NCBI RefSeq assembly: GCF_029338175.1
Contig: NZ_CP119862.1
Coordinates: 4,124,839 to 4,188,838, forward strand
Origin: Citrobacter enshiensis
GTDB taxonomy: Bacteria; Pseudomonadota; Gammaproteobacteria; Enterobacterales; Enterobacteriaceae
Reading direction: 5' to 3'
Length of the DNA stretch: 64,000 nucleotides
Shown here: piece by piece, positions 1 to 64,000 of the stretch
How positions within the stretch are numbered: position 1 is the first letter of the stretch
Layout of the letters: each line of letters opens with the position of its first letter
Program-made: the position numbers and the translations under genes
Notes under the pieces: generated by a model
Database searches by the model: none
Told to the model about the DNA's origin: nothing
The model's input: only the letters and a program-made list of their open reading frames with translations

Positions 1-49
1 CAGTACGTTAGCATTAATATAGACGTCAGTTATAGAAAGGAAATCTGCC

Positions 50-1105
50 ATGTCGACACTACGCTTACTTATCTCAGACTCTTACGATCCCTGGTTCAAC
101 CTCGCGGTCGAGGAGTGTATTTTCCGCCAGATGCCTGCCACTCAGCGCGTTTTGTTCCTGTGGCGTAACGCGGATACGGTGGTGATTGGCCGGGCGCAAA
201 ATCCGTGGAAGGAGTGCAATACCCGGCGCATGGAGGAAGACAACGTCCGTCTGGCGCGCCGTAGCAGCGGCGGTGGCGCGGTATTCCACGATCTCGGGAA
301 TACCTGTTTTACCTTTATGGCGGGGAAACCGGAATACGACAAAACCATTTCAACAGCTATTGTGCTGGATGCGCTGAATTCACTCGGCGTTGCCGCCGAT
401 GCTTCCGGGCGCAACGAATCTGATAGTCAACACCGCCGATGGGGAGCGCAAAGTGTCCGGCTCCGCCTATCGTGAAACAAAAGATCGTGGTTTTCATCAC
501 GGCACATTGTTACTCAACGCCGACCTGAGTCGCCTGGCGAACTATCTGAATCCAGATAAAAAGAAGCTTGAAGCCAAAGGGATTACCTCCGTGCGTGCGC
601 GCGTCGCAAATCTGGTCGAGCTGTTGCCGGGCATTACCCACGCTCAGGTGTGCGAGGCGATAACCGACGCCTTTTTCGCCCACTATGGTGAGCGTGTGGA
701 AGCGGAAATTATTTCGCCGGATAAAACGCCAGACCTGCCAAACTTTGCCGAAACTTTTGCCCGTCAAAGCAGTTGGGAATGGAACTTTGGTCAGGCGCCA
801 GCGTTTTCGCACCTGCTGGATGAACGCTTTTAGCTGGGGGCGGCGTGGAGCTGCACTTTGATGTAGAGAAGGGCCATATTACCCGTGCTCAGATCTTTCA
901 CGATAGTCTGAACCCGGCGCCGTTGGAAGCATTGACCACGCGTTTGCAGGGATCTCTGTATCGTGCCGATACGCTGCAACAGGCATGTGAAGCATTAGTG
1001 GAGGATTTCCCCGAGCAGGAGAACGCGTTGCGGGAACTGTCGGCGTGGATTGCCAGGGCCGTGCCGTTAAAAAGGCCCCGCAAGCGGGCCTTTAAAAGCG
1101 GTTGA
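50..1105 (+). CDS. lplA: lipoate-protein ligase A (frameshifted)
   Basis: LplA adenylates free lipoate and attaches it to lipoyl domains of 2-oxoacid dehydrogenases and GcvH in the cytoplasm. The start is the ATG at 50 ([21 protein letters not shown]), preceded by AAGGAAA. The family motif [15 protein letters not shown] is visible near residues 70-85. The product is read in three pieces: 50 to about 420, about 420 to 833 ([19 protein letters not shown]), and 845 onward ([15 protein letters not shown]). The frame changes near 415-430 and at a TTTT/GGGGG stretch at 831-842, so single-base insertions are likely. The open frame runs to 1105, but a further extra T near 1067 probably hides the native stop, because the frame otherwise reads through the terminator hairpin. 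E. coli LplA is 338 aa, which fits a stop near 1070. Confidence 0.93.
1070..1097 (+). terminator. intrinsic terminator after lplA
   Basis: An inverted repeat, AAAGGCCC and GGGCCTTT around a short CGCAAGC-type loop, lies directly after the expected lplA stop. It sits between convergent lplA and deoD and could serve both strands. Confidence 0.75.
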
Positions 1106-1141
1106 CCGGGCAGGCGAAAACGCCACCCGGTACAAATATCA

Positions 1142-1879
1142 TTACTCCTGGTCGCCCAGCAGTACAGATTCCAGCGCCAATCTTAATCATATCGTTGAAG
1201 GTCGTCTGACGCTCAGCGGCAGTGGTCTGCTCGTGGGTACGGATATGGTCGGATACGGTGCAGATGGTCAGCGCTTTCGCACCAAACTCGGCTGCTACGC
1301 CGTAAATAGCCTGCCGCTTCCATTTCCACGCCCAGAATGCCGTATTTTTCCATCACGTCGAACATTTCGCCGTCCGGAGAGTAGAACAGGTCTAGCGGCG
1401 AGAACAGGTTGCCGACGCGAGCGTCAACACCGAGGGCTTTCGCTGCGTCAACGGCGTTACGCACCATGCCGAAATCAGCAATCGCGGCAAAATCACTGAT
1501 CTTTGAACGGATGCGGTTAAACTTTGGAATCGGTGCAGGCACCCATACCGATCACCACGTCACGCAGTTTGACATCAGTAACGTACTGCGCCGCAGGACC
1601 GACGCGAATGAATTTTCTTCACGCCGAAATCGGTGATCAGCTACTTTGAGGTAGATAGAGCAGGACGGGACTACCCATACCGTGACCATAACGGAGATCT
1701 TGCGGCACCTTTATAGTCCCCGGTGAAACCCAGCATGCCCGCCGAACGTTATTTTACTTCACGAACATCTTCGAGGAAAGTTTCAGCAATGTGCTTCGCA
1801 CGCAGCGGGTCGCCCGGCATCAAAACTACGTCTCTCGAAATCGCCCATTTCTGGCATTAATGTGTGGGCGTAGGCCCAT
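1142..1879 (-). CDS. deoD: purine nucleoside phosphorylase DeoD (frameshifted)
   Basis: DeoD phosphorolyses purine (deoxy)nucleosides to base and (deoxy)ribose-1-phosphate, and is the last gene of the deo operon. Readable core (1213-1542): [22 protein letters not shown] and [24 protein letters not shown]. The last codons give [23 protein letters not shown] and a TAA at 1142-1144. The start is taken at the CAT at 1877-1879, where ATG is followed by a distorted version of the E. coli N-terminus; three extra bases lie in the first 18. The span is 738 nt against 720 expected for 239 aa, so insertions are frequent here. Identity is certain; the exact sequence is not. Confidence 0.9.
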
Positions 1880-1903
1880 CGTTATATCCTTCTAAATGTT
1901 TAT

Positions 1904-1973
1904 GCCTGATGGCGCGCCCAAGCGCCTAATCAGGCCTACAAAAATAAGGCCCGGTGAGCAAATGCTACCGGGC
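1904..1973. repeat. REP-like element and hairpin between deoB and deoD
   Basis: Two inverted repeats lie in tandem: GCCTGAT/ATCAGGC (1904-1935), followed by GCCCGGT/ACCGGGC (1949-1973). They resemble REP units and fall between deoB and deoD, where they could modulate mRNA stability. Confidence 0.6.
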
Positions 1974-1980
1974 GATTCCA

Positions 1981-3260
<1,280 letters not shown>

Positions 3261-3277
3261 TCAGATTCAGTATATCG

Positions 3278-4605
3278 CTATTCGGTGATTCGACGATACA
3301 CTGTCGGTGTAATTTCAGGCGCTTCGTTGTCAAGTCTGATTGCCGCTTTGACCGCTTTCGCGCCGCTTCTTGCCAACTGGCCCTCATCTTTGGCGTGGAT
3401 CACCGCCAGCGGGCGTTGTCCGTCAACACTGTCGCCCAGACGCGCCATGTCGGTAAAACCAACACTGTAATCAATAGTGTCCGATGCCTGACGGCGACCG
3501 CCGCCCATCGACACCACGGCCATGCCGAGTGCGCGGGTATCCATTGCGCCAACAAACCCTTCGCTGTCAGCGTACACCGCTTTACTCAGCATCGCTGTCG
3601 GCAGGTATTTTGCGTAGTTTTCGGCGAAATCAGTCGGCCCTTTCTGTGCCGCAACCATACGACCAAAGATTTCCGCCGCTTTACCGTTATCCAGCACTGC
3701 CTGCAGTTTTGCACGCGCGTCCGCATCATCACTGGCCAGCTTGCCGGAGATCAGCATCTCAACGCACAGCGCCATCGTGACGTCAAACAGACGTGGATTA
3801 CGATATTCCCCGGTCAGGAACTGCACCGCTTCACGCACTTCTACCGCGTTACCCGCGCTGGAGGCCAGTACCTGGTTCATGTCAGTCAGCAGCGCCGTAG
3901 TACGCACTCCCGCGCCATTGGCCACGCCGACGATCGCTTCTGCCAACGCGGCAGAAAGCTCATAGGTGGGCATAAAGGCGCCGCTACCCACTTTGACGTC
4001 CATAACCAGCGCATCCAGCCCTTCCGCCAGTTTTTTGGCCAGAATAGACGCGGGTAATCAAGTGGGATGGAGTCCACGGTCGCGGTAATGTCACGCGTGG
4101 CATAAAAACGTTTATCCGCCGGTGCTAGCGAACTGGTTTGCCCAATAATCGCCACACCCACGTCTTTAATAATTTCACGGAAACGGGCGTCATCCGGGAA
4201 GATATCAAACCCCGGGATCGCTTCCAGTTTGTCGAGCGTACCGCCGGTATGACCGAGGCCACGCCCGGAGATCATCGGAATGTAACCCCCACAGGCTGCC
4301 ACCATCGGCCCCAACATCAGGGACGTCACGTCGCCCACGCCGCCGGTAGAGTGTTTATCAACAATAGGGCCATTCAGATTCAGGCTTTTCCAGTCCAGTA
4401 CGGTTCCTGAATCCCGCATCGCCATGGTCAGCGAAACGCGTTCTGGCATTGTCATATCGTGGAAGAAAATGGTCATCGCCAGGGCGGCAATCTGCCTTCA
4501 GAGATGGTGTTGTCACGAATCCCGTTAATAAAGAAACGAATTTCTTCATCACTCAGACGCATGACCATCACGTTTTTTACGAATAATTTCTTGTGCGAGA
4601 AACAA
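3278..4605 (-). CDS. deoA: thymidine phosphorylase DeoA (frameshifted)
   Basis: DeoA cleaves thymidine and deoxyuridine with phosphate to 2-deoxyribose-1-phosphate and base. The start is a TTG at 4603-4605, with GGAGG at 4611-4615, reading [15 protein letters not shown] as in E. coli deoA. The glycosyl-transferase family signature [21 protein letters not shown] and the phosphate-binding KHSTGGVGD are intact in the 3886-4476 frame. The C-terminal half (3278-4003, [21 protein letters not shown] to VYRRITE) is in another frame. Breaks lie near 4040-4060, 4480-4500 and 3360-3385. Expected length is 440 aa (1323 nt) against 1328 observed. Confidence 0.94.
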
Positions 4606-4659
4606 GGTAACCTCCCGATTCTGGGCCTGGGCAGTACGCCTCCGGCCAACCGAATACAA

Positions 4660-4690
4660 TGCCAGATGGCGGCATCAGCGCCATCCGGCA
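4660..4690. repeat. REP element between deoC and deoA
   Basis: A palindromic unit with arms TGCC..ATGGCG and CGCCAT..GGCA lies in the intergenic gap between deoC and deoA. It is a typical intra-operon REP. Confidence 0.75.
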
Positions 4691-4700
4691 GAATCAAGTC

Positions 4701-5481
4701 TTAGTAGCTGCTTGCGCTTTTACCGTCGCCGTGGCCGAGTGCTTTCAGCAGGCTCGCCAGCAGGCTGGATGCGCCGAAACGGTAGTGACGAGAGTCAGCC
4801 CAGTCAGCGCCAAACAGTTCGTCGGCAATCGCCAGGAACTGTTGCGCGTCTTCAGCAGTACGTACGCCGCCTGCCGGTTTGAAACCAACCGTTTTGGCAA
4901 CGCCCATATCACGAATGACTTCCATCATGATGCGCGCGCTTTCCGGCGTCGCGTTTACCGGCACTTTACCGGTAGACGTTTTGATGAAATCGGCACCCGC
5001 TTTGATAGAGATTTCAGACGCTTTACGGGTCAACGCTTCTTCTTTCAGTTCACCGGTTTCGATGATCACTTTAAGCCAGACGTTAGCCGCCGCACAGGCA
5101 TCTTTACAGGCTTTAACCAGATCAAAACCCACCTGCTCATTGCCCGCGATCAGCGCGCGGTACGGGAACACCACGTCTACTTCATCCGCACCGTAGGCGA
5201 TTGCCGCACGGGTTTCCGCCAGAGCGATGTCGATGTCGTCGTTACCGTGCGGGAAGTTAGTCACCGTTGCGATACGGATATCCGGCGTGCCCTGCGCATT
5301 CAGGGTTTTACGCGCAATAGGAATGAAACGCGGGTAGATGCAGATAGCGGGCCGTGTTGCCGACCGGCGTTTTCGCCTGATGACACAGCGCGATCACTTT
5401 TTCATTGGTGTCGTCGTCGTTCAGGGTAGTCAGGTCCATCAGTTTCAGTGCGCGCAGGCTGCTTGCTTTTAAATCGGTCAT
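4701..5481 (-). CDS. deoC: deoxyribose-phosphate aldolase DeoC (one frameshift)
   Basis: DeoC splits 2-deoxyribose-5-phosphate into acetaldehyde and glyceraldehyde-3-phosphate, and is the first gene of the deo operon. The start is the ATG at 5481 ([20 protein letters not shown]) after GGAG. The catalytic Schiff-base region [10 protein letters not shown] and the FKPAGGVRT phosphate loop are both intact. One extra base near 5330-5350 shifts the frame after [10 protein letters not shown]; the rest (4701-5264, [28 protein letters not shown] to GDGKSASSY) is clean. The span is one base longer than the 259-aa E. coli gene. Confidence 0.95.
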
Positions 5482-5527
5482 TTGATTCTCCAACGGCATC
5501 GCCGTATAAAATTTCACCTTGCGGGTT

Positions 5528-5543
5528 TGTTAGTATTCTAACA
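5528..5543 (-). promoter_or_regulatory. DeoR operator at the deoP2 promoter
   Basis: The 16-bp site TGTTAGTATTCTAACA differs from the known DeoR palindrome TGTTAGAATTCTAACA at one base. It lies 46 bp upstream of deoC and, read on the minus strand, contains a TAGAAT -10 box, as at E. coli deoP2. Confidence 0.85.
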
Positions 5544-5560
5544 TTCACCCGTCATTACAC

Positions 5561-5609
5561 TTCGATATACATCACAGTTAATGAAAACTACGTACAAATT
5601 TGCATTACT
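5561..5609 (-). promoter_or_regulatory. CRP/CytR region of deoP2
   Basis: On the minus strand, TGTGATGTATATCGAA (5561-5576) and AGTAATGCAAATTTGTA (5593-5609) align with the two CRP sites of E. coli deoP2. CytR is known to bind between the paired CRP sites there. Spacing to the DeoR operator is conserved. Confidence 0.75.
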
Positions 5610-5743
5610 CTAATGAGATCAACTTCAAATAAATGACCTTTTCAGGCCCCACGAGAACGCTGGCAGGCGCATCAGGATCAAAAGCCATCGTGACGTAATT
5701 TTCTACAATGCCACTAAACCTTCGGTACAAAAAGGAAACGAAG

Positions 5744-7295
5744 ATGCCTGTTCCAAGCGAAACCGCCCTGCAACAACGTTGCCAGCAAATCGTGCCAGCC
5801 GGGTGCTCAGCCCTGAACAAAAACGCCATTTCCTGGCGCTGGAGGCCGAGAACAATTTACCTTATCCGGCACTCCCTGCGGATGCCCGCCAGGCGCTGGG
5901 ATGACGGCGTTATTTGCGATATGTTTTGAAGGACATGCACCGTTCAAACCCCGCTATGTATTGCTGATTATGCCCGTTTTTCTGGCCAACGGTTCACAGT
6001 GGCTGGAGCTGGAAGGGGCACAGGATTTAGATGACGCATTATCCTTGCTCACCATTCTGTACCACCATGTGCCCTCGGTAACATCGATGCCGGTCTTCCT
6101 CGGTCAGCTCGATACGCTGCTCCAGCCATATGTTAGAATTCTAACACAAAAAGAGATCGACATTCGAATAAAACGTTTCTGGCGCTATCTCGACAGAACC
6201 CTCCCTGATGCATTTATGCATGCCAATATTGGCCCTGCCGATACCCCTGTCACACGTGCGATTTTACGCGCAGATGCAGAGTTAAAGCAGGTAGCACCTA
6301 ACCTGACGTTTATTTATGATCCGCAAATCACCCCGGATGATTTGCTGCTTGAGGTTGCGAAAAATATTTGTGAATGCAGCAAACCTCATATTTCCAACGG
6401 CCCCGAAAATGATAAAATTTTCACAAAAAGCGGTTATGGCGTCGTCAGTTGTTATAACTCTTTACCCCTTGCGGGAGGCGGCAGCACACTGGTCAGGCTC
6501 AACCTGAAAGCCGTTGCAGAGCGCAGTACCTCTGTCGATGACTTCTTTACGCGCACGCTACCGCACTACTGTCAGCAACAAATTTCCATCATTGATGCTC
6601 GCTGTGACTTCCTCTACGAAAAATCACATTTCTTTGAGAATAGCTTCCTCGTGCAGGAAGGGTTGATCGATCCACAACGTTTTGTGCCCATGTTTGGGAT
6701 GTATGGTCTGGCGGAAGCCGTCAATCTGCTGTGTGAAAAAGCGGGGTTGAAAGCGCGGTATGGGAAAGATGAGGCCGCAAACGAACTGGGTTATCGCATC
6801 AGCGCGCAACTGGCCGGGTTTGTCGAAAAGACACCGGTGAAACACGGCTGGAAGCAAAGAGCGATGCTGCATGCGCAATCGGGTATCAGTTCAGATATCG
6901 GCACCACGCCGGGCGCGCGTCTGCCCTATGGCGACGAACCGGATCCCATCACCCATCTGCAAACCGTCGCGCCGCACCATGCGTGGTATCACTCCGGGAT
7001 CAGCGACATCCTGACGCTGGATGAAACCATTAAACGTAATCCGCAGGCGCTGGTACAACTTTGTCTTGGCGCGTTCAAGGCGGGTATGCGTGAATTTACC
7101 GCCAACGTCAGCGGCAACGATCTGGTGCGCGTCACAGGTTATATGGTGCGTTTGTCGGACCTGGAAAAATACCGCGCCGAAGGCTCCCGTACCAACACTA
7201 CCTGGCTGGGAGAAGAAGCCGCACGTAATACACGTATTCTGGAACGACAACCCCGCGTGATAAGCCATGAACAACAAATGCGCTTTGGTAAGTAA
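5744..7295 (+). CDS. yjjI: YjjI, glycyl-radical enzyme of unknown substrate (N-terminal frameshifts)
   Basis: This is an uncharacterised glycyl-radical enzyme, about 516 aa as in E. coli. The start is the ATG at 5744 ([17 protein letters not shown]), with AAGGAAACGAAG upstream. The C-terminal glycyl-radical loop [19 protein letters not shown] is clear, with Gly of RVTGY as the presumed radical site. A mid-protein [13 protein letters not shown] segment may hold the active Cys (inference). The N-terminal 60 codons are scrambled by indels before about 5960; the remainder is clean to the TAA at 7295. It overlaps yjjW by 29 nt, which should encode its activase. The deoP1 operator lies inside the coding region. 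Confidence 0.92.
6131..6146 (-). promoter_or_regulatory. DeoR operator O1 (deoP1) inside yjjI
   Basis: A perfect TGTTAGAATTCTAACA palindrome lies within yjjI, 603 bp upstream of the operator next to deoC. E. coli deoP1 and deoP2 operators are about 599 bp apart and bind DeoR with looping, so this is the distal operator/promoter of the minus-strand deo operon. Confidence 0.9.
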
Positions 7296-8131
7296 GGTTA
7301 TCCCTTTCTCCTGCGTGGACGGGCCAGGCAGTCGTCTGGTCCTCTTTTTACAGGGGTGTAATCTGCGCTGTAAAAACTGCCACAATCCGTGGACGATGGG
7401 ACGCTGTAATGATTGCGCTGAATGTGTCTCTCACTGCCCGCACCAGGCGCTGAGTCTCGTTGCCGGGAAAGTGGTGTGGCAGACTGATGTCTGTAAGCAG
7501 TGCGATACCTGTCTGCAGATGTGCCCACAACACGCCACGCCGATGGCGCAGACGATGAGTATTGACGATGTATTACGTCATATCCGCAAAGCATCATTGT
7601 TCATCGAGGGCATCACCGTCAGCGGCGGCGAAGCCACAACGCAATTACCGTTTATCCTGCAACTGTTTGCCGCAGTCAAAGCCGACCCGCACCTGCGTCA
7701 TCTGAGTTGCCTGGTAGACAGTAACGGCATGTTGAGCGAAACCGGCTGGGAGAAATTACTCCCGCTGTGTGACGGGGTCATGCTTGACCTTAAAGCATGG
7801 GGTAACGCGTGTCACCAACGGCTCACAGGGCGGGATAATGTGCTTATTAAGCGCAGCATTATGCTGCTGGCAGAGCGCGGTAAACTGGCAGAACTGCGGC
7901 TGCTGGTCATTCCCGGCCAGGTTGATTATTTGCAACAGATAGACCCGCTGGCGGCATTTATCTCTACTCTGGGAAATGTTCCCATCCGATTAAATGCTTT
8001 CCACGCCCATGGAGTGTATGGCGAAGCCAGAAACCTGGCCGAGCGCGACGCCGGACGACGTGGAGGCCCTGGCGAGCGCCTTACAGGATCGCGGCGTGAA
8101 TAATCTGATTTTCCCGGCGCTGTATCTTTAA
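7267..8131 (+). CDS. yjjW: YjjW, radical-SAM glycyl-radical enzyme activase (one frameshift)
   Basis: This is the probable activating enzyme that installs the glycyl radical on YjjI. The radical-SAM CxxxCxxC motif is CNLRCKNC near residue 30. Two ferredoxin-type 4Fe-4S motifs follow: [12 protein letters not shown] and [12 protein letters not shown]. The start ATG at 7267 overlaps the yjjI end. An indel near 8030-8050 moves the true C-terminus ([12 protein letters not shown] at 8129-8131) to another frame; the original frame stops at 8103 with an unrelated tail. Corrected length is about 287 aa, as in E. coli. Confidence 0.92.
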
Positions 8132-8212
8132 ATCTGAATTGCCGGTGGCGCTGACGCTCTACGGGCCTACAAAAATAGGGCAATTTGTACGATTCTCGTC
8201 ACCCTCTGGCAA

Positions 8213-8992
8213 TCAGAGATGAAAAAGCGTTGTGGTATTGCGATACAGCGCATCGGCAATCACCTCTTCAGGCTCCGGGCGCAACTCACATAGCACCTCA
8301 AACACTCTGACGGCCTGCTCCGGACGATTCGGCTGCCCCTGAAAACCGTTCAGCGGCATGTCCGGCGCATCCGTTTCCAGCAGTAAAGCGTCCAGTGGCA
8401 GTCGCGCCATGACATCGCGCGTTTTGCTGGCGCGAGGATACGTAATGGTGCCTCCCACGCCAATCTTATAGCCCAGTTGAACAAAGCGCTCGGCCTGTTG
8501 CAGGCTACCAGAGAAACCGTGTACCACGCCGGTTCGTGGCAAATTCTGGCGCTTAAGATGCATCGCCAGCGTGTCGTGCGTGCGACGGGAGTGGAGGATC
8601 ACTGGCAGGCAATAGCGTTTCGCCAGTTTCAGCTGCGCCTCCAGCAGGTACTCTTGCCTTGCGAACTGAGGATCGTCCCGGTAAAGATCCAGGCCAATCT
8701 CCCCTACCGCCACCACTTTCTGTGGGCGTTTCTCCAGGATCTGTTGGAGCTGGTCCAGACAGTGGTCGGCGTGATGTTCAATGACAATAGGATGCAGACC
8801 GAGTGCGGCAAACAGCGGCGGGAACTGTTCCGTCAGCGCCAGCACACGTGAGAAGTTCGCCGATTCCGTTGCCGGGACGATGATTTTCCCCGACGCCGGC
8901 ATCTGCAGGCGCGCTGAATACTGGCCCACTTCATCGCCGCAAAAAGGCGGAAAATCAAAATGACAGTGCGTATCGATAAAACACCCACTCAC
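8213..8992 (-). CDS. yjjV: TatD-family metal-dependent hydrolase YjjV
   Basis: This 259-aa protein of the TatD DNase family has an amidohydrolase-like TIM barrel. The N-terminal metal ligands are in CFIDTHCHFDFPPF (HxH), followed by AVGEIGLDLYRD and LPVILHSRRTHD, and near the C-terminus LLLETDAPDMPLNG. The gene is intact. The start is the GTG at 8992, overlapping the yjjU stop (GTGA), which indicates translational coupling. The substrate is presumed to be nucleic acid by family; it was not established from the sequence. Confidence 0.93.
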   Translation of the reverse strand: MSGCFIDTHCHFDFPPFCGDEVGQYSARLQMPASGKIIVPATESANFSRVLALTEQFPPLFAALGLHPIVIEHHADHCLDQLQQILEKRPQKVVAVGEIGLDLYRDDPQFARQEYLLEAQLKLAKRYCLPVILHSRRTHDTLAMHLKRQNLPRTGVVHGFSGSLQQAERFVQLGYKIGVGGTITYPRASKTRDVMARLPLDALLLETDAPDMPLNGFQGQPNRPEQAVRVFEVLCELRPEPEEVIADALYRNTTTLFHL

Positions 8993-10067
8993 GCCAGATC
9001 CTCATTGTTAAACGATGTGTCATTGGCCTGTGGCGCACCGCTCATGGGTTTTCACATGCGCGTCGTTGGCCACCGGAGCGGCAGGGACCACTACCCTTCC
9101 CGGAACCACAATCTTCGGCGTATGACGGACTAACGGCGGGTTTTCCGCCAGCAGTTTACCCACCCGTCGCCAGGAAGTATCGCCCGCACAGGCGCCCGTT
9201 TTGTAATCTTCACGCAGTGCGGAATGCGGCTTCCAGCGCCATGCTTTTGTAAAGGTTTTTGGCGGGGTAGAGTCTCAAAGATACGTAATTTACCTGGCGG
9301 CTTTTCTATAAAGCGCTGAATTTCGCTGTAACTGGCTTCATGATGCTTCACCAGATTGACCAACGGCTGCAAACTGCTTTCCCCCAGCCAGCGTTCCATG
9401 CGCTTAAACCACTGTGGCGTATAGTACATCTGCGAGGGGACGGTGCGGATCACCACCAGCGTTTTTGCCCCTTGCTTTGCCGCTTCACGAACGGGGATCG
9501 CATCGCTGACGCCGCCATCCAGATAGCTGATACCATCAAGCTCGACGCCCGTTCGGTAGAATCCTGGAATGGCGCTGGAGGCGCGAAGAAGATCGAGCCA
9601 GTTTTGTTTCGTTGGCGAAAAATAGACCGGCGAGTAGTCATCGCCGCGACAGGCGCACATGTAAAACTTTTTCCCCTTTTCAAACAAGTGCGACGCGTTA
9701 TCCAGTGCCAGAGGCATCTGCCCGGCGCTCGACTCCACCAGCCAGTCGAGATCGATGAGATTTCCCCCGCGCACAAAGCGAACCGGATCAAAGAATTCGC
9801 GCTTCGTGGTGTAACGCATGATGATTTTGCGCCCATAGCCGGGCTGATTGCAGAGGTAAGCCGAGAGGTTTTGCGCCCCTGCGGGAAGTACCGAAGTAGA
9901 GGTCAAAGGGGTTGAACTGCGCGCGCATGAACTCATCCAGCACCCCAGCGGTAAAAATCCCCCGCTGGCCCTCCACCTTCGCACACCAGTGCCATACTTC
10001 CCGGGCGGAATGCGTTTATTGTTAACGGCGCTATATTGCCGAGCGTGACGGGTATTCGCTGCCCCAC
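8989..10067 (-). CDS. yjjU: patatin-like phospholipase family protein YjjU (frameshifted)
   Basis: This predicted serine lipase of the patatin family is about 357 aa in E. coli. It starts at a GTG at 10067 (VGQRIPVTLGNIAPLT). The oxyanion-hole segment VCEGGGQRGIFTAGVLDEF and the nucleophile region (family GTSAG, read here around 9900-9915 across an indel) are present. The Asp motif DGGVSDAIPV at about 9505 completes the dyad. Breaks lie near 9895, 9975 and 9180-9250. The C-terminus (NDTSFNNEDLA by frame correction) ends at TGA 8989-8991, overlapping yjjV. Confidence 0.9.
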
Positions 10068-10191
10068 CTCTGCCTTCCTGTTCTTTTTGTATTATAGAGC
10101 GACAAAGTAACGCAATTTTGGCCTGTGCTAAAACCGTAAAAGCCAGTCCGATAGACTGGCTTAGTATCAACAAAACGTTACGGATTGAGCG

Positions 10192-10352
10192 CTAGGGTCG
10201 TTTACGGCCCATAAACAGGCTGATCAGGAACAGGATAATCCCTACGACGAAGACAATTTTCGCTGCCCCTGCAGCGGTGCCGGCCAGTCCACCAAACCCC
10301 AGAGCGGCGCAATTAACCGCGATAACCAGAAATATAATGCCCAACGAAACAT
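10192..10352 (-). CDS. ytjA: small membrane protein YtjA, DUF1328 (one frameshift)
   Basis: This 53-aa hydrophobic protein ([12 protein letters not shown].. to ..[24 protein letters not shown]) belongs to DUF1328 and has two predicted membrane segments. The start is the ATG at 10352 and the stop is TAG at 10192-10194. The span is 161 nt against 162 expected, so a base is missing or shifted near 10300-10345. It is too short for most ORF callers. It lies downstream of osmY, as in E. coli. Function is unknown. Confidence 0.85.
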
Positions 10353-10479
10353 AAGCTCTCCTTTACCCTAGTTAATGTCGACCGCTTGAGATGAGCGCTC
10401 AGGCTGCTCATTTGCGATAGTTTTGAGTGTGGTGCACAGTGCGCCTCCCGACAAAGTCAGGAGGGCAAATTACGAAGAA

Positions 10480-11097
10480 TTACTGAGTTTTCAGATCATT
10501 TTTGACGCTTTTCACGCCATCAACCGCTTTGGCGATACTTTCAGCGCGCTCGATTTGCGCCTGAGAGTCGACGGTACCGGAGAGCTGAACCACGCCATCG
10601 GTAGTCTCGACTTTCACTTTACGGGAGGGAACGGTGTCATCAGCCAGCAGCTTCGCTTTGATCTCGCTGGTGGTTGCCGTATCGCCTGCGTAGCCTTTCA
10701 CGGAATCTGATTTGCTGTCACGAACATGAAGCTTGTCGCTGACGGAGCTCACGCCCTCAATGCCTTTTGCGACTTTGACAGCTTCTTCTGCCTGCGCCTG
10801 GCTTTCGACAAACCCACTGAGGGTCACCACTTTCTGGTCGGTTTTGACGGAGATATCGGTGCTCTTAATGCTTTCGTGGTCCACCAGTGCGGCTTTCACT
10901 TTCGCAGTGATGGTGCTGTCATCCATGAAATTACCGACTTTATTCATAGAGCTATCGATCTTTTGCCCTGCGCTTTCAGCCCCGGATTGCGCCTTATCCA
11001 TCGTAGAGGTTTCTGCAAACGCAGAACCTGTCGCGACAGCGGAGGTCAGCATAACGGCCAGCAGAGTTTTAGAAATCTTAAGTCTTGTCATAGTCAT
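10480..11097 (-). CDS. osmY: periplasmic osmotically inducible protein OsmY
   Basis: This 205-aa protein has a Sec signal peptide ([20 protein letters not shown], cleavage after SAFA) followed by two BON domains: residues about 58-125 ([46 protein letters not shown]) and about 138-203 ([36 protein letters not shown]). It is intact. E. coli OsmY (201 aa) is a periplasmic chaperone-like protein induced by RpoS and osmotic stress. It is followed by ytjA on the same strand. Confidence 0.96.
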
Positions 11098-11502
11098 CGA
11101 TTAATTCCTGTATGGTTTGCTCATAATTTGAGCTCAGGCAACACGAGGTTGCATTGCTGAATGCGGTGAAAATCACCCAGTTCAGAAGTCAATGGCAGAG
11201 ATCGCAATCAGCAATTCTTATGATGAAGCTCTGTCCTGATACCTTCTGAGTCAGTTTTTAATATCGCAATTTAAATTATTGATAGCTTTAACAACCAACA
11301 TTCACAGAACAGGCAGTCGTAAAAGCCGTCAAAAATGTCATCACTTTGTTAAATATAGATCACAATCGCAAAATCGCTTGCCGAAACGGTCAAAAAATAG
11401 ACAATCATAAGGAAAACAGAGGGATTTAAGAACATTCCGCAATGGGAAGACAAGAGGGAAAACGTCCGCAGAGCGCGGATATACCGCGCTCTGGAAGGCA
11501 GA
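11098..11502. other. gene-free gap between prfC and osmY
   Basis: About 405 bp upstream of osmY and downstream of prfC. It is AT-rich from 11200 to 11440 and should hold the RpoS-dependent osmY promoter and leader. I see no credible ORF and no clear hairpin in it. Confidence 0.6.
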
Positions 11503-13094
11503 TTAGTGCTCGCGGGTTTTGCGGAACCGAACGTCAGGGTAACGTTCCTGCGTCAGGTTCAGGTTAACCATGGTTGGGGCGATATAGGTGAGGTTATCAC
11601 CGCCATCCAGCGCCAGTTGGATTTCGTTTTTACGTTTGAACTCTTCGAATTTCTTCGCATCAGCGCATTCTACCCAGCGCGCTGTCGCCACGTTGACGGA
11701 CTCATAAATCGCCTCAACGTTGTACTCGCTTTTCAAACGGGACACGACCACATCAAACTGCAGCACACCCACCGCGCCCACAATCAGATCGTTGTTAGCG
11801 ATAGGACGGAACACCTGTACCGCGCCCTCCTCAGAGAGCTGCACCAGCCCTTTCAGCAGCTGCTTCTGCTTCAACGGATCTTTCAGGCGAATACGGCGGA
11901 ACAGTTCCGGCGCGAAGTTCGGAATACCGGTGAACTTCATCATTTCGCCCTGGGTAAAGGTGTCACCGATCTGGATGGTGCCGTGGTTATGCAGACCGAG
12001 GATATCACCCGGATACGCCTCTTCCACGTGCGAACGGTCACCGGCCATAAAGGTCAGCGCATCAGAAATCACCACGTCTTTACCAATGCGCACCTGGCGC
12101 ATCTTCATGCCTTTCTCGTACTTACCGGAAACGACGCGCATGAAAGCCACGCGGTCACGGTGTTTCGGGTCCATGTTGGCCTGAATTTTAAAGACGAAGC
12201 CGGTGAATTTCTCTTCTTCCGCTTCTACCACGCGCGTATCGGTTTTGCGCGGCATCGGCGCAGGCGCCCATTCCACCAAACCGTCGAGCATGTGATCTAC
12301 ACCGAAGTTACCCAGCGCGGTACCGAAGAAGACCGGGGTAATTTCACCCGCGAGGAACAGCTCCTGGTCAAATTCGTTAGAGGCGCCCTGCACCAGCTCC
12401 AGCTCATCGCGCAACTGCTGCGCCAAATCTTCACCGACGGCAGCGTCCAGTTCCGGGTTATTCAGACCTTTAACGATGCGCACTTCCTGGATAGTGTGAC
12501 CTTTACCGGTCTGGTACAGGTAAGTTTCGTCTTTATAAAGGTGGTAAACACCCTTAAACAGCTTACCGCAGCCAATCGGCCAGGTGATCGGTGCACAGCC
12601 GATTTTCAGCTCGTTTTCCACTTCATCCAGCAGCTCCATCGGATCTCGGATGTCACGGTCGAGTTTGTTCATAAAGGTGAGGATCGGCGTATCGCGCAGA
12701 CGGGTCACTTCCATCAGCTTACGGGTACGGTCTCCTACACCTTTCGCGGCGTCGATCACCATCAGGACAGCAGTCCACTGCCGTCAGCGTACGGTAGGTA
12801 TCTTCCGAGAAATCTTCGTGCCCCGGGGTATCCCAGCAGGTTCACCAGACAATCATGATACGGAAACTGCATCACAGAGGTGGTAATGGAGATACCACGC
12901 TGCTTTTCCATTTCCATCCAGTCAGATTTTGCATGCTGGTTAGAACCACGGCCTTTTACCGTACGGCAGTCTGGATCGCCTGTCCGAATAACAGCACCTT
13001 TTCGGTGATGGTAGTTTTACCGGCATCCGGGTGAGAAATAATGGCAAAAGTGCGGCGTTTGGCCACCTCTTGCAAAAAGGAGAGACAACGTCAT
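11503..13094 (-). CDS. prfC: peptide chain release factor 3 (N-terminal frameshifts)
   Basis: RF3 is the GTPase that recycles RF1/RF2 from the ribosome. The C-terminal 419 codons are clean (11503-12762; [36 protein letters not shown] carries the G4 NKLD motif). The start is the CAT at 13092-13094 (MTLSP). The P-loop (SHPDAGKTT) and G3 ([16 protein letters not shown]) are recoverable between 12780 and 13060 but split by several indels. Span is 1592 nt against 1590 for the 529-aa E. coli protein. Because single-base shifts balance almost to the exact length, they look like errors rather than decay. Confidence 0.94.
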
Positions 13095-13186
13095 AGTCCA
13101 AATCTTCTTAGGTAAGCACGGCTAAGGCCGCGCATGTTGAATACGAAAAATTGCGGCTATTTTACCCATCAACAGGGGGGAGGCAA

Positions 13187-13866
13187 TCAGTGTTTACACA
13201 GGAGCTGCTCCAGTTCGCTTAATGACGTCACCGTCCAGGTCGGTTCAATGCCCGCAGGCTGCTCACGACGATGCGCATTTAGCCAGCAGGTGGATAGCCC
13301 GGAATTGATACCACCCAGAATATCGGACTCCGCGGTATCGCCTACCATCAGCACACGGAACGATCAGGATTGCCCGCCTGCTCCAGCGCATAATCAAAAA
13401 TACGCGGGTCCGGTTTCGCCACGCCAACCTGCTCAGAGATAACCAGCAGATCAAAATAGTCGCGCAGCCCGGTACGCTCAAGGCGAATTTGCTGCAACGC
13501 GGTAAATCCATTGGTGATAATGCCAATTTTCGTTTTACCGCGAATGGCGTTGAGCAGAGAGACAGCCCCCGGTAACGGCGAGCAAATTTCCGCCATCGCA
13601 TTAATAAATGCGTCATTCAGCTGGCCCGACGGCACATTCAAACGTTCAGCCCAGTCCTGGAAACGTGCGTGTTGCAACTGTAATGAGCTAATCGCACCGT
13701 TTTGATAATCCACCCACAGAGGTTGATTGACGGCCTGGTAGTCCTGAAAATCTTCAGCGGTAAAGGTCACGCTATAGTCGAGAAACATCCGCTGTAAGCC
13801 GGTGAAGGAATCAAACGTAAACAGCGTTTCATCGGCATCAAAGAAAATCCAGTCCCACTTCATCAT
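13187..13866 (-). CDS. yjjG: pyrimidine 5'-nucleotidase YjjG (one frameshift)
   Basis: This HAD-superfamily house-cleaning phosphatase acts on dUMP/dTMP and non-canonical pyrimidine nucleotides. The nucleophile motif DADETLF is at the N-terminus ([19 protein letters not shown]). Motif II is GIITNG and motif III K of [20 protein letters not shown] missing or extra base near 13355-13365, after AGNPDRS, shifts the C-terminal 55 codons; the corrected end is LEQLLCKH with TGA at 13187. An alternative start codon lies one codon downstream at 13863. E. coli length is 225 aa. Confidence 0.93.
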
Positions 13867-13884
13867 TACACCTTGCCTCTTTTA

Positions 13885-14333
13885 TTACATACTTATAGGA
13901 AGTGCCATTATGACGGCGTCCTCACGCCCGTCCGCCAGTCGGATAATAGTTGCGGCGGATCGTTGCCTCGTTAAAGCCTAAGCTTTCATACAGCGCGATG
14001 GCGGCAACGTTAGAGGCGCGGACTTCCAGCCACAAACGTCAGAATGCCGCGTTTTTCCAGTTCATCGATGAGATGTTCCAGCAGTGCTCGTCCCAATCCC
14101 CGACGTTGAAAATCCGGGTCTACGGCAATATTAAACAGCGTCGCTTCATCCAGTACGACTTGCGTAATGGCAAAAGCCGCCAGCCTCCCGTCTACCGTCA
14201 ATTGATAGTTGAGGTAGCGCTCGCCCTGATTACTGGCAAAAGTGTGTTCGCTCCACGGAAACGCATGGGCGCGTTTTTCAATCTGAAAGGCTGCAGGGAG
14301 ATCAGTCGGATTGAGGGTAGAAATCGTGTTCAT
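13885..14333 (-). CDS. rimI: ribosomal protein S18 N-alpha-acetyltransferase RimI (C-terminal frameshifts)
   Basis: This GNAT acetyltransferase modifies the N-terminus of ribosomal protein S18. The start is the ATG at 14333 (MNTISTLNPTDLPAAFQIEKRAHAFPW), overlapping holD by 32 nt. The acetyl-CoA motif NIAVDPDFQRRGLGRALLEHLIDELEKRG is intact. After that an indel near 14035-14045 shifts the frame; the C-terminal RRNYYPT..DGREDA and ALPISM (TAA at 13885) are in other frames. Span is 449 nt against 447 for 148 aa. Confidence 0.92.
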
Positions 14334-14715
14334 ATGCGCAGATTTGTTGCCATAGTGCGGCGCGTGCCGTTGGGTTTGCCCGTAATTCATTAAACGCAGG
14401 AGTTGAGACCTGAGCGCCTTCCAGTAACAGCGGTTCTTCAGTGCCCAGCCGCCAGCTGTTGCAGCGACTCCCCTGCGGCAGCATCGTGACGCGGTCAGGC
14501 GTCAGTTGCAGTACCTGGTCCGGGCTGAGGGTCAGCGTGCGTAAAATATCGCTCATCAGCGGGTCGTTCAGCGCCGGTAAGTCCGCGGCAACCATGACCA
14601 GACGAACGTGCGCAGGAATTGAAATCGCGATCTCACCCTGCAGCGCACCAGGGCGACGCAGCGACCACTGCGTAATGCCCAATTGCTGTAACTGCCGGTC
14701 TCGTCGGGATGTCAT
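14302..14715 (-). CDS. holD: DNA polymerase III psi subunit HolD
   Basis: Psi bridges the clamp loader to chi and SSB. It is exactly 137 aa from the ATG at 14715 (MTSRRDRQLQQLGITQWSLRRPG) to the stop at 14302, as in E. coli, and intact. An in-frame upstream extension exists, but the family start is this ATG. The 3' end overlaps rimI by 32 nt, the same arrangement as in E. coli, so the two are translationally coupled. It is divergent from rsmC. Confidence 0.95.
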   Translation of the reverse strand: MTSRRDRQLQQLGITQWSLRRPGALQGEIAISIPAHVRLVMVAADLPALNDPLMSDILRTLTLSPDQVLQLTPDRVTMLPQGSRCNSWRLGTEEPLLLEGAQVSTPAFNELRANPTARAALWQQICAYEHDFYPQSD

Positions 14716-14816
14716 AGCGAAACGCTCCTGTCTGTCAGGGGCGCAAATATAGCAAATTCGTCGAAACTGCGCAACAAACAACTATATTCGCCGCCTGGAA
14801 CAATAGAGGAATTTTC

Positions 14817-15850
14817 ATGTCTGCTTTTACCCCGGCAAGTGAAGTCTTGCTGCGTCACAGTGATGATTTCGAACAAAGCCGTATTCTGTTTGCCGGAGAT
14901 TTGCAGGACGATCTGCCTGCCCGCTTCGAAAGTGCCGCCAGCCGCGTGCATACTCAGCAGTTTCACCACTGGCAGGTACTCAGCCGCCAGATGGGCGATC
15001 AGGCGCGTTATAGCCTGGTGGCGGAAGCCAGCGATGTCGCCGACAGCGACACATTCATCTACTACTGGCCGAAGAACAAGCCGGAAGCGCAGTTTCAGTT
15101 GATGAACATATTGTCACTGCTGCCTGTCGGCACGGACATTTTCGTGGTGGGTGAAAACCGTAGCGGTGTTCGCAGCGCAGAGCAGATGCTGGCCGAATAC
15201 GCGCCGTTGAATAAAGTCGATAGCGCGCGCCGCTGCGGCCTGTACCACGGTCGTCTGGAAAAACAGCCGGTCTTTAATGCCGACGCATTCTGGGGTGAAT
15301 ATACTTGCGAAGGGCTTACCATTAAAACCCTGCCAGGCGTGTTTAGCCGTGACGGCCTGGATGTCGGCAGTCAGCTTTTGCTCTCAACGCTGACGCCACA
15401 CACCAAAGGCAAAGTTTTGGATGTTGGCTGCGGCGCAGGCGTGCTGTCTGTCGCATTAGCGACCCACTCCCCGAAAGTGCGTCTGACCCTGTGCGATGTT
15501 TCCGCGCCTGCGGTTGAAGCCAGCCGGGCAACGCTTGCGGCGAACGGCATTGAAGGTGACGTATTCGCCAGCAATGTGTTCTCGGAAGTAACGGGGCGTT
15601 TTGACATGATCATCTCCAACCCGCCTTTCCATGATGGTGTACAGACCAGTCTTGACGCTGGCACAAACGTTATTCGCGGCGCCGTTCGTCATTTGAACAG
15701 CGGTGGAGAGCTGCGGATTGTCGCCAACGCCTTCCTGCCGTATCCGGAAAGTGCTGGATGAGATGTTTGGCTTCCACGAAGTCCATCGCACAAACCGGCC
15801 GCTTTAAGGTGTACCGCACGGTGATGACCGTTCAGGCGAAGAAAGCCTAA
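14817..15850 (+). CDS. rsmC: 16S rRNA m2G1207 methyltransferase RsmC (C-terminal frameshifts)
   Basis: RsmC methylates G1207 of 16S rRNA in the 30S subunit. It has duplicated methyltransferase-like domains; the C-terminal one carries SAM motif [17 protein letters not shown] (about residue 200) and catalytic [10 protein letters not shown]. The frame is clean from the ATG at 14817 to about 15750, then two extra bases shift it: [21 protein letters not shown] continues in other frames to AKKA, TAA at 15848-15850. Span is 1034 nt against 1032 for about 343 aa. Confidence 0.95.
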
Positions 15851-15865
15851 TTTCGTCAATGTGAA

Positions 15866-15899
15866 GACCGGATACGATGCTTGCGCCTTGCATCCGGTC
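15866..15899. repeat. REP element after rsmC
   Basis: Arms GACCGGAT and ATCCGGTC surround a T/G/C-rich loop, 16 bp past the rsmC stop. Confidence 0.7.
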
Positions 15900-15952
15900 G
15901 CCACAAGCCAGGCCATTTTTACAGCAATCAATTCATCCCACGCAATTAACTA

Positions 15953-15980
15953 TTGACGAACAGCTGAAAACCACTAGAAT
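15953..15980 (+). promoter_or_regulatory. promoter of the tRNA-Leu operon
   Basis: TTGACG (15953-15958) and TAGAAT (15975-15980) are separated by 16 bp and followed by a GC-rich GCGCCTCC discriminator. This is the pattern of a strong stringently controlled stable-RNA promoter. Confidence 0.8.
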
Positions 15981-16022
15981 GCGCCTCCGTGGTAGTGATT
16001 CTTTTTTAAGAATCGATGGTAT

Positions 16023-16109
16023 GCGAAGGTGGCGGAATTGGTAGACGCGCTAGCTTCAGGTGTTAGTGTCCTTACGGACGTGGGGGTTCAAGTCCCCCCC
16101 CTCGCACCA
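16023..16109 (+). tRNA. leuQ: tRNA-Leu(CAG), first copy
   Basis: An 87-nt class II tRNA with encoded CCA: 5' GCGAAGG acceptor, GGTAGAC D-loop, TTCAGGT anticodon region (CAG), long variable arm GTCC/GGAC, GGGGGTTCAAGTCCCCC T arm. It is the first of three tandem copies, as in the E. coli leuQPV operon; assigning Q, P or V is by position only. Confidence 0.95.
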
Positions 16110-16137
16110 TAAACCACGTTGATATTGCTCGCACTGG

Positions 16138-16224
16138 GCGAAGGTGGCGGAATTGGTAGACGCGCTAGCTTCAGGTGTTAGTGTTCTTACGGACGTGGGG
16201 GTTCAAGTCCCCCCCCTCGCACCA
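16138..16224 (+). tRNA. leuP: tRNA-Leu(CAG), second copy
   Basis: 87 nt, identical to the first copy except for one C-to-T change in the variable arm (GTTC..GGAC), which still pairs through a G-U wobble. Confidence 0.95.
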
Positions 16225-16255
16225 ACGAGGCGATATCAAAAAGTAAGATGACTGT

Positions 16256-16343
16256 GCGAAGGTGGCGGAATTGGTAGACGCGCTAGCTTCAGGTGTTAGT
16301 GTCCTTACGGACGTGGGGGTTCAAGTCCCCCCCCCTCGCACCA
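16256..16343 (+). tRNA. leuV: tRNA-Leu(CAG), third copy
   Basis: It matches the first copy but has nine Cs instead of eight in the T-arm/acceptor run, making it 88 nt. The extra C is probably a homopolymer sequencing error. Confidence 0.93.
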
Positions 16344-16382
16344 ATTATCTTATTTCCCACGCTGTTTTCCTCTATCTGTGTT

Positions 16383-16619
16383 TTATCCCTGATTCGCGTT
16401 GATTACCACCAGCATAATACCGCTCACCAGCGCCACACATGATGGCAGCAAAACAAAGTGTCGTAACTGCTTGTGATATAACATCAATGAAGTCAGTAGC
16501 AATCCTGACACTATCATCGCTTTCCATGCTTCGACAGACAGATCGGTAAACGCCAGTCCGGTAATCATCATTCCCGGCAACAATATCCCCCATCCACTGC
16601 CCAGCGCACGTTGCAACAT
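16383..16619 (-). CDS. yjjZ: YjjZ, DUF1435 membrane protein
   Basis: This 78-aa hydrophobic protein (MLQRALGSGWGILLPGMMITGLAFTDL to GIMLVVINANQG) has about three membrane segments. I chose the internal ATG at 16619 because it matches the E. coli YjjZ N-terminus; the longer in-frame ORF adds an unrelated low-complexity leader spanning a Fur-box-like sequence. Function is unknown. The upstream Fur-like site suggests iron regulation. Confidence 0.85.
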   Translation of the reverse strand: MLQRALGSGWGILLPGMMITGLAFTDLSVEAWKAMIVSGLLLTSLMLYHKQLRHFVLLPSCVALVSGIMLVVINANQG

Positions 16620-16637
16620 GGTTTTACCTCTGACACC

Positions 16638-16656
16638 AATAATGATAATCAATATC
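16638..16656. promoter_or_regulatory. Fur box upstream of yjjZ
   Basis: AATAATGATAATCAATATC matches the 19-bp Fur consensus GATAATGATAATCATTATC at 17 positions. It begins 19 bp upstream of the yjjZ ATG. Confidence 0.8.
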
Positions 16657-16875
16657 ATATGATATAATTTCTCATCTGTCAGCATGCCGCATTCGTCGCA
16701 TCCATGAGTTTTACTTAACGATAGATGACATATTTTGGGCAAGGTGATAAATTGCTCGCTAGTTAACTTACAAACATCATAAAACGTATACCTATGTGAG
16801 TTTCTTCCTCGCACGTTATTTTTCACTTTAGCAACCCACTCAACGTATCCTGCAGATTAATAACGATATTCAGAT

Positions 16876-17945
16876 ATGACAGCACAATCCTGGCGATCAC
16901 TTGCGCACCAAGAAATATCAATTTTCACTCCGCCTGTTTCTGTTTCTTAACGCTGCATCGGCACTGTTTGCATTAGCATTTCCTCTTTTTGAGGTCAGCA
17001 CACTTCCCGCCCCTGCGATTTTTATCGTTGCCGCAAGCACGCTGTTATTGGTCTGGCATGGAAAATACGCCGATAAAAAAATCAGTCTTCCAGTCGTATC
17101 CCTGATATTTGGCATACTGTGGGGCGAGCCATATTGCAATGAAATACAGTATGTTAGGTCATAGTGATGACTCTTTTTTAATGATTTCCCTGCTAAGCGT
17201 GTTATTTATTGGCTCCATTGCTTTTGCTAACAACATCATCGCGTTTACGCTTCACTCGTTACCTTCGGTATTTGTCTGCTTATGGCTTAATGGCCATGAG
17301 CACGGAATACGGATCCTCTATTTAATGGCCTTGCCGATGGCAGGTATTGCCATCCAGAATGTGATCCAAAAGCGCTATGACCGCTTTGCCCAACAGCTGA
17401 TGTACAAATTGCTGGAAGAGAGGGAGACACTGAACGGTCTGAGCATGCTGGGAGTCCGTTGACCGGTTTGTACAATCGTCGCGGTCTGCAAAATAAGCTG
17501 GAATACCCTGCTAGCCCTGGACACCCACGGGCACTACGTCTTACTTCTCGATATCGACCACTTCAAAGCCTACAACGATCATTACGGGCATATGATGGGC
17601 GATCAGGCGCTGATTCGCGTCTCTGCGGCTATTCGTGACGCCGTCCGTTCACGGGATATTGTCACCCGTTTTGGCGGCGAAGAATTCATGGTTCTGCTGA
17701 CTGCAGCGGATCAACAACAGGCGCGAGTCACCGCCGAACAGATTCGCCAAAAAGTCTACGATCTCGAGATCCCGCATATGTTTAATGAGAGTACCGCGAC
17801 AAATGTCACCATCAGCATCGGCATTGCGCCATTGGTCGATCAGGACATTGATGGCGCGATCTCCAGAGCCGATAAAGCGCTGTATGAGGCGAAAAACCAG
17901 GGGCGAAATAACACGCTGGTCTTCGATGAGCTCCCCCTCCCCTGA
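16876..17945 (+). CDS. membrane-bound diguanylate cyclase (frameshifted)
   Basis: The N-terminal half is hydrophobic with roughly six membrane segments (SLRLFLFLNAASALFALAFPLF, MISLLSVLFIGSIAFANNII and others), followed by a cytoplasmic GGDEF domain. The active-site loop is RFGGEEF, and an RSRD product-inhibition (I-site) RxxD lies five residues before it, so the cyclase should be active and feedback-inhibited by c-di-GMP. The start is taken at the ATG at 16876 (MTAQSWRSLAHQ), with an indel near 16908; further frame changes lie near 17130-17150, 17460 and 17505. No EAL domain. Its position between yjjZ and fhuF matches the Salmonella STM4551 cyclase as I recall it. E. coli K-12 lacks it here. 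Confidence 0.85.
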
Positions 17946-18011
17946 TGGTTTAATCGTGCTACGCCGCAGAGGATAGCGACAAAGCACTTGCCATCGTTTC
18001 GCTCTATCGCT

Positions 18012-18030
18012 AGGATTGGTAATCATTATC
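18012..18030. promoter_or_regulatory. Fur box upstream of fhuF
   Basis: AGGATTGGTAATCATTATC matches 14 of 19 positions of the Fur consensus, with a perfect TAATCATTATC half. It lies 28 bp before the fhuF ATG. fhuF is a known Fur-repressed gene in E. coli. Confidence 0.75.
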
Positions 18031-18058
18031 ATTTAGATTACTATCCAGATATAGCGCT

Positions 18059-18848
18059 ATGGCCTATCGTTCTGCTCCCATTATTGAAGATGTCATCTGG
18101 CAAGCTCATCTCCCGTCAGGGGAGCCAACGCTTGCCGATGCTGTGCGTGAAACCATCGCGCAGACCCGCGAGCATCTACTGGATTTTATTCGTCTTGATG
18201 AACCCGCCCCGCAAGGCGTCATGACGCTGGCCCAGTGGTCCAGTCCCAGCGCTCTGAGCTCGTTGCTGGCGATTTATTCGGATCATATCTATCGCAATCA
18301 ACCCGACACAGCCACGCGAAAATAAACCGCTGATATCTCTGTGGGCGCAATGGTATATCGGACTGATGGTTCCCCCGCTGATGCTGGCCCTGCTCACTCA
18401 GGAAAAAGCCATTGATGTTTCTCCTGAATATGTCAGCGTTGAGTTTCATGAAACGGGACGGGCAGCCTGTTTCTGGATTGACGTGCACCAGGATCACCGG
18501 GCGACGTTACACTCTCCCCAGCAACGGATGGAAACGCTGATTCTCCGGGCATTAATGCCCATCGTTCAGGCACTGGAAGCCACGGGAGAGATTAATAGCA
18601 AACTCATCTGGGGCAACACCGGGTATTTGATCCACTGGTATCTGACAGAAATGAAACCGTTACTGGGAGAAGAGTTGTGGGCGACGCTGCGCCAGACCTG
18701 CTTTTTCGAGAAAACTCTGTCTGGCGGCGAAGATAATCCTCTGTGGCGAACTGTCGTTCCCCGCGAAGGGCTTTTGGTACGCAGAACCTGCTGTCAGCGC
18801 TATCGCCTTCCTGATGTTCAACAGTGTGGCGACTGTACGTTAAAATAA
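18059..18848 (+). CDS. fhuF: ferric-siderophore reductase FhuF (one frameshift)
   Basis: FhuF is a 2Fe-2S protein that reduces hydroxamate-bound ferric iron in the cytoplasm. It starts at the ATG at 18059 (MAYRSAPIIEDVIWQAHL). The unusual iron-sulfur ligand set is visible at the C-terminus as RRTCCQRYRLPDVQQCGDC (C-C-x10-C-x2-C). One extra base near 18310-18320 shifts from the first frame (to DTATRK) to the second (ISLWAQWYIGLMVPPLMLALL). Corrected length is 262 aa, as in E. coli. Confidence 0.95.
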
Positions 18849-18875
18849 GCAAGGAGCTATCGCCCCTTGCTTTTT
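18847..18875. terminator. bidirectional terminator between fhuF and the PTS gene
   Basis: The AAGCAAGG/CCTTGCTT inverted repeat is followed by TTTTTC on the plus strand and begins at the fhuF stop codon. The minus-strand gene ends at 18880, so it may serve both. Confidence 0.8.
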
Positions 18876-18879
18876 CTCT

Positions 18880-20225
18880 TTATGCAACCTGCTGGCTTTC
18901 CTCTTCCGTACGCTGAGCTTCTTCAGCTTCCTGCGCCAGCAACTGTTTCTCGTACACCTTGAAGAACGGGAAATAAATAATGGCGGACACCAACGCCAGC
19001 ACCACCACCAACACAGCAGCACGATAATCCCAGCCTAACGCCCATGCGGCCCCTACCGGCGCTGGCGCGGTCCAGGGAACAACGGAAATCACGCGCCCAA
19101 TCAAGTCGAGTTTCATTGCCGCCCAGGCCAATATCGCGTTAACCATCGGCGCGAGCAGGAACGGAATAAAAAAGACCGGGTTCATGACAATCGGCGTACC
19201 GAAAATAACAGGCTCGTTAATATTGAAAATACTGGGAACCACACTCAAACGACCAATGGATCGCAGGTGGACAGAACGGCTACGCAGATAGCAAATCACC
19301 AGCCCCATTGTCGCACCGGACCCGCCCACAACAATAAAGAACGTCCAGAACGCTTCCATGAAGATGTGCGGCAGCGGTGCGCCCTGCGCCAACGCGGTCT
19401 GGTTCATCCCAAGATTGGTCAGCCAGAACATTTGTAGCATCCCGGAGACAATCGCGGCGCCGTGTATCCCCGCAAACCACAACAGATGGCCAATTAATAC
19501 CGCGAGCAAAATCGCTGGCAGAGAATCAGCCGCAGAAACCAATGGCTTAAAGATCGCCATGATGGCTTGTGGGATCAGCATATCGAACTGCCCCTGGATC
19601 AGCAGACTCAGAGGGTACAGCGTGAGGACAACAACCAATACCGGAATCAGCAGATCAAAAGAGTTTTTGATCATCGGAGGAACCTGATCCGGCAGGCGAA
19701 TACCAATATTGTGCGCTTTCAGGAAACGCATCATTTCGACGCAGTAAATCGCCACCAGAATCGCGGTAAAAATACCAGTGCCTCCGAGGCTGTCAGTCGG
19801 CAGGGGGCCTTTCGTTTTCGGGGCAGCAATCAGTAAAAACGCCATGATCGAAAGCATTGCGCACATAAATGGATCTAACTGATGCGACTTAACGTAGTGT
19901 TTCCCCAAGTTATATGCGATGGCCGCGCAAATATAGATGGACATGATCCCCATCGTCATATCAAACGGCGTGAGTATCTGACCTTCAAACTGTTTTGCCA
20001 TATCCAGCCACGCACGGGCAAAACCCCAGGTGGTATCCGAAGAAAGGGGAGGATAGGCAAACACCAGCAGGAACGATTCCGACAATCATAAACGGCATCG
20101 CCGAGATAAACCCATCGCGGATCGCCATCACGTGGCGCTGTGAGGATATACGCCCGGCAACGGGGCTAACGTAGTTTTCAACAAACCGAAAAATCACATT
20201 AAACACAGGCATGGTTGGTAGACAT
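18880..20225 (-). CDS. PTS lactose/cellobiose-family IIC permease (one or two frameshifts near the N-terminus)
   Basis: This is the membrane channel component of a sugar phosphotransferase system, of the ChbC/CelB type. The conserved substrate-site segments GIHGAAIVSGML, GGSGATMGLVI and FNINEPVIFGTPIVMNPVFFIPF are clear, as are about ten membrane spans. The 18880-20085 frame is clean; the N-terminal ENYVSPVAGRISSQRHVMAIRDGFISAMPFMIVG is in another frame from 20212. The start is probably the ATG at 20225 after GGAG (MSTN..). It ends in a Glu-rich tail (EAEEAQRTEEESQQVA). No IIA or IIB gene is nearby, so it must borrow partners. The sugar is unknown. Confidence 0.87.
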
Positions 20226-20426
20226 ATCCGTTCTCCAGTCTGTCAAAACAACGTAGACATGCAGGCAGCAGCAACACCGCCACGTAAGAATCCATTACCA
20301 CTTTTCGCAACCGGTGCCGGAATAAGGACCCGCGATACAGCGTAGAGAATCAAGTTTCATAGATGGCTCTTATTATGTGATACAGAGGAAGTGACAATTT
20401 TAGTATTAATCTCTCCCTCCCGTACC

Positions 20427-20451
20427 GCAACCGGTTACTGTAACCGGTTTC
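20427..20451. promoter_or_regulatory. tandem LacI/GalR-type operator
   Basis: Two AACCGGTT cores lie 13 bp apart, forming a 21-bp perfect palindrome (arms AACCGGTTAC and GTAACCGGTT, central T, 20429-20449). A central CG step is typical of LacI-family sites. A related AACCGGTG lies at 20309. The site falls between the minus-strand PTS gene and the plus-strand YbaK gene. No LacI-family gene is in the window. Confidence 0.65.
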
Positions 20452-20595
20452 TGTGATTGTGAAGACGATCTAATATTTGAGCATGTTACTGGTTTGTTAC
20501 ATTAAAATATTTACAGCGATACTTTCCTTATGACAAATTACGCCACGCAGTTTTCCGAAGAACAGGGGCTGCTTACACCGCGTCAGGAGGAATGA

Positions 20596-21054
20596 ATGAG
20601 TCTGCAATCTGTACGGCAATTTCTGGCCGAATATGCCCCGGATATTGAAATTATCGAATTAGATCAGAGTACAGCAACGGTTGAACTGGCTGCGAAAGCC
20701 CATAATGTGGAACTGGGACAAATTGCAAAAACACTTTCACTCAAAGTGAAAGACAACATTATTTTGGTTGTCGCCAAAGGTGATGTCCGCCTGGACAATA
20801 AGAAGCTCAAAGAAACATTTGGGGCGAAAGCGCGTATGCTCAGTTTTGATGAAGTGGTGAGTGCAACAGGTCATCCGCCAGGCGGCGTCTGCCCTTTTGG
20901 TCTGGAAACGCCTCTGCCAGTCTATTGTGATGTCTCCCTCAGGCATTACACGGAGGTATTGCCTGCTGCTGGCGCAACGAATAGTGCAATAAGAATCGCA
21001 CCTGAAAGAATGGCCGAACTGACTTCAGCGACCTGGATTGATGTCTGCCAGTGA
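20596..21054 (+). CDS. YbaK/EbsC-family aminoacyl-tRNA deacylase-like protein
   Basis: An intact 152-aa single-domain protein of the YbaK/ProX editing family. The family lysine and surrounding elements are visible in GQIAKTLSLKVKDNIILVVAKGDVRLDNKKLKETFG, with ATGHPPGGVCPFGL as the conserved glycine-rich substrate loop. Such proteins hydrolyse misacylated tRNAs (Cys-tRNAPro, Ala-tRNAPro and others); which one here cannot be told. The start is the ATG at 20596 after AGGAGGA. It is divergent from the PTS IIC gene, sharing its regulatory region. Confidence 0.87.
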   Translation: MSLQSVRQFLAEYAPDIEIIELDQSTATVELAAKAHNVELGQIAKTLSLKVKDNIILVVAKGDVRLDNKKLKETFGAKARMLSFDEVVSATGHPPGGVCPFGLETPLPVYCDVSLRHYTEVLPAAGATNSAIRIAPERMAELTSATWIDVCQ

Positions 21055-21107
21055 TCTGCCGTTAGGTCTGAAGAGTGCGCCTTGTTCGCTCTTTCGGGTA
21101 CGCCGCA

Positions 21108-21782
21108 TTATGCCGTGTGCAGCGTAGAACGGGGGTCCACGGCGCGCAGAGACAGCAAAATATCTGCCGCATCCAGCAACCCGGCATCAGAACTCACGCC
21201 CAGCTTGGACATCACATTAAATTTATGCGCCCGGATCGTTTTGATATTACGTTCAAGCTGCACGGCTATCTGAATCATCGAATAGCCGTGCGACATAAAC
21301 CGTAATATTTCACGCTCAGTAGGGCTTATCATACGACTCTGACTGGTGTACCAAAGATTGCTGCTGTTTTCTGTCACCCGACGTACGCCGTTGAGCGCTA
21401 AAAACAGCTGTTCTTGTAAACCACTCAGCGACGATGACTTACTTAATACACCATCCAGTTGCGATGGTGATAGAGAGCCAATAAGGCGGGCTTCATTATC
21501 GTCATCGGCAATGACCAGCTGACGCATACGCGGGAAATCGATCGCCAGTTCCGTCAGGCACGCCAACCCTACCCGACGATCTTCTCGTATTGCAGAAAGG
21601 GAGAAGATAACCGCAGAAAAGGGAATATTTACCATCGCCGTTTTAAATTCAGACTGATTAGAAAAGAGATGAAGCTGATAGAGACATTCAGGGTCTGAAT
21701 TAAATAAACTCTTAATACCAATACTGCTCATTACGCACTTTTCTACCAGTGCGACATTTCTCTTGATGATTCTTTTTTCCAT
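21108..21782 (-). CDS. bglJ: LuxR-type regulator BglJ
   Basis: 224 aa, intact. BglJ forms a heterodimer with RcsB to relieve H-NS silencing (bgl operon and others in E. coli). The N-terminal region is a degenerate receiver domain. The C-terminal LuxR HTH is [50 protein letters not shown]. The ATG at 21782 lies inside the end of yjjQ (40-nt overlap), so yjjQ-bglJ are co-transcribed, as in E. coli where the operon is H-NS repressed and LeuO activated. Confidence 0.95.
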
Positions 21783-22465
21783 TCCGTGGTATCTCCATAA
21801 ACTGAAGGTAAGTTCAGTTCTCTTGCTCCTTGAGAACTGTTAATCCATGCGTACATTTCGGCATTACTGTGTATGGATAAACGACGCATGGCACTGTTTT
21901 TCTGGGCACTGATGGTTTTATTACTCTTCTTCAACAACGTCGCTATTTGATTAATTCCCCACCCTTTTCCGAGAAGCCGTAATACTTTTCGTTCCGATAG
22001 CGTAAGAACCATCGACTGTCCGCCATAATCAATCATGTCTTGCAGTGCCGGAGTCATCAGCGCTTTACTGATTCGCTCCGCGCTATAATTACCTGAACGA
22101 ATAGCATTAACCACGCTTTCGACCGGATCCTCGTCCGAAAGCAACGTCGTGGCAGGCCCCATCAATAGCTCAACGGCCGAAGGGTAGTAAGTGTGTGAAA
22201 CGAGAAAAATCCAATGAATATCATGATATTGCGTTAATAACGTATAAAACTGCTCACAAACAGCACGAGGTTGATTGCACTCCCCCGTTAAATCGACCAA
22301 CACCAGTTCAGAACGGCGCAGCTGTAACAACGTGAGCTCTTCGACTGAACGGCAGAATGTTAACTCATGATCGGGAAAGTGACCCAGGATGACGCCTCTT
22401 AGGCCAGCCTGGATAACGGGTATTTTACTGATAACAATTCCATTTTTGTAGCGTCCTGGCAACAT
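21743..22465 (-). CDS. yjjQ: LuxR-type regulator YjjQ
   Basis: 240 aa, intact, with the E. coli-like start [22 protein letters not shown]. The C-terminal LuxR-type HTH is [52 protein letters not shown]. The N-terminal half resembles a response-regulator receiver lacking a clear phospho-acceptor. E. coli YjjQ represses flagellar and capsule genes. First gene of the yjjQ-bglJ operon. Confidence 0.95.
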
Positions 22466-23082
22466 ATGCCCTCCATATTCACATCCTTTCTCATTTTCAC
22501 CGTTATTAATAAATTACACATATATATAGTGAGGTGAAAAATAAAATTAATTAACAATGTGAATTATTCCATTATTTTATTTTTATACATAGTGACTGCG
22601 ACCATACCAGAACTCACATAGTATAAGATCCTCTTAACATTATCACATAGTGTTTTATAAAAACAATTACCTCACAATTAAATAAACCAAATTGAATTAT
22701 CAGGTATTTTAAGATGAATTAATTTCATTTAATAAATTCACAATATGTTTTTGGCAACATCTACTTATCTTCCCTGATGAATGGAGAGGAAGTATAGTCG
22801 CATCAAGTAATCCCCGCATAATCATAATGCTACCGATAGACGGTTGCGGAATATCGGCAGTGCGCTTCACTTCACTCGTCCTCGTTGACACAACCTGATT
22901 AATGCACTGCAATGATGAGTCTCACTGCAAAACGGAGGGCAACATTGTTCAAATGCTCAAGCCCATCGTGCTGACGTTTTTTTCAACACAAAGATTGATC
23001 CTGGCCAGAGCCAATGGACTCATACTTCGTGTTACAAAGAAGACTTTGTCATTTTTACCCGTCTTTTCAATCAGGGCGAGTC
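22466..23082. other. AT-rich intergenic region between yjjQ and yjjP
   Basis: About 617 bp. The part next to yjjQ (22490-22760) is strongly AT-rich with A/T tracts, as expected for an H-NS-bound promoter. A 67-codon minus-strand ORF (22709-22912, from MQCINQVVSTRTSEVKRTAD) has no recognisable family and no strong ribosome site; I do not call it a gene. The right third is ordinary sequence upstream of yjjP. Confidence 0.5.
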
Positions 23083-23849
23083 ATGCAAACAGAGCAGTTG
23101 TTACAACGAACGGTTACACGGTTATGCATTCAATGCGGGCTTTTTTTATTGCAGCACGAGCAGAAGCGCACTGGTTGATGATAACTCTCCACGCGTCTTG
23201 GTCTGGCGCTAGGGATGGACAGCGTAGAAAGCGCCATCTCTTCTAACGCCATCGTTCTCACCACCATTAAAGACGGTCACTGTCTGACGTCGACGCGGAA
23301 GAATCAGGATCGTGGCATTAATATGCACGTTGTCACGGAAGTTCAACACATTGTGATTCTGGCCGAGCACAAACTCCTGGACTGCCGGGGGGTCGAGAAG
23401 CGTTTTAGCCAAATCAGACCGTTACGTTATCCGCGATGGCTGGTGGCTTTCATGGTCGGACTTTCCTGCGCCTGTTTCTGCAAACTGAATAAGGGCGGAT
23501 GGGACGGCGCGGTGATCACCTTTTTCGCCAGCATGGTGGCCATGTATATCCGTCAGTTTCTGGCGCACCGACATCTCCATCCGCAAATCAACTTTTGTAT
23601 TACCGCCTTTGTTGCCACGACCATCTCCGGTCTGTTACTGCGTCTGGACACGTTCAGCCAAACCCCGACCATCGCGATGGCGGCCAGCGTACTGCTGCTG
23701 GTACCGGGATTTCCACTGATTAACTCTGTCGCCGATATGTTTAAGGGCCACATTAATACCGGGCTGGCGCGCTGGGCGATCGCCAGCCTGCTGACGCTGG
23801 CGACCTGTGTGGGCGTCGTGATGTCTTTAACGCTGTGGGGGCTTCGCGG

Positions 23850-23859
<10 letters not shown>
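23083..23859 (+). CDS. yjjP: YjjP, N-terminal subunit of the YjjPB transporter (N-terminal frameshifts)
   Basis: YjjP carries the N-terminal cytoplasmic hydrolase-like domain and several membrane segments of a split ThrE-type exporter; E. coli YjjPB exports succinate. The start is the ATG at 23083 ([19 protein letters not shown] by frame correction). The frame is clean from about 23215 ([21 protein letters not shown]) to GLRGWV. Indels lie between 23095 and 23215. Membrane segments include [28 protein letters not shown] and [15 protein letters not shown]. The stop overlaps the yjjB start. Confidence 0.92.
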
Positions 23860-24325
<466 letters not shown>

Positions 24326-24454
24326 TTCCCCCTCTTCTGGTATCACCTGGCGAATAAGAGGCGGTCATCCCGCCTCCCTGCCGCTTCTGGTCATCGGTGT
24401 GTTACTATAAAAACAGTCTCCCTTCTCGGTTGTTGTTCCGTATTGAGAAACATT

Positions 24455-24999
24455 ATGTCTTGCAGAATTTTAACCCCGGACGTCATCGGTATTGGACGCA
24501 TTAGTCCACGATCACAACGCTCGTGCTGGCAAAAATCGGCTGACGGCGCGGTCGCGTATTTGCCAATAATGTGCCCGCATTTTATGCCGTCACGCCTGCC
24601 CGCCTGGCAGAGTTGCTGGCGCTTGAAGAAAAACTGTCGCGCCCGGGAAGCGACATTACGCTGGACGCGCAGTTTTACGAAGAGCCGCAGGCCACGCCCG
24701 TTGCGGTACCGATGGGGAAATTTGCGATGTATCCTGCCTGGCAGCCGGACGCCGACTTCCAGCGTCAGGCGGCATTATGGGGCGTCGCGTTAAGCGAGCC
24801 GGCGACAGCGGAAGAGCTGGCGTCATTTGTGGCTTACTGGCAGGCGGAAGGCAAAGTCTTTCAACCATGTTCAGTGGCAGCACAAAAGCTGGCGCGCAGT
24901 CTCCAGATTGGCCGCTCCAGTAATGGCGGAATGCCCAAACGTGATGTGAATAGCATTAGCGAACCTGACAACCACATTCCACCGGGATTTAGAGGGTAA
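24455..24999 (+). CDS. dnaT: primosomal protein DnaT (N-terminal frameshifts)
   Basis: DnaT takes part in PriA-dependent replication restart, helping load DnaB-DnaC. The start is the ATG at 24455 ([12 protein letters not shown]). Frame changes at about 24490-24570 separate this from the clean main frame ([27 protein letters not shown] to [13 protein letters not shown]). One more shift near 24868 alters HHVQWQQKLARSL. Expected length is 179 aa (540 nt) against 545 here. dnaC follows after 2 nt. Confidence 0.94.
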
Positions 25000-25001
25000 C
25001 G

Positions 25002-25743
25002 ATGAAAAACGTTGGCGATCTGATGAAACGTCTGCAAAAAATGATGCCGGCGAACGTAGTACCTGCGTTTAAAACAGGCGAAGAACTGCTGGCATGGACA
25101 AAAGAACAAGGTGAAATTCGCGCTGCCGCGCTGGCCCGTGAAAACCGGGCGATGAAGATGCAGCGCACATTCAACCGTTCCGGGATCCGCCCATTGCATC
25201 AAAACTGCTCTTTCGAGAACTATCGGGTTCGAGTGCGACGGTCAAATGAATGCGCTCAGCAAAGCCCGACAGTATGTAGAAGAGTTCGATGGCAACATCG
25301 CCAGTTTTATCTTCTCGGGTAAGCCCGGCACCGGGAAAAACCACCTTGCGGCGGCGATCTGCAACGAGTTGCTCCTGCGGGGAAAATCAGTCCCTGATCA
25401 TTACCGTCGCCGATATTATGTCAGCGATGAAAGAGACCTTCACGAATCGTGAAACCAGTGAAGAACAGTTACTCAACGACCTGAGCAACGTCGATCTGCT
25501 GGTGATCGACGAGATTGGCGTGCAAACCGAGTCCCGTTACGAAAAAGTGATCATCAATCAGATCGTCGATCGTCGCTCATTCCTCAAAACGCCCTACCGG
25601 CATGCTGACCAACAGCAACATGGAAGAGATGAGCAAATTGCTCGGCGAGCGTGTGATGGATCGTATGCGTTTGGGCAACAGTTTTGTGGGTAAATTTCAA
25701 CTGGGATAGCTATCGTAGCCGTGTGACCGGAAAAGAGTATTAA
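25002..25743 (+). CDS. dnaC: DNA replication protein DnaC (frameshifted)
   Basis: DnaC is the AAA+ helicase loader for DnaB. The start is the ATG at 25002 (MKNVGDLMKRLQKMMPANVVPAF). The Walker A is GKPGTGKNHLAAAICNELL and Walker B LLVIDEIGVQ. The frame changes near 25225, 25385, 25600 and 25685; the end SYRSRVTGKEY reaches TAA 25741-25743. Span is 742 nt against 738 for 245 aa. Since dnaC is essential in relatives, these breaks argue for sequence errors. Confidence 0.94.
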
Positions 25744-25804
25744 GACCATTCTTAATACTAGCAGCGCTATACTTTCGCTGAAAAGGCACATACGAGTTAC
25801 CATT

Positions 25805-26293
25805 ATGAAAACAACAAAACGCATTCTGCGCTGCGCGATTGCCGCCAGCGCACTCATCTCCACCAGCATTTTCGCATCCTCCTGGCAGGATTCACTCTCC
25901 AGCGCGGCCAACGAACTCAGCAAAAGCACCAGTTCAGAGCAGAGCAGCACGTCGCTCTCCTCCCTCACCAGTCTGTTAAATGGCAGCACTGACGCGTTGA
26001 GCGCCAGCAACATGAACAACGCGGCGGGGATTTTGCAGTATTGCGCCAAACAAAAACTCGCCGTCGCGACCGATGCGGAAAACGTCAAAAATCAGGTTCT
26101 GGATAAACTGGGCTTGAGCGCAAACGAGCAAAAACAGGATACCAACTATATGGACGGTATTCAGGGTTTGCTGAACACCAAAGATGGCCAGCAGTTGAAT
26201 CTGAGCAACATCGGCAGCACGCCGCTGGCGGAGCAAGTCAAAACCAAAGCCTGCGATTTGGTACTTAAGCAAGGCATGAGTTTCATTTCCTGA
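25805..26293 (+). CDS. yjjA: YjjA, DUF2501 exported protein
   Basis: 162 aa, intact. A signal peptide (MKTTKRILRCAIAASALIST, cleavage near SIFA|SSW) precedes a Ser-rich helical domain (SWQDSLSSAANELSK, SSLTSLLNGSTDALS) and the conserved DUF2501 body NNAAGILQYCAKQKLA to EQVKTKACDLVLKQGMSF. Two Cys could form a periplasmic disulfide. Function is unknown. It sits between dnaC and opgB, as in E. coli. Confidence 0.9.
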   Translation: MKTTKRILRCAIAASALISTSIFASSWQDSLSSAANELSKSTSSEQSSTSLSSLTSLLNGSTDALSASNMNNAAGILQYCAKQKLAVATDAENVKNQVLDKLGLSANEQKQDTNYMDGIQGLLNTKDGQQLNLSNIGSTPLAEQVKTKACDLVLKQGMSFIS

Positions 26294-26304
26294 TCGCTCC
26301 ACAC

Positions 26305-26337
26305 GCCGCGTTTTAGCGCTTGTGCAAGAAACGCGGC
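26305..26337 (+). terminator. terminator-like hairpin after yjjA
   Basis: GCCGCGTTT pairs with AAACGCGGC around a 15-nt loop, 11 bp past the yjjA stop. The trailing T-tract is weak. Confidence 0.65.
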
Positions 26338-26562
26338 CTTAATCCCTCTCTTTTCTCCCCTCACCCCTTGATATTCGCCGGAATCACGCGAAGTGATGGC
26401 GATCAAAAAATACGCTTTCTAAACCAATTCTGAATAACAACGTAATTTAATGTCACTAGAATTGCAGCAGTGTAACATCGCAATTACATTGTATAACCCC
26501 GAAAAAGATTAGCCCTCCTGATATTTAGCCGGGAGGAGCAGGCTATAACTGAGGATCGTTAG

Positions 26563-28862
26563 TTGTCTGAATTACTGTCCATCGCCCTGTTTCTCGCCTC
26601 TGTGCTGATTTATGCCTGGAAAGCGGGTCGTAACACCTGGTGGTTTGCAGCCACTCTGACGGTGCTTGGCTTATGTGTTGTCCTGAACATTACACTTTAT
26701 GCCAGCGACTACTTTACCGGTGACGGCATTAACGATGCGTGTGCTCTACACGTTGACCAACAGCCTGACGGGCGCAGGCGTCAGTAAATACCTTCTTCCG
26801 GGCGCGGGGATCGTTCTTGCGCTGACGCTGGTTTTTGGTGCGCTGGGCTGGATTCTTCGCCGCCGTCGGCACCATCCTCACCACGTAGGTTATAGCCTGC
26901 TGGCACTGCTGCTGGCGCTGGGTTCGGTAGACGCCAGCCCGGCGTTTCGTCAGATTACCGAACTGGTGAAATCGCAGTCCCGCGATGGCGATCCTGATTT
27001 CACGGCTTATTACAAAGAGCCGTCGAAAACGATCCCCAACCCCAAACTGAATCTGGTCTATATCTACGGCGAAAGCCTCGAACGCACCTATTTTGACAAT
27101 GATGCCTTCCCGGATCTCACCCCAGAACTGGGCGCGCTGAAAAACGAAGGGCTGGATTTCAGTCAAACCATGCAATTGCCGGGCACGGATTACACCATTG
27201 CCGGGATGGTGGCCTCTCAGTGCGGAATTCCCCTGTTTGCGCCCTTTGAAGGCAACGCCTCGGCATCGGTTTCGAGCTTCTTCCCACAAAATATCTGCCT
27301 TGGCGATATCCTGAAGAACTCCGGCTACCAGAACTACTTTGTTCAGGGCGCGAACCTGCGTTTTGCAGGTAAAGATGTGTTCCTGAAATCCCACGGCTTC
27401 GATCATCTCTACGGTGCCGAAGAGTTAAAAACCGTGGTCGCGGACCCAACGTATCGTAATGACTGGGGTTTCTACGACGATACGGTACTCGACGAGGCAT
27501 GGAAAAAGTTTGAAGAACTCTCTCGCTCCGGCCAGCGTTTCTCGCTGTTTACAGCTGACCGTCGCACACCCATCACCCGGATGGATTTATCTCAGCGCAC
27601 CTGCAACGTAAACGCTACGACTTCGACGCAAGCCCAAACCCAGGTCATTTAGCGCCGTCAGCTGCAGCCAGGAAAACATCGCCCAGTTTATCAATAGAAT
27701 CAAAGCATCGCCGTGGTTTAAAGACACCGTCATCGTCGTCTCTTCCGATCATCTGGCGATGAACAACACCGCATGGAAGTACCTGAATAAGCAGGATCGC
27801 AGCAACCTGTTTTTCGTTCTGCGCGGCGACCAGCCTCAGCAAGAGACGCTGGCGGTCAAACGCAACACGATGGATAAACGGCGCGACCGTGCTCGATATT
27901 CTCGGCGGGGATAACTTTATTGGACTCGGGCGCAGCAGCTTGTCCGGCGAATCCATGTCGCTGGTATTCCTGAAACATTAAAGAGAAAAGTTCTGGCGTG
28001 GAAACCCGACATCATCCGCTTGTGGAATTTCCCCAAAGAGATGAAAACGTTCACCATCGATCAGGATAAAAGCATGATCGCCTTCTCGGGCAGCCATTTC
28101 CGTTTGCCGCTGCTGCTGCGCGTCTCAAACAATCAGCGTTGAACCGCTGCCAGAAAGCGAATACTCCGCGCCGCTACGCTTTCAGCTGGCGGATTTCGCC
28201 CCACGCGACAACTTTGTTTGGGTCGACCGCTGCTACAAAATGGCGCAACTGTGGTCGCCGGAACTGGCGCTCTCCACCGACTGGTGTGTCTCGCAGGGCC
28301 AGTTGGGCGGAGAACAAGTCGTACAGCACGTGAACAAAGCACAGTGGAAGGCAAGACGGCGTTTAAGAACACCATCATCGATATGGAACGCTATAAAGGC
28401 AACGTAGATACGCTGAAAATCGTCGATAACGATATTCGCTACAAAGCGGACAGTTTCGTCTTTAACGTCGCCGGCGCGCCGGAAGAAGTGAAGCAGTTTA
28501 GCGGCATCTCTCGCCCGGAATCCTGGGGGCGCTGGTCCAACGCGCAACTGGGAGAAGAGGTCAAAATCGAGTACAAGACGCCGTTGCCCAAAAAATTCGA
28601 TCTGGTGATCACCGCCAAAGCCTACGGCGCGAACGCCGATCGCCCCATTCCGGTACGTGTGGGCAAAGAAGAACAGATACTGCGGTTAGGTAACGATGTC
28701 ACCACGACCACACTGCATTTTGACAATCCGGAAGCGGCCAGCACGCTGGTGATCGCGCCACCCGACCCGCAATCCACCAACGAGGGCAACATTCTGGGGC
28801 ACTCGCCGCGTAAACTGGGGATAGGTATGGTGGAAATCAAAGTGATCAATGCCGAAGGATAA
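26563..28862 (+). CDS. opgB: phosphoglycerol transferase I OpgB (frameshifted)
   Basis: OpgB is an inner-membrane enzyme that transfers phosphoglycerol from phosphatidylglycerol to periplasmic glucans. It starts at a TTG at 26563 ([23 protein letters not shown]), as in E. coli mdoB, and has several N-terminal membrane spans. The sulfatase/LtaS-like periplasmic catalytic domain begins [17 protein letters not shown], with [15 protein letters not shown] and [11 protein letters not shown]. Frame changes lie near 26740, 27560-27650, 27880, 27975, 28130 and 28345. Span is 2300 nt, about 8 longer than the 763-aa E. coli gene. Confidence 0.94.
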
Positions 28863-28929
28863 CCCCGTGTGGAGAGCATCGGCCCGATAAGCGTCACGCC
28901 ACTGGGCCTCTCTTTATCGGTGAAAAAAA

Positions 28930-28956
28930 CAGCGCCCAACACGGCTCCGGGCGCTG
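28930..28956 (-). terminator. intrinsic terminator of the uxaB-like gene
   Basis: The perfect 8-bp stem CAGCGCCC/GGGCGCTG is followed on the minus strand by TTTTTTTC, 11 bp past the uxaB-like stop codon. Confidence 0.85.
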
Positions 28957-28966
28957 CATGGCAACC

Positions 28967-30439
28967 TTAATCCAGCGCTTTCACCGCCTGACGCATCCCC
29001 TGAACAGTATATTTTCCAGGGCGAGACCGTCACCTGGGCGGTAAGCCCTGGCAACAACGTTAAAGTCCTCGCCCCAATGCGCTTTATCGTGCTGAGTACG
29101 GGCATCGACCAGTTCCTGGTAACGTCAGATCTGCACCCACTACGCGGCCACAGCTGTTGATAGCGTGTGAGCCACTGGTTCATCGGTCCAGGAGCGGGAT
29201 ACGTCTCTCCCGCCGTTCGCCCCGGTAAAATGCAATCAGCGCCGCAAGCGCAAACGTCAGCCGCACGGGATAGGTATTGCTCTGCTGGCCTGCAGCAACT
29301 GAGGGCAAAATACGTGCGTGCGGAATTTCGTCATAGCCGTTGGAGCGCGATAGAGAGTAGCTGATGGCGGATATACGGGATTCTGGGAAACGTCCTTGTC
29401 ACCGCATCGGCAAATTCACGCAGGTGTCAGCGGCGGGCAGAGTCCAGGGACCGGAATAATCTCCTGGTGAATCGCCTTTTCCACAAAGCGACGCACATCC
29501 TCGTCCTGCATCGCCTCGCCGACAGTATCCAACCCGCACAGCCACGCCACCAGAACCAGTGCGGTATGCGCGCCGTTGAGAATGGCGACTTACGCTCTTT
29601 ATAACGGTTTGATGTCGGCAACAATGCCGAATATTCAGCGAACTTTTCGTTAATTTCAGCGCCTCTGCCAGCCAGGCCGGTCCCTGGATCACAAACAGAT
29701 AAAATGCTCGGCGGTGTCGAGAAACGCATCGTGATACCCCAGCTGTGCTTCCAGCGCTGGCGCCTCCTCGTGCGGATAGCCGGTCACGATCCTGTCCACC
29801 AACGTGGAGCAAAATGTGTTTGCGGTTTCCAGGCCAGTCGAGAAACGCCGGAGACAACTGACCCACTCCTGCGCATTAACGCTGAATTACGCCTTGAGTG
29901 GCATCGCGTTATAGTCCGATCAGTTCGCAGGGGGAATCATCACCCAGCTTTGTCTGGCGCGCCGTTGAAGTGATTAAAACGCTCCAGCAACAGACGTGTC
30001 AGTTTCGCCGGGAAACTCACCGGCGGGGCATCATCGATACTGTCGCCTGGGTGATAGCCGATCCCCGCCTCAGTGGTGTTAGAAAACACAAAGCGGATGT
30101 CAGGGTTATGCGCCAGCGCCAGGTACCCGGCAAAATCCTGATACGGGTTGATCTCGTTATTCACCGAGCGGATCAGACGCGCGTCGCTGACGGCCTCGCC
30201 CTGCTCATATCAGGCCACGGATCACCGTGGTGTACAGTCCATCCTGGGTATTGAGCGACGGTGGAAAATCAGTGGTTTATAGGACGGACAAGGGTGATGC
30301 CCGCCTGCAGATCCGTTGTCTCATTGAGAACATCCGGCTGCCAGTCTACAAACGCCCGCAGAAAATTGCCTTCGCCAAACTGGATCACTTTCGTCGGGTA
30401 GTTGTGGCCAGGAAAATCCTGTCGATTCAATGTTTTCAT
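28967..30439 (-). CDS. uxaB: tagaturonate reductase, UxaB family (heavily frameshifted)
   Basis: UxaB reduces D-tagaturonate to D-altronate with NADH. Recognisable pieces are [26 protein letters not shown] (ATG at 30439), [27 protein letters not shown] (about 30120), [26 protein letters not shown] and a C-terminus ending in RQAVKALD (TAA 28967-28969). At least eight frame changes occur across 1473 nt, against 1452 for the 483-aa E. coli protein. It begins 13 nt after lgoD on the same strand, so it would carry out the step that follows L-galactonate oxidation. It could be a true pseudogene, but error density in its neighbours is similar. It may be a second uxaB copy, so the symbol denotes family. 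Confidence 0.82.
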
Positions 30440-30452
30440 TGCTATATCCCTA

Positions 30453-31475
30453 TCAGAAAGTAATCACGCCTTTGATAAGCTCGAGGTTGTTAACCACATC
30501 ATGTTCGTAGATCTCCGCCATGCGTGGTGAAGGGATAGCGGTGCGTCAACATCATGTCTGCGGTCAGCTTACCTTCCTCCATCAGCTGCCCTACTTTGGC
30601 GAAATCCTCCGGCGTGGCGTTACGACTGCCCATCATGGTGGTCTCTTTTTTGTGAAACTCAGGGTCGGAAAACTGCAAGTCCCCCTTAAACAGCCCAACG
30701 AAAACAATGCTACCGCCATGGCGAATCAGGTTAACGCTGTTATTCATCGCATGCTGATTCCCCGTCGCATCAATAACCTTTTGCGCCAGGGAGCCGCCAA
30801 ATTGCGCGCGTAGCTGTGCGTCAAAATCATCGGCAGACGGATCAATCACCGGAAGTTCCAGCCGAGAGGTCACATGCTCCCGACGGGCCAGGCTGGTATC
30901 AGCGACCACCACCTGCGCGCCGTCGGCTTTAGCGATGGCCGCCGCCCCCAGCCCTAACGGACCTGCGCCCACCACCAGTACCTGCTCGCCAGCCGCAATC
31001 GCCGCCCGACGTACCGCATGCGCGCTAATGGCATAGGGCTCAATCAGTGCTGCCGCCTGCGGATCAATACCGTCCGCCGCCAGCAGGTTAGTCGCAGGTA
31101 CAGACAAATACTCGCTAAAGCCGCCATCCTGATGCACGCCAATTACCGAAATTTTCTCGCAGCAGTTGGTACGCCCGCTGTTACACGCCGGACATTGCTG
31201 ACACGCCACGTAGGGAATCACTGCGACCTGTTGACCCATTTTCAGATGCGAAATATTTTTACCTAACCCGGCAATTTCGCCACATATTTCATGCCCAACA
31301 CGCGGGGATAACTGAAAAAGGGTTGATTGCCTCCCCAGGCATGAATATCGGTACCACAAATCCCTACGGATTTAATTTTTATTAATGCTTCCCCTTCACC
31401 AGGAATAGGAATTTCACGTTCTTCCCAATTTAATTTCTTAGGTTCCTGGCAAATCAGCACATTCATCGTTGACAT
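30453..31475 (-). CDS. lgoD: L-galactonate 5-dehydrogenase LgoD (frameshifted)
   Basis: This zinc-dependent medium-chain dehydrogenase oxidises L-galactonate to D-tagaturonate. The start is the ATG at 31475 ([57 protein letters not shown] holds the catalytic zinc Cys). The structural-zinc Cys cluster is [15 protein letters not shown]. The Rossmann motif [15 protein letters not shown] is intact. Indels near 31285 and 30520 shift the frame; the C-terminus is [10 protein letters not shown] with TGA at 30453. Corrected length is 340 aa. It is divergent from lgoR and followed by the uxaB-like gene. Confidence 0.94.
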
Positions 31476-31614
31476 GATTCAACTCTCCTGTTTTTCGTTG
31501 CATCAGATATCGATGAAAATAAAAATATCGAAGAGACAGGAAACGTAATTTGTGAATGCCGACGCATAAAAATGTTTTAAATCGGGTTTTAATACGCGCA
31601 AAAAGGAGAGACCA

Positions 31615-32558
31615 ATGAGCCGCTCGCAAAATTTACGTCACAACGTCATTAACCAGATGATCGATGATATGGCTCGCGGCCATATCCCCTCCCCGCTCCC
31701 CTCACAAAGCGCACTGGCGGAGATGTACAACATCAGCCGTACTACGGTGCGCCATATGCTGAGCCATTTAAGCGAATGCGGCGTACTGACACCGGTTGGC
31801 AGCGACTATGTGATCGCCCGTAAACCCAATAATGACGACGGTTTCGCCTGCACCACCGCCTCGCTGGCTGAGCAAAACCGCATTTTCGAGCACGCCTTTT
31901 TCACCATGATTAACCAACGCCAGCTACGCGCAGGCGAGACATTTTCCGAACTGCAGCTGGCGCGCGCAGCCGGCGTCAGCCCGGTCGTTGTGCGGGAATA
32001 TCTTTTAGAAATTCGGGCGTTACAATCTGATTATCAGCGAACGACGTGGTCCTGTGCGTTATGCAACAGTTCGAGTCAACGCTATGCCGGAACAGCTTTT
32101 CCGAAATACGGGAAATGCTGGAGACCCCCACGCCCCTGCAACACTTTCTCAATCTGCCGGTTACGGGATATCCGCTGGCAGAAAGCGCGGAGATTTACTC
32201 GATCGTCCACCGGCGCATTACGCGACAACCATCAGCGACAACTATCGCATGTTTTCCGTGCTGGACGGGACTTTCATAATCTGATTCTCAGCGCCGCCGA
32301 AAATGTCTTTTCGATCAATCACTGGAGATTATCTCTGTTATTTTTCACTTTCACTATCAATGGGATGAGAGCGATCTCAAACAAAGGAATATCGTCGCCG
32401 TCAATGAACATATGACCATTCTCAGCGCCCTCATCTGTCGCAACGACCTCAGCGCCACAGCCGCATTACGTCAGCATCTGCAACACCGCCCGGCAGACCA
32501 TGATCCACTCCATCAATACGACGAGCAGCCACTCTGTGAGATTTTAAAAACCGATTAA
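31615..32558 (+). CDS. lgoR: GntR-family regulator LgoR (C-terminal frameshifts)
   Basis: This is the probable activator of L-galactonate genes. The N-terminal winged HTH is SQNLRHNVINQMIDDMARGHIPSPLPSQSALAEMYNISRTTVRHMLSHLSECGVL. A second GntR-like segment (QLRAGETFSELQLARAAGVSPVVVREYLLEI) follows, then an FCD-type helical ligand domain. From about 32015 the frame changes repeatedly (near 32045-32060, 32270, 32315, 32480), ending at TAA 32556-32558. E. coli YjjM/LgoR is about 304 aa. Confidence 0.9.
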
Positions 32559-32757
32559 AAACAGCAAATCATTACCGTAGCCACAATTCCTTAATAAAAA
32601 TAACTATCCATTAATAAGACACTTTAGGCTCTGATAAACATTTTAAGACAATCAATACGCATAATAATAAATAGTTTAGAAACTCTGTAATACATCCCGG
32701 AAAACCCGGGCAAAATAATAACATCCTCAGTACCTACTAAAAAAACGGAGAGTAATA

Positions 32758-33765
32758 ATGAGTCTGATGTCTAAAAAAAGAAATACGTTACTAGCATTCG
32801 CTGTTGGCTCTATACTCGCCACTGTCTCATTAGCAATTCTGCGATAGCCGCTGCCGAATATACGTTGAAAGTTGCCTACGAAAATAATCCAGGAGAACCT
32901 TTTGATAAGGCGATCCGTGAATGGGCACGCTTATTTAATGAACAAACCGGCGGTAAAGGCGAGCTCATTGCTTATCCCAGTTCACAATTAGGCTCGAAAA
33001 AGGATGTCATTGAGCAAATGAACAAACTGGGTAGTCCACTGATGACCCTCGCCGATGGCGCATTCTTCTCTGACTATGTGCCTGATTTCGGCATTATGTT
33101 TGGTCCTTACGTCGGCAATAGCTATAAAGATATTTTTAAACTCAACCAGTCAGACTGGTACAAGGATCTGGAAAACAAACTGGATGCTAAAGGTCTGCAC
33201 ATCGTTTCTAAAGACTGGCTCTACGGTACACGCCATATGCTGACCACCAAAATGGTCACCAAACCGGAAGATTTGAAAGGCCTCAAAATTCGCGTACCGA
33301 ACAATCGCATTCAAATCGAAGGCATGAAAGCGATGGGCGCAACCCCAACGCCACTCCCTCTCGCCGAAGTCTACACCTCGCTGAATCTGAAAGTTATTGA
33401 TGGCGCGGAAAACCCGATTCCGGTGTTGTACGGACAAAAACATCATGAAGCGGCTAAATACCTGATCCTCACCGGCCATGTCGAAAACGTGACTAACCTG
33501 GTGATGGGAAGCAATACCTACAAAAAACTGCCGCCGGAAATTCAGGCCGCACTGGTGAACTCCCGGCGATCAAGCAGGGAAATACTTGACTGAGCTCGTT
33601 CAGAAGGAAGAACAAGAACTGATTGAGAAGATGAAGACAGAAGGCGTCACTGTGGTGGAAGTTGACCGTAATCTGTTCCGCGAAGCGTCAAAACCGTTCT
33701 ACACAAAATTCCCGGAATGGACGCCAGGATTGTATGAAAAAACACAGGAAATCATTGCACAGTAA
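32758..33765 (+). CDS. TRAP transporter periplasmic binding protein, DctP family (frameshifted)
   Basis: The substrate-binding component of a TRAP transporter. The start is the ATG at 32758 after GGAG, with a signal peptide (MSKKRNTLLAFAVGSILATVS). The mature protein reads AAEYTLKVAYENNPGEPFDKAIREWARLFNEQTGGKGELIAYPSSQLGSKKDVIEQM; the substrate-carboxylate Arg region is KGLKIRVPNNRIQIEGMKAMGATPTPLPLAEVYTSL. Indels occur near 32842 and 33565. Given its neighbours, the likely ligand is L-galactonate or a related hexonate; this is inference. E. coli K-12 uses an MFS protein (LgoT) at this locus. Confidence 0.9.
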
Positions 33766-33833
33766 CGGAGAACACGCGCAGCGCACTGCCTGCGCGTTTC
33801 CCTTTCCCTGAAAAAAGTATCGCCCGTATAGGA

Positions 33834-34320
33834 ATGACTATGTTTCGGTTTCTCAATAAATTCAGCGATATTCTGGCCTGCCTGCTGGCAGGTGGGATTG
33901 TGCTCATTACGGTCGGTGGCCGTCCTGATGCGCCTGGCTGCTTAACGCCCCACTGATCTGGGTGAGGAAGCGCTGATCATCTGTTACATCTGGTTGATTA
34001 TGATCGGTGCGGCCTCAGCAATGGGCCATCGTATGCACGTCAGTATTGATGCCTTCACCTCCATGCTGCCGGAAAACTGGCGTTTATCCTGCGCCATCAT
34101 CACCCACATGATTGCCATTGTCTCACTGTCTACATTTGGCTATCTCGGCTATGAGCTGTCACTTATCGCCGTCGATAAAATCACCCCTATTCTTGGGGTC
34201 TCCTATCTGTACATCGATTTTGCTGTGCCGACAGGCGCTGGGATCATGGTGATGTTTTGCCTACAACACCTCTGGCAAGACATTCAAAAACTGAAACGCA
34301 GGGAGGTCGTATGTCAGTAG
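33834..34320 (+). CDS. TRAP transporter small permease, DctQ family (frameshifted)
   Basis: A four-helix small membrane subunit of the TRAP transporter. The first part (MFRFLNKFSDILACLLAGGIVLITV) starts at the ATG at 33834 or at the ATG at 33840. Indels near 33920-33965 lead to the main frame (IICYIWLIMIGAASAMGHRMHVSIDAFTSMLPE), ending KLKRREVVCQ with a stop at 34320 inside the dctM start. Confidence 0.88.
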
Positions 34321-35590
34321 CGATCGCGTGTATTGTCTTATTGTTTCTGTTTATTCTGAATACGCCGATATTCATCAGCGTACTGGTCGCAATACTGACT
34401 TACTTTTATATGGCAGGCGACATTTCACCGCTGATCGCTGTTCAACGTATTATCGGCGCTGGAGAAAACGTCACTTTACTGGCAATCCCGTTCTTTATTC
34501 TGCTTGGTAACCTACTGAATTACACCGGTATTACGCACCGTATGTTGCGATTCACCGGTGTGCTCTCCGGCCACTATCCGGGTGGGCTCGCCCAGTCCAA
34601 CGTCCTGCTCAGTACTATGATGGGAGGTCTGTCGGCATCTAACCTGGCTGACTGCGCGATGTTGTCAAAAATGCTGGTGCCGGAAATGACTAAACTCGGT
34701 TACAGCAGAAGTTTTTCTACCGCCGTCACCGCTGCCGGGTCGCTTATCACGCCGATCATCCCCCCGGGAATCGCCCTGATCATTTACGGTTTTGTTGCCG
34801 ATGTCTCCATCGGAAAAATGTTTATGGCCGCGATCGTTCCGGGACTCTTGTGCTGCGTCGCACTGATGTTCACGATCTATTTAATCTCGAAAAAACGCGG
34901 CTATCTCCCCGCCAGAGCCCATGGCCCGACATGCCGCGAGCTGTGGGAGGCGGGTAAAGGGCGCCACCTCAGCATTAATTTTTGATTCTGGTGATTATCG
35001 GTGGGATCCGTTTTGGGATCTTTACCCCAACAGAAGCAGGCGCAATTGCCGTTGTGTTTGTGATTATTATCGGAGCCGTTTTCTATCGTGAAATGACGAT
35101 GAAAGATATCGCGGCATCGTTACTGGAAACGGCGCGCTCAACCGCAAGTGTAATGCTCATCATCATGACCTGCTCAGCGCTGGCATGGGTGTTAACGAAC
35201 GAACAGATTGCGCAGGATCTGGCCGTGGTGATGACTGGATTCTCTGATAATCCTTACATCTTCTTGCTGATTGTGAACCTGGTTCTGTTGTTTCTGGGGA
35301 TGTTTATTGAAGGGAATGCCGCCATCATCGTACTGGTTCCGCTATTAATGCCAACCGTACGCTTGCTGGGCATCGATCCGATTCACTTCGGCGTGATGAT
35401 GATCCTCAACCTGGCCATCGGTTGCCTGACGCCACCCATGGGAACGGTAATGTTCGTTGCAACCTCCATCACGGGAACAAAAATTGCTGATTTTCTGCGT
35501 GAAGTGCTACCGCTGTTAGCGGCACTGATTGTCGTGTTGCTGATGGTGACGTTTATTCCGGCTCTGACAACCTTCCTGCCCGCGCTGTAA
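34311..35590 (+). CDS. TRAP transporter large permease, DctM family (one frameshift)
   Basis: The ion-coupled channel subunit, about 425 aa with 11-12 membrane spans. The start is the ATG at 34311 (MSVAIACIVLLFLFILNTPIFISV), with GGAGG just upstream, overlapping the small permease by 10 nt. Family features include GGLAQSNVLLSTMMGGLSASNLADCAMLSKMLVPEM and ITPIIPPGIALIIYG. An indel near 34980 moves to the second frame (GIRFGIFTPTEAGAIAVVF), which is clean to the end. Confidence 0.92.
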
Positions 35591-35596
35591 AAACGT

Positions 35597-35623
35597 GTCG
35601 CGCCCTGCTCAACAGGGCGCGAC
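35597..35623 (-). terminator. terminator between dctM and tsr
   Basis: A perfect 11-bp stem, GTCGCGCCCTG/CAGGGCGCGAC, with a 5-nt loop. Followed on the minus strand by ACGTTTTT, so it mainly serves tsr, which converges with the TRAP operon. Confidence 0.8.
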
Positions 35624-35632
35624 AACTCACGA

Positions 35633-37294
35633 TTAAAACGTTTCCCAGTTCTCACCGGCATCGGTAACAGCGGCTTTGCGCGGCGGTACCGGCGCAGAAA
35701 CGCTTTTCGCGGCGGCAACGTCACGAGAACGCTGTTGTTCCTGCTGAATACGGAATACGGCGACTGCCTGGGTCAGACGACTGGCTTGTTCCTCCAGCGC
35801 GGCTGCGGCAGCGGCGGACTCTTCCACCAGCGAGGCGTTCTGCTGCGTCACGCGATCCATCTCTGCGACAGCCAGACCGACCTGGTCGATACCGCGACTC
35901 TGCTCATCAGACGCAGAAGCGATTTCGCCCATGATATCGGTGACACGGGTGACCGCGTTGACAATCTCATCCATGGTTTCGCCCGCGCTCTCAACCAGCG
36001 TCGAACCGACATCCACACGACTGACCGAGTCTTCAATCAGGCTCTTAATCTCACGCGCGGCCTGAGCACTGCGTTGCGCCAGATTGCGCACTTCCCCGGC
36101 AACCACCGCAAAGCCACGGCCCTGTTCGCCCGCACGCGCCGCTTCTACCGCCGCGTTCAACGCCAGAATGTTAGTCTGGAAAGCAATACCGTCGATCACG
36201 CTGATAATATCGGCAATTTTCTGCGAACTGGAGGCGATATCACGCATGGTTTGCACCACGTTATCCACCACTTTACCGCCCTTCTGCGCGGTTTCTGAGG
36301 CGCTCAGCGCCAGATGGCTGGCCTGACGGCGTTCTCGGCGTTCTGTTTCACGGTGGCCGTCAGTTCTTCCATGCTGGCCGCAGTCTCTTCCAGGGAGGCA
36401 GCCTGCTGTTCAGTACGGGAAGAAAGATCGTTGTTGCCCATCGCAATTTCGCTGGCACCGCTGTAAATCGCGTTAGCGCCGTTGCGCACATCGCCGACGG
36501 TATGCACCAGCTCGCTCTGCATGTGGCGCAGGCTTTCTGCCAGTTGCCCCATTTCGTTAGAGCCTTCTACATCAATACGCTTCACCAGATCGCCACTGGC
36601 GATATGACGAATGCTCTCGATCAGGCGGTTCATCGGTTCGATTAAAGAACTTAATGCCGAACCAGACGGCGACGATCACCAGCAGCACCGCGATTAACAC
36701 GCTAACCAACACCCACATCGCCTGGCTGTAGGAGCCTATTATTGTCTTCAACCGCAATGTCATACAGGTGATCGTTCTGCTGCATATAGGCCGTATACGG
36801 TTTTTCAAAACCGTCCTGATAGCCCTGCGTCGGTTGATCAAAGAACTCGTTGATCTTACCCGAGCCCAACAACTGGATCAGTTCCGCCAACGCATTGTGA
36901 TAGATATCGTAGCTACCGTTTGATCTCGACAGCCGCAGCCTCGCTCTGACGCGGATCGCGCGCAGTGCTTCGTAATCGGCCCAGTGTTTTTCCGCCTGCT
37001 TCAGGGACGTGCTCGCAATCTGCATCAGATCGACAACGGTGGCGCCGCTGCCGATATTGTCTGATCCATCATGTAGCGGATACCCGCCCGGTTGAGGGTA
37101 TTACGTGTTTGTAGCAGCGCAACCCAGCTGGAGTTCAGCGTGGACTGCTGCTGGCGAATGGTCTGTAGAACGGTGAAGTTTTCTTTGTCATTTTTCAATG
37201 AGTTAAAGAACAAACCGCCCGAGGTCAGTTGTAAAAGGCCAAATATTGCCAACACCAGCAGTAAGCTGGTCACAATCTTAATTCGTTTTAACAT
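35633..37294 (-). CDS. tsr: serine chemoreceptor Tsr (frameshifted)
   Basis: A methyl-accepting chemotaxis protein for serine and repellents. The start is the ATG at 37294 ([23 protein letters not shown], first membrane helix). The periplasmic domain is 36900-37220, the second helix is near 36670-36720, followed by HAMP ([31 protein letters not shown]). The signalling hairpin tip is [45 protein letters not shown]. It ends in NWETF, the CheR/CheB docking pentapeptide. Frame changes lie near 36290, 36640, 36735, 36940 and 37060. Span 1662 nt against 1656 for E. coli. Confidence 0.94.
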
Positions 37295-37325
37295 GTTTTC
37301 TCATTCCGCTAGACAGATACTCTGG

Positions 37326-37352
37326 TTGTCGGCCTGGAATGAGAAAACTTTA
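37326..37352 (-). promoter_or_regulatory. sigma-28 (FliA) promoter of tsr
   Basis: On the minus strand, TAAAGTTT and GCCGACAA are separated by exactly 11 bp, matching the FliA consensus TAAAGTTT-N11-GCCGATAA at all but one position. It lies just upstream of tsr. Confidence 0.88.
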
Positions 37353-37431
37353 TGCAATAGCGACGTCTGTCACAGGTATTTTGTGCAAAATGCTGGCAAA
37401 AAACGCCATGACAGACTACCGCCTGATGACT

Positions 37432-38440
37432 CTACCTGAGTGCGCAGATGTCATCATACAACGTACGGGTAATGACCACGCCTTCCTGCTCGGCCTTTGC
37501 CCGCGCCACAAAACGTCGCTCGCCAGGCAAACGCGCCCCCTGACTCTGCATCGCATCAAACAGCGTTTCCGCCCGCGCCAGATGAACATGCGCCTCCTGA
37601 CCCAGAAAACGTGTCGGATCGAACGCCAGGATCAGTTCGCCGCCATAAGGTAGTCCTCCGGCACCGTCATCCCAGGCCAGCGACTCCGCACTGGTCATGT
37701 CGCCAATCAACGGTCCAGCCAACAGTTCGACCATCGCCGCAAACGCCGAGCCTTTATGCCCGCCAAAGGTCAGCATCGCGCCATCCAGCACCGCCTGCGG
37801 ATCGGTTGACGGGCCGCCCGTCGCTGTCTACCCCCCAGCCTTCGGGGATCGGTTTTCCGGCGCGTAAATGAAGCTGGATCTCTCCCCGCGCCGCCGCGCT
37901 GGTGGCCATATCAAAGATAAACGGCGGCCTTTCGCCACGCGGCCAGCCAAACGCAATAGGGTTAGTGCCAAACAGCGGGCGCGTGCCCCCGGCAGGTGCC
38001 ACCCAGGCGTGACTTGGCGTGCAGGCGTACCCCACCAGTCCGGCGTCCGTGAGCGGTTCAATATCGGCAAACAGCGCCGAAAAATGAACGCAGCGATTGA
38101 TAGCCAGCGCCGCGATACCGCAATGCCGTGTTTTCTCAATCAATAACGGTAACGCCTGTTCAAATGCCAGCAGCGAAAACGCGCCGCCGGCATCCGCCTT
38201 CACAATCGCCGGGGCGCTGTCGGTCACCACCGGCACAGCGTCTGGCGACACTTTACCTTTGCGTAAGGTGTCGACAATCCCCAACAACCGCCATAAACCG
38301 TGGGAAGCGCAGCCATCGCGCTCCCCGTTGGTCACATTGCGCGCCACAACAGCGGCATGTTCTTCACTGAATCCATTCCCGCGTAGCACCTGATGTGCCA
38401 GCGAGTAAGCCTCTGTTAACGAGAGGTTTACCATTGTCAT
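37432..38440 (-). CDS. malate/L-lactate dehydrogenase-family oxidoreductase (probable pyrroline-2-carboxylate reductase; one frameshift)
   Basis: A member of the Ldh2/DpkA family of NAD(P)H-dependent reductases. Family features are SLTEAYSLAHQVLRGNGFSEEHAAVVARNVTNGERDGCASHG, the catalytic-His region INRCVHFSALFADIEPLTDAGLVGY, and GTNPIAFGWPRGERPPFIFDMATS. An indel near 37810 shifts the C-terminal third (LDGAMLTFGGHKGSAFAAMVELLAGPLIGD). By context it may reduce Delta1-pyrroline-2-carboxylate to proline; this is inference from the cluster. It is last in a minus-strand operon with the permease, aldehyde dehydrogenase and DapA-type genes. Confidence 0.83.
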
Positions 38441-38451
38441 TACCTTCTCCT

Positions 38452-40056
38452 TTACTCTTCTTCGTCTCCAGTAAAGTTAGCTTGTGGTAGACAAGTCCGC
38501 TCGCCCCAGTAGTAAATTCCCAGCGACATCACCGCGACAATCACTGTATCCCACGGATGGCCAATCACCCCTGTACCACCAAAACTGCCTAACCAGGAGA
38601 ACAGCATAATCAGCGCATAAAACCCTACCAGCCACAGCGAAGACTTCACCTGCTGCGCCAGACTGACGGTATGCACCGGCACTTTGGATTTACACAGCAC
38701 ATAAACCACGAACATGACGATCTGCAGCCCCAACAACCACGACAGCGTTCCCAACCCGGACCAAAAGACAATCAGCGCGGAGATCACAAACGACAATGGA
38801 CCGATAATATGAAATGCGCGAACACGGAACGGACGCGGTAAATCCGGCGAATTCCGGCGCAGCCCTGCCGCCGTCACCGGCGCAATGGCGTAACTGAGCA
38901 CCAGCGCGGCGGAGACGACGCTGATCAATTGCTCCCATGACGGGAACGGCAGCGTCCAGAAAATCGATAAACCAAACGTCAGCCACAACGCCGGACGGGG
39001 AATGCCGGACTCTTTATCAATGTGGGTAAACGCTTTAAAGAAGGTGCCCGCTTTCGCCCAACCGTAAATCACGCGCGGCGTCGCGTTCATATAAATATTG
39101 CCGGTTCCGCTCGGGGAGACAATCGCGTCACTGACCACCATAAACGCCAGCCAGCCCATCCCCAGCGTAATAGCAATATCGCGATACGGCAAAGAGAACT
39201 GCTTACTGACTTCCGCCCAGCCGCCGTTCAGCATCTCAGTCGGGATACTGCCCAGAAACGCCACTTGCAGCAGCACATAGATAATGGTCGAAAGCACCAC
39301 CGACAAAATCAGCGCCACCGGAATGGTTCGCTGCGGGTTTTGCACTTCACTGGCAACGGAGATAATCGGCGTTAGCCCCCAGATAGGCAGAAGATTATCC
39401 CGCCTTGCGCTTATCGCCGCCTCTACGCCCGACATGCCAAACGGCGCAATCCCCTGCGCGTGCAGGTTTTCGGGTTTAAAGAAGGCAAACAGGGTGATCA
39501 CCACCACCAGCGGCACGAGGAATTTCAGTACGCTGATGATGTTGTTCGAGCGGGCGAACGTTTTAACGCTGTAGTAGTTCAGCGCAAAGAAAAAGCAGAG
39601 CAACAAAAATTGCACCACCCAACCGAGCAACGTCGGGTCGCTGGAACCAGGCTGCGTCAAGGCCGGGAACCGGGCCGCGGCATACTGACGCGCCGCGACG
39701 ATTTCGATGGAGATCAGGCTGGAAAACGCGATAAGCGTAATAAAACCCAGCAGATACCCCATCAGCTCGCCGTGAGAAAACACCGGGTAACGAATAATGC
39801 CACCGGCACGCGGCAACGCCGCGCCTAACTCACAATAAACAATGCCCAGCAGCAACACGGCGATACCGCCGATCACCCACGATGCGATACCGGCAGGTCC
39901 GGCAATCGAGGCGACATGGCTGGCGGCAAACAGCCAGCCAGAGCCAAAAATCGCCCCCAGTCCAATAAACGTCAGATCCGTTAACGTCAGCTGCTTTTTA
40001 AATTTCCCCGACTCAACAACCCGGGTCTGAGATTGAGGTGTAGAGTGAATCGTCAT
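38452..40056 (-). CDS. APC-family amino acid permease
   Basis: A 534-aa membrane transporter with about 12-14 spans and no stop. The APC signature is at the N-terminus: LTLTDLTFIGLGAIFGSGWLFAASHVASIAGPAG. The TM6 region is IWGLTPIISVASEVQNPQRTIPVALILSVVLST; the preceding residues (AAISARRDNLLP) look like a short compensated frameshift in a normally Gly-rich stretch near 39400. Given the cluster, hydroxyproline or proline uptake is the likely role (inference). 11 nt separate it from the reductase gene and 11 nt from the aldehyde dehydrogenase. Confidence 0.87.
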   Translation of the reverse strand: MTIHSTPQSQTRVVESGKFKKQLTLTDLTFIGLGAIFGSGWLFAASHVASIAGPAGIASWVIGGIAVLLLGIVYCELGAALPRAGGIIRYPVFSHGELMGYLLGFITLIAFSSLISIEIVAARQYAAARFPALTQPGSSDPTLLGWVVQFLLLCFFFALNYYSVKTFARSNNIISVLKFLVPLVVVITLFAFFKPENLHAQGIAPFGMSGVEAAISARRDNLLPIWGLTPIISVASEVQNPQRTIPVALILSVVLSTIIYVLLQVAFLGSIPTEMLNGGWAEVSKQFSLPYRDIAITLGMGWLAFMVVSDAIVSPSGTGNIYMNATPRVIYGWAKAGTFFKAFTHIDKESGIPRPALWLTFGLSIFWTLPFPSWEQLISVVSAALVLSYAIAPVTAAGLRRNSPDLPRPFRVRAFHIIGPLSFVISALIVFWSGLGTLSWLLGLQIVMFVVYVLCKSKVPVHTVSLAQQVKSSLWLVGFYALIMLFSWLGSFGGTGVIGHPWDTVIVAVMSLGIYYWGERTCLPQANFTGDEEE

Positions 40057-40067
40057 GATTGTGCCCT

Positions 40068-41680
40068 TCAGTTAACAGAGGGGGAAATCGCTTCCCGGGT
40101 CCACTGCCCGTTCACCAGGCGCAGCAGGTTTAATGGATTGGCATCCTGCACGGCAGGCGGCAACAGCGCGCCAGGGACGTTTTGCAAACACACCGGGCGC
40201 AGGAAACGCTCGATGGCTTTGCTGCCAACCGACGTGCCGCGCGCATCGGTGGTCGCTGGCCACGGACCGCCATGGACCATCGCGTCACACACTTCCACAC
40301 CGGTGGGATAGCCGTTAAACAGTACGCGCCCGGCTTTCTCACCCAGCATCGGCAACAGTCGCGCCGCCAGTTGTCGGTCATCCGCTTCGGCATGCACCGT
40401 GGCGGTGAGCTGTCCCTGGATCACCCGCAGAATGGCGCACAGCTCGGCCTCATCCGCCACGCTCACCAGCACCGCCAGCGGCCCGAAGACCTCCTCCTGC
40501 AACAACGGATCTTTCGCCAGCAGCAGCGAAGCAGGGGCTTTGTACAGGCGTGCCCTGCGCGCGTCCAACGACGTTCTCATTACGGCCCGCAATACGTTGA
40601 ATATTCGGGTGGGCATCCAGCGCGCTAACGACCCTGCTGATAATGCGCAAGCGTCGTGGCATTGAGCATCACCTGCGCCGGAGCACGCTCCACCGCTTCC
40701 ACTAACACGTCGGAGAAACGGCCTCTCCCCTTCCCCCTGCATCACCAGAATCAGCCGGGCTTGGTACAAAACTGACCGCTGCCCAGCGTGAACGAGGCCA
40801 CCAGATCGTTGGCAAGCGTTTCGGCATTTTCTGCCAGCGCCTGAGGCAGAACAATCAGCGGATTAATGGCGGACATCTCCGCAAACACCGGAATCGGCTG
40901 CGGGCGCTGCTGCGCCAGTTGTTGCAACGCTTTCCCACCGCGCAGAGAACCGGTAAAACCGGACCGCCTGAATCGCCGGATGGCTCACCAGTTCTGCGCC
41001 GATATCGGTGCCAAAAATCATATTGAACACGCCTGCCGGCATGCCGCACGCGTTTGCCGCGCGCAACACCGCCAGTGCGGTGTATTCCGCCGTCGCCATA
41101 TGACCAGGATGCGCTTTCACCACCACCGGACAGCCTGCCGCCAGCGCCGCAGCGGTGTCGCCTCCGGCGGTCGAAAAGGCGAGCGGAAAATTACTGGCGC
41201 CAAAGACGGCAACCGGCCCGAGCGCCATCTGATACTGGCGCAAATCCGGACGCGGCAACGGCTGGCGGTCAGGTAACGCCGTATCAATGCGCACGCCATG
41301 CGTATCGCCGCGACGCAGTACCCCCGGCGAACATCCGCAACTGGCCGCTGGGTACGCGCCCGCTCGCCCTGCAAACGCGCCAGCGGCAAGGCCGTTTCCT
41401 GATGCGCGATGGCAAAGAACGCCTCGCCCAGCGCGTCCAGTTCACCGGCGATAGCCTCCAGAAACCGCGCCCGTGCTTCAGGCGAGGTCTGTGAATACAC
41501 CGCAAATGCCTGTTCTGCCGCCAGCGCCGCCTGTGCGGCCTCCTCGCGGGTGGCCGACAGGAAACGATAACCGGTGGCTTCGCCATCTTCAGCGCGCAGG
41601 CTGAGCAGGGTGGCATCGCCACCCCCAACCCGCTGACCGGCAATAAACTGCAAGCCCTGTTCAGGCTGTCGTAATGTCAT
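40068..41680 (-). CDS. 2-oxoglutarate semialdehyde dehydrogenase, ALDH family (frameshifted)
   Basis: Probable NAD(P)+-dependent oxidation of 2,5-dioxovalerate to 2-oxoglutarate, the last step of hydroxyproline catabolism. The start is the ATG at 41680 (MTLRQPEQGLQFIAGQRVGGG) after AGGAG. ALDH features include PVAVFGASNFPLAFSTAGGDTAAALAAGCPVVVKAHPGH, the C-terminal LLQEEVFGPLAVLVSVADEAEL and a HGGPWPATTDARGTSVG tail typical of KGSADH III enzymes. Indels lie near 40580, 40725, 40770-40860, 40960 and 41330. About 526 aa after correction. Confidence 0.87.
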
Positions 41681-41694
41681 GTTCACTCCTGCGT

Positions 41695-42616
41695 TCAGAG
41701 ACCGACATCCGGCAGCTGAGGACGGGTTGCCAGCGCCTGTTCAACCACCGCCACCACCTGCGCGCGCGTTTCACCTTCCAGCGCCAGGCGCGGCGGACGC
41801 GTCACGGCGCTACCGCGACCCAGCAGCTCTTCGCACAGCTTGATGCACTGCACCAGATCCGGACGCGCATCGAGGTGCAGCACCGGCATAAACCAGCGGT
41901 ACAGCGCCATCGCCTCTTCATAGCGTTGCTGTTTCGCCAGACGGAACAGCGTCTCGCCCTCACGCGGGAAGGCGTTCGACATCCCGGAGATCCAGCCTTC
42001 AGCGCCCACCGCAATGCTCTCCACCACCACATCGTCCAGCCCGGCGAACAGTACAAAGCGGTCGCCCACGGCATTACGCAGATCGATAAAGCGACGGGTA
42101 TCGCCGGAGGAGTCTTTAAAACAGACGATGTTGTCGCAGTCGGCGAGGGTTGCCAGGATGTCTGGCGTGACATCGTTTTTTGTAAATCGGCGGGTTGTTG
42201 TAGACCATAATCGGCAGGTCGGTGGCGGTCGCGACGCTGCGGAAGTGGGCGGCAGTTTCATGCGGTTTTGAAGAGTAGACCAGCGCAGGCATCACCATAA
42301 TGCCATCGACGCCCACTTTCTCAGCCTCTTTCGCCATCTTCTGGGCAAACGCGGTGGTGAATTCCGCCACCCCCGGCAATCACTGGATTTTGCCGCCAGC
42401 GGCGTCTTTCGCCACTTCGATAATTTGTAATTTTTCCTGGGTGGTCAGTGAGGTGTTCTCCCCGACGCTGCCGCAAACCACCAGGCCTGAAACACCATCC
42501 TTGACCAGGTTTTTCATCACCGTGTGGGTGGCGTCCAAATCCAGTGAGTAATCGCTGCGAAACTGTGTGCTGACTGCCGGAAATACGCCGCTCCAGTGAA
42601 TAGCTTTTTTGCTCAT
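41695..42616 (-). CDS. DapA-family lyase, probable 1-pyrroline-4-hydroxy-2-carboxylate deaminase (frameshifted)
   Basis: A dihydrodipicolinate-synthase-like TIM barrel. The start is the ATG at 42616 (MSKKAIHWSGVFPAVSTQF). The family motif GLVVCGSVGENTSLTTQEK and the Schiff-base Lys in CDNIVCFKDSSGDTRRF are visible, with PIMVYNNPPIY before it. Indels at about 42380 and 42180. In hydroxyproline clusters this family deaminates 1-pyrroline-4-hydroxy-2-carboxylate to 2,5-dioxovalerate, which the neighbouring aldehyde dehydrogenase would oxidise. First gene of the four-gene minus-strand operon. Confidence 0.87.
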
Positions 42617-42661
42617 GATCGATTCCTTGTCGTCAATTTGTTAAACATTGGTGAATGAATG

Positions 42662-42673
42662 GTGAATATTCAC
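42662..42673. promoter_or_regulatory. palindrome upstream of the DapA-type gene
   Basis: The perfect 12-bp palindrome GTGAATATTCAC, with a further direct GGTGAAT copy at 42650-42656, lies 46 bp before the operon start. It is a candidate operator; the binding protein is unknown. Confidence 0.4.
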
Positions 42674-42788
42674 TGACAGATTGACGGCTAAGGCGTTCGG
42701 CGGCTTGTGGGTTTTCCTTTGCAAGGATGACGAAATTAGCACAGTGGCGATTCTCCCCTCTTCCCTGAGGGAGGTCGCAAACCGGGGA

Positions 42789-43616
42789 TCAGCCTGCCAG
42801 CGTCAGGCGAAAATCCCGTGGCGTAGAGCCGGTCATCGCTTTGAACTGGCGGCTAAAAGCACTGTGATCGGTATAGCCGCATTGCAATGCGATATCGGTG
42901 ATGGGCGTCTTGCCAGCCAGTAACTCGGTGGCTTTTTCGAGGCGGACTTTGTGGATCATCTGACGCGGCGTCAGGTGAAAAATGCGTTTGCAGTAGCGTT
43001 CGATCTGCGCCACCGACATCCCGCTCAACATGGTCAACTCTTCCATCGCGATCGGACGGTGGTAGTGTTTGCGGATATGATCATCCACGATCGCCAGCCG
43101 TTGCCATGCGGGATGCCGCGCCTGCGTCTCCAGCAGATCGTGGGAGATCCCGGCCATACCGATCACCCGCCCATGAACATCGCGCAACGCCAGCTTCTGG
43201 GTCAGACACCAGCCCCGCTCGCGACCGTTATACAGATGCATCTCCAGCTGATCGCGCAGCGTCACACCGTCGCGCAGAACCCGCAGATCCTGCTCGGTAT
43301 AACCCTGTCCCAGCGCAGAAGGAAACACATCCGCCGAGGTTTTCCCCAGCAACGAAACCACATTCTTGAACCCGCAGCGACGGGCCAGCGTCATATTCAC
43401 CAGCAGGTATCTTGCCTGCACATCTTTGATAAAAAAGACAACGTTAGGAATGGCGTTGAGTAATGGCGCAATCAGCGCCATCGCATTCAGCAAGGTCTGG
43501 ATGTTTTCCGGGCGCTGGCGGGCCAGCCCTTCGCATATCTGGCTGAGTTCACCCACCTCCATCCCCACCTCTTGCGCCGGGGCTTTCCCCGACACCTCTT
43601 CATAAGCACAGGACAT
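42789..43616 (-). CDS. AraC-family regulator with N-terminal PAS domain
   Basis: 275 aa, intact. A PAS-like sensor occupies about residues 45-160 (NAIPNVVFFIKDVQARYLLVNMTLARRCGFKNVVSLLGKTSADVFPSALGQ), followed by an AraC HTH pair (AMEELTMLSGMSVAQIERYCKRIFHLTPRQMIHKVRLEKATELL; ITDIALQCGYTDHSAFSRQFKAMTGSTPRDFR). It lies between the two arms of the hydroxyproline cluster, so it probably activates both (inference). Confidence 0.9.
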   Translation of the reverse strand: MSCAYEEVSGKAPAQEVGMEVGELSQICEGLARQRPENIQTLLNAMALIAPLLNAIPNVVFFIKDVQARYLLVNMTLARRCGFKNVVSLLGKTSADVFPSALGQGYTEQDLRVLRDGVTLRDQLEMHLYNGRERGWCLTQKLALRDVHGRVIGMAGISHDLLETQARHPAWQRLAIVDDHIRKHYHRPIAMEELTMLSGMSVAQIERYCKRIFHLTPRQMIHKVRLEKATELLAGKTPITDIALQCGYTDHSAFSRQFKAMTGSTPRDFRLTLAG

Positions 43617-43925
43617 AACGCTTCCTCACAATAAGTGACGAGGGATATTTATTAACTTTTTGTTAACTCATCAAGCGCCAGTGATGCGTTTTGCGATCCT
43701 GCCTGTGGTTTACGATTTCCCCTGTTTCACGCACTGGCGCAGAGGCGTTCTTTGGTTTACCACAGACATAAGAAAATGATTAATAAGAAATAAATATGAA
43801 AATCATGCAAAAACACGCGGATGCACTGTGCTGATTTCGTCATCTCAGGTGGTGAAAGCAGTCAAGCCGGAACGTCAGGGTTGCGCCAGCATTTAGAAAC
43901 AAACATTTAACGTTTCGGAGAGCTC
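43617..43925. promoter_or_regulatory. divergent regulatory region between the AraC gene and the epimerase
   Basis: About 309 bp without a gene. It holds an inverted repeat, TTAAC-TTTTT-GTTAA, at 43652-43666, and an AT-rich stretch at 43770-43810. The epimerase has GGAG (43917-43920) six bp before its ATG at 43926. Confidence 0.45.
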
Positions 43926-44873
43926 ATGACAACGACACAGCAGGAAAGCGAACTCAGGGTGATTGATTCACATACCGGCGGCGAACCGACGCGCCTGGTG
44001 GTTGCGGGTTTTCCGGATCTCGGTAACGGCACGATGGCGCAGCGTCGGGAGCGCTTTGCCAAAGACTACGATGCGTGGCGCAAAGCCATCATTCTGGAGC
44101 CTCGCGGAAATGATGTATTGGTTGGCGCGCTGCTGTGCGAACCCGTCGCCCCCGAGGCCACCGCCGGGGTTGTCTTTTTCAACAACGCCGGATTCCTGAA
44201 TATGTGCGGTCACGGCACGATAGGGCTGATTGCTTCTCTGGCCTGGCTTGGGCGCATCAAACCCGGTCAGCACCGCATTGAAACCCCGGTGGGCGATGTC
44301 ACCGCCACCCTCCACGACGACGGCAGCGTGTCGGTTGAAAACGTGCCGTCGTATCGCTGGCGTAAACAGGTCAGCGTGGTCACGCAACACGGCACCGTCA
44401 CTGGCGATATCGCCTGGGGCGGCAACTGGTTTTTCCTCGTTAACGATCATCCCTTCGATATCACGCCAGAGCAGATCCCCGCCCTCACCGATTTTGCGTG
44501 GGCCATCCGTGAAGGACTGGAAGCGGCGGGGATCCGCGGCGAAAATGACGGCGTTATCGATCATATTGAGCTGTTTGCCAGTGACGATCTTGCCGACAGT
44601 CGCAGCTTTGTCCTCTGTCCAGGAAAAGCGTGGGACCGTTCGCCGTGCGGCACTGGCACCAGCGCCAAACTGGCCTGCCTCGCCGATGACGGCAAACTGC
44701 AGCCCGGAGAAATCTGGCGACAGGCGAGCATCATCGGCAGTCAGTTTACGGCAAGTTTTATCCGCAAAGGCGCTCAGGTCATTCCGACGATCCGCGGTGA
44801 AGCGTGGGTGTGCGGCGACAACCGTTTGATCCTCAATGCAGACGATCCTTTCCGCTGGGGGATCACCCTGTGA
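43926..44873 (+). CDS. 4-hydroxyproline 2-epimerase (proline racemase family)
   Basis: 315 aa, intact. Both catalytic cysteines are present: Cys94 in NMCGHGTIG and Cys241 in [13 protein letters not shown] Cys/Cys pair is characteristic of proline racemases and hydroxyproline epimerases; the related trans-3-hydroxyproline dehydratases carry Thr at the second position. It should convert trans-4-hydroxy-L-proline to cis-4-hydroxy-D-proline, the first pathway step. Proline racemase is the alternative, less likely given the neighbours. Its TGA overlaps the next gene's GTG (GTGA). Confidence 0.92.
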
Positions 44874-45980
44874 CAGGAAAGCGACGTCATTGTCATCGGT
44901 GCCGGGATAGTTGGCGCAGCCTGTGCCTGGCAACTGGCGAAACGCGGGCAACGCGTCACCCTTATCGACGACGGGCACGCTGGAGCAACCGCCGCCGGAA
45001 TGGGGCATCTGGTCTGTATGGATGACGATCCCGCCGAACTGGCGCTGTCGGCCTGGTCGCTGGCACGCTGGCGGGAACTCACGCCACGGATGCCGCACAC
45101 CTGCGCCTGGCACGGCTGCGGAACCTTATGGCTGGCGGAAAACGAACAGGAACTGGCCCTCGCCGAGGAAAAACAACAGCGCATGGCAGCGCACCAGGTC
45201 GCCAGCGAAATGCAGACCCGCGCACAGGTTGCCGCGCGCGAACCGCTGCTGACGCCGGATCTGGCGGGAGGTTTGTGGGTGCCGGGCGACGGCATTGTTT
45301 ACGCCCCCAACGTGGCGCGCTGGTTTATTGACGATGCGGCGCAGGCCATCACCAGTGTTAACGAAGGGGCCGTTTCAATCGACGCCCCCCAGGTGGTGCT
45401 GGAGAGCGGAAAACGTCTGCGGGCGCGCGCGATTGTGGTCGCCTGCGGCCTGGGCGCCAATACGCTATTGCAGGAAAACTGGCTGCGCCCCAAAAAAGGC
45501 CAACTGGCCATTACCGACCGTTACGGCACAACGCTGAACCATCAACTGGTGGAGCTGGGCTACGGCGCCAGCGCCCACGCCGGGGGAACCTCGGTGGCGT
45601 TTAATGTGCAGCCACGCCCCACCGGACAATGGCTGATTGGTTCCTCGCGCCAGTTTGACACCCTCGACCGTGAGCTGGATCTGCCGCTGCTGGCGATGAT
45701 GCTCAAGCGCGCGCACCATTTTTTACCGGCCATCGCCAGTCTGAACATCATCCGTTGCTGGAGCGGTTTTCGCGCCGCTTCCGAAGACGGCAATCCGCTT
45801 ATCGGTCCGCATCCTTCGCGCCCCGGCGTCTGGCTGGCGCTCGGTCATGAGGGGCTGGGCGTGACCACCGCACCGGCAACCGCCGAGCTGCTCTGTGCGC
45901 AGATCCTCGGCGAGCGACCCGCGTTCGCGCCGGACGCCTGGCTGCCCGCACGCCTGATACGCCAGGAGGCCAGCGCATGA
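44870..45980 (+). CDS. FAD-dependent D-hydroxyproline dehydrogenase, DAAO-like subunit (one frameshift)
   Basis: A DadA-like flavoprotein that oxidises cis-4-hydroxy-D-proline to the pyrroline. The dinucleotide motif [21 protein letters not shown] is read from 44880 in the main frame, whose upstream TGA implies a start by one-base shift at GTG 44870 (VTGSDVIVIG). Without this N-terminus the protein would lack FAD binding, so the internal ATG at 45000 is not credible. The C-terminal signature is [45 protein letters not shown]. Its last ATGA overlaps the ferredoxin-like gene. Confidence 0.88.
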
Positions 45981-46237
45981 AAATTATTACTCTGTTTATT
46001 GACGGTCTGCCCTGCCAGGTTCCGGTGGGCATCAGCGTCGCCGCCGCGCTGGCGATGAGCGGCAACCCCGTGACGCGCCGCTCGGTTCACGACCGCCCAC
46101 GCGCCCCATTTTGCGGAATGGGCGTCTGTCAGGAGTGCCGCGTGACGGTGAATGGACGCCGGGTGCTGGCCTGCCAGACGGAATGCCAGCCGGAGATGAA
46201 AATAGAAAGGAGCTGCCATGCGCACACTGCATTGTGA
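45977..46237 (+). CDS. 2Fe-2S subunit of the hydroxyproline dehydrogenase
   Basis: An 86-aa ferredoxin-like protein. The motif PFCGMGVCQECRVTVNGRRVLACQT supplies four Cys for a plant-type 2Fe-2S cluster (C-x4-C-x2-C, then C). It starts with ATGA overlap from the flavoprotein gene and runs 20 nt into the next gene. It is the small gamma-type subunit of HcnABC-like dehydrogenases. Confidence 0.88.
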   Translation: MKIITLFIDGLPCQVPVGISVAAALAMSGNPVTRRSVHDRPRAPFCGMGVCQECRVTVNGRRVLACQTECQPEMKIERSCHAHTAL

Positions 46238-47475
46238 CATTCTGATCCTGGGCGCCGGGGCCTGCCGGGCTGGCGGCCGCGCTGGCGGCAGCGCAAAGCG
46301 GCAAGCAGGTGGTAATCCTGGATGATAACCCCCGACCCGGCGGGCAAATCTGGCGCGACGGGCCACAGGTCGCACTCCCGCCGCTCGCCAGACATTACCG
46401 TGACGCCGTGGCACGCGAATCGCGGATCACGCATTTGTCCGCCGCCCGTCTGATTGCCCGCCCTTCCTCACACAGCGTGCTGTTTGAAACCGCCGAAAAC
46501 TGCGGGATTGTCCACTGGCAGCGATTAATTTTATGCTGCGGCGCGCGCGAGCTATCGCTGCCCTTTCCTGGCTGGACGCTGCCTGGCGTCACCGGCGCTG
46601 GCGGTTTACAGGCGCAAATCAAGCATGGGTTGCTGCTTAACGGCGAACGGGTGGTCATTGCCGGTAGCGGCCCGCTGCTGCTGGCGGTTGCCGATACGGT
46701 GCGTAAAGCGGGCGGTAATGTGGTCGCGATCGTGGAACAGGCGCCGCGTAGCGCGCTGGTTCGCTTTGCGATGGGGCTTTGGCGCTGGCCAGACAAACTG
46801 CGTCAACTTTTCACCGTCGCGCCAACAGGTTACGCCACCGCAAGCCAGGTCACGCAGGCGCTGGGGGATGACAGACTGCGGGCGGTCATCGTGCGTCAAC
46901 ACGGTAAAATTCGGGAAATCGCCTGCGACCGCCTGGCCATTGGCTATGGGCTGGTGCCCAACCTTGAACCGGCGCTGATTTTTGGTTGTGCGACAGCAAA
47001 CAATGCCATCACCGTGGATGCGCAACAGCGCACCAGTCAGCCCGATATTTTCGCCGCCGGGGAGTGTACGGGATTTGGCGGCAGCGAACTGGCGCTGGCA
47101 GAAGGGGAAGTTGCCGGATATATCGCGGCACAGCGTCCGGACAGCGCGATCAACGCGCTCAAAAAACGCGATCGCTGGCAATGCTTTGCCGACGCGCTCA
47201 ATGCCACGTTCTCCCTGCCCGACACGCTCAAAGAGGTCGTCACGCCGGAAACATTACTCTGCCGCTGTGAAGATGTGCGCTGCGGCGACGTTGCCGAGGC
47301 GAAAAACTGGCAAACCGCAAAGCTGGCCTCACGCTGCGGCATGGGTGCCTGTCAGGGAAAAACCTGCGCCACCAGCGCCCGCTGGCTCTATCAGTGGCCG
47401 CTTCCCCAGCCGCGTGAACCGCTTTCCCCCGCCAGAACCGAAACGCTGATTCATCTGGCGAACCCGGACCCGTAG
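46218..47475 (+). CDS. FAD/NAD(P)-binding subunit of the hydroxyproline dehydrogenase (one frameshift)
   Basis: An HcnB-like alpha subunit. The start is the ATG at 46218 (MRTLHCDILILGAG) with AGGAG upstream; an extra base near 46258 hides GPAGLAAALAAAQSGKQVVILDDNPRPGGQIWRDG. The second nucleotide motif is VVIAGSGPLLLAVADTVRKAGG. The C-terminal BFD-like 2Fe-2S domain is CRCEDVRCGDVAEAKNWQTAKLASRCGMGACQGKTC. Its TAG (47473-47475) directly abuts the hpaR stop, so the two converge without any spacer. Confidence 0.9.
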
Positions 47476-47919
47476 TTACTCTTCTTCCCCGCGCTCGGCA
47501 ATATGGCGATTGCCGAGCGCAATAAACTCACCCAGCAGCGCCGTCAGTTGTTGCATCTTCTCTGGCGTGTATTCCGCTTCAATTTGCCGGTACGCCTCTT
47601 CCACCTGTGACTGCGCATGTTCATACAGCGCATTTCCGGCTTTCGTCAGTGACACATACAGTTTTCTCTGGTCATTCACCGGTTTTAAACGCAACACCAG
47701 TCCATCGCGTTCCATTCGCGTCAGAATACCGGTCAGGCTCGGGCGCAAAATGCAGGTACGAAACGCCAGATCGTGGAAGTCGATAGACGGATGTTCCGCC
47801 AGTACGCGCACGATGCGCCACTGCTGTTCCGTCAGATTATGCTGCTTCACGATGGGCCGAAAGTAAGACATTGCCGCTTCTCGTGCCTGCAACAGTGCAA
47901 TGGTTAAAGAGTCATGCAT
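47476..47919 (-). CDS. hpaR: MarR-family repressor HpaR
   Basis: 147 aa, intact. The winged-helix region is NLTEQQWRIVRVLAEHPSIDFHDLAFRTCILRPSLTGILTRMERDGLVLRLKPVNDQRKLYVSLT. HpaR represses the hpaGEDFHI operon until 4-hydroxyphenylacetate or a pathway intermediate binds. Divergent from hpaG. The ATG at 47919 follows AGGGGAAG. Confidence 0.94.
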   Translation of the reverse strand: MHDSLTIALLQAREAAMSYFRPIVKQHNLTEQQWRIVRVLAEHPSIDFHDLAFRTCILRPSLTGILTRMERDGLVLRLKPVNDQRKLYVSLTKAGNALYEHAQSQVEEAYRQIEAEYTPEKMQQLTALLGEFIALGNRHIAERGEEE

Positions 47920-48138
47920 GGTCTTCCCCTGGAAAAATCATTAACAGATAAACAATTCAATAATGATGCTTTTATAAACAACCCGTTTTAGGCGAAAAAG
48001 TCTAACAGAAACCACGCCATTTTTTTAATTACATGATAATTATAAACATTAAATTGTATATGTAAATTTATTGTTATTATCATCACAATTATTTCACTTC
48101 TATTTGCCAAACGCGTAGCAAAAGCATACAACCGAATC

Positions 48139-48152
48139 ATTAATATATTAAT
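48139..48152. promoter_or_regulatory. palindrome in the hpaR-hpaG control region
   Basis: ATTAATATATTAAT is a perfect 14-bp palindrome, 40 bp before hpaG, in an AT-rich 273-bp intergenic region. It is a plausible MarR-type operator overlapping the -10 of hpaG; not proven. Confidence 0.45.
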
Positions 48153-48192
48153 TGAAATCACAGTGTGGTATTTCACCCTGAGGAGTTTGTGT

Positions 48193-49494
48193 ATGAAAGG
48201 TACTGTTTTTGCCGTCGCGTTAAACCATCGCAGCCAGCTTGATGCCTGGCGCGACGCGTTTACGCAAGCCCCGTATAACGCACCGCCGAAGACGGCTGTC
48301 TGGTTTATCAAACCGCACAACACCGTAATTCGTCACGGCGACGCCATCCCGCATCCACAGGGCGAGAAGGTGCAAAGCGGCGCGACGGTCGCGCTGGTGG
48401 TCGGCAAAAACAGCCCGCAACGTCCCGGTTGAAGCGGCGGCAAACTATATCGCCGGTTACGCACTGGCCAACGAGGTCAGCCTGCCGGAAGAGAGCTTCT
48501 ACCGCCCGGCCATCAAAGCAAAATGCCGCGACGGTTTCCTGCCGATGGGCGAAACGGCGGCGCTGAAAAACGTCGATAACCTGACGATCATCACTGAAAT
48601 CAACGGTCGCGAAGCCGATCGCTGGAACACCGCCGACCTGCAACGCAGCGCTGCCGAACTGCTCAGCGCGCTCAGTGAATTCGCTACCCTGAACCCGGGC
48701 GACGCCATCCTGATTGGCACTCCGCAGGCACGCGTGGAAATTCGCCCCGCGCGACCACGGTGCGTACGATTCTAGGCAGACGGTTTCCCCGCCGCTGGAA
48801 AACCCCGGTAGTGGACGCACGCGACCATCACGGAAACCAGAACGCGGCCTGCGCTTTCGCACCCAAATGGCACCCTGTTCGCGCTGGGTCTGAACTATGC
48901 CGACCACGCCAGCGAACTGGAATTTACGCCGCCGGAAGAGCCGCTGGTGTTTATCAAAGCGCCAAACTCGTTTTATAACGGCGACGGCAGACCTCCGTGC
49001 GCCCGAACAATGTCGAGTACATGCACTACGAGGCGGAACTGGTGGTGGTGATCGGCAAAACGGCGCGCAACGTCGTCGAAGCCGACGCGATGGACTATGT
49101 CGCGGGCTATACGATCTGTAATGACTACGCCATCCGCGACTATCTGGAAAACTACTACCGCCCCAACCTGCGGGTGAAAAGCCGCGACGGTCTGACCCCG
49201 ATTGCGCCGTGGATCGTTGATAAAGCGGCCATCCCGGATCCGCACAACTTAACCCTGCGCACTTTCGTCAATGGCGAATTGCGCCAGCAGGGCACCACCG
49301 CCGATCTGATCTTCAACATCCCGTTTTTGATCGCTTACCTGAGCGAATTCATGACCCTGCAACCGGGCGACATGATCGCCACCGGCACGCCAAAAGGGCT
49401 GTCCGACGTGGTGCCGGGCGATGAAGTCGTCGTGGAAGTGGAAGGCGTGGGCCGCCTGGTCAACCGAATTGTGAGTGAGGAAACCGCAAAATGA
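48193..49494 (+). CDS. hpaG: bifunctional HHDD isomerase/OPET decarboxylase HpaG (frameshifted)
   Basis: HpaG decarboxylates 5-oxo-pent-3-ene-1,2,5-tricarboxylate and isomerises the product. It has two fumarylacetoacetase-like domains, seen as the N-terminal half (MKGTVFAVALNHRSQLDAWRDAF) and C-terminal half (NNVEYMHYEAELVVVIGKTARNVVEADAMDYVAGYTICNDYAIRDY; TLQPGDMIATGTPKGLSDVVPGDEV). The start is the ATG at 48193 after GAGGAG. Indels near 48418, 48750-48870 and 48990. Span is 1302 nt; the E. coli enzyme is about 429 aa. It overlaps hpaE by 4 nt. Confidence 0.94.
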
Positions 49495-50963
49495 AAAAAA
49501 TAAACCCATTGATCAACGGCAAAAATGTGGCGGGCACCGACTATTTCCACACCACCAACCCGGCCAGCGGAGACGTGCTGGCGGAAGTGGCTTCCGGCGG
49601 TGAAGCGGAGATAAGCCAGGCCGTAGCGGCTGCGAAAGAGGGCGTTCCCGAAATGGGGCCAACCTGCCGATGAAAGAGCGCGCGCGCCTGATGCGTCGCC
49701 TCGGTGACCTGATCGACCAGAACGTGCCGGAGATCGCGGCGATGGAAACCGCCGACACCGGTCTGCCTATCCATTCAGACCCAAAAACGTGCTGATCCCA
49801 CGCGCCTACCCACAACTTCGAATTTTTCGCCGAGTCTGCCAGCAGATGAACGGTAAAGACCTACCCGGTCGACGACAAGATGCTCAACTACACGCTGGTG
49901 CAGCCGGTAGGCGTTTGCGCGCTGGTGTCGCCGTGGAACGTGCCGTTTATGACTGCCACCTGGAAAGTCGCGCCGTGCCTGGCGCTGGGTAACACGGCGG
50001 TGCTGAAGATGTCTGAACTCTCGCCGCTGACTGCCGATCGCCTGGGCGAACTGGCGCTGGAAGCGGGCATTCCGGCGGGCGTGCTGAACGTGGTGCAGGG
50101 CTACGGCGCCACTGCGGGCGACGCGCTGGTACGTCATCACGATGTGCGTGCGGTTTCCTTTACCGGCGGCACCGCCACCGGGCGCAACATCATGAAAAAC
50201 GCCGGGCTGAAGAAATACTCGATGGAGCTGGGCGGCAAATCGCCGGTGCTGATTTTTGAAGACGCCGACATCGAGCGCGCACTGGACGCCGCGCTGTTCA
50301 CCATCTTCTCCGATCAACGGCGAGCGTTGCACCGCAGGCTCGCGCATCTTTATTCAGCAGAGCATCTACCCGGAATTCGTCAAACGCTTTGCCGAACGCG
50401 CTAACCGCCTGCGCGTGGGCGATCCGAACGATCCCAACACCCAGGTCGGCGCGCTGATTAGCCAGCAGCACTGGGAAAAAGTGTCCGGCTATATCCGTCT
50501 CGGCATTGAAGAAGGGGCAACTCTGCTGGCGGGCGGTCCGGACAAACCGACCGATCTGCCTGCTCATCTGAGAAACGGCAACTTCCTGCGCCCGACGGTG
50601 CTGGCGGACGTCGACAACCGGATGCGCGTGGCCCAGGAAGAGATCTTCGGGCCGGTCGCCTGCCTGATGCCGTTCAAAGACGAGGCGGAAGGTCTGCGTC
50701 TGGCCAACGACGTGGAGTACGGCCTTGCGTCTTACATCTGGACCCAGGATGTCAGCAAAGTGCTGCGTCTGGCGCGCAATATCGAAGCGGGCATGGTGTT
50801 TGTGAATACCCAGAACGTACGCGACCTGCGCCAGCCGTTTGGCGGCGTCAAAGCCTCTGGCACCGGGCGTGAAGGTGGGGAATACAGCTTTGAGGTGTTC
50901 GCCGAAATGAAGAACGTCTGCATTTCCATGGGCGACCATCCGATCCCGAAATGGGGAGTCTGA
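49491..50963 (+). CDS. hpaE: CHMS dehydrogenase HpaE (frameshifted)
   Basis: An aldehyde dehydrogenase oxidising 5-carboxymethyl-2-hydroxymuconate semialdehyde with NAD+. The start is the ATG at 49491 (MKKINPLINGKNVAGTDYFHTTNPASGDVLAEVASGGEAE). The cofactor site is LVSPWNVPFMTATWKVAPCLALGNTAVLKMSE, the Glu region GLKKYSMELGGKSPVLIFEDADIE, and the catalytic Cys in INGERCTAGSR. Indels near 49655, 49770, 49800, 49860 and 50315. Span 1473 nt against 1467 for 488 aa. Confidence 0.95.
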
Positions 50964-50964
50964 T

Positions 50965-51817
50965 ATGGGCACATTAGCGTTAGCCGCAAAAATCACCCAC
51001 GTCCCGTCGATGTACCTGTCTGAGCTGCCGGGGAAAAACCACGGCTGCCGCCAGGCAGCGATTGACGGGCACAAAGAGATCAGCCATCGCTGCCGCGAGA
51101 TGGGCGTCGACACCATTATCGTGTTCGACACCCACTGGCTGGTGAACAGCGCCTACCACATCAACTGTGCGGACCATTTTTCCGGCATTTATACCAGTAA
51201 CGAACTGCCGCATTTTATCCGCGACATGACCTACGACTACGACGGCAACCCGGAGCTGGGTCAGTTGATTGCCGACGAAGCGGTAAAGCTGGGCGTACGC
51301 GCCAAAGCGCACAACATCCCGAGCCTCAAGCTCGAGTACGGGCACGCTGGTGCCGATGCGTTACATGAACAGCGACAAGCATTTCAAAGTGGTGTCGATC
51401 TCCGCCTTTTGTACCGTCCATGACTTTGCCGACAGCCGCAAGCTTGGCGAGGCGATCGTCAGCGCGATTGAGCAATACAACGGCACCGTGGCGGTGCTTG
51501 CCAGCGGCTCGTTGTCGCACCGTTTCATCGACGACCAGCGCGCGGAAGAAGGGATGAACAGCTACACCCGCGAGTTTGATCGTCAGATGGACGAACGGGT
51601 GGTCAAGCTGTGGCGCGAAGGGCAGTTCAAAGAATTTTGCAGCATGCTGCCGGAGTACGCCGACTACTGCTACGGCGAAGGCAACATGCACGACACGGTG
51701 ATGCTGCTGGGGATGCTCGGCTGGGACAAATACGACGGCAAGGTGGAGTTCCTCACCGAGTTATTTGCCAGTTCCGGCACCGGCCAGGTAAACGCCGTTT
51801 TCCCGCTGCCCGCCTGA
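50965..51817 (+). CDS. hpaD: homoprotocatechuate 2,3-dioxygenase HpaD (one frameshift)
   Basis: A ring-opening extradiol dioxygenase of the LigB-type class; it cleaves 3,4-dihydroxyphenylacetate. Metal-site regions are KITHVPSMYLSELPGKNHG and DTIIVFDTHWLVNSAYHINC. An indel near 51345-51350 (after EYGHAG) shifts to the second frame (MRYMNSDKHFKVVSISAFCTVHDFADSRKLGEAIV). It starts one base after the hpaE stop. Span is 853 nt against 852 for 283 aa. Confidence 0.95.
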
Positions 51818-51827
51818 GGAGAGGACC

Positions 51828-52208
51828 ATGCCGCACTTTATCGCTGAATGTACCGACAACATCCGTGAACAGGCTGATTTGCCGGGGCTGTTCGCTAAGG
51901 TCAACGCCGCGCTTGCCGCCACCGGAATCTTCCCGCTCGGCGGCATCCGCAGCCGCGCACACTGGCTGGATACCTGGCAGATGGCCGACGGTCAACACGA
52001 CTATGCGTTTGTCCATATGACGCTGAAAATTGGCGCGGGGCGCAGTCTGGAGAGCCGTCAGGAGGTGGGCGAAATGCTGTTTGGGCTTATCAAAACCCAT
52101 TTCGCCGGGCTGATGGCAAACCGCTATCTGGCGCTGTCGTTTGAAATCGACGAACTGCACCCGACGCTGAATTACAAACAAAACAATGTGCACGCGTTAT
52201 TTAAGTAA
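51828..52208 (+). CDS. hpaF: 5-carboxymethyl-2-hydroxymuconate isomerase HpaF
   Basis: 126 aa, intact. A small trimeric isomerase of the tautomerase superfamily with catalytic Pro1 after Met removal (MPHFIAECTDNIREQADLPGLFAKVNAALA). GAGAGGA precedes the ATG. E. coli HpaF is the same length. Confidence 0.95.
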   Translation: MPHFIAECTDNIREQADLPGLFAKVNAALAATGIFPLGGIRSRAHWLDTWQMADGQHDYAFVHMTLKIGAGRSLESRQEVGEMLFGLIKTHFAGLMANRYLALSFEIDELHPTLNYKQNNVHALFK

Positions 52209-52218
52209 CGCGCTTTTT

Positions 52219-52294
52219 GCCCGGTGGCGCTGCGCTTACCGGGCCTACAACAGCACAAAACCGTAGGCTGGATAAGGCGCAGCCGCCATCCGGC
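52219..52294. repeat. REP pair inside the hpa operon
   Basis: Two palindromic units, GCCCGGT/ACCGGGC (52219-52244) and GCTGGAT/ATCCGGC (52267-52294), separate hpaF and hpaH and may affect mRNA processing or polarity. Confidence 0.8.
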
Positions 52295-52313
52295 AATGCC
52301 ACAGGATATCGCC

Positions 52314-53118
52314 ATGTTCGATAGTCACACCCATAACCTGATAGCCCAACGGCTGGACCAGGCAGAAAAACAGCGTGAGCAAATCCGTGCGATCTCACTG
52401 GATTACCCGGACATCACCATTGAAGACGCCTACGCCGTTCAACGCGAATGGGTACGCCTGAAAATCGCCGAAGGCCGCACGCTAAAAGGCCACAAAATCG
52501 GCCTGACCTCGAAAGCGATGCAGGCCAGCTCGCAGATAAGCGAACCGGACTACGGCGCATTACTCGACGATATGTTTTTCCACGACGGCAGCGATATCCC
52601 AACCGATCGCTTTATCGTCCCGCGCATTGAAGTCGAACTGGCTTTCCGTGCTGGCAAAACCGCTACGCGGGCCGAACTGCACCTTGTTCGACGTCTACAA
52701 CGCGACAGATTACGTGATCCCGGCGCTGGAACTGATCGACGCTCGCTGCCACAACATCGACCCGGAAACGCAGCGTCCGCGCAAAGTATTCGACACCATA
52801 TCGGATAACGCCGCCAATGCGGGGGTGATCCTCGGCGGGCGTCCGATTAAACCCGACGCACTGGATCTGCGCTGGATCTCCGCCCTGCTCTATCGTAACG
52901 GCGTGATCGAAGAGACTGGCGTGGCGGCGGGCGTACTGAATCATCCGGCCAACGGCGTGGCATGGCTGGCGAACAAGCTGGCGCCTTACGACGTACAACT
53001 GGAGCCAGGGCAGATCATTCTCGGCGGCTCGTTCACCCGCCCGGTCACGGCCAGCAAGGGCGATACCTTCCATGTGGACTACGGCAACATGGGCTCGATC
53101 AGCTGCCGCTTTGTGTAA
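52314..53118 (+). CDS. hpaH: 2-oxo-hepta-3-ene-1,7-dioate hydratase HpaH (one frameshift)
   Basis: Hydrates 2-oxohept-3-enedioate in the homoprotocatechuate pathway. The start is the ATG at 52314 ([43 protein letters not shown]). The family segment [35 protein letters not shown] is intact. An extra base near 52675 shifts to the second frame ([20 protein letters not shown]). Corrected length is about 267 aa. Confidence 0.95.
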
Positions 53119-53128
53119 GGAGACGACC

Positions 53129-53924
53129 ATGCAAAATGTATTCAAAGAGGCGCTGAAAGCGGGCCGCCCGCAAATCGGTCTGTGGCTGGGACTGTGCAGC
53201 AACTACAGCGCGGAGCTGCTGGCGGGCGCGGGTTTCGACTGGCTGCTTATCGACGGTGAACATGCGCCGAATAACGTGCAAACGGTGCTGACGCAACTGC
53301 AGGCGATTGCCCCCTACGCCAGCCAGCCGATCGTTCGCCCGTCGTGGAACGATCCGGTGCAGATCAAACAGTTGCTGGACGTGGGCGCGCAAACGCTGCT
53401 CGTTCCGATGGTACAAAACGCCGATGAAGCCCGTCTGGCGGTGAGCGCGACACGCTATCCCCCGGCCGGTATTCGCGGTGTCGGCAGCGCCCTGGCCGCG
53501 GGCATCGCGCTGGAATCGCATCCCGGATTACCTGCAAAAGGCGAACGATGAAATGTGCGTGCTGGTGCAGATTGAAACCCGCGAGGCGCTGAAGAATTTG
53601 CCACAGATTCTGGACGTTGAAGGGGTCGATGGGGTGTTTATCGGCCCGGCGGATCTGAGCGCCGATATGGGCTTTGCCGGTAATCCACAGCACCCGGAAG
53701 TGCAGGCCGCCATTGAGCACGCCATTGCGCAGATTCGCCAGGCAGGTAAAGCGCCGGGCATTCTGATGGCCAATGAACAGCTGGCGAAACGCTATCTTGA
53801 ACTCGGTGCGCTGTTTGTCGCCGTTGGCGTCGACACCACCCTGCTCGCCCGCGCCGCCGAAGCGCTGGCCGCACGGTTTGGCGCACACGTCGACGCCAAA
53901 CCGGCAGCGCCCGGCGTGTATTAA
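53129..53924 (+). CDS. hpaI: 4-hydroxy-2-oxo-heptane-1,7-dioate aldolase HpaI (one frameshift)
   Basis: A class II pyruvate aldolase releasing pyruvate and succinic semialdehyde. The start is the ATG at 53129 ([49 protein letters not shown]). The metal-binding Glu/Asp regions are [36 protein letters not shown]. An extra base near 53520 shifts the frame before [15 protein letters not shown]. Last gene before the repeat array. Confidence 0.95.
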
Positions 53925-53925
53925 C

Positions 53926-54381
53926 GCCGGATGGCGCTGCGCTTATCCGGCCTACAACGCATCCCGCTGGCCGGATAGGGCAAACAGCAGTAGCGAACCG
54001 TAGGCCGGATAAGGCATCGCCGCCATCCGGCAAACAGCAGTACCGAACCGTAGGCCGGATAAGGCATCGCCGCCATCCGACAAACAGCAGTAGCGAACCG
54101 TAGGCCGGATAAGGCATCGCCGCCATCCGGCAAACAGCAGTACCGAACCGTAGGCCGGATAAGGCATCGCCGCCATCCGGCAAACAGCAGTACCGAACCG
54201 TAGGCCGGATAAGGCATCGCCGCCATCCGGCAAACAGCAGTACCGAACCGTAGGCCGGATAAGGCATCGCCGCCATCCGGCAAACAGCAGTACCGAACCG
54301 CTGGCCGGATAGGGCATAGCCGCCATCCGGCAAACAGCAGTACCAAAACACAGGCCGGATAAGGCATTAGCCCCCTCCGGC
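53926..54381. repeat. 50-bp tandem array of REP units between hpaI and hpaX
   Basis: A leading REP (53926-53951) and a shortened unit precede seven consecutive 50-bp units starting at 54000, 54050, 54100, 54150, 54200, 54250 and 54300, with a partial eighth at 54350. Each unit has stem arms GCCGGAT/ATCCGGC and a spacer near CAAACAGCAGTACCGAACC. The period is exactly 50 bp. Unit differences are single bases, except the more diverged last two. ORFs across it are artefacts of the repeat. Confidence 0.95.
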
Positions 54382-54426
54382 ACAACCTATGTCGTACCCT
54401 ACAAAATTCCCATTAGAGGAAAAACA

Positions 54427-55803
54427 ATGAGCGACACCTCATCTGCAATCCCTGAGAAACAAAACCCTGCCAGTCAGCATAAACAACTGACGGCGCAGCA
54501 ACAGTCGGTGATCAATAAGCTGTTCCGCCGTCTGATCGTGTTTCTGTTCGTGCTGTTTATTTTTTCATTCCTCGATCGCATCAACATCGGCTTTGCCGGA
54601 CTCACGATGGGCCGCGATCTGGGGCTAAACGCCACCATGTTCGGTCTGGCGACCACCCTGTTTTACGCCGCGTACGTTATTTTCGGTATTCCCAGCAACA
54701 TCATGCTCAGCATCGTCGGCGCTCGCCGCTGGATTGCGACCATTATGGTGCTGTGGGGAATTGCCTCCACCGCGACCCTGTTTGCCACCGGGCCGAACAG
54801 CCTGTACATACTACGTATTCTGGTCGGCATCACCGAGGCCGGTTTTTTACCGGGCATTCTGCTCTATTTAACCTACTGGTTTCCGGCGTTTTTCCGCGCC
54901 CGCGCCAACGCCCTGTTTATGATCGCCATGCCCGTCACGACGGCGCTCGGCTCGATTGTCTCCGGCTATATTCTGGCGATGGACGGCCTGTTTGACCTTC
55001 GCGGCTGGCAGTGGTTGTTCCTGCTGGAAGGGTTCCCGTCGGTCCTGCTGGGCGTCCTGGTCTGGTTCTGGCTGGACGACTCCCCGTCGAAGGCCAAATG
55101 GCTCACCGCAGAAGACAAAAAATGCCTGCAAGAGATGATGGACAACGACCGACTGACGCTGGTGCAGCCGGAAGGCGCCGTGAGTCATCACGCCATGCAA
55201 CAGCGCAGCCTGTGGCGCGAAATCTTCACTCCGATTGTGATGATGTACACGCTGGCTTACTTCTGCCTGACCAATACCCTCAGCGCGATTGGCATCTGGA
55301 CGCCGCAGATCCTGCAAAGTTTTAATCAGGGCAGCAGCAACATTACGATCGGGCTGCTGGCCGCCATTCCGCAGGTGTGTACTATTTTCGGGATGATCTT
55401 CTGGAGCCGCCATTCGGACAGCCGTCAGGAGCGCAAGCACCACACCGCCCTGCCGTATCTCTTCGCTGCGGCGGGCTGGCTACTGGCCTCCGCCACCGAT
55501 AACAATCTGCTCCAGATGCTGGGGATCGTCATGGCCTCTACCGGATCGTTCTGCGCCATGGCCATTTTCTGGACCACGCCGGATCAGTCGATCAGTCTGC
55601 GTGCGAGAGCGATCGGGATTGCGGTGATCAACGCCACGGGTAATATTGGATCGGCGCTCAGCCCCTTTATGATCGGCTGGCTGAAAGATGTCACCGGCAG
55701 CTTTAACAGCGGATTGTGGTTTGTCGCCTCGCTGCTGGTTGTCGGCGCCGTCATTGTCTGGTTAATTCCCATGCAGTCATCGCGCCCGCGCGCCACCCCG
55801 TAA
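54427..55803 (+). CDS. hpaX: 4-hydroxyphenylacetate permease HpaX
   Basis: 458 aa, intact, 12 membrane spans, major facilitator superfamily (anion:cation symporter type). Conserved segments include FLDRINIGFAGLTMGRDLGL, the intracellular loop YLTYWFPAFFRARANALFM and FWTTPDQSISLRARAIGIAVINATGNIGSALSP. Takes up 4-hydroxyphenylacetate for the cluster. The ATG at 54427 follows AGAGGA; hpaA follows after 9 nt. Confidence 0.94.
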   Translation: MSDTSSAIPEKQNPASQHKQLTAQQQSVINKLFRRLIVFLFVLFIFSFLDRINIGFAGLTMGRDLGLNATMFGLATTLFYAAYVIFGIPSNIMLSIVGARRWIATIMVLWGIASTATLFATGPNSLYILRILVGITEAGFLPGILLYLTYWFPAFFRARANALFMIAMPVTTALGSIVSGYILAMDGLFDLRGWQWLFLLEGFPSVLLGVLVWFWLDDSPSKAKWLTAEDKKCLQEMMDNDRLTLVQPEGAVSHHAMQQRSLWREIFTPIVMMYTLAYFCLTNTLSAIGIWTPQILQSFNQGSSNITIGLLAAIPQVCTIFGMIFWSRHSDSRQERKHHTALPYLFAAAGWLLASATDNNLLQMLGIVMASTGSFCAMAIFWTTPDQSISLRARAIGIAVINATGNIGSALSPFMIGWLKDVTGSFNSGLWFVASLLVVGAVIVWLIPMQSSRPRATP

Positions 55804-55812
55804 GGAGCGAGT

Positions 55813-56703
55813 ATGTGCCAGAGTTCGATCGCCAATATCGACATCAGCAAAGAGTATGACGAAAGCCTCGGCAGCGACGATGTGCATTACCAGTCATTCG
55901 CCCGCATGGCGGCGTTTTTTGGCCGGGATATGCAGGCGCATCGCCACGACCAGTTCTTTCAGATGCACTTTCTTGATACCGGGCAGATCGAACTCCAGCT
56001 CGACGATCACCGCTATTCGGTACAAGCGCCGCTGTTTGTCCTGACGCCGCCCTCGGTACCGCATGCGTTTATTACCGAATCAGACAGTGACGGTCACGTG
56101 CTAACGGTGCGGGAAGCGCTGATCTGGCCGCTGTTAGAGGTGCTTTACCCCGGCACGCGGGAGACATTCGGCCTGCCGGGGATTTGCCTTTCGCTGGCGG
56201 ACAAACCGGATGAACTCGCGGCGCTGGCCCATTACTGGCGGCTGATTGAGCGGGAATCGACTGAACAACTGCCCGGGTGCGAACACACGCTGGTACTTTT
56301 GGCGCAGGCGGTCTTCACCCTGCTGCTGCGTAACGCCAAACTCGATGACCATGCGGCAAGCGGGATGCGCGGCGAACTGAAGCTGTTCCAGCGTTTCACC
56401 CAGTTGATCGACACCCACTTCCACCAGCACTGGAGCGTGCCGGACTATGCCAGCGAGCTGCATCTGACGGAGTCCCGCCTGACCGATATCTGTCGCCGTT
56501 TCGCCAACCGCCCCCCTAAACGCCTGATCTTCGACCGGCAATTGCGCGAGGCCAAACGGCTGCTGCTCTTTTCTGACAGCGCGGTCAATGAGATCGCCTG
56601 GCAACTGGGGTTTAAAGATCCTGCCTATTTCGCCCGCTTCTTTAATCGGCTGGTGGGATGTTCGCCGAGTGCGTACCGGGCAAGTAAAGTACCCGTATCA
56701 TGA
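55813..56703 (+). CDS. hpaA: AraC-family activator HpaA
   Basis: 296 aa, intact. An N-terminal cupin-like ligand domain (MQAHRHDQFFQMHFLDTGQIELQLDDHRYSVQAPLFVLTPPSVPHAF) is followed by a C-terminal HTH pair (WSVPDYASELHLTESRLTDICRRFANRPPKRLI; AVNEIAWQLGFKDPAYFARFFNRLVGCSPSAYR). It activates hpaBC in response to hydroxyphenylacetates. It overlaps no neighbour; 220 bp with the hpaB promoter follow. Confidence 0.95.
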   Translation: MCQSSIANIDISKEYDESLGSDDVHYQSFARMAAFFGRDMQAHRHDQFFQMHFLDTGQIELQLDDHRYSVQAPLFVLTPPSVPHAFITESDSDGHVLTVREALIWPLLEVLYPGTRETFGLPGICLSLADKPDELAALAHYWRLIERESTEQLPGCEHTLVLLAQAVFTLLLRNAKLDDHAASGMRGELKLFQRFTQLIDTHFHQHWSVPDYASELHLTESRLTDICRRFANRPPKRLIFDRQLREAKRLLLFSDSAVNEIAWQLGFKDPAYFARFFNRLVGCSPSAYRASKVPVS

Positions 56704-56923
56704 ATTTCCGGCGGGTAAGCGCAGCGCCGCCCGCCAAAAAGCCGCACAGATCACAAAACGCAATCCCGTCTGAAAAGTACCTGCCGTTGTCGCAATCGTC
56801 CCTTCACGCCATCGTCTTATCACGCTTCAATTAAACAACAAAAACAAAACATAAATTTAACATTAAAGCCTAAGACGCCCGCTGGCGCAGGCTTTCCATC
56901 CGATACGAAAAGAGAGTCTGACT

Positions 56924-58486
56924 ATGAAACCTGAAGATTTCCGCGCTGACGCCAAACGCCCCTTAACCGGTGAAGAGTACTTAAAAAGTCTGCAGGACGG
57001 CCGCGAGATCTACATCTACGGTGAACGCGTGAAAGACGTCACCACGCATCCGGCGTTTCGCAACGCGGCGGCTTCCGTTGCCCAACTCTATGACGCACTG
57101 CACAAACCTGAGATGCAGGACGCCCTCTGCTGGGGCACCGACACCGGCAGCGGCGGCTACACCCACAAATTCTTTCGCGTGGCGAAAAGCGCCAACGATC
57201 TGCGCCAGCAGCGTGACGCCATCGCTGAGTGGTCCCGTCTGAGCTACGGCTGGATGGGACGTACGCCGGATTACAAAGCCGCTTTTGGCTGCGCGCTGGG
57301 GGCGAATCCGGCGTTTTACGGTCAGTTTGAGCAGAACGCCCGCAACTGGTACACCCGCATTCAGGAAACCGGACTCTACTTTAACCACGCCATCGTCAAC
57401 CCGCCGATTGACCGCCACAAACCGGCCGACGAAGTGAAAGACGTCTACATCAAACTGGAAAAAGAGACCGACGCCGGGATCATCGTCAGCGGCGCGAAAG
57501 TGGTAGCGACCAACTCGGCGCTGACCCACTACAACATGATCGGCTTTGGCTCTGCGCAGGTGATGGGCGAAAACCCGGACTTCGCACTGATGTTCGTCGC
57601 CCCAATGGATGCCGACGGGGTGAAACTGATTTCCCGCGCCTCTTATGAATTGGTGGCAGGCGCGACCGGTTCTCCGTATGACTACCCGCTCTCCAGCCGT
57701 TTTGACGAGAACGATGCCATTCTGGTGATGGATAAGGTGCTGATCCCGTGGGAAAACGTGCTGATCTACCGCGATTTTGATCGCTGTCGTCGCTGGACGA
57801 TGGAAGGCGGTTTCGCCCGCATGTATCCGTTGCAGGCGTGTGTGCGTCTGGCGGTCAAACTCGACTTTATCACCGCGTTACTGAAAAAATCGCTCGAATG
57901 TACCGGCACAGCGGAGTTCCGTGGCGTGCAGGCCGATCTGGGGGAAGTCGTGGCCTGGCGTAACATGTTCTGGGCGCTGAGCGACTCCATGTGTTCTGAA
58001 GCGACGCCGTGGGTCAACGGTGCCTGGCTGCCGGATCACGCGGCGCTGCAAACCTACCGCGTGATGGCGCCGATGGCCTATGCGAAGATCAAAAACATTA
58101 TTGAGCGTAACGTCACCAGCGGTCTGATCTATCTGCCTTCCAGCGCGCGTGATCTGAATAATCCACAGATCGATCAGTATCTGGCAAAATACGTGCGCGG
58201 CTCCAACGGGATGGATCACGTTGAACGCATTAAGATTTTAAAACTGATGTGGGACGCCATCGGCAGCGAATTTGGTGGACGCCACGAGTTATATGAAATC
58301 AACTACTCCGGTAGCCAGGACGAGATCCGCCTGCAGTGTCTGCGTCAGGCGCAGACCTCCGGCAACATGGACAAAATGATGGCGATGGTTGACCGCTGCC
58401 TGTCTGAATACGACCAGAACGGCTGGACGGTGCCACACCTGCACAACAACAACGATATCAACCTGCTGGATACGCTGCTGAAATAA
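56924..58486 (+). CDS. hpaB: 4-hydroxyphenylacetate 3-monooxygenase, oxygenase component HpaB
   Basis: 520 aa, intact. The FADH2-using hydroxylase converts 4-hydroxyphenylacetate to 3,4-dihydroxyphenylacetate. It starts MKPEDFRADAKRPLTGEEYLKSLQDGREIYIYGERVKDVTTHPAFRN; the substrate/flavin region TGSPYDYPLSSRFDENDAILVMDKVLIPWENVLIYRD and IYLPSSARDLNNPQIDQYL are conserved. 17 nt upstream of hpaC, same operon. Confidence 0.97.
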   Translation: MKPEDFRADAKRPLTGEEYLKSLQDGREIYIYGERVKDVTTHPAFRNAAASVAQLYDALHKPEMQDALCWGTDTGSGGYTHKFFRVAKSANDLRQQRDAIAEWSRLSYGWMGRTPDYKAAFGCALGANPAFYGQFEQNARNWYTRIQETGLYFNHAIVNPPIDRHKPADEVKDVYIKLEKETDAGIIVSGAKVVATNSALTHYNMIGFGSAQVMGENPDFALMFVAPMDADGVKLISRASYELVAGATGSPYDYPLSSRFDENDAILVMDKVLIPWENVLIYRDFDRCRRWTMEGGFARMYPLQACVRLAVKLDFITALLKKSLECTGTAEFRGVQADLGEVVAWRNMFWALSDSMCSEATPWVNGAWLPDHAALQTYRVMAPMAYAKIKNIIERNVTSGLIYLPSSARDLNNPQIDQYLAKYVRGSNGMDHVERIKILKLMWDAIGSEFGGRHELYEINYSGSQDEIRLQCLRQAQTSGNMDKMMAMVDRCLSEYDQNGWTVPHLHNNNDINLLDTLLK

Positions 58487-58503
58487 CGCAGTCGGAGGTC
58501 AAA

Positions 58504-59016
58504 ATGCAATTAGATGAACAACGTCTGCGTTTTCGTGATGCGATGGCTAGCCTGTCGGCGGCGGTCAATATTGTGACCACCGAAGGCGACGGCGGACGCT
58601 GCGGGATCACCGCGACCGCCGTGTGCTCGGTGACCGATACGCCACCGTCAGTGATGGTCTGCCTTAACGCCAACAGCGCTATGAATCCAGTGTTTCAGGA
58701 CAACGGTAAGCTGTGCGTCAACGTGCTGAACCACGAGCAGGAACTGATGGCGCGCCACTTCGCCGGCATGACCGGAATGGCGATGGACGAACGTTTCAAC
58801 CTCTCCTGCTGGCAAAAAGGGCCGCTGGCGCAACCGGTGCTGAAAGGCGCGCTGGCCAGCCTTGAAGGGGAGATCCGCGATGTGCAGGCGATTGGCACGC
58901 ATCTGGTTTATCTGGTTGAGATCAAAAATATTATCCTGGGCGAGGACGGTCACGGTCTGATCTACTTCAAGCGTCGTTTCCATCCGGTGATGACGGAAAT
59001 GGAAACCACCGTCTAA
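58504..59016 (+). CDS. hpaC: flavin reductase HpaC
   Basis: 170 aa, intact. It supplies reduced FAD to HpaB from NADH. Flavin-reductase-like domain: RFRDAMASLSAAVNIVTTEGDGGRCGITATAVCSVTDTPPSVMVCLNANSAMN, then CVNVLNHEQELMARHFAG. Last gene of the hpa cluster. Confidence 0.97.
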   Translation: MQLDEQRLRFRDAMASLSAAVNIVTTEGDGGRCGITATAVCSVTDTPPSVMVCLNANSAMNPVFQDNGKLCVNVLNHEQELMARHFAGMTGMAMDERFNLSCWQKGPLAQPVLKGALASLEGEIRDVQAIGTHLVYLVEIKNIILGEDGHGLIYFKRRFHPVMTEMETTV

Positions 59017-59060
59017 TCCTGTGATACCCAGCGGGCGGCAGCGCTGTCGCTCGCTTTCAT

Positions 59061-59076
59061 TGTGACCTCAATCACA
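59061..59076. promoter_or_regulatory. CRP site upstream of btsT
   Basis: TGTGACCTCAATCACA has perfect TGTGA/TCACA arms with a 6-bp spacer, 212 bp before the btsT start. btsT (yjiY) is reported as cAMP-CRP dependent in E. coli, from memory. Confidence 0.8.
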
Positions 59077-59084
59077 CAATTTCC

Positions 59085-59152
59085 ACCGCTTACGCCCTCT
59101 CTTTACCGCTCGCTGACACTCCTGACCGCTTAAGCTGACATATAACCACTCG
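59085..59152 (+). promoter_or_regulatory. four phased direct repeats, candidate BtsR sites, before btsT
   Basis: ACCGCTTA (59085), ACCGCTCG (59105), ACCGCTTA (59125) and ACCACTCG (59145) repeat at exactly 20-bp intervals. They match the known BtsR (YehT) motif ACC(G/A)CT(C/T)A, of which two copies are described at the E. coli yjiY promoter. Confidence 0.8.
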
Positions 59153-59287
59153 CCTATTTACCTTACTTTACGCGCGCGTTTCTCTGGCAAGATCGTCCCC
59201 AGCATAACAGTCATATACCTCCTCAAACACACACTTGAACCCAAACGGCTTCGGCCAATTATTAATCTAAAGAAACCAGGTTTTACT

Positions 59288-61438
59288 ATGGATACCAAAA
59301 AGATATTCAAGCACATACCCTGGGTGATTCTCGGAATCATCGGGGCATTCTGCCTCTCGGTAGTGGCATTACGTCGGGGCGAGCACATCAGCGCCCTGTG
59401 GATTGTGGTCGCTTCCGTCTCTGTGTATCTGGTAGCTTACCGCTACTACAGTCTGTACATCGCTCAAAAGGTGATGAAACTCGACCCGACGCGTTCCACG
59501 CCGGCGGTCATCAATAACGACGGCCTGAACTATGTGCCGACCAACCGCTACGTGCTGTTCGGTCACCACTTCGCCGCTATCGCCGGTGCCGGTCCGCTGG
59601 TGGGTCCGGTTCTGGCCGCACAGATGGGCTACCTGCCGGGTACGCTGTGGCTGCTGGCGGGCGTAGTGCTGGCGGGTGCGGTACAGGACTTCATGGTGCT
59701 GTTCATCTCGACCCGCCGCAACGGTGCTTCTCTGGGTGAGATGATCAAAGAAGAGATGGGCCGCGTGCCGGGCACCATTGCCCTGTTCGGTTGCTTCTTA
59801 ATCATGATCATCATCCTCGCGGTACTGGCGTTGATCGTGGTAAAAGCGCTGGCCGAAAGCCCGTGGGGTGTCTTCACCGTTTGCTCTACTGTACCTATCG
59901 CGCTGTTCATGGGGATCTACATGCGATTCCTGCGCCCGGGTCGTGTAGGCGAAGTGTCAGTGATTGGTATCGTGCTGCTGATTGCCTCGATTTACTTCGG
60001 TGGCGTGATTGCCCACGACCCGTACTGGGGCCCGGCGCTGACCTTTAAAGACACCACCATCACCTTCGCACTGATCGGCTACGCGTTTATCTCCGCGCTG
60101 CTGCCGGTATGGCTGATTCTGGCCCCGCGTGACTACCTGGCAACGTTCCTGAAAATCGGCGTTATCGTCGGTCTGGCGATCGGTATCGTGATCATCAACC
60201 CGGAACTGAAAATGCCAGCCGTGACCCAGTACATTGACGGTACCGGTCCACTGTGGAAAGGCGCGCTGTTCCCGTTCCTGTTTATCACCATCGCCTGTGG
60301 TGCCGTCTCTGGCTTCCACGCGCTGATTGCTTCCGGCACCACGCCGAAGCTGATGGCCAACGAAACCGACGCCCGCTTTATCGGTTACGGCGCGATGCTG
60401 ATGGAATCCTTCGTTGCGATTATGGCGCTGGTTGCCGCGTCCATCATCGAACCGGGCCTCTACTTCGCGATGAACACGCCACCTGCGGGCCTTGGCATCA
60501 CCATGCCGAACCTGCATGAAATGGGTGGTGACAACGCACCGCTGATTATGGCGCAGTTGAAAGACGTGACGGCACACGCCGCCGCAACCGTCAGCTCCTG
60601 GGGCTTCGTGATTTCGCCTGAGCAGATCCTGCAAACCGCGAAAGACATCGGCGAACCGTCCGTTCTGAACCGCGCAGGTGGCGCACCGACGCTGGCTGTG
60701 GGTATCGCACATGTATTCCACAAAGTGCTGCCGATGGCGGATATGGGCTTCTGGTACCACTTCGGGATCCTGTTCGAAGCGCTGTTCATCCTGACCGCGC
60801 TGGACGCCGGTACCCGTGCTGGCCGCTTTATGCTGCAAGATTTGCTCGGTAACTTCGTGCCGTTCCTGAAGAAAACCGACTCTCTGGTCGCCGGTGTGCT
60901 GGGTACTGCAGGCTGTGTCGGTCTGTGGGGCTACCTGCTGTATCAGGGCGTGGTTGATCCGCTGGGCGGCGTTAAGAGCCTGTGGCCGCTGTTCGGTATC
61001 TCTAACCAGATGCTGGCCGCTGTGGCGCTGGTTCTGGGCACCGTGGTGCTGATTAAAATGCAGCGCACCAAATACATCTGGGTTACCGTTGTTCCGGCAT
61101 CATGGTTGCTTCTCTGCACCACCTGGGCGCTGGGTCTGAAACTGTTCAGCACCAACCCGCAGATGGAAGGCTTCTTCTTCATGGCTAACCAGTACAAAGA
61201 GAAGATTGCGAATGGCGGTGAACTGACTGCACAGCAGATTGCCAACATGAACCATATCGTGGTGAACAACTACACCAACGCGGGTTTGAGTATTCTGTTC
61301 CTGGTCGTGGTGTACAGCATCATCTTCTACGGTATCAAAACCTGGATGAACGTGCGTAACGTCGACGGTCGTACCGACAAAGAAACTCCGTACGTTCCGG
61401 TACCGGAAGGCGGCGTGAAGACTTCTTCACACCACTAA
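59288..61438 (+). CDS. btsT: pyruvate/H+ symporter BtsT (YjiY)
   Basis: 716 aa, intact, CstA family with about 16-18 membrane spans. Family segments include NRYVLFGHHFAAIAGAGPLVGPVLAAQMGYLPG and GTRAGRFMLQDLLGNF. BtsT imports pyruvate when the BtsS-BtsR two-component system senses it. The ATG at 59288 follows AAGAAACC. yjiX and yjiA follow on the same strand after a REP pair. Confidence 0.96.
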   Translation: MDTKKIFKHIPWVILGIIGAFCLSVVALRRGEHISALWIVVASVSVYLVAYRYYSLYIAQKVMKLDPTRSTPAVINNDGLNYVPTNRYVLFGHHFAAIAGAGPLVGPVLAAQMGYLPGTLWLLAGVVLAGAVQDFMVLFISTRRNGASLGEMIKEEMGRVPGTIALFGCFLIMIIILAVLALIVVKALAESPWGVFTVCSTVPIALFMGIYMRFLRPGRVGEVSVIGIVLLIASIYFGGVIAHDPYWGPALTFKDTTITFALIGYAFISALLPVWLILAPRDYLATFLKIGVIVGLAIGIVIINPELKMPAVTQYIDGTGPLWKGALFPFLFITIACGAVSGFHALIASGTTPKLMANETDARFIGYGAMLMESFVAIMALVAASIIEPGLYFAMNTPPAGLGITMPNLHEMGGDNAPLIMAQLKDVTAHAAATVSSWGFVISPEQILQTAKDIGEPSVLNRAGGAPTLAVGIAHVFHKVLPMADMGFWYHFGILFEALFILTALDAGTRAGRFMLQDLLGNFVPFLKKTDSLVAGVLGTAGCVGLWGYLLYQGVVDPLGGVKSLWPLFGISNQMLAAVALVLGTVVLIKMQRTKYIWVTVVPASWLLLCTTWALGLKLFSTNPQMEGFFFMANQYKEKIANGGELTAQQIANMNHIVVNNYTNAGLSILFLVVVYSIIFYGIKTWMNVRNVDGRTDKETPYVPVPEGGVKTSSHH

Positions 61439-61446
61439 AAACGAAT

Positions 61447-61523
61447 GCCGGATGAGCGAAGCGTCATCCGGCCTACAGAATGCAGTTAACGTAGGCCGGA
61501 TAAGGCGAATGCCGCTATCCGGC
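61447..61523. repeat. REP pair between btsT and yjiX
   Basis: Arms TGCCGGATGA/TCATCCGGC (61446-61472) and GCCGGATA/TATCCGGC (61495-61523) face each other, forming a BIME-type pair. Confidence 0.85.
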
Positions 61524-61547
61524 TTTATTCATTAACGGGACGGTATA

Positions 61548-61742
61548 ATGTTTGGTACTTTAGGTCAGGCAAAAAAATATCTCGGTCAGGCGGCGAAGAT
61601 GTTGATTGGCATTCCGGACTACGACAACTACGTCGAGCACATGAAGACCAACCATCCAGACCAGCCCTACATGACTTACGAAGAATTCTTCCGCGAGCGC
61701 CAGGAAGCCCGCTACGGCAGCGGCGGAAGCAGTTGCTGTTAG
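61548..61742 (+). CDS. yjiX: YjiX, YbdD/YjiX family small protein
   Basis: 64 aa, intact ([57 protein letters not shown], ending in SSCC). The paralogue YbdD accompanies CstA, so YjiX is probably an accessory of BtsT. The Cys pair at the C-terminus is typical of the family. 12 nt before yjiA. Confidence 0.94.
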
Positions 61743-61754
61743 AAGGAGAAATGA

Positions 61755-62711
61755 ATGACCCCGATTGCAGTTACCCTACTCACCGGTTTTCTTGGCGCCG
61801 GTAAAACCACGCTGCTGCGCCATATTCTCAACGAACAGCACGGCTACAAAATTGCCGTTATCGAAAACGAATTCGGCGAAGTTTCCGTTGACGATCAGCT
61901 GATTGGCGATCGCGCCACCCAGATCAAAACCCTCACCAACGGCTGTATCTGCTGCACCCGCTCCAGCGAGCTGGAAGACGCGCTGTTAGACCTGCTCGAC
62001 AACCTCGACAAGGGCAACATCCAGTTCGACCGTCTGGTGATTGAATGTACCGGCATGGCCGATCCCGGCCCGATTATTCAGACCTTTTTCTCACATGAAG
62101 TGCTGTGCGAACGCTACCTGCTGGACGGCGTGATTGCGCTGGTCGATGCAGTCCATGCCGACGAGCAGATGAACCAGTTCACCATCGCCCAGTCGCAGAT
62201 TGGCTACGCTGACCGCATCCTGCTGACCAAAACCGATGTGGCGGGTGAAAGCGAAAAACTGCGTGAGCGCCTGGCGCGCATCAACGCCCGCGCCCCGGTT
62301 TACACCGTTACCCACGGCAATATCGACCTCTCCCTGCTGTTCAACACCAACGGCTTTATGCTGGAAGAGAACGTGGTCAGCGCCACACCGCGTTTCCACT
62401 TTATCGCCGACAAGCAGAACGATATTTCATCGATTGTGGTGGACCTGGATTACCCGGTCGACATCAGCGACGTTTCCCGCGTGATGGAAAACCTGCTGCT
62501 GGAATCTGCCGACAAGCTGCTGCGCTACAAAGGAATGCTGTGGATCGACGGCGAGCCAAACCGCCTGCTATTCCAGGGCGTGCAACGCCTCTACAGCGCC
62601 GACTGGGACCGCCCGTGGGGCGACGAACAGCCGCACAGCACGCTGGTATTTATCGGGATTCAACTCCCCGAAGAAGAGATAAGGGCGGCGTTTGCGGGGC
62701 TGAAGAAGTAA
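61755..62711 (+). CDS. yjiA: YjiA, G3E-family P-loop GTPase/metal chaperone
   Basis: 318 aa, intact. Walker A is LLTGFLGAGKTTLLRH, followed by ENEFGEVSVDD and the metal-binding NGCICCTRSSELEDAL (CxCC), with a Walker-type LLTKTD for guanine. COG0523 subfamily; E. coli YjiA binds zinc and cobalt. Client protein not established. Third gene of btsT-yjiX-yjiA. Confidence 0.95.
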   Translation: MTPIAVTLLTGFLGAGKTTLLRHILNEQHGYKIAVIENEFGEVSVDDQLIGDRATQIKTLTNGCICCTRSSELEDALLDLLDNLDKGNIQFDRLVIECTGMADPGPIIQTFFSHEVLCERYLLDGVIALVDAVHADEQMNQFTIAQSQIGYADRILLTKTDVAGESEKLRERLARINARAPVYTVTHGNIDLSLLFNTNGFMLEENVVSATPRFHFIADKQNDISSIVVDLDYPVDISDVSRVMENLLLESADKLLRYKGMLWIDGEPNRLLFQGVQRLYSADWDRPWGDEQPHSTLVFIGIQLPEEEIRAAFAGLKK

Positions 62712-62722
62712 ACCATCCTGAT

Positions 62723-62792
62723 GCCCGATGGCGCTATGCTTATCGGGCCGGTGCCGATTTGTAAGCCGGATAAGGCGTAGCCGCCATCCGGC
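62723..62792. repeat. REP pair between yjiA and brnA
   Basis: GCCCGAT/ATCGGGC (62723-62748) and GCCGGAT/ATCCGGC (62765-62792) lie between the convergent genes. Confidence 0.85.
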
Positions 62793-62815
62793 AGATACAG
62801 GTCAGCACAGACACG

Positions 62816-63118
62816 CTATTTCTTGTTTTGCTCCCGCAGCATGGCTTCGCGCAAAATCGCATTAAGCCGCGTCTGATACCCTTTCCCCGGACGTTTCAGC
62901 CACTCCATGACATCAGCATCAATACGCACAGAGGCTTGCATTTTCAATGGGCGAAAAAATCTCCCCCGCTCCGCGTCAGACCATGCGTCATCACCAGATG
63001 AAGGAATGTCGCTGTAATCAATTTCATCATCCGGTTTATTCGCCAGCACCTTAAGTTCAGCCGCATGCTGAGCACTGAGCGCGGATACGCTGCCGCGTTT
63101 ATGTTTAACCATGCTCAT
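62816..63118 (-). CDS. brnA: BrnA-type antitoxin
   Basis: 100 aa, intact, from the ATG at 63118 (MSMVKHKRGSVSALSAQHAAELKVLANKPDDEIDYSDIP) after GAGAGGAAT; the longer in-frame ORF runs back through the brnT remnant. The N-terminal half neutralises the toxin in known BrnTA pairs; the C-terminal ribbon-helix-helix (FFRPLKMQASVRIDADVMEWLKRPGKGYQTRLNAILREAMLRE) binds the promoter. It overlaps the brnT 3' end by 14 nt. Confidence 0.9.
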   Translation of the reverse strand: MSMVKHKRGSVSALSAQHAAELKVLANKPDDEIDYSDIPSSGDDAWSDAERGRFFRPLKMQASVRIDADVMEWLKRPGKGYQTRLNAILREAMLREQNKK

Positions 63119-63257
63119 AACGATTCCTCTCTTTACTGTCTGCCTTTCGGGCGCTAATGATCCGAATGACTTCGCTGCCACTTTCAAAACGAACGGTGTG
63201 GGCGACAAGAATGACAATAATCCCATGTACCAACCCGAGGGTTTGCCAGCGGCGGTA
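63105..63257 (-). pseudogene. brnT: brnT toxin remnant (N-terminal half missing)
   Basis: The C-terminal 50 codons of a BrnT ribonuclease are clear: YRRWQTLGLVHGIIVILVAH, then TVRFESGSEVIRIISARKADSKERNRYEHG, TAA at 63105. Normal BrnT is about 93 aa. Upstream of 63257 the frame contains no MxFEWDxxK.. N-terminal and catalytic residues; an AT-rich sequence with a repeated CTTTTTTAC block replaces it. No start codon with a ribosome site precedes the remnant, so it is likely inactive, unless a frameshift hides a divergent N-terminus. Confidence 0.75.
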
Positions 63258-63418
63258 AAAAAGCCTCGCGTAAAAAAGCGTAATTCTTATTTTTAAGGCG
63301 CATCTGAACGGTGCGATTTTTATTATTCCCCGCCAAATATAACCCGCAAAAATATATCCAGTTTATTCCAGAAGGTGTCTATTTCATTCTATTTTCATCT
63401 GGACTTTTTGTTTTTTTG

Positions 63419-63434
63419 CTGATGTTATATCCAG
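63419..63434. promoter_or_regulatory. LexA box upstream of symE
   Basis: CTGATGTTATATCCAG has the CTG-N10-CAG form of a LexA site and an AT-rich centre, 79 bp before the symE ATG. E. coli symE is LexA repressed. Confidence 0.65.
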
Positions 63435-63441
63435 GTTTTTT

Positions 63442-63518
63442 AGCGCGATGCGGGTGTGCTCGAACACACCCGCATCGCTGATCACAATCCCTATTAAAGG
63501 AGAATAGAGACTATGACT
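63442..63518 (-). ncRNA. symR: SymR antisense RNA
   Basis: The minus strand from 63518 to 63442 is exactly 77 nt, the length of E. coli SymR. It begins AGTCAT (complement of the symE start codon region), contains GATTGTGATCAGCGATGCGG, and ends in a strong stem (GCGATGCGGGTGTG/CACACCCGCATCGC) and GCGCT. It covers the symE ribosome-binding site and start, which is how SymR represses translation. Confidence 0.88.
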
Positions 63519-63857
63519 ACCAACCATTCTATTGCAGAATGCACCGATCCAGAAGTGTCCCCGGCAAATAACCGTCGTCTGACGGTGAGTTATGCGAGTC
63601 GCCATCCTGATTATACCCGTATCCCCGCCCTCACCCTGAAAGGCCAGTGGCTGGAGGCGGCCGGTTTTACCACCGGTACGGAAGTGGATGTGAAAGTGAT
63701 GGACGGCTGTATTGTGCTGACCGCGCTGCCCCCCGCCGCCGAAGAGAGCGAATTAATGCAGTCGCTGCGTAAAGTGAGCAAACTGTCGGCGCGCAAACAG
63801 CAGCAAATCCAGGAGTTTATCGCCCTGGTCGAGCGGAATAAAAAGACCTTCCGCTAA
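63513..63857 (+). CDS. symE: SymE, SOS-induced toxin-like protein
   Basis: 114 aa, intact. [71 protein letters not shown]; the second half holds the AbrB/SpoVT-like fold as in E. coli SymE. In E. coli it associates with ribosomes or condenses the nucleoid and slows growth when overproduced. GGAG at 63500-63503 precedes the ATG at 63513. Under LexA and SymR control. Confidence 0.93.
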
Positions 63858-63866
63858 GGGGATCGC

Positions 63867-63895
63867 CCCCGGTAACATCCTGCTTACCGGGGTTT
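63867..63895. terminator. bidirectional terminator after symE
   Basis: The stem CCCCGGTAA/TTACCGGGG with an 8-nt loop is followed by TTTAT on the plus strand, between convergent symE and the last gene. Confidence 0.75.
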
Positions 63896-63902
63896 ATAAA
63901 TG

Positions 63903-64000
63903 CTATCGGTTCAACGCTTTACTAAACGCCATGCCTAATTGCGTATCTTCCGAGATATGGTGTGAAACGACCTCTTTCAACGTGGGTTTGGCATCAGGGA
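63903..64000 (-). CDS. C-terminal fragment of an unidentified protein
   Basis: An open minus-strand frame enters from the right edge and ends at TAG 63903-63905. It reads KPTLKEVVSHHISEDTQLGM and ends AFSKALNR. I do not recognise the family from 31 residues. In E. coli this side of symE holds restriction genes (hsd, mcr), but nothing here shows that. Confidence 0.45.
   Translation of the reverse strand, partial: PDAKPTLKEVVSHHISEDTQLGMAFSKALNR

Follow-up and report, generated by a model that had tools for sequence, protein, structure and literature searches.

A variant of the enterobacterial lgo locus in Citrobacter enshiensis with a TRAP transporter in the place of LgoT

The Question Raised by the Locus

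In Citrobacter enshiensis, the opgB-tsr interval, which holds lgoD-lgoR-lgoT in E. coli, has the gene order uxaB-lgoD / lgoR-dctPQM. This raises the question of whether the transporter and the enzymes of an L-galactonate locus were altered around a conserved regulator, and which acid the new transporter takes up. We analyzed a 64,000-nt stretch of NZ_CP119862.1 (GCF_029338175.1, positions 4,124,839-4,188,838), called the window below, and all positions refer to it.

The reading that we consider quite probable is that LgoT was replaced in place by DctPQM, that an lgo-linked uxaB was added behind lgoD, and that this variant of the enterobacterial locus works as follows. LgoR would control the two flanking gene groups, lgoD-uxaB and dctPQM, each through one direct-repeat operator. 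Periplasmic L-galactonate (perhaps L-fuconate, too) would be captured by DctP and imported by DctQM, presumably driven by an ion gradient. By analogy with the characterized K-12 homologues, LgoD would then convert L-galactonate to D-tagaturonate, which the linked UxaB would convert to D-altronate, and UxaA, KdgK, and Eda, encoded elsewhere, would complete the pathway.

Gene Order and Synteny

The features of the locus and its flanks are the following.

26563..28862, + strand: opgB, left flank, common to the E. coli lgo locus; synteny marker outside the module
28967..30439, - strand: uxaB (lgo-linked copy), tagaturonate reductase; frameshifted in the assembly, intact in sister strains
30453..31475, - strand: lgoD, L-galactonate 5-dehydrogenase by orthology to K-12 LgoD
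31573..31593, - strand: candidate LgoR operator 1, direct repeat ATTAAAACCCGATTTAAAACA, in the lgoD-lgoR interval
31615..~32547, + strand: lgoR, GntR/FCD regulator with two tandem winged helices predicted; frameshifted in the assembly, evidence from intact relatives
32543..32563, + strand: candidate LgoR operator 2, TTTAAAAACCGATTAAAAACA, at the lgoR stop, upstream of dctP
32758..33765, + strand: dctP, TRAP solute-binding protein, predicted to bind L-galactonate (or L-fuconate); frameshifted in the assembly
33840..34320, + strand: dctQ, small TRAP membrane subunit (Pfam DctQ on an intact relative); frameshifted in the assembly
34311..35590, + strand: dctM, large TRAP membrane subunit (Pfam DctM and NCBIfam dctM, 418 bits, on an intact relative); two indels relative to Citrobacter sp. 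R56
35636..37294, - strand: tsr, right flank, common to the E. coli lgo locus; synteny marker

The first-pass annotation had placed uxaB 13 nt behind lgoD and a TRAP system where K-12 has LgoT, and both observations hold. The lgoD stop and the uxaB start are separated by 13 nt (30440-30452), as in all four linked copies checked (L026, L028, L031, and L167), and dctPQM lie between lgoR and tsr, where E. coli has lgoT. The identical gene order was found in Citrobacter sp. R56, Awk 4, and C. braakii, and a chance gathering of genes is thereby ruled out. The locus shares with E. coli K-12 lgoD-lgoR-lgoT (yjjNML) the opgB-tsr site, an orthologous LgoD and LgoR (82% identity), and the same candidate operator flanking lgoR, whereas in K-12 the transporter is the MFS symporter LgoT and uxaB is not linked.

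Distribution of the Two Transporters among Genomes

To follow the transporter genes, 392 genomes from the GTDB family were searched with cut-offs of E ≤ 1e-140 for LgoD, E ≤ 1e-180 for LgoT, and E ≤ 1e-90 for DctP. LgoD was present in 58 genomes; at these cut-offs 42 of them had LgoT, seven had DctP, none had both, and nine had neither (p = 3.8e-5 for the exclusion, with genome relatedness ignored). This mutual exclusion points to an in-place swap of the transporter. LgoT was located 624-7004 bp from lgoD (at most 1341 bp in 40 of the 42) and DctP 1242-12708 bp from it (at most 1509 bp in five of the seven). Six of the nine genomes with neither transporter were inspected, that is, all except G183, G267, and G390; one of the nine, G178, carries a divergent LgoT, so the cut-offs miss divergent copies. 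Genomes G377, G223, G078, G159, and G001 are those of loci L027, L031, L030, L029, and L026, respectively, and these pairs are not independent.

The orthologous TRAP family is present in Citrobacter, an Escherichia sp., Buttiauxella, Leminorella, and Providencia. At this locus, the replacement of a transporter by a non-orthologous one, at a fixed site and with the regulator and its candidate operator kept, can be put to the test. We rejected the arrival of uxaB and TRAP as one cassette: C. amalonaticus (L030) has the TRAP genes without a linked uxaB, and G383 has a linked uxaB together with LgoT. Since the latter genome pairs the two, we hold that uxaB joined separately. In a phylogenetic tree, the UxaB copies linked to lgo group together in a single clade (100/100), separate from the main chromosomal ones; the placement of this clade next to the main copies is supported only at 80/92, and the UxaB of Leminorella and Providencia belongs to another lineage.

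The TRAP Transporter and Its Predicted Ligand

Intact relatives of the three transporter proteins (P0001, P0005, and P0006) matched Pfam PF03480 (250 bits), PF04290 (100 bits), and PF06808 (370 bits), a full set of DctP, DctQ, and DctM; gene content and order are the same in the window, where the genes are frameshifted. The DctP model (mean pLDDT 88.9) has the fold of solved TRAP binding proteins, superimposing on 4p1e with Z 40.0 (rmsd 1.4 over 295), on 4o8m with Z 39.2 (2.6 over 300), and on 4ovt with Z 38.8 (2.6 over 301). By sequence, the nearest solved relatives were 4ovt (46% identity, 234 bits) and 4o8m (43-44%, 223 bits), other listed entries reaching at most 34%, and in the motifs YENNPGEP, SKKD, RVPNN, and YGQK, DctP was closer to 4ovt than to 4o8m. 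We take 4ovt to be an L-fuconate complex and 4o8m an L-galactonate complex; among the literature matches listed, none mentioned 4o8m. L-fuconate is 6-deoxy-L-galactonate. On sequence grounds, DctP is a predicted binder of L-galactonate, with L-fuconate as a possible further ligand, and L-galactonate is the likely substrate for the TRAP family in the five groups named above.

It had been assumed in the first-pass annotation that no TRAP binding protein had been assigned L-galactonate. This premise has to be corrected: PMC5507952, citing Vetting 2015, ascribes dual L-fuconate/L-galactonate specificity to a Chromohalobacter TRAP protein. The same paper describes Halomonas and Chromohalobacter loci in which an L-galactonate 5-dehydrogenase, a tagaturonate reductase, and a TRAP transporter are combined, of the order type lgoD-uxaA-uxaB(or uxaF)-TRAP. 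Their TRAP systems, mutually non-orthologous according to that source, are likened to the Citrobacter one by description only; in the Citrobacter locus, on the other hand, uxaA is unlinked and LgoR is enterobacterial. TRAP pumps for L-galactonate-type acids are therefore already known, and the Citrobacter locus is a variant of ordinary sugar-acid catabolism.

The dual specificity of the Chromohalobacter protein also favors another reading, which we regard as rather unlikely, namely that the transporter serves mainly L-fuconate or both acids, with L-galactonate as a co-substrate. The closeness of DctP to 4ovt would agree with it, as would a short-chain dehydrogenase gene (14132-14902) in the Ochrobactrum-type locus L054, such enzymes serving in L-fuconate breakdown as well. 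However, the enzymes linked in the window, LgoD and UxaB, are those of L-galactonate, and ten scanned proteins (eight from L054 and two from L053) gave no match to an enolase-superfamily dehydratase or FAA hydrolase at E ≤ 1e-10. Among 66 DctP loci, an LgoD-family gene was found in 61, a UxaB-family gene in 38, a UxaA-family gene in 38, and all three in 31; many of the LgoD-family matches at distant loci show no more than 28-44% identity, and these proteins may have other substrates.

A TRAP transporter next to a YjjN-like gene is also described for genomic region 21 of E. coli BEN2908, where the partner is UxuB and the authors call the transporter "hypothetical" (PMC12928451); the likeness is one of description only. 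In a search for these TRAP genes in E. coli at megablast sensitivity, at which diverged copies would escape, the dctPQM of L027 matched none of 5,426 genomes.

The Enzymes and the Completeness of the Module

The intact UxaB relative (P0002) reached the NCBIfam cut-off for tagaturonate reductase (741.6 bits, cut-off 359) and stayed far below that for fructuronate reductase (102.1 bits, cut-off 603); UxaB was 72% identical to K-12 UxaB and 27% to UxuB. The assignment of a UxaB-type reductase in the first-pass annotation is thus borne out. The intact LgoD relative was 89% identical to K-12 LgoD over 340 aa and 34% to RspB, and its neighbors opgB and lgoR are those of E. coli, which supports orthology; no NCBIfam cut-off was reached among the best 25 matches listed. 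By analogy with K-12, LgoD would oxidize L-galactonate at C5. Going by the title of work by Kuivanen and Richard from 2014, K-12 LgoD can reportedly be used for L-gulonate, too.

That report, together with a similar architecture of dehydrogenase, reductase, and TRAP transporter, would fit an L-gulonate module resembling H. influenzae GulPQM-GulD-UxuB (L-gulonate to D-fructuronate to D-mannonate). The H. influenzae pathway is experimentally demonstrated (PMC5788505), and 4pbq is named as the L-gulonate protein. It runs through the UxuB/mannonate branch, whereas the reductase beside the dehydrogenase here is UxaB, LgoD is close to its K-12 ortholog, and DctP scored only 97 bits against 4pbq; we therefore reject the L-gulonate module as very improbable.

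The window copies carry numerous indels relative to Citrobacter sp. R56: 39 in uxaB, 17 in lgoR, three each in dctP and dctQ, two each in lgoD and dctM, and, in the flanks, 15 in opgB and six in tsr. From the excess of indels in linked uxaB over lgoD and dctM, and from a second UxaB copy without internal stop in the same assembly, one might suspect that the linked gene has decayed to a pseudogene in the window strain and that the locus performs the first step only. We judge this very unlikely: lgoR and both flanking genes carry indels too, and R56, Awk 4, and C. braakii have an unbroken lgo-linked uxaB. Because 35 of the 39 uxaB indels are single-base (31 are insertions) and the substitutions fall mostly on the third codon position (39 of the 55 counted, those more than three columns from a gap), the breaks look like assembly error rather than decay. 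Intact copies of the genes are found at L003/L026, L031, and L028.

The locus had also been described as a more self-contained module of uptake and two steps. Uptake and the two steps are probable. Self-containment is the weak part, because altronate dehydratase UxaA is encoded away from the locus (G000:C1:588119-589603); a second intact UxaB gene lies elsewhere as well (G000:C1:2509118-2510563).

LgoR and Its Candidate Operator

LgoR of E. coli is listed as a sensor of (L-)galactonate in PMC6390033 and PMC11748552; in a table of PMC6055005, LgoR (YjjM) is a hypothetical transcription factor. Intact relatives of LgoR scored above the curated Pfam cut-offs for GntR and FCD and belong to the FCD (FadR) subfamily. 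In the structure model, 3sxy aligned to residues 88-298 (Z 20.4), and two tandem winged helices appear to precede the FCD domain. The architecture would be longer than the GntR/FCD type because of the extra N-terminal winged helix predicted. Pfam counted a second GntR stretch only at the lax threshold of E ≤ 1, at most one being found at 0.001, and none of the best 50 matches listed for the model spanned both winged helices. No published double-wHTH GntR/FCD protein was recognized in literature titles and abstract openings.

A 21-bp direct-repeat motif, first spotted by eye, occurs twice at the locus, once in the lgoD-lgoR interval and once at or downstream of the lgoR stop. This holds for genomes with LgoT as well as for those with TRAP. 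In the whole 4.9-Mb genome, the degenerate pattern had exactly two zero-mismatch copies, the two lgo sites. The motif set comprised 43 of 44 regions (39 of 40 derived from genomes, plus K-12, L026, L028, and L032), six of them TRAP genomes; G363 was left out as it had no LgoR match. Forty of the 58 LgoD genomes had entered as regions, and G001 as L026. A matrix trained solely on the lgoD-lgoR site of 31 of the 43 genomes was then run on the lgoR-transporter interval, where its best match exceeded all 40 shuffles (which keep single-base composition only) in 42 of the 43, the exception being the TRAP genome Awk 4. This second site started no more than 46 nt from the lgoR stop in 42 of the genomes; in Buttiauxella it was 416 nt beyond the stop. 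In six of the 43 genomes, the first site was unrecognizable within five mismatches while the second was recognizable, and the distant TRAP loci with LgoR relatives (L046, L048, and L049) had no such site.

Judged by these sequence patterns, the motif is likely to be the LgoR operator; its function there and the sign of control are what we infer. The open literature, including passages of PMC4494728, PMC6055005, PMC10743746, PMC11748552, and PMC6390033, yielded no published LgoR motif, and the sites provide a concrete binding-site prediction for LgoR (YjjM). A wider reading, toward which we lean neither way, is that LgoR is an unusual GntR regulator, with two tandem winged helices before an FCD sensor, that recognizes a direct repeat without palindromic symmetry, made of two TTAAAAC-like half-sites at a spacing of 11-12 bp. 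The operator would then be a fixed socket beside which uptake modules of different classes were exchanged: LgoT (MFS), DctPQM (TRAP), and, in some genomes, a binding protein of the ABC type together with pectin hydrolases. In one Escherichia, the exchange would have gone through recombination within lgoR.

The Leminorella and Providencia loci (L029, L033, and L034) likewise have LgoD, LgoR, UxaB, and orthologous DctPQM (DctP 73-85%). Here, unlike in Citrobacter, uxaB precedes dctP and is of the other lineage, and in Leminorella uxaA is linked as well. In Leminorella and both Providencia, uxaB has an LgoR-type site ahead of it, as does dctP in Providencia L033.

Layout and sequence quality of the lgo locus

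The chromosome that contains the window measures 4.9 Mb; among named genomes, Citrobacter sp. R56 and Citrobacter sp. Awk 4 are closest to it. The gene order is opgB, then uxaB and lgoD (minus strand), then lgoR, dctP, dctQ and dctM (plus strand), then tsr, whereas the opgB-tsr interval of E. coli holds lgoD, lgoR and lgoT.

Features of the window
26563-28862, opgB, left flank of the lgo locus
31573-31593, candidate LgoR operator copy, zero mismatches to the degenerate pattern
31615-32547, plus strand, lgoR
32543-32563, candidate LgoR operator copy, zero mismatches to the degenerate pattern
35636-37294, tsr, right flank of the lgo locus

A 17-kb alignment with R56 showed 96.2% identity and contained 522 mismatches and 112 gap openings. 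Single bases made up 103 of the 112 indels, of which 25 were deletions in the window and the remainder insertions, and their distribution was patchy (uxaB 39, lgoR 17, opgB 15, tsr 6, dctP 3, dctQ 3, lgoD 2, dctM 2). Among the uxaB substitutions more than 3 columns away from gaps, 39 of 55 fell in the third codon position; together with the single-base pattern, this suggests that the frameshifts fit sequencing error rather than decay. Such patchy single-base indels, mainly insertions, split opgB, uxaB, lgoR, tsr and other genes across 24000-42000, and this poor assembly quality affects any gene call there. Protein-level statements are based on six intact relatives (P0001-P0006), all from Awk 4.

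LgoD was 89% identical to K-12 LgoD and 34% to RspB, LgoR 82% to K-12 LgoR, and the lgo-linked UxaB 72% to K-12 UxaB and 27% to UxuB. The first-pass annotation of the linked reductase as UxaB-type was borne out by the NCBIfam tagaturonate reductase model, with a score far above the cut-off, and the claimed 13 nt between lgoD and uxaB held in the window and recurred in Awk 4, C. braakii, R56 and the sampled genome G383. DctP, DctQ and DctM matched their respective Pfam families. The closest solved relatives of DctP by sequence were 4ovt (300 bits) and 4o8m (275 bits); in the window's own frame these scored 234 and 223 bits, and the following entry 135. By fold, the DctP model (mean pLDDT 88.9) matched 4p1e, 4o8m and 4ovt with Z of 38.8-40.0.

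Exchange of the transporter

LgoD was found in 58 of 392 sampled genomes of the family. At the chosen cut-offs, 42 of these carried LgoT, seven DctP, none both and nine neither, and no genome among the 392 had LgoT or DctP without LgoD. The absence of overlap has a chance of 3.8e-5 if genomes are assumed to be independent, although they are in fact related.

Inspection covered six of the nine genomes with neither transporter, all but G183, G267 and G390. G178 has a divergent LgoT. Near the lgo genes of G039, G130 and G253 lies an ABC-type sugar-binding protein together with a GH88 hydrolase, joined in G253 by a GH28 hydrolase. G320 matches G253 in ORF layout, the likeness being known from layout alone. 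For G065, inspection found no explanation for the absent LgoT and DctP.

Stretches beside the lgo genes in two of these genomes
L164 (G253), 4666-10317, ABC-type binding protein, GH88 and GH28 beside lgoD-lgoR
L165 (G320), 835-6485, stretch like that of L164 by ORF layout only

A strong operator-like site lies upstream of this stretch in both, hinting at a substrate from a pectin-derived source in genomes with such an LgoR-type site. An ABC-type binding protein and GH88 beside lgoD-lgoR are seen in the loci L161, L163 and L164.

In the locus of Escherichia sp. MOD1-EC7003, OpgB is 99% identical to that of E. coli, and comparison with K-12 DNA in 60-nt bins gives 87-100% identity across lgoD and the first half of lgoR. 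From about position 7400 of the locus, within lgoR and ahead of the TRAP genes, identity drops to 58-82%. This sharp fall looks like recombination within lgoR, which likely brought in the TRAP genes. This lgoR is frameshifted in the assembly, near residue 117.

Origin of the linked uxaB

The lgo-linked UxaB copies of Awk 4, R56, C. braakii and G383 formed one clade (100/100) adjoining the main enterobacterial chromosomal UxaB (support 80/92), and the TRAP-neighbouring UxaB of Leminorella and Providencia were placed elsewhere in the tree. G383 combines LgoT with a linked uxaB 13 nt past the lgoD stop (L167, 1522-6609), and C. amalonaticus has the converse combination, TRAP without linked uxaB. 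Thus the two novelties of the locus, TRAP and linked uxaB, are of separate origin. The genome of the window also has a second, intact UxaB and one UxaA.

A candidate LgoR operator

Intergenic alignment, at first by eye, revealed conservation at two places, one upstream of lgoR and one at the lgoR stop, both in K-12 and in TRAP genomes. A weight matrix was trained on the first site alone (31 of 43 genomes, 12 distinct sequences) and tested on the lgoR-transporter interval, which was kept out of training; six of the 43 genomes were TRAP genomes. The best match there exceeded all 40 mononucleotide shuffles in 42 of the 43, the exception being the TRAP genome Awk 4 (13.9 versus a shuffle maximum of 14.8). 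The match began at most 46 nt from the lgoR stop in 42 genomes and 416 nt beyond it in Buttiauxella. Although most of the matches overlap the stop codon, those of 11 genomes start 13-46 nt beyond its first base, and coding conservation therefore does not account for the site. Against a shared operator, the first site was unrecognisable (at up to 5 mismatches) in six of the 43 genomes, though the second site of all six is strong or fair, and the second site of G229 scored just 0.1.

With a combined matrix, Leminorella and both Providencia showed sites ahead of uxaB, and loci L035-L091 (890 kb, LgoR relatives included) had none scoring at least 12, so the motif as modelled is restricted to the enterobacterial group. 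In the genome of the window, the degenerate pattern had two zero-mismatch copies and one more at two mismatches; the reversed control pattern had two copies at up to two mismatches. GntR dimers usually bind a palindromic operator; the candidate LgoR operator is instead a direct repeat, with 7 of 9 positions matching at offset 12 and 7 of 10 at offset 11. Read as a palindrome, the consensus matches at only 4 of 21 positions.

Predicted architecture of LgoR

At a lax E ≤ 1, Pfam gave two GntR stretches and an FCD domain in all five LgoR proteins scanned; at 0.001 the second GntR stretch was not counted. The best-scoring stretch was near 21-63 except in the LgoR of locus L056, where it was 87-143. 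The AlphaFold model (mean pLDDT 84.7, pTM 0.64) has winged-helix units at 2-67 and 84-149 and an all-helical part at 154-304. One-helix FCD regulators of solved structure align to about 84-302 (3sxy, Z 20.4), and the BusR winged helix aligns to 2-81 (7b5y, a middling Z of 8.8); LgoR thus looks, in the predicted model, like a complete FCD regulator preceded by an additional winged helix. By profile comparison the best stretch was 13-74 for NanR and 82-286 for 3sxy. We infer that the two winged helices would read the two half-sites of the operator. E. coli LgoR is treated as a (L-)galactonate sensor in PMC6390033 and PMC11748552, and as an activator in one of these.

Relation to known TRAP systems

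The first-pass annotation had taken it that no TRAP binding protein had been assigned L-galactonate. This premise of novelty fails, since PMC5507952 cites Vetting 2015 for a Chromohalobacter TRAP protein with dual L-fuconate/L-galactonate specificity. An L-gulonate pathway of analogous make-up, with TRAP, a dehydrogenase and UxuB, is shown in PMC5788505, and PMC12928451 notes that E. coli BEN2908 has a YjjN-like gene alongside a TRAP transporter and UxuB. The observation is real and well explained, and is partly described already in other bacteria. Among the open-access papers that the searches listed, we found no description of an lgo-TRAP locus in Citrobacter, and as far as these searches go, three features are new: the in-place exchange of transporters, the candidate operator common to LgoT and TRAP genomes, and the predicted pair of winged helices in LgoR.

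Scanning named genomes turned up DctP at 66 loci, where gene presence was called by tblastn at E ≤ 1e-20. DctM was present at all 66, an LgoD-family gene at 61, and UxaB- and UxaA-family genes at 38 each; LgoD, UxaB and UxaA occurred together at 31, an LgoR relative at 17 and LgoT, at the same threshold, at none. The enzyme counts indicate that the TRAP family and L-galactonate-type enzymes are paired beyond enterobacteria; the distant homologues (LgoD identity 28-44%) may use other acids. In Buttiauxella warmboldiae, a second, distant DctP/DctM pair (30-35%) lies just past the lgo TRAP genes on the opposite strand (L032, 8447-10686).
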